Shown one piece after another: positions 1-36,620 of a stretch of DNA of 36,620 bases; positions within the stretch are counted from its first letter, which is position 1, and every line of letters begins with the position of its first letter. A model generated the notes under the pieces. That model was not told the DNA's origin. It did not search any database and was given only the letters and a program-made list of their open reading frames with translations. Origin of the DNA: Candidatus Methylomirabilota bacterium (lineage in GTDB: Bacteria > Methylomirabilota > Methylomirabilia > Rokubacteriales > CSP1-6); contig DASYTI010000103.1 in NCBI GenBank assembly GCA_036002485.1, positions 1-36,620 on the forward strand, in the 5' to 3' direction. A program made the translations under genes and the position numbers.

Positions 1-522
1 TTTCTGATCCTCCGCTACTCAGGGATGCGGCGGGAGTCGGTCGCCACGCTGCGCGTCCGCAATCTGGACCGCCGCTGGGGCCTCCGCAACGTCCCGGTGA
101 AAGGCGGCCGGACCCGCGACATTCCCCTGCCCGCCGCCGTGACGCAGTATCTGGACCGCTACGTCTCGCAATACCTGTCGACCGAGGTTGACGACGTCAA
201 GTCCGACACGCCGCTCTTCTGGTCCACCTACGGGCAGCGGCGCCAGGGCATCGTCCGCCGGCCGATGGAAGGCAAGAACATTTGGCGCCTCTGCAAGACC
301 TACGGCCGGCAGATCGGCTACCCCATGCTCAAGCCCCATGACCTCCGCCACGGTGTGGCAATGGAGGTCTACGAGCAGCACCATGATCTGGAGCAGGTCC
401 GCGGGCTACTCGGGCACACGCGGATCGAGACGACGCAGCTGTATGCTCAGATCCGGCCGGCCGCGCTCAAACACGCCGTGGAGTTCTACGAAGCGAAAGC
501 GCTCGACGTCCTGAGCCACTAG
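1..522 (+). CDS. Tyrosine recombinase/integrase, C-terminal catalytic part (5' end outside window)
   Basis: This is the catalytic half of a tyrosine-type site-specific recombinase, which cuts and rejoins DNA through a phosphotyrosine link. The reading frame is open from base 1, so the N-terminal arm and core-binding domains lie upstream. All active-site residues are visible in order: the first Arg in YSGMRRES (window residue 10), the beta-hairpin Lys in PVKGGRTRD, the HDLRH box (His and second Arg), the His of LLGHTRIETT, and the nucleophile Tyr in QLYAQI. The protein ends 30 residues after that Tyr, as in XerC/phage integrases. It points towards a tRNA pair on the other strand less than 100 bases away, the usual place for an integrase of a tRNA-targeting element. 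An intact recombinase is likely; whether it is an integrase or a Xer-type enzyme cannot be told without the N-terminus. Confidence 0.9.
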   Translation, partial: FLILRYSGMRRESVATLRVRNLDRRWGLRNVPVKGGRTRDIPLPAAVTQYLDRYVSQYLSTEVDDVKSDTPLFWSTYGQRRQGIVRRPMEGKNIWRLCKTYGRQIGYPMLKPHDLRHGVAMEVYEQHHDLEQVRGLLGHTRIETTQLYAQIRPAALKHAVEFYEAKALDVLSH

Positions 523-548
523 CGAGGAAGAAACGCGACAAGAGCGGC

Positions 549-585
549 TTCGTGTTCGAATCCCGTCGGCGACGCGACTCGAACA
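549..585 (+). repeat. tRNA-like T-arm scrap and inverted repeat, candidate attachment site
   Basis: Just after the recombinase stop there is a T-arm-like string (GTTCGAATCCCGT, from 554) not attached to any complete tRNA. The same 13 bases occur in the tRNA-Glu at 616-691 on the other strand. The string also forms the left part of an inverted repeat, TGTTCGA (553-559) and TCGAACA (579-585). Either a leftover tRNA 3' end from integration or a terminator-like hairpin for the recombinase would explain it. I favour an att remnant, without certainty. Confidence 0.4.
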
Positions 586-615
586 TGCAGCCATAGAACA
601 TCAACAAAAACAGCC

Positions 616-691
616 TGGTGGCCCCAACGGGATTCGAACCCGTGTTTCAGCCTTGAGAGGGCCGTGTCCTGGGCCTCTAGACGATGGGGCC
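616..691 (-). tRNA. tRNA-Glu (anticodon CTC)
   Basis: The minus strand folds as a full cloverleaf: acceptor GGCCCC (691-686) pairs with GGGGCC (625-620), followed by discriminator A and an encoded CCA (618-616). The anticodon stem CGGCC/GGCTG closes a loop CTCTCAA with anticodon CTC, and the T-arm carries GTTCGAATCCC. The D-arm sequence closely resembles that of E. coli tRNA-Glu. It is the second of two tRNAs, 21 bases downstream of tRNA-Gln, probably from the same transcript. Its 3' end faces the recombinase gene. Confidence 0.95.
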
Positions 692-712
692 GCGCCGGCG
701 AGACGAGGCAAT

Positions 713-786
713 TGGCTGGGAGAGGAGGACTTGAACCTCCACTACGGGGTCCAGAGCCCCGCGTCCTACCATTAGACGATCTCCCA
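713..786 (-). tRNA. tRNA-Gln (anticodon CTG)
   Basis: The minus strand gives acceptor TGGGAGA (786-780) pairing with TCTCCCA (723-717), discriminator G, and an encoded CCA (715-713). The anticodon stem CGGGG/CCCCG closes loop CTCTGGA with anticodon CTG, which reads CAG glutamine codons. The T-arm is GGAGGTTCAAGTCCTCC. It is the first gene of the tRNA pair and starts about four bases downstream of the expected transcription start of the promoter at 797-826. Confidence 0.94.
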
Positions 787-796
787 ACCCTCGCAG

Positions 797-826
797 AGTG
801 TACGTGTGGCTCTTCCGCCCTGTCAA
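797..826 (-). promoter_or_regulatory. Promoter of the tRNA-Gln/tRNA-Glu pair
   Basis: On the minus strand a perfect -35 box TTGACA (826-821) is followed after 18 bases by TACACT (802-797), a reasonable -10. The start point would fall near base 790, a few bases before the tRNA-Gln 5' end. The promoter sits in the 49-base gap after the HU stop codon, so the tRNAs need not depend on transcription of HU. Confidence 0.75.
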
Positions 827-835
827 GGCGCGGGG

Positions 836-1108
836 TTAGAGGACAGCCGACTTGAGCGAGCGGCTGGGCTTGAAGCGCGGCACGCGCGTGGCGGGGATGC
901 GGATGGCCTTGCCCGTGCGAGGATTGCGCCCGTTGCGCTCGGCCCGCTTGCTGACCATGAAGGTGCCGAAGCCGCCGATGGTCACGCGTCGTCCCTTCTT
1001 GAGGGCGTCGAAGACGCTCAGGTAGAAGGAGTCGAGGGCGCGCTCCGCGGACACCTTGCTCCCGCCCGAGGCCTTGGCCATCGCGGCGACAAGATCGGCC
1101 TTGGTCAT
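836..1108 (-). CDS. hup: HU family DNA-binding protein
   Basis: This 90-residue protein has the normal length and motifs of HU/IHF proteins, small dimeric proteins that bend and compact DNA. It begins MTKADLVAAMAKA and carries the VTIGGFGTF segment that starts the beta-sheet arm. It ends with the arm signature RNPRTGKAIRIPA and a C-terminal helix. The start ATG at 1108 lies 12 bases after the stop of the large histidine kinase on the same strand, with a weak purine-rich TGAGG upstream. Co-transcription with the kinase is possible but an independent promoter inside the kinase end cannot be excluded. HU versus IHF subunit cannot be settled from the sequence alone; HU is the safer name. Confidence 0.93.
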   Translation of the reverse strand: MTKADLVAAMAKASGGSKVSAERALDSFYLSVFDALKKGRRVTIGGFGTFMVSKRAERNGRNPRTGKAIRIPATRVPRFKPSRSLKSAVL

Positions 1109-1120
1109 GGCCTCACATCT

Positions 1121-4100
1121 CTACTCGAAGGCGGCGCGCGAAGTCAAGATGGTCAGACGCTCGATGGCGCGGAAGAGATCGTCGGCCGCGAAGGGCTTCT
1201 CGAGGACGGGCGCCTGCGCCTCTTCCAGGAATTGCCAGGCCGAGGGATTGGCCGTGTCGCCTGTGATGAACACGAAGCGCCTGGCCAGCCCCGCTTGCTC
1301 CTGCACGGCCGCGCGGTAGAAGGCCTCCCCGCTCCCGTCCGGCATGCGAATGTCCGAGACGATGACGTCGTAGCGGCTCGCCCGCACGCGCTCGAGGGCC
1401 GAGCGCCCCGTGGCGGCGACCTCCACCTGCCAGCCCGCCTCCTTCAGGAGCGTGGTGACGAGGTCGACCATGCCCGGCTCATCGTCCACCACGAGGGCCC
1501 GCCGGCCGAAGCCATAGACTCCGGGCTGGTGCGCGGGGCCCGCAGGCGGCGCCGGCTCGGCGCCCACCGCGGCCGGAAGCTCGATGAGAAAGACCGTGCG
1601 TCCGGGCTCGCTCTCCACCGTCAGCCGGCCGCCGTGCTGCTGGACGATGCCATAGGACACGCTCAGGCCGAGCCCGGTGCCTTCCCCCACCTTCTTCGTG
1701 GTGAAGAAGGGCTCGAAGATGCGCGGAAGGACCTCGCGCGCGATGCCGGGGCCGTTGTCCGCGAACTCGACCACCACCCACGGCTTGCCGTCCGCCACGC
1801 GAGAGGCGGCGCGCACGCGGATGGTATCCCCCACCCCACTGCCCAGGATGGCGTGCTCGGCATTCAGCAGGAGATTGAGGAAGACCTGCTGGATCTGATG
1901 GATATCGCCCTCGGCCGGCGGCACGTCGGGCTCCTGATCGAAGTCCACCTTGATGCCCGAGAGGCGCAGGCGGGTGGCCCGCAGCGCCACCGTCTGCTCG
2001 ATGACGGCCGCCACGAGCACGGGGGCGCGCTCGGGCTTCCGCTGGCGCGAGAAGAGCAGCAGGCTCTGGACGATCTTGGCCATGCGCTCGCCCTGCGAGA
2101 CGATCATCTCGATGGGGCCCTTGAGATCGGCGGGCAGCGGCTTGCCGCGCAGGAGCTGGCCATAGCCGATGACGACGGAGAGCGGGTTGTTGAGCTCGTG
2201 GGCCACGCCCGAGACGAGCTGGCCCACGGCGGAGAGCTTGCCCGCCTGCACGAGCTGGGCCTGGGTGTCCTGCAGCTCCCGCAGGCGCGAGGCCAGCTGG
2301 TCGTAGAGCCGGCTGTGCTCGATGGCGAGGGCGGCGGGGGCGGCCAGAGTGGCCAGGCGATCCACGTCCTCGGAGTTGAACTGGCGCTCTTTCGCGATGT
2401 ACGCGACGGAGAGCGCGCCGATCGCCTCGCCGCGGACGAGGAGCGGACAGGCGATGGTCGCCCGGAGCGGCTCGCGCCGCCGGGGGGTCAAGTGGCGCTG
2501 GATGCGTCCCGACCACCTCGCGTAGTCATTGACGAGCACGCCGTCCCGCCGCTCCGCCGCGAGCCCGAGGGCGCCTTCGCCGAGCTCGAGCCGCTGGCCC
2601 AGCTCGCCCTCGTGCAGCTGATAGCCGCCGCGGATCACGAGATGGTCCTGGCTCTCGGGGCGGAGCCCGACCAGGGCCAGATCCGCGTCGAAAAGCTCGG
2701 CGGCCTTGCGGGCGATCAGATTCAGCCGTTCCTCGAGGCTGAAGGGCACGAGAATCTGCTCGATGACCTCTCGAATGGACTCGACGTGTCTAAGGCGCTC
2801 GCGGGTCTGCTCGTAGAGCCGCGAGTGATCGAGGGCCAGCGCGGCCTGGTCGGCGAAGGTCTGGAGCAGGGCCACCTCGACCTCGGTGAAGACGCGTCCC
2901 GTCGTGTCCGCCACCGAGAGCGCCCCGATCGGACGGCCCTGGACCCGCAGGGGTACCGCGGCAAAGGCGCCGTTACCGGTCTGCTCGATGCGGCGGCGCG
3001 CGTCATCCGTCAACCGGATGGTCGGGTCGCTGGTGATGTCGGCCGTCGCGTATGCATGGCCGTCCGCGACCACGCGGCCGGTGACGCCGTAGCCGGCCGG
3101 CATCACATGGCCGTACGGTGCGTGAACGCTGTCGGCCTGACCATGGGCGAGCATGGCCAGCGAGCCGTCCGGCTGGAGCAGCCGGAAGCCCGCCGACTGC
3201 ACGTGGAGGAGCGGCCGTACGCTGTCCACGATGCGCCGACCGATCTCGTGCACCTCGAGGCTGCCCGTGAGCGCCCGGGCCATGCGGGCGAGCTCCTCGG
3301 CCTCCTGCTGACGCCGGGTCGCCTCGGTGTAGAGACGCGCGTTCTCGAGGGCCAGCGCGGCCTGGTCGGCGAAGGTCTGGAGCAGGCTCGCCTCCGCCGG
3401 AGTGAACTCGCGCCCGGTCATGTCCCCCACCGCGAGGTTGCCGATGATCTCCGACGTCGTCCGGAGCGGCACGGCCAGCACGGCAGCGATCTGCGAGCCG
3501 TCGTTCCGACTGCGGAGATCCTCCGTCACCACTACGCCCGGCATGGCGTTGATATCTGGCGACCACACGGCCCGCCCTTCGGCGACGGCACGCGCGCTGA
3601 TGCCCACGCCCGGCGGCAGCACGTGTCCGGGGGGAATCTGCTCTCGCGCCATCCCGCCCGAGGCCAGCGCGACGAGGGAGCCGTCCCGGCGCCGAAGCCG
3701 GATCACCGCGGAGCGCGCCGAGAACACCGCGTTCACGTGCTCGACCGTGCGCTCGGCCACCGCGGTGACGTCGAGGCTCTCGGTGAGCGCGCGCGCCAGC
3801 CGAGCCAGCTCCTCGGCCTCGTGCCGCCGTCGCGTCGCTTCCGCGTAGAGCCGGGCCTTGTCGAGCGTCAGGGCCGCGTGGTCACCGAAGGCGCGGGCCA
3901 GCCGTTGATCGGCCTCGCTGAAGATCCGGCCCGCGTGGTCGCCCACGGAGAGCACGCCCACAACCTCGTTCTTCACCATCAAGGGCAGCGTGAGGACAGA
4001 GCGGTACGGCAGCCCCGCCATCCGGGCCCGGGTTTCCTCGCTGAACGTGATCCGCGGATCCGTGAGGAAGTCGGGCGTGGTGATGAGCCGCCGCTCGCGC

Positions 4101-5941
4101 ACGGCGAGGCCGGCGGCGCCCATGCCGGCCGGGAACCAGAGATCGCCGGGCTTGAGCGTCCCGAAGGAGCCGGTGAGGGCGACCGCGCGCACTTCCCCGG
4201 TGGCCGGGTCGACGCGGAAGAAGCCTGCCGTCCCCGTGTGCAGGAGGGCGCTCAGGCTGTCCGAGATCTGCTGGGAGATGATCTCGGTGTCGAGGGCCTC
4301 CGCGAGAGCACGCGAAAGGCCCGCGAGGGTTTCGGCCGCCTTGCGCTTATCCTCGGTCTCGGCAAAGAGCCGCGCATTGCGCACGGCCACCGCGGCCTGT
4401 GAGGCGAAGGACACGAGCAGCGCTTCGTCGTCTTCCCTGAGGATGTCTTCGCGCCGGAGATTGAGCGTGAGCACGCCCAGGAGCTCGCCGCCCGCCACGA
4501 CGGGCACGCCGGCGAAGGCGTAGAGGGCGTGGCGGATGGCCCAGTCCGTAGCCATGATGCGCGGGTCCCGGGTCACGTCCTCGATGAAGAGCGCGCGACC
4601 TTGGCGGGCGATCCACCCCACCGCGCCCTGATCGAACGTGAGCTCGGTGGGCAGGTCCACGGAGTCGATGGTGACATCGGCGGCCCAGGCGCGACGGGTG
4701 ATGCGGCCCCGAGCCGTGTCGGCCATCCAGAAGACGACCGTCCGCGCGCCCGTGAGCGAGGACAGGGTGAGGGTGATCTGCTGGAGGAGCGGCTCCAGGT
4801 CGAGCTGTTGCGAGAGCGCCACGTTGATGTCGGCCAGGGCCCGGAGCCGCCGCTGCCGCCCCTCGAGCGCAGCCGCAGTGCGCCGCCGATCGCCGATGGC
4901 GCGGTTGAACTGCTCGGCCAGCTCGGCCAGCTCGTCCTTGGTCGGCACGGTGATGGGCGGCCCCTCGGCGGCGTCCAGCTCGCGCGTGCCGCGCATGAGC
5001 GCCCGCACGGAGCTGTGCATGCGGTGGCCGATGAGCCACGCCACCAGCAAGGCCAGGACCATGGCCGTCGAGAGCCCGATCAGATCGCGCTTGAACCGGG
5101 CGGCCGCGGGTCCGTAGGCCGATTCCGAGGGGACCCCGGAGACGACGAGCCACGGCGCCCCACTCATGCTGGCCGCGCCGGCCAGAAGGGGAACGCCCTC
5201 CGGCGAGCGCCACTCGGCGATGCCGACGCCGCGGCGGAGAAGCGCGCTCGCCTCTGGAATCGTGCCCAGATCACGGCGCAGGAACTTGGCGGGATCGCCC
5301 GTGCGCGCGAGGATGGCGCCGCTCGTCGACACGATGGCCAGGATCTGATCGTGGCCCAGGGGAAGCAGATTGAGATAGTGCGAAAGCATCTGGAGGTCCA
5401 GCTCGGCGGCGACCAGCCCCACGGGCGCTCCGAGCCGATCGTGGACGGGCACCACGATCGGCACCACGGATTGGTCATGGGATTGTCCGACCTCGGGGGA
5501 TCGCCGGACCTCGGGCGGGCCTACCAGGGCCGCTCCACTCTGCAGCGCCGATTCGATCGTCTCGCGATTCAGCGAGGCCGTGGCGGTCGTCGCGGCGCGT
5601 CCGTCGCTCGAGGCAAGCACGTGCCCGGCCGGATCGGTGGTGTAGAAGCGAAGCACGAAGGGGTGCCGATCGCGGACCCGGACGGCCAGCGCGGCCAGCG
5701 CGGAATCCTGGACGCGCTCGAAGCTGTGAACAGCGGCGACGGCCACCAGGTTCTCGACCTGGCCGGCGATGACTTCGTCGAGCTGGCGGGCCACCAGTCG
5801 GGCCGTGTCGATCTGCTCCTGCTGGGCGGAGCGCCGGCCCTCATCGAGGTCACGCCAGAACTTCGACGCGGCCACCACGAGAAGCGGCAGCAGCACCGCC
5901 AGCACGAGAAGGATGAGCTTGGACCGAATCGTCAGGCGCAT
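1121..5941 (-). CDS. Hybrid sensor histidine kinase with Cache-type sensor, HAMP, five GAF domains and receiver
   Basis: This 1606-residue protein is a membrane sensor kinase. Rough order: membrane segment 6-25; extracytoplasmic double-Cache-like sensor 30-280; second membrane segment 287-306; HAMP 305-357; five successive GAF domains at about 375-525, 535-700, 710-880, 895-1060 and 1075-1215; HisKA 1230-1300 with phospho-acceptor His1248 in VAHELNNPLS; HATPase 1345-1455 with N-box NLLLNAEHA, FADNGPGI and GTGLGLSVSYGI; and a C-terminal receiver 1475-1595 with acidic DDE start, phospho-acceptor Asp1530 in VSDIRMPDG, and a late EKPF Lys. All kinase and receiver residues look intact. GAF domains 2-4 share repeated openings (ELARxARALTxSL), consistent with internal duplication. 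No DNA-binding output domain is fused, and no partner regulator is adjacent. The ligand is unknown. The start at 5941 is the first ATG after a 65-base divergent gap and has no clear ribosome binding site. Confidence 0.95.
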   Translation of the reverse strand: MRLTIRSKLILLVLAVLLPLLVVAASKFWRDLDEGRRSAQQEQIDTARLVARQLDEVIAGQVENLVAVAAVHSFERVQDSALAALAVRVRDRHPFVLRFYTTDPAGHVLASSDGRAATTATASLNRETIESALQSGAALVGPPEVRRSPEVGQSHDQSVVPIVVPVHDRLGAPVGLVAAELDLQMLSHYLNLLPLGHDQILAIVSTSGAILARTGDPAKFLRRDLGTIPEASALLRRGVGIAEWRSPEGVPLLAGAASMSGAPWLVVSGVPSESAYGPAAARFKRDLIGLSTAMVLALLVAWLIGHRMHSSVRALMRGTRELDAAEGPPITVPTKDELAELAEQFNRAIGDRRRTAAALEGRQRRLRALADINVALSQQLDLEPLLQQITLTLSSLTGARTVVFWMADTARGRITRRAWAADVTIDSVDLPTELTFDQGAVGWIARQGRALFIEDVTRDPRIMATDWAIRHALYAFAGVPVVAGGELLGVLTLNLRREDILREDDEALLVSFASQAAVAVRNARLFAETEDKRKAAETLAGLSRALAEALDTEIISQQISDSLSALLHTGTAGFFRVDPATGEVRAVALTGSFGTLKPGDLWFPAGMGAAGLAVRERRLITTPDFLTDPRITFSEETRARMAGLPYRSVLTLPLMVKNEVVGVLSVGDHAGRIFSEADQRLARAFGDHAALTLDKARLYAEATRRRHEAEELARLARALTESLDVTAVAERTVEHVNAVFSARSAVIRLRRRDGSLVALASGGMAREQIPPGHVLPPGVGISARAVAEGRAVWSPDINAMPGVVVTEDLRSRNDGSQIAAVLAVPLRTTSEIIGNLAVGDMTGREFTPAEASLLQTFADQAALALENARLYTEATRRQQEAEELARMARALTGSLEVHEIGRRIVDSVRPLLHVQSAGFRLLQPDGSLAMLAHGQADSVHAPYGHVMPAGYGVTGRVVADGHAYATADITSDPTIRLTDDARRRIEQTGNGAFAAVPLRVQGRPIGALSVADTTGRVFTEVEVALLQTFADQAALALDHSRLYEQTRERLRHVESIREVIEQILVPFSLEERLNLIARKAAELFDADLALVGLRPESQDHLVIRGGYQLHEGELGQRLELGEGALGLAAERRDGVLVNDYARWSGRIQRHLTPRRREPLRATIACPLLVRGEAIGALSVAYIAKERQFNSEDVDRLATLAAPAALAIEHSRLYDQLASRLRELQDTQAQLVQAGKLSAVGQLVSGVAHELNNPLSVVIGYGQLLRGKPLPADLKGPIEMIVSQGERMAKIVQSLLLFSRQRKPERAPVLVAAVIEQTVALRATRLRLSGIKVDFDQEPDVPPAEGDIHQIQQVFLNLLLNAEHAILGSGVGDTIRVRAASRVADGKPWVVVEFADNGPGIAREVLPRIFEPFFTTKKVGEGTGLGLSVSYGIVQQHGGRLTVESEPGRTVFLIELPAAVGAEPAPPAGPAHQPGVYGFGRRALVVDDEPGMVDLVTTLLKEAGWQVEVAATGRSALERVRASRYDVIVSDIRMPDGSGEAFYRAAVQEQAGLARRFVFITGDTANPSAWQFLEEAQAPVLEKPFAADDLFRAIERLTILTSRAAFE

Positions 5942-5994
5942 GAATGAGCGCAGCAGAGAGCCGGCTCCGAACTAGTATAGCTCAAGGGGTGTCG

Positions 5995-6009
5995 TATAAT
6001 GCCCGCATG
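5995..6009 (+). promoter_or_regulatory. Leaderless-type promoter of the permease/quinone gene cluster
   Basis: A perfect TATAAT (5995-6000) ends six bases before the ATG at 6007, so transcription would start at or next to the start codon. No good -35 box is seen at 16-18 bases upstream. No Shine-Dalgarno sequence is correctly spaced: an AGGGG run at 5985-5989 is about 17 bases away. Confidence 0.55.
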
Positions 6010-6513
6010 CCGCGCAGCCCGTTCGAGCTTTCCAACGTCGTTTTGCTTGTCCTGGCCCTCGTTGCCACGAGCATCGCCTATTGGAAGGATCCCAGTTTGC
6101 CGTTCCTCGGGGCCAAGACGGGATTCAAGCTGATCTGGTTCATCCTGCCGCGGCTCGTCCCTGCCCTGATTCTGGCCGGTATGCTCCAGGTCCTCATCCC
6201 ACAGGAGCAGGTGGCCAAATACTTCGGACAGAAGTCCGGCATGCGCGCCATCATCCTCGCTTCGGTGGCAGGTCTGCTCACGCCCGGCGGGCCCATGGTC
6301 AGCGTGCCCCTCCTCGTCGTCCTCGCCAACTCGGGCATGGCCCTGGGACCACTCGTGGCCTACATGACCTCCTGGTCGCTCTTCGGCATCCAGCGCATCA
6401 TCGCCTGGGAGGCGCCCCTCATGGGCTGGCACTTCGTCATGGTGCGGGCGGTGTCGAGCCTGACCTTCCCCATCCTCGCGGGCTGGCTCGTCAAGGTCTA
6501 CTACCACGAGTAG
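6007..6513 (+). CDS. Short permease of the COG0701/ArsP-like type
   Basis: This 168-residue membrane protein has about four or five hydrophobic segments, starting near residues 7-25, 38-58, 73-100, 105-125 and 138-160. The TPGGPMVSVPLLVVLANSG stretch matches the position of the half-repeat signature of the permease family that includes ArsP and YraQ (usually TPFC-x-S-xPLL). Those proteins normally have two such halves and about 300-350 residues, so this is a single-half form that would have to dimerise; the usual Cys of the motif is replaced. The substrate is unknown. It is four bases upstream of the UbiD gene and heads the quinone cluster. A GTG at 5989 could add six residues; ATG 6007 is preferred because of the TATAAT just before it. 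Confidence 0.7.
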   Translation: MPRSPFELSNVVLLVLALVATSIAYWKDPSLPFLGAKTGFKLIWFILPRLVPALILAGMLQVLIPQEQVAKYFGQKSGMRAIILASVAGLLTPGGPMVSVPLLVVLANSGMALGPLVAYMTSWSLFGIQRIIAWEAPLMGWHFVMVRAVSSLTFPILAGWLVKVYYHE

Positions 6514-6517
6514 CCGC

Positions 6518-7969
6518 GTGGCCTTCGACGACCTCCGCGAGTTCGTCGCCCACCTCGAGAAGCACGGTCAGCTCCGCCGGGTGCGGGCGCGCGTCTCGCG
6601 CGATCTGGAGATCGCGGAGATCACCGATCGCGTGTCGAAAGGGCGGAGCGAGGGCAACCAGGCCCTCCTCTTCGAGCAGGTCGACGGCTTCGACGTGCCC
6701 GTGCTCATCAATGCCTTTGGCTCGCCCGAGCGGATGGCCGCGGCGCTGGGCGTCGAGCACCTGCACGACCTCTCGGCGCGCGTGGCCAAGCTGCTGGATC
6801 TGAGAATGCCCGGCTCCCTCTTCGACAAGCTGCGAAAGCTGGGCGATCTCTTCGACGTCGCCAAGGCGGGGCCCAAGCGCGTGCGCTCCGCGCCCTGCCA
6901 GGAGGTGATCGAGACCGATCAGCCGAGCCTGGCGCGCCTACCCATCCTGCGTTGCTGGCCGGGCGACGCGGGACGGTACATCACCCTGCCCCTGGTGTTC
7001 ACGCGTGATCCGGTCACGGGCGCTCGCAACGTGGGCATGTACCGCCTCCAGGTCCATGACGACCGGACCCTCGGCATGCACTGGCAAACCCACAAGGGCT
7101 CGGCCGAGCACGAGCGGGTCGCCCAGGAGCAGGGCAAGCCGATGGAGGTGGCCATCGCGCTGGGCGGCGATCCCGTCTCGATCTACTCCGGCTCGGCGCC
7201 GCTGCCCCCCGGCATAGACGAGATGGTGTTCGCGGGATGGCTGCGCGGCGCCGGGGTGCCCATGGTCGCCTGCAAGACCATCGATCTCGAGGTCCCCGCC
7301 GAGGCGGAGATCGTGCTCGAGGGCTTCGTCGATCCCGCCGAGCGGCGTCTCGAAGGGCCATTTGGTGATCACACGGGCTACTATTCGCTGGCGCGTGACT
7401 ATCCGGTCTTCCACCTCAAGGCCATCACGCGTCGCAAGCAGCCGATCTATCCGACGACCATCGTGGGACGGCCCCCGCAAGAGGACTACTGGCTCGGCAA
7501 GGCGACCGAGCGCATCTTCCTGCCCATCATCCGCCTCCTCCTGCCCGAGGTGGTGGACATGAACATGCCGGCCGAGGGCATCTTCCACAACCTGGTCATC
7601 GTCTCGATCAAGAAGCGCTATCCAGGCCAGGCGCGCAAGGTCATGCATGCGCTCTGGGGGCTCGGGCTCATGATGCTGGCCAAGAACATCGTGGTGGTCT
7701 CCGAGCACGTCGACGTCCACAACCTCTCGGAAGTGGCCTGGCGGGCCACGGGCAATATCGACCCGTCGCGCGACCTCCTCATCGTCGACGGGCCCGCGGA
7801 CGACCTCGACCATGCCTCCGTCCGCCACCGCTTCGGCGGCAAGCTGGGCGTCGACGCCACCGAGAAGTCGGACATGGACGGCATCGGCCAGTCATGGCCC
7901 GAGGAGATCGTGATGAGCGAGGAGATCCGCGCGCTCGTCACGAGGCGCTGGCAAGAGTACGGCCTGTAG
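6518..7969 (+). CDS. ubiD: UbiD family decarboxylase (quinone biosynthesis)
   Basis: This 483-residue protein has normal UbiD length. Enzymes of this family remove an aromatic carboxylate using prenylated FMN made by UbiX. Family landmarks are visible: the DPVTGARNVGMYR region, the EGPFGDHTGYYS stretch, the TTIVGRPPQEDYWLGKATE segment and the IKKRYPGQARKVMHALWG block near the C-terminal third. It starts at GTG 6518, four bases after the permease stop, and its stop overlaps the next start (TAGTG). With UbiA and UbiE homologues following, it most likely decarboxylates a polyprenylated aromatic acid. In the futalosine menaquinone route the equivalent would be the MqnL type; sequence inspection cannot separate this from ubiquinone UbiD. 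No ubiX is present in the window. Confidence 0.93.
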   Translation: MAFDDLREFVAHLEKHGQLRRVRARVSRDLEIAEITDRVSKGRSEGNQALLFEQVDGFDVPVLINAFGSPERMAAALGVEHLHDLSARVAKLLDLRMPGSLFDKLRKLGDLFDVAKAGPKRVRSAPCQEVIETDQPSLARLPILRCWPGDAGRYITLPLVFTRDPVTGARNVGMYRLQVHDDRTLGMHWQTHKGSAEHERVAQEQGKPMEVAIALGGDPVSIYSGSAPLPPGIDEMVFAGWLRGAGVPMVACKTIDLEVPAEAEIVLEGFVDPAERRLEGPFGDHTGYYSLARDYPVFHLKAITRRKQPIYPTTIVGRPPQEDYWLGKATERIFLPIIRLLLPEVVDMNMPAEGIFHNLVIVSIKKRYPGQARKVMHALWGLGLMMLAKNIVVVSEHVDVHNLSEVAWRATGNIDPSRDLLIVDGPADDLDHASVRHRFGGKLGVDATEKSDMDGIGQSWPEEIVMSEEIRALVTRRWQEYGL

Positions 7970-8820
7970 TGCCCGGCACCCTCCGACACTTCCTCGACGC
8001 GATCAAGTTCGAGCACACCGTCTTCGCCTTGCCCTTCGCCTATGTCGCCATGGTGCTGGCGGCCGACGGCTGGCCGGGCTGGCGCGTGGCGATCTGGGTC
8101 ACCCTGGCCATGGCCGGAGCCCGCACCCTCGCCATGAGCGTCAATCGCTTCGCCGACCGGGCGATCGACGCGGACAATCCGCGCACGGCGGGGCGGCATC
8201 TTCCGCAGGGGCTCCTCAAGCCCTGGCACATGCTCGCCGCCGCCATCCTCTCCGCGGCCCTTCTCGCCGTCTCGGCCTGGAAGCTCAACCCGCTCTGCTT
8301 CAAGCTCGCCCCCTGGGCCGCCCTTTTTCTGATCGGGTACTCCTACACGAAGCGCTTCACCTGGACCAGCCACTGGATTCTCGGCTTCACCGACGGCATC
8401 GCGGCGGCCGGCGGCTGGATCGCCGTGCGTGGAAGCTTCGCGGCTCCGGCCTTCGTGCTGTGGTTCGCGCTGACCGTCTGGATCTCGGGCTTCGACCTCA
8501 TCTACGCTTGCCAGGACGTGGAGATCGATCGGCGCGTGGGCCTCAAGTCCTTCCCCGCGCGCTTCGGCATCGCGGCCGCCCTCCGCGCCGCTCAAGTGTG
8601 CCACGTGCTGACGGTCGGCGCCTTTGCCGCCCTCGGCGTGATGACGGGGCTCGGCTGGCTCTACTGGGTCGGCGTGGTCGTGGTGGCGGGGCTACTCATC
8701 TACGAGCACTCGCTGGTGTCGCCCGACGACCTTTCACGGCTCGATATCGCCTTCTTCAACGTCAACGGCTATATCGCGCTCATCCTGTTCGCGGCGGTCG
8801 TGGGCGGGCGATTCCTATGA
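7969..8820 (+). CDS. ubiA: UbiA family polyprenyltransferase
   Basis: This 283-residue integral membrane enzyme attaches a polyprenyl chain to an aromatic acid. Both Asp-rich, magnesium-diphosphate binding motifs are present: NRFADRAID (Asn59, Asp63, Asp67) and the second in YACQDVEIDRRVGLKS near residues 177-192. About eight or nine hydrophobic helices surround them. The start is GTG 7969, overlapping the UbiD stop by one base; upstream in-frame ATGs lie inside ubiD and are not credible. The opening FEHTVFALPFA is typical of the group annotated as MqnP in futalosine-pathway bacteria, so a menaquinone role is somewhat more likely than ubiquinone. No second pathway gene (mqnA-D) is in view to prove it. 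Confidence 0.92.
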   Translation: MPGTLRHFLDAIKFEHTVFALPFAYVAMVLAADGWPGWRVAIWVTLAMAGARTLAMSVNRFADRAIDADNPRTAGRHLPQGLLKPWHMLAAAILSAALLAVSAWKLNPLCFKLAPWAALFLIGYSYTKRFTWTSHWILGFTDGIAAAGGWIAVRGSFAAPAFVLWFALTVWISGFDLIYACQDVEIDRRVGLKSFPARFGIAAALRAAQVCHVLTVGAFAALGVMTGLGWLYWVGVVVVAGLLIYEHSLVSPDDLSRLDIAFFNVNGYIALILFAAVVGGRFL

Positions 8821-9536
8821 CGAGCGGCCTCGGCGAAGGGCCGGGCAAGGCGCGCTTCGTGCGCGGCATGTTCACCCGCATCGCGGGGCGCTACGACCTC
8901 ATGAACGGCCTCATGACCTTCGGCATGCACCATGGCTGGCGCCGGGCCGCGGCGCGCGAGACCATCCCCTCGCCCGAGGGACCGGGCCTCGATCTGGCCA
9001 CGGGCACGGGCGATCTGGCCTTCGAGCTCTGCGAGATCCATCGGCATCGGCTCATCGTGGGCGCCGACTTCGCCCACGGCATGCTCCAGGTGGCGGAGGC
9101 GAAGGGCCGCGAGGTCGAGAGCGCGGGCCGGCTCGCTCTCCTCGAAGCCGATGCCCTCGAGCTGCCCTTCGGCCCGCGTACCTTCGCGTTCGTGACCTCA
9201 GCTTTCCTGCTGCGCAACCTGGCCGATTTGAAGCACGGACTGGCCGAGATGCGGCGCGTGCTACGACCAGGGGGCCGCGTGGTGGCTCTCGAGATCACCC
9301 AGGCGGACCTTCCGGGCTGGGCGCCCCTCTTCCGTATGTACTTCCATCATGTCGTCCCGAGAGTGGGCGCGCTTATCGGCGGCGACCGCGAGGCTTATAC
9401 CTATCTGCCGCAATCGGTGGATCGCTTTCTCGGCCCGCCCGCCCTCGCCGCCCTGATGACGGACGTGGGCCTGCGCAGCGTCAAATACCGCCGCCTGGGC
9501 TTCGGCACGGTGACCATCCACACCGGAGTCGCTTGA
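8817..9536 (+). CDS. ubiE: UbiE/MenG-type quinone methyltransferase
   Basis: This 239-residue SAM-dependent methyltransferase performs the last ring C-methylation in menaquinone or ubiquinone synthesis. Motif I is LDLATGTGDLA near residues 58-68. The family-specific opening FTRIAGRYDLMN and the segment FGMHHGWRR are clear. LRNLADLKHGLAEMRRVLRPGG follows, as in UbiE proteins. The start ATG 8817 overlaps the UbiA stop (ATGA), so translation is coupled. It closes the four-gene permease-UbiD-UbiA-UbiE run; 3' of it are two hairpin repeats rather than another gene. Confidence 0.92.
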   Translation: MTSGLGEGPGKARFVRGMFTRIAGRYDLMNGLMTFGMHHGWRRAAARETIPSPEGPGLDLATGTGDLAFELCEIHRHRLIVGADFAHGMLQVAEAKGREVESAGRLALLEADALELPFGPRTFAFVTSAFLLRNLADLKHGLAEMRRVLRPGGRVVALEITQADLPGWAPLFRMYFHHVVPRVGALIGGDREAYTYLPQSVDRFLGPPALAALMTDVGLRSVKYRRLGFGTVTIHTGVA

Positions 9537-9540
9537 ATGC

Positions 9541-9577
9541 CCCCTCACCCTGCCCTCTCCCCCGATGGGGGAGAGGG
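9541..9577. repeat. Intergenic hairpin repeat, copy 1 (CCCTCTCCCC family)
   Basis: An 11-base perfect stem, CCCTCTCCCCC at 9553-9563 and its complement at 9567-9577, with loop GAT. It is preceded by CCCCTCACCCTG, which also precedes the copy at 13981. It lies directly after the ubiE stop and could end its transcript, though no T-run follows on the plus strand. Confidence 0.8.
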
Positions 9578-9627
9578 ATCAAAGGAGAGAAACCCCCAAA
9601 TGGAGGAGAGCGATCAGACAAGAGAAT

Positions 9628-9650
9628 CCCTCTCCCCTTTGGGGAGAGGG
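9628..9650. repeat. Intergenic hairpin repeat, copy 2
   Basis: A 10-base perfect stem, CCCTCTCCCC (9628-9637) with its complement (9641-9650) and a TTT loop. It is 50 bases from copy 1, in a 234-base gene-free stretch between ubiE and a minus-strand orphan gene. The rest of that stretch holds only the terminator at 9703-9742. Confidence 0.8.
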
Positions 9651-9702
9651 CCGCTGTTCGAGCTGAAGGGCGAAGCCCTGAGGCGAGGGCTGAGTAAACT
9701 AG

Positions 9703-9742
9703 GGGAAAACGAAAGGCCCCGGGGGTAAACACCCGAGGCCTT
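9703..9742 (-). terminator. Rho-independent terminator of the 91-residue orphan gene
   Basis: Read on the minus strand, AAGGCC (9742-9737 side) pairs with GGCCTT around an inner GGGT/ACCC stem with a small bulge. It is followed by a T-rich TTTCGTTTT tail (9714-9705). It lies about 30 bases past the stop at 9771. Confidence 0.7.
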
Positions 9743-9770
9743 GAGTGATCAGCGAAAGGTCAGGCGCGAC

Positions 9771-10046
9771 TTACCACTCGGGGCTGGAGTACTCGTCGAA
9801 GACCCGGCGCACCACGCGGATCTCCCTGGCGCGGCCGTCCTTGTGCTCGAGGGTAATGATGTCGCCCGGATTGATGTCCGCCAGAGAGTGGGAGCGCCCC
9901 TCGTCCGTGACCACCTCGGCCTCGCCGCACGCGAAGTCCGTGCACAGCTCGGCTTCGCTCCGGACCCGCAGGCGACCCGCGGCCGCGTCCACCGCCACCA
10001 CGCTGTAGCGATTGTGCTTGAGCGAATCGGTCAGGCTCATAGCCAT
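9771..10046 (-). CDS. Small protein of unknown function
   Basis: I do not recognise this 91-residue protein. It starts MAMSLTDSLKHNRYSVVAVD, is rich in beta-strand-like stretches and contains a Cys pair in LCTDFACGEAEVV. It has no membrane segment or signal peptide. The middle section (DINPGDIITLEHKDGRAREI) resembles small beta-barrel folds, but no function follows from that. The start ATG at 10046 is chosen because AAAGGGGG stands five bases upstream; longer in-frame starts lack this. It is transcribed divergently from queD across about 90 bases that contain a TATCTAATGAT stretch usable as its -10, and it ends at its own terminator, so it is a single-gene transcript. Confidence 0.65.
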   Translation of the reverse strand: MAMSLTDSLKHNRYSVVAVDAAAGRLRVRSEAELCTDFACGEAEVVTDEGRSHSLADINPGDIITLEHKDGRAREIRVVRRVFDEYSSPEW

Positions 10047-10135
10047 GGGGGCCCCCTTTCGAATCGGTATCATTAGATAGCACTCTGCTCCCCAGGGCCG
10101 CAAGCCGTTTCTCATGCTAGGCTTTCCGAAGACTT

Positions 10136-10564
10136 ATGGACCTGACGACGGCGTATGTCTTTGACGCGGCGCACCGCATCGCCGGACACCCGGGCAAGTG
10201 CGCGTGGCTCCATGGCCACACGTACAACCTCGAGGTGACGGTCAGCGCTCCGAACCTCAATCCGCTCGGGATGGTCATGGATTTCGACGACCTGCGTGAT
10301 GTGGTCAAGAAGGCCGTCCTTGATCTCTGGGACCATGCCACTCTCCTGGCCGCCGACGATCCGCTGGGCCCGGCCATCCGCAAGGTGCAGCACCAGGCCC
10401 CGGACCGGGTCGTGCTCCTCGAGGGCCAGCCCACCGCCGAGGTGCTCACGCGCGAGGCCTGGACGCGACTCGAGCGCCAGCTGCCCGCAGGCATCACGCT
10501 CGAGCGTGTGGCGATTCGCGAGACGCCCAGCTGCGGCAGCGCGATCTCCCGGCCGCTCACGTGA
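10136..10564 (+). CDS. queD: 6-carboxytetrahydropterin synthase QueD
   Basis: This 142-residue protein of the 6-pyruvoyl-tetrahydropterin synthase family makes 6-carboxy-5,6,7,8-tetrahydropterin from dihydroneopterin triphosphate, an early step to queuosine. The zinc ligands His13, His26 and His28 (AAH, HGH) and probable catalytic Cys22 are visible, as are the VMDFDDLR and DHATLL blocks and the late IRETPSCG segment. It opens a compact queD-queE-queC operon: the stop codon overlaps the GTG start of queE by four bases. FolE, QueF and Tgt are not in the window, so the pathway must be completed elsewhere. Confidence 0.94.
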   Translation: MDLTTAYVFDAAHRIAGHPGKCAWLHGHTYNLEVTVSAPNLNPLGMVMDFDDLRDVVKKAVLDLWDHATLLAADDPLGPAIRKVQHQAPDRVVLLEGQPTAEVLTREAWTRLERQLPAGITLERVAIRETPSCGSAISRPLT

Positions 10565-11235
10565 GCAGCCTGGCGCCGGCCGGGCGCGTCGCCGAGGTCT
10601 TCTACTCCATCCAGGGCGAGGGCGCGACGGCCGGGCTGCCCGCCGTCTTCGTGCGGCTCCAGGGCTGCTCGGTCGGCTGCGCCTGGTGCGATACCAAGTA
10701 CTCCTGGGACGCCGCCGCCGGACACGCCGTGGAAGTGGACGCGCTCGTGGGCGAGGCCGCGTCCTTTCCCTGCCGTCGCGCGGTGGTCACCGGTGGCGAG
10801 CCGCTCGAATCATCGCTCTTCGTGCCTCTGCTTCGAGGCCTGGGGGCCCGCGGCTTCACCATCGAGGTCGAGACCTCCGGCATCCTGCCGCCGCCGAGGG
10901 TCCACCGCGCCATCCAGTGGAATGTCTCGATCAAGCTTGCCGGCTCCGGCGTGGTCGAGTCGCGGCGCATCCAGCCCGAGGCCATCCGCGGCTTTCTCGC
11001 CAAAGATGCCTGGTGGAAATTCGTGGTCACGGACGACGCCGATCTCGCCGAGGTGCTCAAGCTGGCCGAGCGCTTCGCCCTGCCGCGGGCCCGCATCCTG
11101 CTTCAGCCCGAGGCGGTGCGCCGCGATGAACTCATCGAGCGCTCCCCGTGGGTGGTCGAGGCCTGCAAGCGCCACGGCTTTGGCTTCTCTCCGCGGCTGC
11201 ACGTGCTGCTCTGGGGCGCGAAGCGAGGGGTGTGA
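10561..11235 (+). CDS. queE: 7-carboxy-7-deazaguanine synthase QueE (radical SAM)
   Basis: This 224-residue radical SAM enzyme converts carboxytetrahydropterin to 7-carboxy-7-deazaguanine. The iron-sulfur motif is CSVGCAWCD (Cys36, Cys40, Cys43), the standard CX3CX2C form. [12 protein letters not shown] precedes it and VVTGGEPL, the SAM-binding GGE motif, follows; all are QueE hallmarks. GTG 10561 is used as start, in four-base overlap with queD. A one-base overlap (TGATG) joins it to queC. Length and motifs suggest a normal active enzyme. Confidence 0.94.
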
Positions 11236-11924
11236 TGGCGACCAAGGCCGTGGTCCTCCTCTCGGGTGGGCTCGACTCGGCGACCACCCTCGCCATCGCG
11301 CGCGCCGAGGGCTATGAATGCCACGCGCTGTCCTTCGACTATGGCCAGCGCCACGCGTGCGAGCTCGAGTCGGCGAAGAAGGTGGCGGCGGCGCTGGGTG
11401 CGGTCCAGCACCTGACGCTCCGTCTCGATCTCCGCGCCATCGGCGGCTCGGCCCTCACGGCCGAGATCGACGTGCCCAAGGGCCGGAGCGAAGAGGCCAT
11501 GAGCACCGGCATTCCCGTGACCTATGTGCCGGCGCGGAACACGATCTTCCTTTCTCACGCCCTGGCCTGGGCGGAGGTGCTGGGAGCCGAGGATGTCTTC
11601 ATCGGCGTCAATGCCCTCGACAACTCGGGCTATCCCGATTGCCGGCCGGAGTTCACGGAGGCGTTCGAGAAGCTGGCCAACCTCGCCACCCGGGCCGGCG
11701 TCGAAGGCAAGAGCCGATTCCGCGTCCACACGCCGCTCATCGAGCTCAGCAAGGCCCAGATCGTGGCGCGCGCGTATGAGCTGAACGTCGACCTCTCGCT
11801 GACCTGGTCCTGCTATGCGCCCGAGCCCGATGGCCGCGCCTGCGGGCTCTGCGACTCCTGCCTGCTCCGCAAGAAGGGCTTTGCCGAAGCGCGCCTTGCC
11901 GACCCCGTCCCTTCGGCCCGCTGA
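11235..11924 (+). CDS. queC: 7-cyano-7-deazaguanine synthase QueC
   Basis: This 229-residue PP-loop ATPase turns 7-carboxy-7-deazaguanine into preQ0 with ATP and ammonia. The ATP pyrophosphate loop SGGLDS is at residues 10-15. The zinc-binding Cys set (Cys193, Cys203, Cys206, Cys209) lies in [18 protein letters not shown] near the C-terminus. [17 protein letters not shown] is also typical. It is the last gene of the que operon. Ten bases after its stop the NuoE/F-type fusion gene begins at GTG 11935, so the formate dehydrogenase gene may be co-transcribed with the que genes. Confidence 0.95.
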
Positions 11925-11934
11925 TTCCCCTGCC

Positions 11935-13956
11935 GTGAGCGACTGGCGCGCGGCGCTGGACGCCTTCCCGAGAGAGCGAACCTGGCTGCTGCCGGCCCTC
12001 CAGGCGGTCCAGCACCATCTCCGCTGGATTCCCTCCGGTGCCCTGGCCGCGGTGGCCGCGCATCTTCGCGTCCCCGCGAGCGAAGTCTACGGGGTGGCCA
12101 CCCACTATCCGGAGTTCAGGCTGAGCGAGCCGGGAAAGCGCGTAGTACGAGTCTGCACGGGTGTGTCATGCCGGATCAGTGGCGGCCTTGAATGCCTCGA
12201 ATGGCTCGAACGGCGACTGGGAGCGCACGCACCCGCAACGACTGCCGATGGCACGGTCACGCTCGAGCCCTTCGACTGCGCATTCAACTGCTCGGTGGCC
12301 CCCGTCCTTGAAGTCGATCATCAGTACCACGGGCGCATCAGGGTGCAAGACCTGGAGCACGTGCTGAATGCTCCCCCGCCCGGATCCAGCCCTCTCAGGA
12401 TCGATGGCCCCGCGACGGCTGACCGCTCGTCGTACTTCGAGCTGGTCAGCCATGCCCAGAGCCTCGCCCACCGTGGTCTGACTCTGGTCGTCGGTGTGGG
12501 ATCGTGCAGCCTCTCGGTGGGAGCGGGGGAGACTCTGCTCGCGCTGAACGCCGAAGTAACTCGACGAGGCCTCCAGGCGCCAGTCGTCCCCGCGGGATGT
12601 TCGGGGCTCTGCTGGGCCGCGCCCGCGCTGACGGTCATTCATCCAGACGGGACGAGTCAGCTCCTGCCCCAGGTCACCGCCGACAGGGTGCCCGCCCTCC
12701 TCGATGCCGCGCTGGCCAAGCGCGTCGAGCCGCACCCCGGCGTCACCGACTTCCTCCGCCACCAGCGGCGCGAGCTGACCTCGCGATGTGGCGTCGTGAA
12801 CCCTCATGACATCGCCGACGCGGTACGGCGCGGCTCCTACGCCGCGCTTGCCGAGGCGCTCGCCGGACGGAGCCCCGAGCACATCACCCAGACCGTGAAG
12901 GCGGCGGGACTCCGCGGCCGCGGCGGCGCCTACTTCGCGGCGGCGACGAAGTGGGAAGGCGCGCGTCAGGCTCCCGGCTCGCCAAAATACCTCATCGTCA
13001 ATGCCGAAGAGGGGGAACCGGGCATCTTCAAGGACCGGCACTTGATGGAGGGCGATCCCCACCGGCTCCTCGAAGGCGCGCTCCTCGCCGCCTACGCCTC
13101 GGGGGCGACCCGGATCATCCTGTATATCCACGGTGAGGCCCACCTCTCCGCCCAGCGGATTCAGGACGCCGTCGAGTCCGCGCGAGGCTGGGGATTCGTC
13201 GGCGCGCGTATTCTGGAGAGCGACTTCTCCGTCGAGGTCGAGATACGGCGCGGAGCCGGCGGCTTCGTCCTGGGCGAAGAGACGGCGCTCATGGAGTCAC
13301 TCGAAGGCCGCCGAGCCATGCCGCGGCCCAAGCCCCCCTTTCCCACCGAAGCGGGCCTCTTCGGTAAGCCCACCGTTATCAACAATGTCGAGACGCTTTT
13401 CGCCGTGCCGCTCATCGCGGCGCGCGGCGAGAAGTGGTGGGCGGGCCTGGGCCGGGGTCATGGCACCAAGTGCTTCGGCCTCTCCGGCCACGTCGCACGG
13501 CCAGGCGTGGTCGAGGTGGAAATGGGCAGCACGCTGCGTGATCTCCTCGAGCGCATCGGCGGCGGCGTGCCCCGCGGGCGCGCGCTCAAGGGCGTGGTGG
13601 TCGGCGGGCCCTCGGGCACCATCGTGCCCCCGCGCGATCTCGACGAGCCCCTCCTGCCCGGCGGCCGCGTCAATCCGGGCACGGGCGGGCTGGTCGCGCT
13701 CGACGAGACCGTCTCCATCCGCGAGGTGATTCGCACCCTGCTCGACTTCAACACGCGCGAATCCTGCGGCAAGTGCACGCCCTGCCGTGAGGGCACAGCC
13801 CGGCTTCGCGACATGCTCGACGCCCCGGGCGCCCTCGATCAGGCCGCCATCACCGAGCTTTCCGAGGTCGTGCGCGTCGCCTCGCTGTGCGGTCTCGGGC
13901 AGGCCGCGCCTCTATCACTCCTCGCGGCGCTCCGCGATTTCCCCGACATGGCGTAG
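11935..13956 (+). CDS. Fused NuoE/NuoF-type subunit of NAD-dependent formate dehydrogenase
   Basis: This 673-residue protein joins the gamma and beta subunits (FdsG and FdsB type) in one chain. Residues 1-150 are NuoE-like with the [2Fe-2S] ligands Cys74, Cys79, Cys115 and Cys119. Residues 165-265 form a second thioredoxin-like section with GSCSLS and AGCSGLCW, as in the N-terminal extension of FdsB/HoxF. From about 285 it is NuoF: FMN/NADH loop GLRGRGGAYFAAATKW, the NAEEGEPGIFKDR segment, and the [4Fe-4S] motif ESCGKCTPC (Cys611, Cys614, Cys617) with Cys652. It would pass formate-derived electrons to NAD. Its catalytic partner is encoded at 15687-18365. The start is GTG 11935; an in-frame ATG at 11815 lies within queC and is rejected. 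NuoEF of complex I is the alternative, but no other nuo gene is present and a formate dehydrogenase alpha subunit is. Confidence 0.88.
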   Translation: MSDWRAALDAFPRERTWLLPALQAVQHHLRWIPSGALAAVAAHLRVPASEVYGVATHYPEFRLSEPGKRVVRVCTGVSCRISGGLECLEWLERRLGAHAPATTADGTVTLEPFDCAFNCSVAPVLEVDHQYHGRIRVQDLEHVLNAPPPGSSPLRIDGPATADRSSYFELVSHAQSLAHRGLTLVVGVGSCSLSVGAGETLLALNAEVTRRGLQAPVVPAGCSGLCWAAPALTVIHPDGTSQLLPQVTADRVPALLDAALAKRVEPHPGVTDFLRHQRRELTSRCGVVNPHDIADAVRRGSYAALAEALAGRSPEHITQTVKAAGLRGRGGAYFAAATKWEGARQAPGSPKYLIVNAEEGEPGIFKDRHLMEGDPHRLLEGALLAAYASGATRIILYIHGEAHLSAQRIQDAVESARGWGFVGARILESDFSVEVEIRRGAGGFVLGEETALMESLEGRRAMPRPKPPFPTEAGLFGKPTVINNVETLFAVPLIAARGEKWWAGLGRGHGTKCFGLSGHVARPGVVEVEMGSTLRDLLERIGGGVPRGRALKGVVVGGPSGTIVPPRDLDEPLLPGGRVNPGTGGLVALDETVSIREVIRTLLDFNTRESCGKCTPCREGTARLRDMLDAPGALDQAAITELSEVVRVASLCGLGQAAPLSLLAALRDFPDMA

Positions 13957-13979
13957 CCCGAGCTATTCGCGAGACAACG

Positions 13980-14034
13980 CCCCCCTCACCCTGCCCTCTC
14001 CCCCTCCGAGGGAGAGGGCAGGGGGTGAGGGGGG
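13980..14034. repeat. Long intergenic hairpin repeat, copy 3
   Basis: A long stem: TGCCCTCTCCC pairs perfectly with GGGAGAGGGCA, extended outwards by CCCCTCACCC against GGGGGTGAGGGG with two unpaired G. It lies between the convergent stops of the NuoE/F fusion (13956) and citrate synthase (14074), where it may act as a two-way terminator. It shares both arms with copies 1, 2 and 4. Confidence 0.8.
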
Positions 14035-14073
14035 GGGTCCGGATGCGGTACGAGCGCTCTTGAATAGTCCAGC

Positions 14074-15234
14074 CTAGACGCGCGCGCTCACCTCGAGAGC
14101 GCGAGGCGCCGCGCCAATATAGTCGGCGCGGGGCCGGATGAGTCGGTTGTCCGAGTACTGCTCGAGCGCATGCGCGCACCACCCCGCCACGCGTCCCACG
14201 GCGAAGATGGACGTGCAGAGATCCGGCGGGATGCCGAGGGCGTCGTACACGACGGCCGAGAAGAAATCCACGTTGACGGGCAGCGTGGTCCGCGCCCGCA
14301 TGGCGTCGTAGAGGCGCTCGGCGACCTCGAAGAGGCGCCCCCGCCCCGTCGCCTCGGCCATGCTCTTGGCCATGCCCCGGAGGACACGGGCGCGGGCGTC
14401 GTCGACCTTGTAGACGCGGTGCCCGAAGCCGGGCATGCGCGCCTTGGGATTGGCCCGCTCGTGCTTGGAAAGACCCGCCCGGGCGCCGATGCGACTCTCG
14501 ACGAACGCCTCGGCCCGGGCAGGGTCCTCGATCTCGCGCAGCATGGTCAGGACGTCTTCATTGGCGCCGCCGTGGCGCGGTCCCTTGAGGGTGGCGATGG
14601 CCGACACCACCGCGGCGTGAAGATCCGCCATGGTCGCCACGGCCACGCGCGCCGCGAAGGTGGAGGCGTTGAACTCGTGGTCCGCGTGGAGCGTCAGGAC
14701 GACGTCGAGGACACGCGCAACATCGGGAGACGGCTCCCGCCCTTCGAGCAGGTAGTAGAAGTAGGCCGCGTGCGAGCCGCCTCGCCGGGAGGGCACGGGC
14801 TCGCGCTTGGTCCGGATGCGCTGCCAGGCCGCCACGGTCTCCGGCACCAGCACCATGAGGCGCCGCGCTTTCCGGAGGTTCGCGTCGGGCTCACTCGAGC
14901 CGACGTCCGGGTCGCTGGTCGCGGCCAGGGAGACCGCCGTGCGCAGGGCATCGAGCGGGTGGCAGTCCGGAGGCAGCGATCGAAGGAGCGCCAGCACGTC
15001 GGAGCCGAGCCCGCGAGCCTGCTCCAGTCCGGTCGCAAATTCCGCCCTCTGTGAATCGGTGGGCAGCTCGCCGAACCAGAGGAGATAAGTCACATCGTCG
15101 AAGCTGACTCCCCCGGCCAGATCGCCGATCTCATAGCCGCGGTAGTAGAGCCGCCCCGCCTCCCCGTCCACGCGGCATATGGCCGAACGCGCGGCAACCA
15201 CGTCCTCGAGACCCGCTTTCCACGTCGTGTCCAT
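14074..15234 (-). CDS. gltA: Citrate synthase
   Basis: This 386-residue protein condenses oxaloacetate and acetyl-CoA (or, in some relatives, propionyl-CoA) at entry to the TCA or methylcitrate cycle. The catalytic triad is clear: His221 in PRHGGANE, His272 in GFGHRVYK and Asp323 in VNVDFFSA. HADHEFNAST (residues 183-192) is also conserved. Its length fits the short, dimeric, Gram-positive/archaeal-like type rather than the 430-residue NADH-regulated type. The ATG at 15234 has a strong AAGGAGG nine bases upstream and a separate promoter (TATAAT at 15293-15288), so it has a normal leader. The gene interrupts the formate dehydrogenase genes and is divergent from an HTH gene. Citrate versus 2-methylcitrate synthase cannot be decided by eye. 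Confidence 0.92.
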   Translation of the reverse strand: MDTTWKAGLEDVVAARSAICRVDGEAGRLYYRGYEIGDLAGGVSFDDVTYLLWFGELPTDSQRAEFATGLEQARGLGSDVLALLRSLPPDCHPLDALRTAVSLAATSDPDVGSSEPDANLRKARRLMVLVPETVAAWQRIRTKREPVPSRRGGSHAAYFYYLLEGREPSPDVARVLDVVLTLHADHEFNASTFAARVAVATMADLHAAVVSAIATLKGPRHGGANEDVLTMLREIEDPARAEAFVESRIGARAGLSKHERANPKARMPGFGHRVYKVDDARARVLRGMAKSMAEATGRGRLFEVAERLYDAMRARTTLPVNVDFFSAVVYDALGIPPDLCTSIFAVGRVAGWCAHALEQYSDNRLIRPRADYIGAAPRALEVSARV

Positions 15235-15287
15235 GTCTGTCCTCCTTGCTCTCCGGCGTTCAGGAACACTTTGCTTGCCTAGGCAGC

Positions 15288-15310
15288 ATTATACTTGATT
15301 TATGTTGATT
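15288..15310 (-). promoter_or_regulatory. Citrate synthase promoter with tandem TTGATT operator candidate
   Basis: On the minus strand TATAAT (15293-15288) would start a transcript with a leader of about 45 bases. Immediately upstream are two direct copies of TTGATT on the plus strand (15295-15300 and 15305-15310), exactly ten bases apart and so on the same helix face. No good -35 box is present at standard spacing, which suggests activator-dependent use. The divergent HTH protein starting at 15361 is the obvious candidate ligand. Confidence 0.55.
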
Positions 15311-15360
15311 CAACTGGACAATGCTAGATCAAGCCCGTTTGGGGCTGATAGGATGGCGTG

Positions 15361-15627
15361 ATGGTCCTTCTGGACGGCGAGCAATACCTGACGGGTGAGG
15401 AGGCGGCATCCCTCCTCGGCATCAAGCGCGAGACTCTCTACGCCTATGTCAGCCGGGGCTTCCTGAAAAGCTATCGCCAGGGCATCAAGCGCCAGCGGCT
15501 CTACCGGCGAGCGGAAGTCGAGGACCTGCTCAGGCTGTCCGCGTCTACCGGAGACCGCGCCGAGCGGGCGCCCATCGGCGTATCCCCTGAGGACATTCCT
15601 CTCGCGGAGTCCTGGATCAGGGACTGA
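15361..15627 (+). CDS. Helix-turn-helix protein (MerR/excisionase-like), divergent from citrate synthase
   Basis: This 88-residue protein is mostly one winged HTH domain. YLTGEEAASLLGIKRETLYAYVSRG (residues 9-33) has the MerR/excisionase helix-turn-helix pattern. SYRQGIKRQRLYRRAEVEDLL continues as the wing and following helix. It has no sensor domain, only a short acidic tail. Similar HTH domains are found fused to the N-terminus of some citrate synthase family proteins, so an encoded partner beside citrate synthase is notable. ATG 15361 is preferred over the GTG directly before it because a TAGGAT hexamer (15349-15354) ends six bases upstream. Likely job: local regulator of the citrate synthase promoter and perhaps itself. 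Confidence 0.75.
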   Translation: MVLLDGEQYLTGEEAASLLGIKRETLYAYVSRGFLKSYRQGIKRQRLYRRAEVEDLLRLSASTGDRAERAPIGVSPEDIPLAESWIRD

Positions 15628-15686
15628 CGCGGCCTGACCCGGGGCGCGAGGTATGATAGGGCGCACTCGGGATTGATGGGATCCCC

Positions 15687-18365
15687 ATGAGCCTCCGCCT
15701 CACTATCGACGGCACATCGATCGAAGTCCCCACCGGCGCCACGGTGCTGGATGCCGTGAATCGGCTGGGATTGGCATTGCCCCAGCTCTGCAAGGACCCG
15801 GATCGGCCGCCCCTGGGCGCCTGCCGAACTTGCCTCGTCCACGTCGAAGGCCAGCGAGGCCTGCCCGCCGCCTGCCACCTGCCTGCGCGCGACGGGATGA
15901 TCGTCGAGACCCGGCACCCCGAGGCCGTCAAGACGCGTCGGGCCGTGCTCGATCTGACCTGGTCCATGCTCACGCCCTTGCCTGATCGCGACGGCTTCGG
16001 TCAGCTCGGGGAGGCGGCCTCACGGCACGCGCTCGCCCGGCCGAGTGTGGCTGCGCATCATCACTTCGCCGTCGACGACTCCAAGAGCTTCTTCGTCCTG
16101 GATCGCGAGGCCTGCATTCTCTGCGGCCGCTGCACCACGGCCTGCGCGGAGGTCCAGCACATCGGTGCCATCTCCCTCATCGGCCGCGGGCACGATGCGC
16201 GCGTGGGCGTGGCCGGCGACGGTCTCATGTCGTCCTCCATCTGCACCTCGTGCGGACAGTGCGTGGCCACTTGCCCGACGGGCGCGCTGCGCCCCAAGGA
16301 AAAGCCCGCGGCCATCGCGCGACAGATCGAGACCACCTGCCCCTATTGCGGAGTGGGATGCGGCATCAAGCTCAACGTGCGTGAGGACGGCAAGCTGGCC
16401 GTGATGGCCGAGGACGTCCCCGAGAACCGCTCGAGCCTCGGGACGCTCTGCGTGAAGGGCCGCTTCGGCACGGGCTTCGTCCACTCGCGCGACCGCATCA
16501 CCGCGCCCATGGTCAAGCGCGACGGCGCGTGGCGCGACGTCAGCTGGGACGAGGCCCTCGAAGCCGCTGCCGATGGCCTGGCCCGCAATCGCGAGCGCTT
16601 CGGGGCCTTCGCCTCGGCCAAGGCCACCAACGAGGACGGCTACATCATCCAGAAGCTCGCGCGCGTGGTCATGGGCACCAACAACGTGGATCACTGCACG
16701 CGGCTCTGCCACTCGCCGTCCGTCGAGGCCATGTTGACCTCGATGGGCTCCGGGGCAACGTCCAACTCGTATCAGGACTACGAGGAGGCGGGCTGTCTCA
16801 TGGTGGTGGGTGCCGATGCCTCGGCCAATCACCCGGTCATCGCCATCCGGCTCCGCAAGGCCGTGAGCCGCGGCGCGCGGCTCATCGTGATCAATCCCAA
16901 GCGCATCGAGCTCTGTGACCAGGCCGATCTCTGGCTGCAGGAGCGCCCCGGCACAGACGTGGCCCTCTTCAACGCCATGGCCAAGCTCATCCTCGACGAG
17001 GGGCTGGCCCGGCTCGATTTCATCCACTCGCGCACCGAGGGCTTCGAGGCCTGGGTGGCCTCGCTCGCGCCCTATACCCTCGAGTACGCGGAGCAGATCA
17101 CCGGCTTGCCGCGAGACGACATCGCGCAGGCGGCGCGCTGGTATGCGCAGCCGGCCTTCTCGGGCTCCTGCCTGATCTGGGGCATGGGGATCACCCAGCA
17201 CGTCAACGGCACCGCGAACGCGCATGCCCTGCTCAATCTCGCGCTGGCCGCGGGACAGATGGGCTTCGCGGGCTCCGGCATCTCGCCGCTGCGCGGCCAG
17301 AACAACGTCCAGGGCTGCGGCGATGCCGGCGCGGTGCCGACCAATCTCCCGGGCTACGCGGACTACTCGCCCGCGAGCCTGTCGCGCTTCGAGCGCGTCT
17401 GGGGTGTGCGGCCGCCGGGCAAGACCGGCCTCGTCGTCACCGAGATGACCGAGGGCTGCCTCGACGGCACCATCCGCGCCATGTACGTCGTCGGCGAGAA
17501 CCCCATGCTGGCCGAGCCCGATCTCCACCATACCGACAAGGCGCTGCGCCAGCTCGATTGCCTGGTGGTCCAGGATCTGTTCATGCACGAGACGGCCGAG
17601 CTCGCTCACGTCTTCCTGCCCGCCGCGGCGTTTGCCGAGAAGGAAGGCACCTTCACCAATTCCGAGCGCCGGGTGCAGCGGGTGCGCAAGGCCCTGGACC
17701 CGCCCGGCCAGGCGAGACCCGACTGGTGGATCAGCTGCGAGCTCGCCAAGCGCGTGGCCCGAAGGCTTGGCGTCCCCGCCTCCGGCTTCGACTTCACGCA
17801 CCCCTCGGAGATCTTCGACGAGATGGCGAAGCTCTGGCCAGCCATCGCCGGCCTCAGCCATGCTCGGCTCGAGTCAGGCGGGATCCAGTGGCCGTGCCCC
17901 AGCCCGGATCACCCCGGGACTCGCTTCCTCTACGCCGAGGACTTCCCGACGGGCCGCGCCCGCTTCGTGCCGGTGAGCCAGGGTGAGACGGCGGCCGAGC
18001 TGCCCGATCCCGACTATCCGTTCGTGCTGAACACGGGACGGCTCCTCTACCACTGGCATGGCGGCACCCTGACACGACGAGTGCAAGGGCTGCTCGAGCT
18101 CGCCCCGCGCCTGGAGATCGCCGTCAATCCGGTGGACGCCCGGCGGCTCGGCATGAGCGAAGGCGGCGCGCTGCGCGTGGTCTCCAGGCGGGGCGAGCTT
18201 CAAGGCTTCGCGCACGTCACGGACGCGGTGCGGCCCGGCGCGATCTTCGTCCCCTTCGTCAAGCTCGCCGACTCCGCGGCAAACTTCCTCACCAACTCCG
18301 CTCACGACCCCTCATCGAAGATCCCCGAATACAAGGTCTGTGCCGTCCGGCTGGAGAAGGTCTAG
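15687..18365 (+). CDS. fdhA: Formate dehydrogenase catalytic (alpha) subunit, molybdopterin type
   Basis: This 892-residue protein oxidises formate to CO2 at a bis-MGD molybdenum or tungsten centre. From the N-terminus: [2Fe-2S] domain with Cys35, Cys46, Cys49, Cys63; two [4Fe-4S] sets, Cys143/146/149/153 and Cys186/189/192/196; then the Mo-domain [4Fe-4S] set Cys218/221/225/255. The metal ligand is Cys341 in TRLCHSPSV, where E. coli FdhF has selenocysteine, followed by the catalytic His342; the active-site Arg is in LRGQNNVQG. The His-Cys3 cluster motif of NuoG/FdsA-type N-termini is missing: residues 80-135 hold no Cys. The C-terminal MGD-binding domain ends KIPEYKVCAVRLE. Partner electron subunits are in the fusion at 11935-13956. 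Upstream, GGTATGATAG at 15650-15659 may be its -10. No FdhD maturation gene is present. Confidence 0.94.
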   Translation: MSLRLTIDGTSIEVPTGATVLDAVNRLGLALPQLCKDPDRPPLGACRTCLVHVEGQRGLPAACHLPARDGMIVETRHPEAVKTRRAVLDLTWSMLTPLPDRDGFGQLGEAASRHALARPSVAAHHHFAVDDSKSFFVLDREACILCGRCTTACAEVQHIGAISLIGRGHDARVGVAGDGLMSSSICTSCGQCVATCPTGALRPKEKPAAIARQIETTCPYCGVGCGIKLNVREDGKLAVMAEDVPENRSSLGTLCVKGRFGTGFVHSRDRITAPMVKRDGAWRDVSWDEALEAAADGLARNRERFGAFASAKATNEDGYIIQKLARVVMGTNNVDHCTRLCHSPSVEAMLTSMGSGATSNSYQDYEEAGCLMVVGADASANHPVIAIRLRKAVSRGARLIVINPKRIELCDQADLWLQERPGTDVALFNAMAKLILDEGLARLDFIHSRTEGFEAWVASLAPYTLEYAEQITGLPRDDIAQAARWYAQPAFSGSCLIWGMGITQHVNGTANAHALLNLALAAGQMGFAGSGISPLRGQNNVQGCGDAGAVPTNLPGYADYSPASLSRFERVWGVRPPGKTGLVVTEMTEGCLDGTIRAMYVVGENPMLAEPDLHHTDKALRQLDCLVVQDLFMHETAELAHVFLPAAAFAEKEGTFTNSERRVQRVRKALDPPGQARPDWWISCELAKRVARRLGVPASGFDFTHPSEIFDEMAKLWPAIAGLSHARLESGGIQWPCPSPDHPGTRFLYAEDFPTGRARFVPVSQGETAAELPDPDYPFVLNTGRLLYHWHGGTLTRRVQGLLELAPRLEIAVNPVDARRLGMSEGGALRVVSRRGELQGFAHVTDAVRPGAIFVPFVKLADSAANFLTNSAHDPSSKIPEYKVCAVRLEKV

Positions 18366-18452
18366 TCCACCGCGCTTCCGCGCCGCGCTCGAGTGCCACG
18401 AGTCTGTCTCAGTAATCTTCACGCCCTCACGGGCAGGAATGTTCCATTTCGA

Positions 18453-18471
18453 GCGCCGGCTTCGCCGGCGC
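18453..18471. repeat. Perfect hairpin GCGCCGGC/GCCGGCGC
   Basis: An eight-base perfect stem with TTC loop, about 90 bases past the formate dehydrogenase stop. It begins a 280-base gene-free region (18366-18644) between convergent genes. Its remainder, 18472-18612, is a GC-rich run of imperfect repeats around GGCTCGC and GGGGGCCCCAGCCCCC with no plausible coding frame. Confidence 0.7.
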
Positions 18472-18612
18472 AATCCTCAGATTGCTCGCCTCGGACGGCG
18501 GGGCTTCCTCATACGGCTCGCCTCGCACGCGGGGGCCCCAGCCCCCGGCCGTGCTGCGGCTCGTACTGCGCCCGCGACGTCCTCCGGCTCGCACTGCGTC
18601 GGAGGGAGGCTT

Positions 18613-18638
18613 CGGAAGGGGGGCGGAGCCCCCCTCCG
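18613..18638. terminator. G/C hairpin at a convergent junction, probable two-way terminator
   Basis: GGGGGGC pairs with GCCCCCC across a GGA loop, extended by an A-T pair and CGG/CCG with one bulged A. It sits seven bases from the stop of the minus-strand hydrolase at 18645. The same core, with TTT or AAA in the loop, recurs at 33981-34003. No T-run follows, so factor-independent termination is not certain. Confidence 0.5.
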
Positions 18639-18644
18639 AGTTCT

Positions 18645-19496
18645 CTAGTCGGGCAGGCCCCGCAGGAAGTCGTCGAGGATGCGGGTGAAGGCCTCGGGAG
18701 CGTCGAGCACCAGGTGGTGATAGGCGCCGGGGATGGTCACGAGCTTGGCGTTGGGGATGCTCGTGACCATCCGGTCGGCCATCTCGGCCGGCATGATGGG
18801 CGAGAGCCCGCCCCGCACGAGGAGGGTGGGCGCCTGGATTCTGGGCAGTAGGGCCCAGCCGTCCACCGGCCGCCGCGCGCCATTGGCATCGGGATCGAAC
18901 CGGTAGAGGAATCGCCCCTCGCGCTCGGCAATGCCCTGGCGGCCCAGATGCGCCAGGAGCTCGGGCGTGGCTCTCGTCTCGGCGGGCAGCAGCCGGAAGC
19001 TCGCGAGGGCCCCCGCCAGCGTCTCGTGCCTCCGGGGGCCGCGATGCCCGCGGCGGTGCATGGCCTCGAGACGCTCCGCGGGGAGCGAGGGCCGGCTGTC
19101 CACCACGCATAGTCCCCGCACGCGCTCCGGATACCAGGCCGAGAAGCCCATGGCATTGTGGCCGCCCATGGAATGGCCGACCACGACCATCTGCCTCCAG
19201 CCCATCGCATCCATCACTCCGCCCAGATCCAAGGCGAATTCCTCCGTTCCGTACCGGCCGTCGGGCGCCCAGCCGCTCTCCCCGTGGCCCCGCTGGTCGA
19301 GGGAGATGACGTGAAACCTGTCAACGAAGGCCGGGACCACCGCGTCGAACCAGTGGGCATGGGCTGAGCCGCCATGGAGGAAGCAGAGGGACGGCCGACC
19401 CGGCTGCCCCCACTCCAGAGCGTGCAGGGAGATGCCGTTAACCATGAATGAGCGCTGCACCGCCGCGTCACAGATGTAGCCAAGTCGAGAGGTCAT
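18645..19496 (-). CDS. Alpha/beta hydrolase
   Basis: This 283-residue protein has the standard fold of esterase/C-C hydrolase enzymes. The oxyanion-hole HGGSAHAHWF lies at about residues 41-50. The nucleophile is Ser109 in VVGHSMGGH. The catalytic His is near the end in GAYHHLVLD. SLDQRGHGES is the usual strand-4 segment. It has no signal peptide, so it is probably cytoplasmic, and the substrate is unknown. The start at 19496 is preferred over 19505 because TACAAT (19509-19504) ends seven bases before it and overlaps the longer start. It is divergent from the DUF4015 gene, sharing a 67-base promoter region. Confidence 0.85.
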   Translation of the reverse strand: MTSRLGYICDAAVQRSFMVNGISLHALEWGQPGRPSLCFLHGGSAHAHWFDAVVPAFVDRFHVISLDQRGHGESGWAPDGRYGTEEFALDLGGVMDAMGWRQMVVVGHSMGGHNAMGFSAWYPERVRGLCVVDSRPSLPAERLEAMHRRGHRGPRRHETLAGALASFRLLPAETRATPELLAHLGRQGIAEREGRFLYRFDPDANGARRPVDGWALLPRIQAPTLLVRGGLSPIMPAEMADRMVTSIPNAKLVTIPGAYHHLVLDAPEAFTRILDDFLRGLPD

Positions 19497-19503
19497 GGCG
19501 GGC

Positions 19504-19556
19504 ATTGTAGCGCGGACACAGAAAAAGCTTGGGGCGGATCGGCTTCGCCCTATAGA
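19504..19556. promoter_or_regulatory. Divergent promoter pair, both of leaderless type
   Basis: For the minus-strand hydrolase, TACAAT (19509-19504) ends seven bases before the ATG at 19496. For the plus-strand gene, TTGGGG (19529-19534), a 16-base spacer and TATAGA (19551-19556) end seven bases before the ATG at 19564. Neither start has a Shine-Dalgarno sequence. Confidence 0.6.
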
Positions 19557-19563
19557 TTCGGAG

Positions 19564-21042
19564 ATGCGAATGGATCTCCTCCCGGTGCCGAGCGAGCGTA
19601 GACCGCGTCCCCTCCTCTATGGAGCGCTCGTCGTAGGCACGCTCGCCGTGGTCGCCGTCACGGGCTGGCTCCTTCTCTCATCCCCCCTGCTCCTCAAGCG
19701 TCAGGTCGAGGCCGAGACCACCCAGCCCACCGAATCGATGGCCCCGCCCGTCGCCCACGCGCCGGGACGGCCCGCGAAGCTCGCCCTCGTACCGCCTTCG
19801 GACTCCCCCACGCGGCCCGCGCGGGGTCAGGTGCGCGATGCAGAGACGGGCGGTCCGCTGCGTGGCGTCTCCGTCTGGACAGGAGACACGGAGATCCTCA
19901 CCGACGAGAACGGGCGCTTCGCGACCGAGCCCGTCAAGCCGGGCACGGCCGTGCTCATCAAGACCCCGGGCTATGGGCTCCGCCGTCTCACCGCCGGCGA
20001 GGGAGAGATGACGGTCACCCTCGCTCCCAAGGCGGTCCGCGCCGCCTATCTCACCTACTACGGCATCGGGGACAAGGGCATCCGCGAGCGGGTCCTCGAG
20101 CTGGTGGCGCGCACCGAGCTCAATGCCGTCGTCATCGACATCAAGGGCGATCGGGGGCTCATCCCGTACCGAACCGAGGTGCCCCTCGCCCTCGAGGCGG
20201 GCGCGCAGGGCCCTGTCATCATCAAGGACTTCGACGGCATGATCGCGGGGCTCAAGTCGCGCGGCATCTATACGATCGCCCGGATCGTCACCTTCAAGGA
20301 CACCGTCCTCGCCCATCACCGGCCCGACCTGGCCATCATCGACACGCGGACGGGTAAGCCCTGGATCGACAACGAGAAGCTCGCCTGGGTAGATCCCTTC
20401 CGTGAAGAGGTGTGGGACTACGCCATCGCGGTGGCCAAGGAAGCGGCCGCCAAGGGCTTCGACGAGGTGCAGTTCGACTACGTCCGCTTCCCCACCGACG
20501 GCAAGCTCTCGGCGGCCAAGTACTCTCAAGCGAACAATTCGCAGACGCGGCTGCCGGCTATCGCGGGCTTCCTGGCCAGGGCCCGTCGCGAGCTGGCCCC
20601 CCTGGGTGTCTTCGTCGCCGCGGACGTCTTCGGCTATACGGCCTTCAACGAGAATGACACCGATATCGGCCAGCGCGTCGAGGAGCTGTCGGCGCATCTC
20701 GACTATATCTGCCCCATGGTCTATCCCTCGGGCTACCACCGTGGGATCCCGGGCGTGCGCAACCCGGTGGCCCAGCCGTATGAGATCGTCAAGGAAAGTG
20801 TGCGGCTGACGCGCAAGCGTTCCGCGCCCGCGCCGACGGTGGTGCGACCGTGGCTGCAGGACTTCAAGGACTACGCCTTCGACAAGCGCATCTTCGGCGT
20901 GGCCGAGATCAAGGCCCAGCTCCGGGGAGCCAAGGACGGCGGGGCCGTCGGCTACATGCTGTGGAACCCGAAGAACGACTACACCGGCTCGGCCCTGCCG
21001 CCCAAGGCGACGTCGACCGCGAGGGCCACGCCGAACCCGTGA
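19564..21042 (+). CDS. Membrane-anchored putative glycoside hydrolase (DUF4015)
   Basis: This 492-residue protein has an N-terminal membrane anchor at about residues 20-40, with basic residues before it. A low-complexity linker follows to about 85. Next comes a carboxypeptidase-regulatory-like beta domain at about 88-155 (VRDAETGGPLRGVSVWTG). The main domain, about 160-475, is of the DUF4015 type, thought to be a TIM-barrel glycoside hydrolase. Typical strings are VVIDIKGDRG, VTFKDTVLA, EVQFDYVRFPTDG and YICPMVYPSGY. The acidic residues in DEVQFDYVRFP are candidates for catalysis. The substrate is unknown; an extracytoplasmic polysaccharide is likely. Its stop overlaps the GTG start of a NodB deacetylase by four bases, which supports a shared job on a surface polysaccharide. 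Confidence 0.85.
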   Translation: MRMDLLPVPSERRPRPLLYGALVVGTLAVVAVTGWLLLSSPLLLKRQVEAETTQPTESMAPPVAHAPGRPAKLALVPPSDSPTRPARGQVRDAETGGPLRGVSVWTGDTEILTDENGRFATEPVKPGTAVLIKTPGYGLRRLTAGEGEMTVTLAPKAVRAAYLTYYGIGDKGIRERVLELVARTELNAVVIDIKGDRGLIPYRTEVPLALEAGAQGPVIIKDFDGMIAGLKSRGIYTIARIVTFKDTVLAHHRPDLAIIDTRTGKPWIDNEKLAWVDPFREEVWDYAIAVAKEAAAKGFDEVQFDYVRFPTDGKLSAAKYSQANNSQTRLPAIAGFLARARRELAPLGVFVAADVFGYTAFNENDTDIGQRVEELSAHLDYICPMVYPSGYHRGIPGVRNPVAQPYEIVKESVRLTRKRSAPAPTVVRPWLQDFKDYAFDKRIFGVAEIKAQLRGAKDGGAVGYMLWNPKNDYTGSALPPKATSTARATPNP

Positions 21043-21992
21043 TCCGCTCTCTCCGCGCCTGCCTGCTCGCCTGCGCCCTGGTCTTGCCGGCCGGCGCCGC
21101 GGCCGGCGAGCTTCCGCCGAATGAGCTCGGCCGCGTGATGATCCTCGAGTACCACAAGATCGACCAGCCCGAAGAGCGCTGGACTCGCACGCCGGACAAT
21201 TTCCGTCGCGACCTCGAGCGCCTCTGGGAGCGGGGCTACCGGCTCGTGGCCCTCAATGACTTCCTCGATGGCAAGATCGGTGTCCCGCGCGGCACCACGC
21301 CGGTCATCCTCACCTTCGATGACTCCTCCCCGGGCCAGTTCAAGCTCATCGAGAGGAACGGGGAATGGGGCGTGGATCCCGACTGCGCGGTGGGCATCCT
21401 CGAGGCCTTCGAGCGGCGCCACCCGGAGTTCGGCCACGCGGCGACCTTCTTCGTCTTGCCCGGCGCCGATCCGCCGAACCGTCTCTTCAATCAGAAGGAG
21501 CTGGCCAGCCGCAAGCTCCAGTACCTGGCCAGCCGCGGCTACGAGATCGGCAATCACACGCTCTGGCACGCCAATCTCGCCAAGTATTCCGAGCGCGTGG
21601 TGCGTCAGCAGATCGCCACGGCCCAGGAGTGGATACAGCGGCACGTCCCCACCTATCGCATCCGGACGCTGGCCCTGCCCATGGGCGCCTATCCGTCGGA
21701 CATTCGCTGGAGCATCGAGGGAGCGGAGGGTCAGAACAGCTACCGCCACGACGCCATCCTCATGGTGGCGGGAGGCGCGGCGCCGTCGCCCTACGCGCGG
21801 GCCTTCGATCCCTATCGCCTGCCGCGGATCCAGGCCCTCGAGACCGAGCTCGGCCGCTGGCTCGCCCACTTCGAACGCAATCCTCAGGAACGCTATGTCA
21901 GTGACGGCGACCCGGGGCTCATCACCGTCCCGGCGGGGAGCCTGGACAAGGTGCGGCGCTCTCCCGGAGCGAAGGTCGTGGAGCGCCCGTAG
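21039..21992 (+). CDS. Exported NodB-type polysaccharide deacetylase
   Basis: This 317-residue protein starts with a signal peptide (IRSLRACLLACALVLPAGAAA, cut near residue 23). It has a polysaccharide deacetylase fold that removes N- or O-acetyl groups from sugars. Motif 1 is LTFDDSS, with the Asp pair for catalysis and metal, and motif 2 is GNHTLWH with the two metal His. The ALPMGAYP stretch corresponds to motif 3. The insert between motifs (VDPDCAVGILEAFERRHPEF) is longer than in the shortest family members. The GTG 21039 start overlaps the DUF4015 stop, so the two are translationally coupled. Its stop is convergent with the following minus-strand gene, nine bases apart. Confidence 0.88.
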   Translation: MIRSLRACLLACALVLPAGAAAGELPPNELGRVMILEYHKIDQPEERWTRTPDNFRRDLERLWERGYRLVALNDFLDGKIGVPRGTTPVILTFDDSSPGQFKLIERNGEWGVDPDCAVGILEAFERRHPEFGHAATFFVLPGADPPNRLFNQKELASRKLQYLASRGYEIGNHTLWHANLAKYSERVVRQQIATAQEWIQRHVPTYRIRTLALPMGAYPSDIRWSIEGAEGQNSYRHDAILMVAGGAAPSPYARAFDPYRLPRIQALETELGRWLAHFERNPQERYVSDGDPGLITVPAGSLDKVRRSPGAKVVERP

Positions 21993-22001
21993 GCGAGAGG
22001 A

Positions 22002-24326
22002 CTACTTGTAGATGAGATACGACGCGCGCCGCTGGAGAAAGCTGGCCCGATCCGCTTCCGCCCACTTCTGCAGGCGCGCCAGGGAATCCCCCCGCAGGAA
22101 GCTCCACATGGTCGATCGGTTCACGAGAAGGTTCTGGATGGCGGCCGGCCGGAACTGGGCCGGATAGCGATCGAGGAGGAGCCGGCCCAGGGCCAGACCT
22201 ACTGATACCGGCCGGATCGCCTCGCGGTCCGTCACCACGAGACGGACGCCGCCCACCATCTGCCCGGCATAGACACTGGCCGAGGGCTGGAAATTCACCG
22301 GCTGGAAGAGCACGCCGGCCAGCCCGAGGGAGTTGAGGGCATCGGCCAGCCCGGCCGGATTGCTGATCCACGGCGCGCCCACCACTTCGAAGGGCGTATC
22401 CGTGCCCCGCCCCACCGAGAGATTGGTCGCTTCGAGAAGGCCCACCCCCGAATAGAGCAGCGCCTCGAGCGGCGAACGGATATTGGGCGACGGATTGACC
22501 CACGGCAGTCCCGTCTGGTCGAACCACATGGAGCGCTCCCAGCCCTCCATCTCGACGACGGTCAGCTTCACGGGGATCTTGCGCTCGGCGGCCACCATCT
22601 TCGCGAACTCGCCCATGGTCAGGCCCGTCCGCACGGGAATGGTGTGGGGCGCCGTGAAGGAGCGCAGGTCGGCATCCATCAGCGGGCCTTCCACGATCCG
22701 CCCCGTCAAGGGATTGGGCCGATCGAGCACCATGACCTCGACGCCTCTGCGCGCCGCCTCCTCCATGATGTAGACCAGCGTCGTGAGATAGGTGTAGAAG
22801 CGCACGCCCACGTCCTGGATGTCGAAGACGATGACGTCGAGATCGCGGAGCATGGCCGGCGTGGGGCGGCGGTCGCTGCCGTAGAGGCTCCACACCGTCA
22901 ACCCCGTGGTCGCATGCACGCTATTGGGCACCGTGGCATCCAGCGTGCCGTCCAGCCCGTGCTCGGGGGAAAAGAGCGCGCGCAGCTTGAAGACGCCGGC
23001 GGTCGCCATCAAGTCGACGCCACGCCGCCCCTGAGCATCCACGCCGGTCTGGTTGGTGGCGAGCCCCACGGACTTGCCAGCCAGCGGCCCCCAGCCCCCC
23101 GCCGCGAGTCGGTCCAGCCCGGTGCGCGTGTGCCCGGTCGGCGCCTCTCCCGTGGCCGCCTGGCCGGGCACGGGCGCGTCGAGGGCTGTGGTCACGGGCT
23201 CCCCATCCGGCACGAAGAGCTTGGCGCCGACCACGGCGTGGACACGGCGACGGAGCTCGATGGCTGAGCCCTTACCGGTCGGGTGCACCCGGTTCGAGAG
23301 AATGATCACGTAGGTCTTGCTTGGTGGATCCATCCAGATGGACGTGCCCGTAAACCCCGTGTGGCCGACCGAGCCCGTCGGGAAGAACGAGCCCAGGGGA
23401 CGCGAGAAGCCCGAGGCCATGTCCCAGCCGAGGGCGCGCGTGGCTTCGCCCGCGGCGTTGGGGGCGAACATGGCCTGGACGGATGCGGCGGAAAGGACAT
23501 GGCGTCCGGCCAGGGTGCCGCCATGGAGAAGCATGCGGCAGAAACGGCCGAGGTCGTCCACCGTGGAGAAGGCGCCCGCATGCCCGGCCACACCTTTGAG
23601 CAGGCGAGCGTTCGGATCGTGGACGACGCCGCGGAGCATGGTGCCATTGACCTGCTCGGTGGGCGCGATGCGCGGGCGCCAGGCCGCGGGCGGATCGAAC
23701 GTGGTATCACGCATGCCGAGCGGCTGGAAGATGCGCTCGCGCGCGAAGCGATCGAGGGGCTTACCGCTCACGCGCCGGACGAGCTCGCCCAGCACGATGA
23801 AGCCGGTGTCGCTGTAGCGGAACGGCGTGGTGGGCGAGGGTTCCCAGGCCGTGGCGGCCAGGGCCGCCGCGACCTCGGGGAAACCCTTGGCCACGACATC
23901 GCCCGGCGGCACGTCGGGGAACCCGGCCGTGTGCGTGAGCACGCGACGCACGGTGAGCCAGGCGTAGCGGGGCCCCTTGAACTCTTTCAGGTAACGTCCG
24001 AGAGGGGCATCGAGATCGACCTTGCCCGCGTCCACGAGCGCCAGGACGGCGGGCGCGGTCACCACGGGCTTGGTCAGGGAAGCGATGTCGAAGATCGTGT
24101 CGGGCGTCATGGGCTCGGCGGCGGGGACGAGTGCGCGCGAGCCAAGGGCCTTGCGGTAGAGCACGCGATCGCCCTGGCCGATGAGGATGACGACGCCCGG
24201 GGCGTCACCGGCGGCAATCGTGTCACGTACGGCCCGATCGAGATCGGACCAGTCGAGGCTCTGAGGAGTCGCCACCGACGGCCAGAAGAGTACGACGAGC
24301 AAAGATACGCCGGCGCGGCGCCACAT
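22002..24326 (-). CDS. Exported serine beta-lactamase-like/DUF1343 (NamZ) fusion
   Basis: This 774-residue protein has a short signal peptide (residues 1-20). Its N-terminal half (about 25-375) is a class C beta-lactamase-fold hydrolase: SxxK at Ser83-Lys86 (IASLTKP), Tyr171 in YSDTG as the YxN-like motif, and HTGFTG as the KTG-like triad. Residues 395-774 are DUF1343, the family of the exo-lytic N-acetylmuramidase NamZ: GLATNQTGVD, LFSPEHGLDG, FDIQDVGVRFYTY, LDRPNPLTG and the late PTEG-like region. In Bacillus, an AmiE-type amidase with this first fold and NamZ are adjacent genes for muropeptide recycling. Here both are in one chain, so a bifunctional wall-turnover enzyme is a reasonable inference. 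The start ATG at 24326 follows TATCAT by seven bases. Confidence 0.88.
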   Translation of the reverse strand: MWRRAGVSLLVVLFWPSVATPQSLDWSDLDRAVRDTIAAGDAPGVVILIGQGDRVLYRKALGSRALVPAAEPMTPDTIFDIASLTKPVVTAPAVLALVDAGKVDLDAPLGRYLKEFKGPRYAWLTVRRVLTHTAGFPDVPPGDVVAKGFPEVAAALAATAWEPSPTTPFRYSDTGFIVLGELVRRVSGKPLDRFARERIFQPLGMRDTTFDPPAAWRPRIAPTEQVNGTMLRGVVHDPNARLLKGVAGHAGAFSTVDDLGRFCRMLLHGGTLAGRHVLSAASVQAMFAPNAAGEATRALGWDMASGFSRPLGSFFPTGSVGHTGFTGTSIWMDPPSKTYVIILSNRVHPTGKGSAIELRRRVHAVVGAKLFVPDGEPVTTALDAPVPGQAATGEAPTGHTRTGLDRLAAGGWGPLAGKSVGLATNQTGVDAQGRRGVDLMATAGVFKLRALFSPEHGLDGTLDATVPNSVHATTGLTVWSLYGSDRRPTPAMLRDLDVIVFDIQDVGVRFYTYLTTLVYIMEEAARRGVEVMVLDRPNPLTGRIVEGPLMDADLRSFTAPHTIPVRTGLTMGEFAKMVAAERKIPVKLTVVEMEGWERSMWFDQTGLPWVNPSPNIRSPLEALLYSGVGLLEATNLSVGRGTDTPFEVVGAPWISNPAGLADALNSLGLAGVLFQPVNFQPSASVYAGQMVGGVRLVVTDREAIRPVSVGLALGRLLLDRYPAQFRPAAIQNLLVNRSTMWSFLRGDSLARLQKWAEADRASFLQRRASYLIYK

Positions 24327-24333
24327 GGACACT

Positions 24334-24391
24334 ATGATAACGGCCCCGGCGTGGCGTCCGAGGAGAAAATCGGACGGCCGCGTGCTACGAT
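24334..24391. promoter_or_regulatory. Divergent leaderless-type promoters of the wall enzyme and epimerase genes
   Basis: TATCAT on the minus strand (24339-24334) ends seven bases before the ATG at 24326. TACGAT on the plus strand (24386-24391) ends nine bases before the ATG at 24401. No clear -35 boxes or ribosome binding sites accompany them. Confidence 0.5.
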
Positions 24392-24400
24392 TCGTCCCTG

Positions 24401-25303
24401 ATGCAACGCATATTCGTCACCGGCGCCACCGGCTTCGTGGGCCACGCGGTGGTACGCGCGCTCCTCCAGCACGGCTTTCTTGTTCGCTGCCTCGTCCGCC
24501 GAGGCTCGGAGTCTGAGCTGCGCGGATTCGAATCCATCGATCGGGTACCCGGGGACGTGCTCAAGCCCGAGGGTCTCGTCCACGCCGTGGAAGGATGCGC
24601 GGCCGTCATCCACCTCGTGGGCATCATCCGCGAGCACCGGGCGCGCGGGATCACCTTCGAGCGCCTCCATCCTCTGGCCACCGCCAACATGCTGGGCGTC
24701 GCCCACGAGGCCGGCGTCAAGCGCTACGTGCACATGAGCGCGCTCGGGACCCGGTCCGACGCCCGCTCACGCTATCACCAGACAAAGTGGGAGGCCGAGG
24801 AGGTCGTGCGCGCCAGCGCGCTCGAGTGGACCATGTTCCGCCCGTCGCTCATCTACGGCGCGGGCGATGAGTTCGTCTCGATGCTGGCGCGGCTCGTGCG
24901 GCGGGCCCCGGTGGTGCCCGTACTGGGCAGCGGGGAGACACGTTTTCAGCCGGTCGCCGTCGAGCATGTCGCCGAGGGTTTTGTCCGGGCCCTCCGGACT
25001 CCGGCATCCGTGGGCCAGGTCTACGAGGTGGCGGGGCCCCAGGCCTATCGATTCCTCGACATTCTCGATCTGGTCGGCGCCGCCGTGGGCCGCCGGCGGG
25101 TGCGCAAAGTCCACGTGCCGCTGGGGCTGGTGAGGGCGGCCACCCATACCCTCGGCTGGCTCCCATTCTTTCCCGTGACGACCGATCAGCTCATCATGCT
25201 CGACGAGGACAATGTCACGGAGCCCATGCGCTTCTACACCGATTTCGGCATTGCCCCCGAATCATTCGTGGTCGGGCTCTCGCGCATGTTTCCCCCGGCG
25301 TGA
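24401..25303 (+). CDS. NAD(P)-dependent epimerase/dehydratase family protein (NDUFA9-like)
   Basis: This 300-residue protein is an extended-type short-chain dehydrogenase. The nucleotide-binding loop is VTGATGFVGHAVV at residues 5-17. The catalytic Tyr-x3-Lys lies in YHQTKWEAEE, near residues 125-129. VFEVAGPQ-like VYEVAGPQAYRF and FRPSLIYG are typical of the atypical NDUFA9/YwnB-like subgroup that binds NAD(P)H but often has no known reaction. It has no membrane anchor. The next gene starts immediately after its stop, so the two form a pair. The substrate is unknown. Confidence 0.85.
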   Translation: MQRIFVTGATGFVGHAVVRALLQHGFLVRCLVRRGSESELRGFESIDRVPGDVLKPEGLVHAVEGCAAVIHLVGIIREHRARGITFERLHPLATANMLGVAHEAGVKRYVHMSALGTRSDARSRYHQTKWEAEEVVRASALEWTMFRPSLIYGAGDEFVSMLARLVRRAPVVPVLGSGETRFQPVAVEHVAEGFVRALRTPASVGQVYEVAGPQAYRFLDILDLVGAAVGRRRVRKVHVPLGLVRAATHTLGWLPFFPVTTDQLIMLDEDNVTEPMRFYTDFGIAPESFVVGLSRMFPPA

Positions 25304-25768
25304 ATGGACAATCCCTTTCACACCAAGGGGCTTCGCCACGGGTCGAATGATCCGCGCGGCCTCCTCGAGCGCATCGACGCGCAGCTCGGTGAACGCATCG
25401 AGGAAGCCGTCGAGATGGCGGCCCTGGAGCTGCTGGTCGAGCTGCGCAAGCGGCATCATCGGCCGGCGCCCGCCAGCGACAGTCAGGCCGACCGCGATGA
25501 GTTCCACGCTTTGACGGGAGACCTGCTCGGCTATCTCCGCGAGGCCTTCGCCACGGAAGTGACCGCCGAGCGCCGCGCCGCCCTGGCGGAGGCGGAGACC
25601 TCAGGAAGCGGCGAGCGCGAGCGCGCCCTGCGGGATCAGACCTTCCTCGCCAAACAGCTGCCCGACTACTGGCAGCGCTTCGAGGTCCATCGCGCGGCTC
25701 ACGCGGAGGCGCGCCTCTCGGCGCCCCCACCACAGCCAGGCTTCCTCAAGCGACTGTTCGGAAGCTAG
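25304..25768 (+). CDS. Protein of unknown function
   Basis: I do not recognise this 154-residue protein. It is charged and mostly helical, with a probable long helix at about 20-55 (RIDAQLGERIEEAVEMAALELL) and another at about 75-100. It ends PQPGFLKRLFGS, a short amphipathic tail that might touch a membrane. It has no Cys and no signal peptide. It begins one base after the epimerase stop (TGAATG) and must be co-transcribed with it. Its stop overlaps by four bases the stop of the convergent gene at 25765. Confidence 0.6.
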   Translation: MDNPFHTKGLRHGSNDPRGLLERIDAQLGERIEEAVEMAALELLVELRKRHHRPAPASDSQADRDEFHALTGDLLGYLREAFATEVTAERRAALAEAETSGSGERERALRDQTFLAKQLPDYWQRFEVHRAAHAEARLSAPPPQPGFLKRLFGS

Positions 25769-26043
25769 GCAGCCCGCAAAGTCCCCGACGGCGTTTCGTC
25801 CAGCTCGAGCTGAGCGAGAGCCCAGAGATCCTCGCAGGCGCCGAGGGCGCCCTGCCATTCCTCATAGTGGGCGAGCAATGTCCGACGGGCGGCCGTCAGC
25901 CTCGCCTCGGCCGCGTCTAATCGCTCGCGCACTTCCGGCAAGTGCCGGGCGGATGCCGTCGCCACACCCGTCCGGGTCGAGGCCCCTAGCCTGTCCAGCA
26001 GGCGATTCATCTCGTCTTGGAGCAAACGGTCTAGCGGATTCAT
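25765..26043 (-). CDS. Small helical protein of unknown function
   Basis: This 92-residue protein is predicted to be almost all helix, with heptad-like Leu/Ala spacing over about residues 30-85 (VRERLDAAEARLTAARRTLL). It may form a coiled coil. It begins MNPLDRLLQDEMNRLLDRL and has one Cys. The start is supported by GGAGG (26055-26051) seven bases upstream of ATG 26043 and by a good promoter at 26086-26115. Function unknown. It is the only gene between that promoter and the convergent neighbour. Confidence 0.7.
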   Translation of the reverse strand: MNPLDRLLQDEMNRLLDRLGASTRTGVATASARHLPEVRERLDAAEARLTAARRTLLAHYEEWQGALGACEDLWALAQLELDETPSGTLRAA

Positions 26044-26085
26044 GTCATGTCCTCCGTCCCCGATCCCATTTTAGGACGGGCTCCT

Positions 26086-26115
26086 ATACTAAACATCTGA
26101 GGAGTATCCTGTCAA
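26086..26115 (-). promoter_or_regulatory. Promoter of the 92-residue helical protein
   Basis: On the minus strand TTGACA (26115-26110), an 18-base spacer and TAGTAT (26091-26086). The transcript would begin near 26080 with a leader of about 37 bases containing GGAGG. This is a conventional promoter with a leader, in contrast to the leaderless type nearby. Confidence 0.65.
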
Positions 26116-26170
26116 GCTCTCGATGCCGCCGCGGAGCATCCTCAAAGCTGTCCCCGGGGTCACTGGGCAC

Positions 26171-26213
26171 TTGACAGACCCAACAGCTGTTGTATGCTGC
26201 AACACATGTTGCA
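26171..26213 (+). promoter_or_regulatory. chrB: chrB promoter with two palindromic operators
   Basis: TTGACA (26171-26176), a 16-base spacer and TATGCT (26193-26198) form the promoter; the ATG at 26206 follows seven bases later, again leaderless. A perfect 12-base palindrome CAACAGCTGTTG (26181-26192) fills the spacer. A second, TGCAACA-CA-TGTTGCA (26198-26213), overlaps the start. Both share CAACA-N2-TGTTG. A repressor bound here would block RNA polymerase, and ChrB itself is a candidate. Confidence 0.7.
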
Positions 26214-27132
26214 GCCATGGTTGCTTCTCCTCCTGAGCCTGCCACCCCAGCCCTCGAGCCTCCGCGTGCGCACCTGGCGCAAGCTTCGCGCCCTCGGGGC
26301 CGTCGCCCTCAAGAGCGGCGCGTACCTCCTGCCCTTCTCGCCGGATCGCTACGAGCAGTTTCAGTGGCTCGCGCAGGAGGTTCAAAAGGACAGGGGCGAG
26401 GCGACCCTTCTCAAGGTGGACCGAGTAGAGAACGTGAAGGAGGCCGATGTGATCCGCCTCTTCCAGGAAGCGAGAAATGCCGAGTATGCCGCGCTCACCG
26501 ACCGGTACCGCAAGCTCAGCTCGGCCAAGCGGCCCCGCGCGGCCGAGGACCTGGCGCGGCTCGCCCGCGAGATGGACAGGCTGGGCGAGATCGACTTCTT
26601 CGAGGCGCCCGGGCGACAGCAGACCCTCCGAGCCCGCGAGGCGGCCGAGCGCCGTCTGGCCGGACCCGTCAAGCCGGGCCCTCGCCCCGCCGGACGGCTC
26701 GACGTCGAGGCGCTGAAGAATCGGCGCTGGGCGACCCGCCCGCGGCCGCACGTGGATCGGATAGCCTCGGCCTGGCTCATCAAGCGCTTTCTCGATCCGG
26801 CCGCGGAGTTCGTCTTCGCGGCGCCCGACGAGCTGCCGGCCGATGCCATTCCCTTCGACATGGCGGGGGTCGAGCTCGGCCACCACGGCGATCACTGCAC
26901 CTTCGAGACCCTCCTGCACCGTTCGGGGCTACGGGACCGCCGCCTCTTCGCGATCGCGGAGATCGTCCACGAGGCCGATCTCCGCGACGGCAAGTTCCAG
27001 CGCGACGAAGCGCGCGGCCTCGATCTCGTGCTGCGCGGGCTCCTGGCCGCCATCAAGGACGACCAGGAGGCGCTGGCCCAGGGACTGGTCTTGTTCGATG
27101 GCCTCTATTCGACGATTGGAGAACGCCGATGA
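26206..27132 (+). CDS. chrB: ChrB-type chromate resistance/regulatory protein
   Basis: This 308-residue protein matches ChrB, which in Ochrobactrum acts as a chromate-responsive regulator of chromate efflux. The N-terminal ChrB domain, about residues 1-150, opens PWLLLLLSLPPQPSSLRVRTWRKLRALGA and runs into a helical stretch. The C-terminal ChrB domain, about 165-305, contains PHVDRIASAWLIKRFLDPAAEF, HHGDHCTFE and IAEIVHEADLRDGKFQ, whose His, Asp and Cys could bind metal. The ATG at 26206 is preferred over 26194, which precedes the expected transcription start. It heads an operon of at least four cistrons with overlapping stops and starts. No ChrA transporter gene is present, so the substrate may be chromate or another oxyanion. 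Confidence 0.87.
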   Translation: MLQPWLLLLLSLPPQPSSLRVRTWRKLRALGAVALKSGAYLLPFSPDRYEQFQWLAQEVQKDRGEATLLKVDRVENVKEADVIRLFQEARNAEYAALTDRYRKLSSAKRPRAAEDLARLAREMDRLGEIDFFEAPGRQQTLRAREAAERRLAGPVKPGPRPAGRLDVEALKNRRWATRPRPHVDRIASAWLIKRFLDPAAEFVFAAPDELPADAIPFDMAGVELGHHGDHCTFETLLHRSGLRDRRLFAIAEIVHEADLRDGKFQRDEARGLDLVLRGLLAAIKDDQEALAQGLVLFDGLYSTIGERR

Positions 27133-27791
27133 CCGAGACGCGAACCACCTGGGCCTTTGTGGGCAACTTCCTCGATCTGGGCAGTCTCGACTCTGGCGGG
27201 CTCACGGCGCTCATGGTGACGGGCCTCGTGCTCCTCGCCGCGGGAATCGTGGCTGCTCAGCCGGCCGGGAGCTGGCTCTTCGGGGCAACGGGACGGGGCA
27301 CGGCTCAGTGGACTGAAGCGGGGGCGGCCCTGACGTATCGAGGCGGCGCGGCGTATGGCTGGGCCGTGCTTCCCGCCACCTCCCTCCGGGACGGATTCGT
27401 GCAGGTTCGTTTCAAGCCGGTCGCCGGCCGAGAGGACCAGGCGGGAGGCGTGGTGTGGCGCTGGCGCGATGCCGACAACTACTCCGTCGCTCGCGCCAAT
27501 GCCCTGGAAGACAACGTGGTCGCCTACAAGGTCGTGGGCGGGCGCCGCACCGCCCTCGCCCCCGGGGGGACGCCGGCCGGCACGTACGGCGTCAAGACCA
27601 AGGTGGCGAGCGGCGCCTGGCACACGCTGCGCGCCGACTTCTCCGGCTCCGAGTTCACGGTGACCTTCGATGGCCAGCGGCTCTTCGCCGTTCGAGATGA
27701 CACTTTCGCGGAGGCGGGCAAGGTCGGCGTCTGGTCCAAGGCCGACAGCGTGACAGGGTTCGAACGCCCTCAACATGGAGAGAAATCATGA
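27129..27791 (+). CDS. Membrane-anchored lectin-like (DUF1080/LamG-like) protein
   Basis: This 220-residue protein has one membrane segment at about residues 24-42 (ALMVTGLVLLAAGIVAAQ). The outer part, about 55-210, is a beta-rich domain resembling the DUF1080 or concanavalin-like jelly roll: GWAVLPATSLRDGFVQVRFK, GGVVWRWRDADNYSVARAN and FTVTFDGQRLF. These domains bind or process carbohydrates, but no catalytic residue can be named here. The ATG 27129 overlaps the chrB stop (ATGA) and its own stop overlaps the next start, so it belongs to the operon. How an outward-facing binding domain serves a ChrB operon is unclear. Confidence 0.7.
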   Translation: MTETRTTWAFVGNFLDLGSLDSGGLTALMVTGLVLLAAGIVAAQPAGSWLFGATGRGTAQWTEAGAALTYRGGAAYGWAVLPATSLRDGFVQVRFKPVAGREDQAGGVVWRWRDADNYSVARANALEDNVVAYKVVGGRRTALAPGGTPAGTYGVKTKVASGAWHTLRADFSGSEFTVTFDGQRLFAVRDDTFAEAGKVGVWSKADSVTGFERPQHGEKS

Positions 27792-28201
27792 GCGATCATC
27801 CCCACATCCTGTTCGTCTGTCTTCACGGCGCGGCCAAGAGCGTGCTGGCCGCGGCCGACTGCGAGCGCCTCGCCGCCTCGCGAGGGCTCCGCGTGACCGC
27901 CGACTTCGCGGGCACGGAGCCCGATGCCGACATTGCCCCCAAGGTCGCCGCCGCGCTTGCCGTCGACGGCGTCGACCTCGGCGGCAAGAAACCGCGTCTG
28001 GTCACGCGCGAGGATGTCGCCCGCGCGGACCGCGTGGTGGCCTTTGGCTGCGACCTCGGCGCCGCCCTCCCCGCCGGCGTCGCCATCGATCAGTGGGCGG
28101 ATGTGCCCGCGGTGAGTGACGGCCTGCCCGCCGCCCGGGCCGCGATCCACGCGCATCTCGAGCGGCTGCTCGAGGAATGGGGGCGGCCACGAAGGGGGTG
28201 A
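27788..28201 (+). CDS. Low-molecular-weight phosphatase/arsenate reductase-like protein with altered P-loop
   Basis: This 137-residue protein has the length and opening of the LMW protein-tyrosine phosphatase/ArsC fold: HILFVCLHGAAKSVLAA places Cys11 at the end of the first strand. The P-loop reads C-LHGAA-K-S, so Lys17 stands where CX5R enzymes have the Arg that holds the oxyanion. The family's DP acid motif is also absent; WADVPAVSDG is the nearest. Binding without normal catalysis, or a changed substrate, is therefore possible. It is translationally coupled on both sides within the ChrB operon, which fits an oxyanion role. A true arsenate reductase would normally keep the Arg. Confidence 0.75.
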   Translation: MSDHPHILFVCLHGAAKSVLAAADCERLAASRGLRVTADFAGTEPDADIAPKVAAALAVDGVDLGGKKPRLVTREDVARADRVVAFGCDLGAALPAGVAIDQWADVPAVSDGLPAARAAIHAHLERLLEEWGRPRRG

Positions 28202-28314
28202 CCCGCGCCGAGGCCCGCGTGGACCGCATCGCCTGTTCCTGGCTCATCAAGCGCTTCATCGACCGAGACGCGGAATTCCCCTATGGCCAGGGTCGGCTCC
28301 CGCGTGGGGCATAA
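28198..28314 (+). pseudogene. Truncated ChrB C-terminal domain fragment
   Basis: A 38-codon frame starts at GTG overlapping the phosphatase-like stop. It reads ARVDRIACSWLIKRFIDRD, closely like PHVDRIASAWLIKRFLDPA in the ChrB at 26206, and then stops after AEFPYGQGRLPRGA. The normal domain is about 140 residues. The frame overlaps the start of the MFS gene in another phase. A 19-base stretch is identical to the chrB copy (28238-28256 and 26771-26789). Most likely a deletion removed the rest of a second ChrB-domain gene and joined it to the transporter gene. Confidence 0.65.
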
Positions 28315-29455
28315 CGCGCGACTTGTCTTCATCGCCAAGTCCGCCCGGACCTTCTGCTATGGGGCCCTAGGCATCCTCCTGCCCGTCTACCTGACCGAGC
28401 TGGGCTTCGACGCCAGGCAGCTCGGCATCGCGGTCACCCTCACCCTGCTCGCCAGCACGGCCATGACCTTCACGGTGCGCTGGCCGGCCGAGCGCTGGGG
28501 GCCGCGCGCCACCCTCATGGCCCAGTCCGCGCTCATCGTGGGGTCGGCCATCGTCTTTCTGCTCACGCGGCAGCCCTGGGTGGTGGTAGCGGCGGCCATG
28601 GCCGGGAACGTCGCCGTGAGCACGGGCGAGACCGGGCCTTTCCTCTCGCTCGAGCAGGTCATCGTCACTCGGGACGCGGCTCGCGAGCGCCTCAACACCA
28701 CGCTGAGCTATTACAACCTGACGGGCTATGCGGCGGCCGGCCTGGGAGCCGCCGCCGTCACGCAGCTCGGGGCGTCGCACCGGCCGCTCTTTGCCTTGTT
28801 CCTCCTGAGCGGACTCACCCAGCTTGTGGCCTATGGGCTCATGCGGCGTGAGCCCTCACGCCACGCCGCCACCCGGCAGGCCGCGGGAACGCCCTCGCGC
28901 CCCCTCGTCCGGCGCCTGGCCGTCATCTTCGCCCTCGACTCCTTCGCGGGCGGCTTCGTCGTCCAGAGCCTCCTCGCCTACTGGTTCTACACACGCTTCG
29001 GCCTCGGGCTCGATGCCCTCGGCTGGATCTTCTTCGGCGTGCAGATCCTCTCCGGATTGTCGCTGCTGCTGGCCGCCCGCGTGGCGCCGAAGCTCGGGCT
29101 GGTGAACACCATGGTCTTCTCTCACCTGATCTCGAACGTGTTCCTCATCGGCGTGGCCCTCTCTCCCGTGGCCTGGCTCGCCGTCACCTTCCTGCTCGCC
29201 CGTCACCTCCTCTCTCAGATGGACGTGCCGACGCGCCAGACCTTTCTCATGCTGGCCGTGCGCGACCATGAGCGTGAGCATGCGGCGTCCATCACCAATA
29301 TGAGTCGGACGCTGGCGCAGTCGGTGAGCCCCGCCCTCACGGGGCTCGTGATGCAGGGCGTCTGGCTGACCGCGCCTTTCTTCCTCGGCGGAGGTCTCAA
29401 GATCGTCTACGATCTCTGGCTCTACGCCACCATCCGCCACGTGAAGACCTCGTAG
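28283..29455 (+). CDS. Major facilitator superfamily transporter
   Basis: This 390-residue membrane protein has about 12 hydrophobic segments in two halves, joined by a basic loop near residues 190-212 (RREPSRHAATRQ). FTVRWPAERWGPRATLMAQS is the cytoplasmic loop 2-3 with the MFS signature region. The start is uncertain: ATG 28283 lies inside the ChrB fragment, and a GTG at 28304 (VGHNARLVFIAKSARTF) would serve as well. The substrate is unknown. As the last gene of the ChrB operon it could export an oxyanion or a conjugate, as ArsJ does for arseno-phosphoglycerate, but no sequence feature proves this. Confidence 0.85.
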   Translation: MARVGSRVGHNARLVFIAKSARTFCYGALGILLPVYLTELGFDARQLGIAVTLTLLASTAMTFTVRWPAERWGPRATLMAQSALIVGSAIVFLLTRQPWVVVAAAMAGNVAVSTGETGPFLSLEQVIVTRDAARERLNTTLSYYNLTGYAAAGLGAAAVTQLGASHRPLFALFLLSGLTQLVAYGLMRREPSRHAATRQAAGTPSRPLVRRLAVIFALDSFAGGFVVQSLLAYWFYTRFGLGLDALGWIFFGVQILSGLSLLLAARVAPKLGLVNTMVFSHLISNVFLIGVALSPVAWLAVTFLLARHLLSQMDVPTRQTFLMLAVRDHEREHAASITNMSRTLAQSVSPALTGLVMQGVWLTAPFFLGGGLKIVYDLWLYATIRHVKTS

Positions 29456-29500
29456 GGCGCTTCTCGGTACCGCGGCGCCGTAACCCCGGGGCGCGCATAG

Positions 29501-29506
29501 TATGAT
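29501..29506 (+). promoter_or_regulatory. Leaderless-type -10 box of the quinone oxidoreductase gene
   Basis: TATGAT ends eight bases before the ATG at 29515. No -35 match at standard spacing and no Shine-Dalgarno sequence are present in the 59-base gap after the MFS stop. Confidence 0.45.
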
Positions 29507-29514
29507 CGATAGAC

Positions 29515-30489
29515 ATGAAAGCCATGATCGCGACGCAGTGGGGTGAGCCATCCGAGATGCAGTACGCCGAGGTCCCGGACCCGATGCCGGGCCCCGGCCA
29601 GGTATTGATCGACGTCAAGGCCATCGGCTGCAACTTCCCCGACATCCTGATCGTCCAGGGCAAGTATCAGATGAAGCCTCCCCTGCCCTTCAGCCCGGGG
29701 CACGAGGTCGCCGGCATCGTCCTCGCCGTGGGCGCGGGGGTGACGCGAGTCCATCCAGGTCAGCGGGTCTTCGCCATGATCGATCTGGGCGCGTACGCTG
29801 AGCGCGCCGTCTCGGACGACGCGCGGGTCTTCGCCATCCCCGACGGGATGACCTTCGAGGAAGCTGCGGCGTTCGCCCTCGTGAACCAGACGTCGTATTC
29901 CGCCCTCGTTCACCGAGCCCAGGTGCAATCCGGTGAATGGCTGCTCGTCCACGCCGCGGCGGGCGGGGTCGGGCTCGCCGCCGTCCAGATCGGCAAGGCG
30001 CTCGGGGCGCGCGTAATTGCCACGGCGAGCACGGTCGCCAAGCTCGAGATCGCGAGGCAGTCCGGCGCCGACCTCCTCATCAACTACCAGAGCGAGGATT
30101 GGGTCGAGCGGGTGAAGCACGTGACGGACGGGCACGGCGCCGACGTGATCTACGACCCCGTGGGCGGGGACGTCTTCGATGGCTCGAGCAAGTGCATCGC
30201 CTTCGAGGGCCGGCTGCTCGTGGTGGGCTTTGCGGGCGGCCGCATCCCGTCCATCGCCGCCAACCGCATTCTCCTCAAGAACATGTCGGTGGTCGGCGTG
30301 CACTGGGGCATGTACCAGGGCCTCGGATCGCCGCGGGTCGACGAGTGGATGAGCGCGCTGTTCGCGATGTACGGGAAGGGACAGGTCTGGCCCGTCATCT
30401 ACAAGACGTATCGTCTCGCCGAGGCGGCCACGGCCCTCCAGGCTATCGCCTCGCGGGCGAGCTACGGCAAGGTCGTGTTGATTCCCTGA
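29515..30489 (+). CDS. NADPH:quinone oxidoreductase/zinc-free MDR family protein
   Basis: This 324-residue protein is a medium-chain dehydrogenase/reductase of the quinone oxidoreductase type, which reduces quinones or enoyl substrates with NADPH. The N-terminal GroES-like domain contains FPDILIVQGKYQ and PFSPGHEVAGIV. The Rossmann domain carries the AAGGVGLAAVQIGKALGA loop at about residues 146-163. The structural and catalytic zinc Cys sets of alcohol dehydrogenases are absent. VKHVTDGHGADVIYDPVGG is typical. It is alone on its strand, between the ChrB operon and a convergent aminotransferase. The physiological substrate is unknown. Confidence 0.88.
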   Translation: MKAMIATQWGEPSEMQYAEVPDPMPGPGQVLIDVKAIGCNFPDILIVQGKYQMKPPLPFSPGHEVAGIVLAVGAGVTRVHPGQRVFAMIDLGAYAERAVSDDARVFAIPDGMTFEEAAAFALVNQTSYSALVHRAQVQSGEWLLVHAAAGGVGLAAVQIGKALGARVIATASTVAKLEIARQSGADLLINYQSEDWVERVKHVTDGHGADVIYDPVGGDVFDGSSKCIAFEGRLLVVGFAGGRIPSIAANRILLKNMSVVGVHWGMYQGLGSPRVDEWMSALFAMYGKGQVWPVIYKTYRLAEAATALQAIASRASYGKVVLIP

Positions 30490-30511
30490 CGGGGAAGGTA
30501 GAGAGACCACT

Positions 30512-30538
30512 CCCTCTCCCCCGTCGAGGGGGAGAGGG
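30512..30538. repeat. Intergenic hairpin repeat, copy 4, at a convergent junction
   Basis: A perfect 11-base stem, CCCTCTCCCCC (30512-30522) and its complement (30528-30538), with loop GTCGA. It stands in the 59-base gap between the convergent stops at 30489 and 30549, as copy 3 does at its own convergent junction. Confidence 0.8.
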
Positions 30539-30548
30539 CTGCCGCGCC

Positions 30549-31904
30549 CTACTTGCCGGTGACGGCCTTGACGGCTTCCTGGGTGACCGCGACCATCCGG
30601 TCGAGCTGCTCCTCGGTGATGACGAGGGCCGGCGAGTAGAAGATATTCTCCATACGCGCCCGGGTGATCACGCCGCGCTTGCTCATCTCCTGCATGATCC
30701 GCGCCCCGATCTTCTTGTCCGCGTCGAACGGCTTCTTGGTCGCCTTGTCCTCGACGAGCTCGACGGCGGCGATCAGGCCCTTGCCCGAACGGATATCACC
30801 CACGTTCGGGTGACCATCGAAGGCCGCGTGCAGCGCCTTGTGCAGGCGCGTGCCCAGGGTGGCCGAGCGCTCCCACAGCCGCTCGCGCTCCATGATCTCG
30901 ACGTTCTTCAGGCCCACCGCGCAGCAGGTGGGATGCCCGGAATACGTGTACGCGTGCATCCACTTGTCTTCGGGCTTGACGGAGTCCATGGCCTCCTTGA
31001 TGTCCCTGGAGACCATGATGCCGCCCAGGGGCAGATAGCCCGAGGACACGCCCTTGGCGAAGGACATGATGTCGGGCAGCACGTTCCAGTGCGTCATGGC
31101 GAACCAGTGGCCCGTCCGGCAAAAGCCCGTGATGACCTCGTCCGCGATGAAGAGCACCTGATGCTTGTCGCAGACCTTGCGCACGAGCGGGAAGTAGTCG
31201 TCGCTCGGGTAGATCACGCCGCCCCCGCCGTGGATGGGCTCGGCGATGAAGGCGGCCACGGTCTCGGGGCCTTCGCTCACAATGGCCTCCTCGAGGAGGC
31301 GGGAGGCGGTCTGTCCGGGCGTCTCGCCAGGCTTGGCGCCCTCCTGACGGTACGGGTAGCAGGTGGGGATGTGCACGAAGTTCGGCACGCGCGGCTCGAA
31401 CATCTTCCAGTACGGGGCCATGCCCGTGGCACTCATGGCCTGCAGCGTCACGCCGTGATACGCATTGACGCGCGCGATGATCTTGACCTTGTCGGGCTTG
31501 CCCTTGGCCTTCCAGTAGAAGCGCGCCGTCTTGAAGGCGGACTCGTTGGACTCCGCGCCCCCGCACGTGAAGAAGACCCCCTGCATGTTCTTGTAGGAGA
31601 GCGAGATGAGCTTTTCCGCCAGCTCGACGGCCGGGATGTTCGACGACCCCGCGTACGCCGAGAAATAAGCGAGCTCGCCCATCTGCGCCGCCGCGGCCTT
31701 GGCCAGCTCCTCGCGCCCGTGGCCGACATTCGTGTTCCAGAGCCCGGCCAGGCCGTCGATGTATTCCCGGCCCTGGATATCCGTGATCATGGCTCCGCGG
31801 CCCTTGACGTAGACCATGGGCTCCAGGTGATCGCTGGGATGGTGCAGCGGGTGGATCAGGTGGTCCTGGTCGGACTTGATCAGCTCTGCGGCCTGCACCG
31901 GCAT
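30549..31904 (-). CDS. Class III pyridoxal-phosphate aminotransferase
   Basis: This 451-residue enzyme belongs to the omega-amino acid/polyamine:pyruvate aminotransferase group (fold type I). The PLP Lys is Lys284 in SFAKGVSSGYLPLGG. FIADEVITGFCRTG provides the Asp that contacts the pyridine nitrogen, and FFTCGGAESNESAFKTAR binds the phosphate. AEPIHGGGGVIYP is also standard. Candidate amino donors include putrescine, taurine and beta-alanine; the sequence does not decide. The start ATG 31904 has a strong GAGGAGG about seven bases upstream. It is the last gene of a minus-strand run, 20 bases after the gamma-glutamylcyclotransferase-like gene. Confidence 0.92.
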   Translation of the reverse strand: MPVQAAELIKSDQDHLIHPLHHPSDHLEPMVYVKGRGAMITDIQGREYIDGLAGLWNTNVGHGREELAKAAAAQMGELAYFSAYAGSSNIPAVELAEKLISLSYKNMQGVFFTCGGAESNESAFKTARFYWKAKGKPDKVKIIARVNAYHGVTLQAMSATGMAPYWKMFEPRVPNFVHIPTCYPYRQEGAKPGETPGQTASRLLEEAIVSEGPETVAAFIAEPIHGGGGVIYPSDDYFPLVRKVCDKHQVLFIADEVITGFCRTGHWFAMTHWNVLPDIMSFAKGVSSGYLPLGGIMVSRDIKEAMDSVKPEDKWMHAYTYSGHPTCCAVGLKNVEIMERERLWERSATLGTRLHKALHAAFDGHPNVGDIRSGKGLIAAVELVEDKATKKPFDADKKIGARIMQEMSKRGVITRARMENIFYSPALVITEEQLDRMVAVTQEAVKAVTGK

Positions 31905-31924
31905 CGGTTGCCTCCTCGAGTGGC

Positions 31925-32314
31925 TCAGCGGTGATGGATGGACCGAGCGGGCGCATGCGCCCGATAGTCACCACCGGGAATCGGAGTGGCCCGGTCGAGC
32001 GGTCCGACGTACCAGTACATGCACGCCCGGACCGGCCCGCCGGGAGCCCTCTCTATCCCGGCCTCCTCGCGATGATACTGGCTCCCCTCGGCGGAGTCCA
32101 GCACCCTCCAGAAGGCCGGATCGAGGAGTCGATAGATCTCGCCGCGAATCTTTCCTGTCGCGCACTTGAGCGCGGCGGGGTAGCGGCCGAGGTCGAAGAG
32201 AAGCCCCGGTGTCGCGGCCTTCCCCAGGTACTCGGCCCGGCCTTCGAGCAGAGGGTGGAGCGGGAAGCCGCGCATGAGAGTGCCGTAGACGAAGAGGAGA
32301 TGGTCACCGCCCAC
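31925..32314 (-). CDS. Gamma-glutamylcyclotransferase-like (AIG2) protein
   Basis: This 129-residue protein has the AIG2/GGCT fold opening LLFVYGTLMRG, where the YGTL loop binds the gamma-glutamyl group. The probable catalytic Glu lies in VLDSAEGSQYHREE, the family's usual LDxxEG position. Such enzymes release 5-oxoproline from gamma-glutamyl amines or peptides. The GTG at 32314 is taken as start because the protein then begins a few residues before the first strand; it overlaps the hydrolase stop by 11 bases. Upstream in-frame starts would add a proline- and serine-rich stretch lying inside the neighbour. The true substrate is unknown. Confidence 0.82.
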   Translation of the reverse strand: MGGDHLLFVYGTLMRGFPLHPLLEGRAEYLGKAATPGLLFDLGRYPAALKCATGKIRGEIYRLLDPAFWRVLDSAEGSQYHREEAGIERAPGGPVRACMYWYVGPLDRATPIPGGDYRAHAPARSIHHR

Positions 32315-33128
32315 GGAGCACGGCCTCGAATTCCCGGAGGGCCCGAGCGTAGCGCTCGCCGGCCACCCACATGAAGTCATTGTGATGCGCGCCGGGCACG
32401 ATCAGGAGACGCTTCGGCTCCAGCGCCGCCTGAAAGAGGCGCTGCCCGTGCCAGAGGGGCACGATCTCGTCGGCTTCACCGTGCATGATCAGCACGGGGC
32501 ACCGCACATGCCCGATCTTGTCGATGTTCCTGAACTTGTCGAACGGAAAGACGGGCAGGCTGGTCATCACCCGAAACGCCGTGACGAATCCCGACTCCAC
32601 GATGAGTCCGCCCAGTTGACGACGCGAAGCGAGATCCACCGCCGCTCCCACCCCCACCGAGCGGCCATAGGCGATGATGCGATCCGGCGCGACGGCCAGT
32701 TCCCGGGTGAGGTGCTGATAGGCGGCCTCGATGTCACCATAGGCATGCCGCTCGGACGGTCTTCCCTCGCTCGTGCCATAGCCGCGATAGTCATAGACAA
32801 GTACCGCGAAGCCGAGCTGTCTCAAGACGGGCACGATGGACCGGACCACCCCCAAGTCCTCGGCGTTCCCGTGGCTGTAGAGGAGCGTGTAGCGGGCCTC
32901 GGGATTCGCCGCGTACAGTGCGGCGATGCGCGGGCCATCGGCGGTGGGAATCTTCACGATCTCCGCGGTGTCGCGATAGGTGGGCGGCGGAGGCAGGAAG
33001 ATCATGCGGTCCGCATAGAGCCAGGCCAGGACCCCGATGGCCGCATAGACGAACGCGATCGAGAGCAGGACGCGGAAGAGCGATAGCTCGGGGATCAGCA
33101 GGCGCCGGATCCCCGTCCGACTGAGCAT
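32304..33128 (-). CDS. Membrane-anchored alpha/beta hydrolase (BEM46/ABHD17-like)
   Basis: This 274-residue protein has one N-terminal membrane segment (about residues 18-38) followed by an alpha/beta hydrolase domain. The nucleophile elbow is AYGRSVGVGAA, with Ser near 156. The acid is in MHGEADEIVPLWHG, and the His is in GAHHNDFMW. YSHGNAEDLG is the oxyanion segment. This GxSxG-with-Arg pattern and the late HNDF motif match the BEM46/ABHD13-17 group of serine hydrolases, some of which remove acyl groups. The start at 33128 has no clear ribosome binding site, so a slightly later start is possible. It is 69 bases downstream of a small membrane protein gene. Confidence 0.87.
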   Translation of the reverse strand: MLSRTGIRRLLIPELSLFRVLLSIAFVYAAIGVLAWLYADRMIFLPPPPTYRDTAEIVKIPTADGPRIAALYAANPEARYTLLYSHGNAEDLGVVRSIVPVLRQLGFAVLVYDYRGYGTSEGRPSERHAYGDIEAAYQHLTRELAVAPDRIIAYGRSVGVGAAVDLASRRQLGGLIVESGFVTAFRVMTSLPVFPFDKFRNIDKIGHVRCPVLIMHGEADEIVPLWHGQRLFQAALEPKRLLIVPGAHHNDFMWVAGERYARALREFEAVLRGR

Positions 33129-33197
33129 CCGGGGTTAAGGCCGGTGAGCCTCGTCGACCTTCGTCGGCTCCTCACGGGAGCAGGCGGCCGGCCCGCT

Positions 33198-33299
33198 TCA
33201 GCTGGTCTTGATGCCGAAGCGCGGAAGCACCCAGCGCGCCACGACGATCCATGCGGCGGCCGCGACCACCACGGCGACGAGCATCCAGATCGTGTCCAT
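33198..33299 (-). CDS. 33-residue single-span membrane protein
   Basis: This short gene encodes MDTIWMLVAVVVAAAAWIVV followed by a basic end, ARWVLPRFGIKTS. It has one membrane helix (about residues 4-20) with a positively charged cytoplasmic tail. The start is convincing: AAGGAGGG stands seven bases upstream, inside the end of the thioredoxin-fold gene, and the ATG follows that gene's TAG by one base, so translation is coupled. I know no family for it. The tight coupling suggests it helps the preceding redox protein, for example by anchoring it, but that is inference. Confidence 0.7.
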   Translation of the reverse strand: MDTIWMLVAVVVAAAAWIVVARWVLPRFGIKTS

Positions 33300-33300
33300 A

Positions 33301-33957
33301 CTAGCCCTCCTTGCCGTCCGGCGCCGCCTGAAGCACCGCTTTCAAGAACTCGGGCTCGGGATAGGCGCCCTCGAACTCGACGCGGTCATTGATGACAACC
33401 TTGGGCACGGCCATGACGTGATAGCGCTGCGAAATATCAGGGAACTCATTGGCCTCGATGCACTCCGCGCGAACCCTGTCCGACGCGATCGCCATGTGCT
33501 GCGCCAGGCGCACGGCCCGGGGACAATGCGGTCAGGTCGGCGTCGCGAAGACCTTGATGCGGACGTCCCCGGTCAGCCCGGCCAGGGCCTGCTTGGTCTC
33601 CTCCGAGAGCTGCGCCTCACCGCGGGAGACGGCGACGATGGAGTCGATGAGATTGGAGAACTCGTAGCCGGCGGGAATGCCGAGGAAACGGATACCGTAG
33701 TCCTTGGCGCCCTCCACGGCCACCGCGGGGGTGACCGACACGTCATAGGCGGCCGTCTCGTCGCGCTCGATGTGAGGGTTGAGCACCTTGACGGAGATCT
33801 GATCGGAGAGGGCGGCCACTTCCTTGATGAGGGCGACCGTCTCGGCATTGGTTTCCGGGCCGAGCTCGGAGGCGAAGACGGTGAGCCTGACCGGGCCCGT
33901 CAGCTTCTCGAACTCGCGCTTGACCGCCTGCTCGTCCTGCGCCGTCAGGAACCCCAT
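33301..33957 (-). CDS. Selenocysteine-containing thioredoxin-fold protein (two-domain PDO/glutaredoxin-like)
   Basis: Read through one in-frame UGA (33534-33532), this gene makes a 218-residue protein with two thioredoxin-like domains, the layout and length of protein disulfide oxidoreductases (about 225 residues). The UGA is codon 142, giving VFATPT-Sec-PHC-PRAV: it replaces the first Cys of the CPHC active site, with Cys145 retained. Sequence homology continues across it: after the UGA come helix HMAIASDRV, then RYHVMAVPKVVIND with the cis-Pro loop VPKVVI. The first domain (about 1-115) has no CxxC at the equivalent site (VFASELGPETN). A stem-loop lies 15-41 bases after the UGA. ATG 33957 is chosen because TATACT (33969-33964) ends six bases upstream. 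A plain nonsense mutation is the alternative; exact placement at a redox Cys makes it much less likely. Confidence 0.85.
33491..33534 (-). promoter_or_regulatory. UGA-Sec codon with candidate bacterial SECIS hairpin
   Basis: Starting 16 bases after the UGA, the mRNA segment 33516-33491 can fold: GCCGUG pairs with CAUGGC (one G-U pair) and, past one C/A mismatch, GC pairs with GC around loop CUGGCGCA. An alternative inner stem is GCGC/GCGC around CUG. The apical part falls 23-33 bases after the UGA, in the range where bacterial SECIS loops bind SelB. It is inside the coding sequence, as expected in bacteria. Strength and SelB binding are unproven. Confidence 0.55.
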
Positions 33958-33980
33958 GGCGTCAGTATACTCGGAAACTC

Positions 33981-34003
33981 GAAGGGGGGCTTTGCCCCCC
34001 TTC
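33981..34003 (-). terminator. Strong hairpin between the ThDP enzyme and selenoprotein genes
   Basis: A perfect 10-base stem, GAAGGGGGGC and GCCCCCCTTC, with a three-base loop. It lies two bases after the stop of the ThDP enzyme (34005) and about 25 bases before the selenoprotein start. It probably ends or weakens the upstream transcript; CGAGTTTCC follows, only weakly T-rich. It is the same core as the hairpin at 18613-18638. Confidence 0.6.
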
Positions 34004-34004
34004 A

Positions 34005-35621
34005 CTATCGGTGCCCCGAAGGCTTACCCCGCACGATCTCGAGCATTTCTCGATATCCGGCGGGATCGATGCGGGCGTCGATGAGCGTGGGGCCGGCGGT
34101 CGCCAGCGAGGCCGCGAGGGCGGCGGCGAAGCCGGGCTCGTCCGTGACTGTCCGCGCGGGCATGCCGAAGGCGCGGGCGAGCTCGGCCGGGTCTGGTCCC
34201 GCGTAACGCATCGAGATGCCCTCGTAACCCTTCTGCTCCTGCTTGATGGCAATCAGGGACAGGGCGGCGTCATTGAAGACGATCACAGTGATGGGGAGCT
34301 GGAGCCGGGCCGCCGTCTCCAGCTCGGCCGCCACCATCATGAAGCCGCCGTCGCCCGTCAAGCAGAGCACGCGCCGCTCGGGACACGCGAGCTGGGCGGC
34401 AATGGCTGCGGGCAGCGCGAAGCCCATGGTGGCGAGGCCATTGGAGATCAGGAACTCGCCCGGCTCCACGGCGTGCCAGTACTCGGCGGCGGGAAACATG
34501 TGGGCGCCCGCGTCCACCGTGGCGATGGTCCCGGCCGGGGTCATCTCGCGCGCGACCTGACAGATCCGATGCGGGGCCAGGCCGGGCACCCTGATCTCCA
34601 GAGCGCGCTGTCGCTCGCGCCGCAGCCGCTCGATCTCCACCACGTCCCAGTCGGCGTGGTGCTGCTGGAGCCGCGGCGCGAGCTCTTCCAGGATGGCGCC
34701 GAGCTCGCCGACGACCTCGTGGGCGGACGTGAAGTAGCCCCGGCTCGGCGCCCGGACGAGGCTCAGCACCGGCGCCGTATAGCTCCAGCGCCGGGGAATG
34801 AGCTCGACGGCATCGAGGCCGAAGGTGATGATGAGGTCGGCGCGGCCGACCACAGGCTCTTCGAGAACCCCGTTCGTGAAGACGCCGAGAGCAAGGGGAT
34901 GTGGACCAGGAACGGCGCCCTTGGCCTTGTACGTCGTCAGCACGGGCGCGGGTAGGGCCTCCACGAAGGCCCGCAGCCACTTGCTGTCCTCTCCCCGGCA
35001 CTGGAGGCCCGCGAGAACGACGGGCCGCTTGGCTCGCCTGATCATGTCCGCCGCGTGGTCGAGATCGGCCACGCTGGCCGGTGACGGGGCGCCGGGCGTC
35101 GGTCCGGAGGCCGTCTGCGTCGAAGGCTGGCTCGCGATGTCGGCGGGCAGATCGAGATGCACCGGTCCGCGCGGCTCTGCGAGCGCCAGCTGCGCCGCGC
35201 GAGCGACCTGATCCCCCGCCGACCCCGCCGTCACCGTGAAACTGTCCTTCACGGTGGCGCCAAGGAGTGCCGAATGGTCCAAGGATTGGTGAGTGGCGAA
35301 GGCGAGCACTCCCGCCGGGTGCCGGTCGGATAGATAGATGAGCGGGCTCCGGTCGAGGAAGGCGTGGGCTAGCCCATGGGCGCTTGCCGTCACTCCCGGG
35401 CCCAGTGTCGAGAGGACAGCGCCCGGGATGCCCGTGAGCTCGCCCGTGACCGCGGCCATGATGCAGGCCGCTGATTCCTGGTGACACAGGATGAAAGGCA
35501 AGTCCTGCGCGCGAGCGGCCTCGAGCAGCTCGAGATTGGAGCCGCCGCCGGGTACCCCGAAGAGACGCGGCACGCCAGCCTGGCGCAGGCCCTCGATGAG
35601 GACGTCGGCGACGGTGGGCAT
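34005..35621 (-). CDS. Thiamine diphosphate-dependent enzyme, acetolactate synthase-like
   Basis: This 538-residue protein has the three-domain fold of the acetolactate synthase/benzoylformate decarboxylase family. The N-terminal PYR domain contains GVPGGGSNLELLEAA and the cofactor-activating Glu49 in CHQESAAC. The middle domain (about 190-320) is less conserved. The C-terminal PP domain carries the metal/ThDP motif GDGGFMMVAAELETAARLQL (from residue 423), with Asn in VFNDAALSLI. At 538 residues it is near the family norm; no regulatory subunit gene is adjacent, so a catabolic decarboxylase or lyase is as likely as a biosynthetic acetolactate synthase. The start ATG 35621 lacks a clear ribosome binding site. 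An aminotransferase gene ends 45 bases upstream, suggesting a keto-acid substrate linked to its product. Confidence 0.88.
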   Translation of the reverse strand: MPTVADVLIEGLRQAGVPRLFGVPGGGSNLELLEAARAQDLPFILCHQESAACIMAAVTGELTGIPGAVLSTLGPGVTASAHGLAHAFLDRSPLIYLSDRHPAGVLAFATHQSLDHSALLGATVKDSFTVTAGSAGDQVARAAQLALAEPRGPVHLDLPADIASQPSTQTASGPTPGAPSPASVADLDHAADMIRRAKRPVVLAGLQCRGEDSKWLRAFVEALPAPVLTTYKAKGAVPGPHPLALGVFTNGVLEEPVVGRADLIITFGLDAVELIPRRWSYTAPVLSLVRAPSRGYFTSAHEVVGELGAILEELAPRLQQHHADWDVVEIERLRRERQRALEIRVPGLAPHRICQVAREMTPAGTIATVDAGAHMFPAAEYWHAVEPGEFLISNGLATMGFALPAAIAAQLACPERRVLCLTGDGGFMMVAAELETAARLQLPITVIVFNDAALSLIAIKQEQKGYEGISMRYAGPDPAELARAFGMPARTVTDEPGFAAALAASLATAGPTLIDARIDPAGYREMLEIVRGKPSGHR

Positions 35622-35666
35622 CAGAGGCGCGCCGGCCGGATCACTGAAGAGGTGGCTGGCGTCGTA

Positions 35667-36620
35667 CTAGCCGGAGAGGCGCGCCAGCACTGGTCGCATC
35701 CAGTCCAGCGCCTTGCGGATGTTGGCCTCCGAGTTGGCGTAGGAGAGCCGGAGGTAGCCCTCGCCGTACTGCCCGAAGGCCGTGCCGCCGAGGACAGCCA
35801 CGCCGCCTTCCTTCAAAATGGCCTCGGCGACCTCCGCGGAGGGCCGCTTGAGCGCTTTGATATTCGGGAAGACGTAGAAGGCGCCCTTGGGCGTCCGGCA
35901 AGACACGCCGGGGAGGGCGTTGAGCCCGGCCACGATGATGTCGCGCCGCCGCTTGAACTCGGCGACCATCCGCTGCACGGGCGTCTGATCCCCCTGGAGG
36001 GCGGCGATACCGGCCCACTGGGTGAAGGAGGCCGTGCAGGAATTGGAGTTGACCATGAGTCGCGCCACGTGCTCGGCCAGGGGCACCGGCATGATGCCGT
36101 AGCCCATGCGCCATCCCGTCATGGCGAAGGACTTCGAGAAGCCGTCCAGGATGATGGCGAGGCCCTGCATGCCCGGGAAGCGTGTGATGGAGGCGAACTC
36201 GCCCTCGTAGAGGAAGGCCTTGTAGATCTCGTCGGTGAGCACGGGAATCTGGTAGTGGGCGGCCAGCTCGGCGATGCGGCCCAGCTGATCCAGCTCGAGC
36301 ACGCCCCCCGTCGGATTCTGCGGGGAGTTGATGATGATGAGCTTGGTCTTCTTGGAGGCGGCCTTCTCGAAGGCGGCCATGTCGAAGCCAAAGCCCGTCT
36401 CCTCGCGGAGCGGGATGGGCACCGGCACGCCCCCCACGAAGTTGATGACCGATTCGTAGATGGGAAATCCCGGATTGGGATAGATGACCTCGTCCCCGGG
36501 ATTCACCAGGGCCGTGATCACGAAGTACATGATGGGCTTGGCCCCGGGGGTGACCACGATCTCCTCGGGCGCCACCGGGATGTTGCGCGTGGACCCGACG
36601 TCCTTGGCGATGGCCTCGCG
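35667..36620 (-). CDS. Class I/II pyridoxal-phosphate aminotransferase (5' end outside window)
   Basis: The frame is open to the window edge (REAIAKDVGS...), so the N-terminus is missing; 317 codons are present. It is an aspartate aminotransferase-like fold type I enzyme. VVTPGAKPIMYFVI is the phosphate-binding region, INSPQNPTGG binds the substrate carboxylate and cofactor ring, and the PLP Lys lies in DGFSKSFAMTGWRMGYG. The final YLRLSYANSEANIRKAL carries the substrate-binding Arg. The amino acid used cannot be told; aspartate, alanine or aromatic types share these motifs. It is first, within the window, of the minus-strand run leading to the ThDP enzyme. Confidence 0.92.
   Translation of the reverse strand, partial: REAIAKDVGSTRNIPVAPEEIVVTPGAKPIMYFVITALVNPGDEVIYPNPGFPIYESVINFVGGVPVPIPLREETGFGFDMAAFEKAASKKTKLIIINSPQNPTGGVLELDQLGRIAELAAHYQIPVLTDEIYKAFLYEGEFASITRFPGMQGLAIILDGFSKSFAMTGWRMGYGIMPVPLAEHVARLMVNSNSCTASFTQWAGIAALQGDQTPVQRMVAEFKRRRDIIVAGLNALPGVSCRTPKGAFYVFPNIKALKRPSAEVAEAILKEGGVAVLGGTAFGQYGEGYLRLSYANSEANIRKALDWMRPVLARLSG

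Follow-up and report, generated by a model that had tools for sequence, protein, structure and literature searches.

On the minus strand of the window, the whole stretch of 36,620 nucleotides that was analysed (contig C103 of a Rokubacteria metagenome-assembled genome, or MAG, of 4.45 Mb in 253 contigs, 95.7% complete), two frames at 33532-33957 and 33301-33513 share one phase and have a TGA at 33534-33532 as their sole separator, raising the question of whether they are two genes or a single selenoprotein gene. The positions 33957 to 33301 form a single frame of 218 codons, from an ATG at 33957 to a TAG at 33303-33301, broken solely by the TGA at codon 142, around which the translation reads ...IKVFATPT-U-PHCPRAVRLAQHM... 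The features concerned are:

33301-33957, minus strand: putative selenocysteine (Sec)-containing protein disulfide oxidoreductase (PDO), 218 residues with one in-frame TGA, assigned from TIGR02187 and structure matches.
33532-33534, minus strand: TGA codon 142, very probably read as Sec, position 1 of the U-P-H-C active site, from codon comparison.

The read-through product matches the NCBIfam model TIGR02187 (PDO_seleno_TRX, a name that already includes "seleno") with a score of 258.9 bits where the cut-off is 185, over model positions 2-209 of 209. The PDO of Pyrococcus furiosus (1a8l) is aligned with it from query residue 17 to 227 (E = 1.9e-46), across the TGA, such that the C-terminal CPYC of 1a8l is paired with UPHC and its first Cys falls on the TGA; the C-terminal thioredoxin fold has its redox motif, UPHC replacing CPYC. 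Both the frame and these two matches bear out the coordinates, phase and motif given in a preliminary description of the locus, and its proposal that two apparent genes are one frame split by UGA is upheld by the alignment of 1a8l across the TGA and by the sharing of this TGA among 29 Rokubacterial genes. Its remark that the formate dehydrogenase of the window has Cys at the classic Sec position agrees, by motif only, with the Cys of RLCHSPSV near 16701 in a formate-dehydrogenase-like frame.

Rokubacteria belong to the phylum Methylomirabilota in GTDB, and 51 of the 60 genomes examined from the order carry the PDO gene; every matched row has one or more in-frame TGAs. Where the Sec codon was read base by base (30 Rokubacterial genes), it is TGA in 29 and AGA in one, whereas 23 homologues of other lineages, including Thermococcus, WOR-3 and Aminicenantes, have TGC or TGT; TGA also occurs outside Rokubacteria in a Chloroflexi, an Acidobacterium and two Bacillota. 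The expectation that aligned homologues would have Cys at codon 142 holds for most of those outside Rokubacteria. The closest PDO copies among named relatives are those of Candidatus Rokubacteria. The 29 Rokubacterial Sec forms all group together in a 54-row tree, as a single clade with support 100/99, and the state of this site changes three times across the whole tree. A second TGA in several relatives was considered as a second Sec codon and rejected, as it lies upstream of the start codon in the translations inspected.

The exceptional AGA (Arg) belongs to G058 (NC_groundwater_3_Ag_B; L026/L065), a genome of the same genus, in which the gene is otherwise intact, the downstream element is closely similar despite the AGA, and the TGA that was counted sits elsewhere. 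Both selD matches of G058 were scored with one in-frame TGA. The AGA may be an error, a polymorphism or a loss.

A candidate Sec insertion element follows the UGA:

33504-33520, minus strand: predicted bacterial SECIS (bSECIS) hairpin, CCGGGC-[CGUGC]-GCCUGG, from synonymous codons invariant in 29 genomes and the bSECIS rule.

According to the published rule for bacterial SECIS elements (PMC13188914), the window hairpin qualifies: its predicted loop, CGUGC, lies 17 nt past the UGA, G and U are the second and third loop bases, and its predicted energy is -8.4 kcal/mol. Of 37 Sec rows, 35 satisfy the rule (four are repeat entries for genomes already represented), as do 1 of the 22 Cys rows and approximately 29% of codon-shuffled controls. 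In the stretch that follows the UGA, codons +5 to +9 (CGG GCC GTG CGC CTG) are identical in 29/29 Rokubacterial genes, though all have synonyms, and among seven-codon windows of the PDO gene the lowest synonymous diversity is at codons +4 to +10 (mean ratio 0.20, versus approximately 0.8 for the rest). When the 43-nt segment of the window is folded alone, the predicted hairpin is the centroid structure, but the minimum-energy structure is a different one and is no more stable than those of shuffles; the case for a SECIS is thus based on synonymous constraint and on the contrast between Sec and Cys rows, not on stability. Covariation is not demonstrable for a hairpin that is nearly invariant within Rokubacteria, and Rfam has no match at the predicted element.

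Most members of the order have the machinery for Sec incorporation: above cut-off, selA is found in 54, tRNA-Sec in 49 and selD in 58 of 60 genomes, and selB in 51 of 57 genomes of the family. Nearly all selD matches of the order themselves contain one in-frame TGA (CAGUASK in L016), and the exceptional matches are one fragment and three second selD copies housed in longer frames. In a downstream hairpin of selD that was specified by hand, compensated changes were counted at two pairs; RNAalifold found no consensus structure for this element. This MAG has a selD with an in-frame TGA and a second selD, which lacks the TGA (C54:11480-12397 of G000, this MAG; L017) and lies inside a frame of approximately 750-800 codons, possibly encoding a fusion protein, as also in G057 and G069. 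Family searches of the MAG found no selA, selB or tRNA-Sec. The best selB-like match, a 758-codon frame on C222, was rejected as SelB because it reads as what we take to be translation initiation factor IF-2, and tRNA-Sec candidates at the eight loci checked are ordinary tRNAs. Thus, of the four genes by which the preliminary description proposed to check its reading, this MAG has selD and lacks the other three, which are present in most relatives.

Comparison with contig C56 of G059 places two contigs of this MAG, C219 and C193, at 20604-30206 and 42118-47953; the approximately 12 kb between them, which in relatives holds selA, selB, tRNA-Sec and other genes, is absent. C193 stops, within an interspersed repeat, at the contig end that faces the missing interval. 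C219 runs on into unrelated genes, so that the gene order of relatives is broken inside the contig: at C219:10479-18113 (L150), TRAP-transporter-like and aldolase-like genes (identified by eye) are found where relatives have the neighbours of the sel operon, and this junction may be a rearrangement or a chimeric contig. The repeat, of approximately 130-190 bp, has dozens of matches in this MAG (for example C193:10-96 and C219:10332-10478), one of them being at the contig end next to the absent sel genes. Of the two readings of the missing interval, an assembly gap is the more probable and a deletion the less.

That a sequencing or assembly error made TGA from TGC or TGT, the true residue being Cys, might be suspected of a window that is one contig of one MAG, with G058 differing at the same codon; the recurrence of TGA at this codon in 29 separate genome assemblies, together with fixed synonymous codons downstream, makes such an error extremely improbable. 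Scarcely more credible is a genuine stop at the UGA, the product being the N-terminal domain and the C-terminal part either a remnant in decay or a gene of its own. Such a stop would accord with the failure to find selA, selB and tRNA-Sec in this MAG, but the C-terminal half is conserved and in frame across homologues, and no active site is present in the N-terminal half of the Rokubacterial forms, so that a product truncated at the UGA would be redox-inactive.

Somewhat more probable, though still unlikely, is that this species recently lost tRNA-Sec, selA and selB, leaving an inherited Sec codon that is no longer decoded: all three genes are absent from the MAG, and the departure of the C219 flank from the gene order of relatives inside a contig is what a rearrangement or deletion would explain. 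However, the C193 flank runs out at a contig end on the side of the missing interval, the other genes of the interval are missing along with the sel genes, a selD with an in-frame TGA is retained, and the closest relative, G057, carries selA, selB and tRNA-Sec. The preliminary description had regarded a complete genome without selB and tRNA-Sec as evidence against Sec; this incomplete MAG does lack both, but their absence does not refute Sec because the whole region in which relatives have them is missing. Its proposal of UGA as Sec is sustained by the order-wide TGA, the Cys of most outside homologues, the constrained SECIS-like hairpin and the presence of the machinery in nearly all relatives, and on these comparisons the codon that looks like a stop very probably specifies selenocysteine in a thiol-disulfide redox enzyme.

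The description of a two-domain thioredoxin-fold protein was correct as to the two folds, but in Rokubacteria a redox centre is kept in only one of them. The window PDO has ASELGPETNAET and no Cys anywhere in its N-terminal half, and so lacks the N-terminal CxxC of a two-site PDO; this CxxC is absent from 29/29 Rokubacterial rows (seven with no Cys in the N-terminal half and 22 with one) and present in 26/26 relatives outside the order, whether of Sec or Cys type. As judged from sequence, the Rokubacterial PDO has one redox centre, which is predicted to be Sec-based. SelB with Sec-tRNA would decode the UGA at codon 142, guided by the hairpin 17 nt downstream, and would insert Sec as the nucleophile of the UPHC site in the C-terminal fold, as sequence conservation suggests; the N-terminal thioredoxin fold is devoid of a Cys pair. 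In the Sulfolobus PDO, thiol-transferase activity depends fundamentally on the C-terminal site and isomerase activity needs both sites (PMC7465337), and PDO receives electrons from thioredoxin reductase and feeds peroxiredoxins (PMC7278568). By analogy, the Rokubacterial PDO is probably a thiol-disulfide reductase of the cytoplasm that is supplied by thioredoxin reductase and serves, for example, peroxiredoxins, without isomerase activity. With slightly less assurance, we favour the view that it represents a distinct one-site, selenium-only branch, in which loss of the N-terminal site and retention of the C-terminal Sec made an oxidoreductase/isomerase with two sites into a selenium-dependent enzyme dedicated to reduction, in non-thermophilic soil and groundwater bacteria.

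The genes on the 3' side of the PDO gene are as follows:

33198-33299, minus strand: predicted single-span membrane microprotein, a 33-codon frame (MDTIWMLVAVVVAAAAWIVVARWVLPRFGIKTS) that begins 1 base past the PDO stop.
31925-32380, minus strand: GGACT-type gamma-glutamyl cyclotransferase, conserved neighbour downstream of PDO, from locus comparison.
30549-31904, minus strand: class III aminotransferase, conserved neighbour downstream of PDO, from locus comparison.

The order PDO-cyclotransferase-aminotransferase on one strand is conserved in Rokubacterial loci (cyclotransferase in 27/29, aminotransferase in 29/29), but these neighbours identify no substrate of the PDO. The microprotein belongs to a family whose members, approximately 29-33 residues long, share one hydrophobic span and a tail of RW(V/I)LPRFG(I/V)xT or close to it, which has no Pfam family above cut-off; it is found immediately 3' of the PDO stop in several genera (the window, L023, L025, L026, L027, L028, L029, L032 and L039) and away from PDO at L182, L183, L185, L186 and L187.

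The TIGR02187 family has already been catalogued as a UxxC selenoprotein in Carboxydothermus hydrogenoformans and Symbiobacterium thermophilum, and is described as a Grx-like "homolog of AhpF N-terminal domain" with the reference entry ABB15282.1, in the accessible portions of PMC13188914, PMC9312934 and PMC1794560, which do not name Rokubacteria for this family. A 2026 review mentions a MAG of Methylomirabilota for which 63 selenoproteins are predicted, and a full-text literature search, with most subscription journals outside its coverage, yielded few matches, none of them a paper on Rokubacterial selenoproteins. The family is thus a known one, and its one-site Rokubacterial variant is apparently undescribed; its significance lies in the order-wide fixation of Sec in bacteria that are uncultured, and in a gene of which a standard gene caller would make two.

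Like the catalogued TIGR02187 selenoproteins, the Rokubacterial PDO matches the same model and has one predicted Sec per protein, first in a CxxC-type site; unlike the 26 outside relatives compared, whether of Sec or Cys type, it lacks the N-terminal CxxC. It resembles the N-terminal domain of AhpF in its tandem thioredoxin fold and its partial matches to AhpF models, but the window PDO scores far below the AhpF cut-offs and has no flavin reductase domain. PDOs have been described as exclusive to thermophiles (PMC7465337), whereas the MAGs that supplied the relatives of the window PDO carry the labels of soil-depth or groundwater samples. As in archaeal PDOs, there are two thioredoxin folds, with full-length alignment to those of P. 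furiosus (1a8l) and P. horikoshii (1j08); however, the archaeal enzymes (1a8l, 1j08 and that of Sulfolobus solfataricus) have Cys in two CxxC sites, whereas the Rokubacterial PDO, predicted to be selenium-based with one site, is a natural one-site form that would be useful for testing the role of each site, and whether a Sec enzyme came to dispense with the second one.
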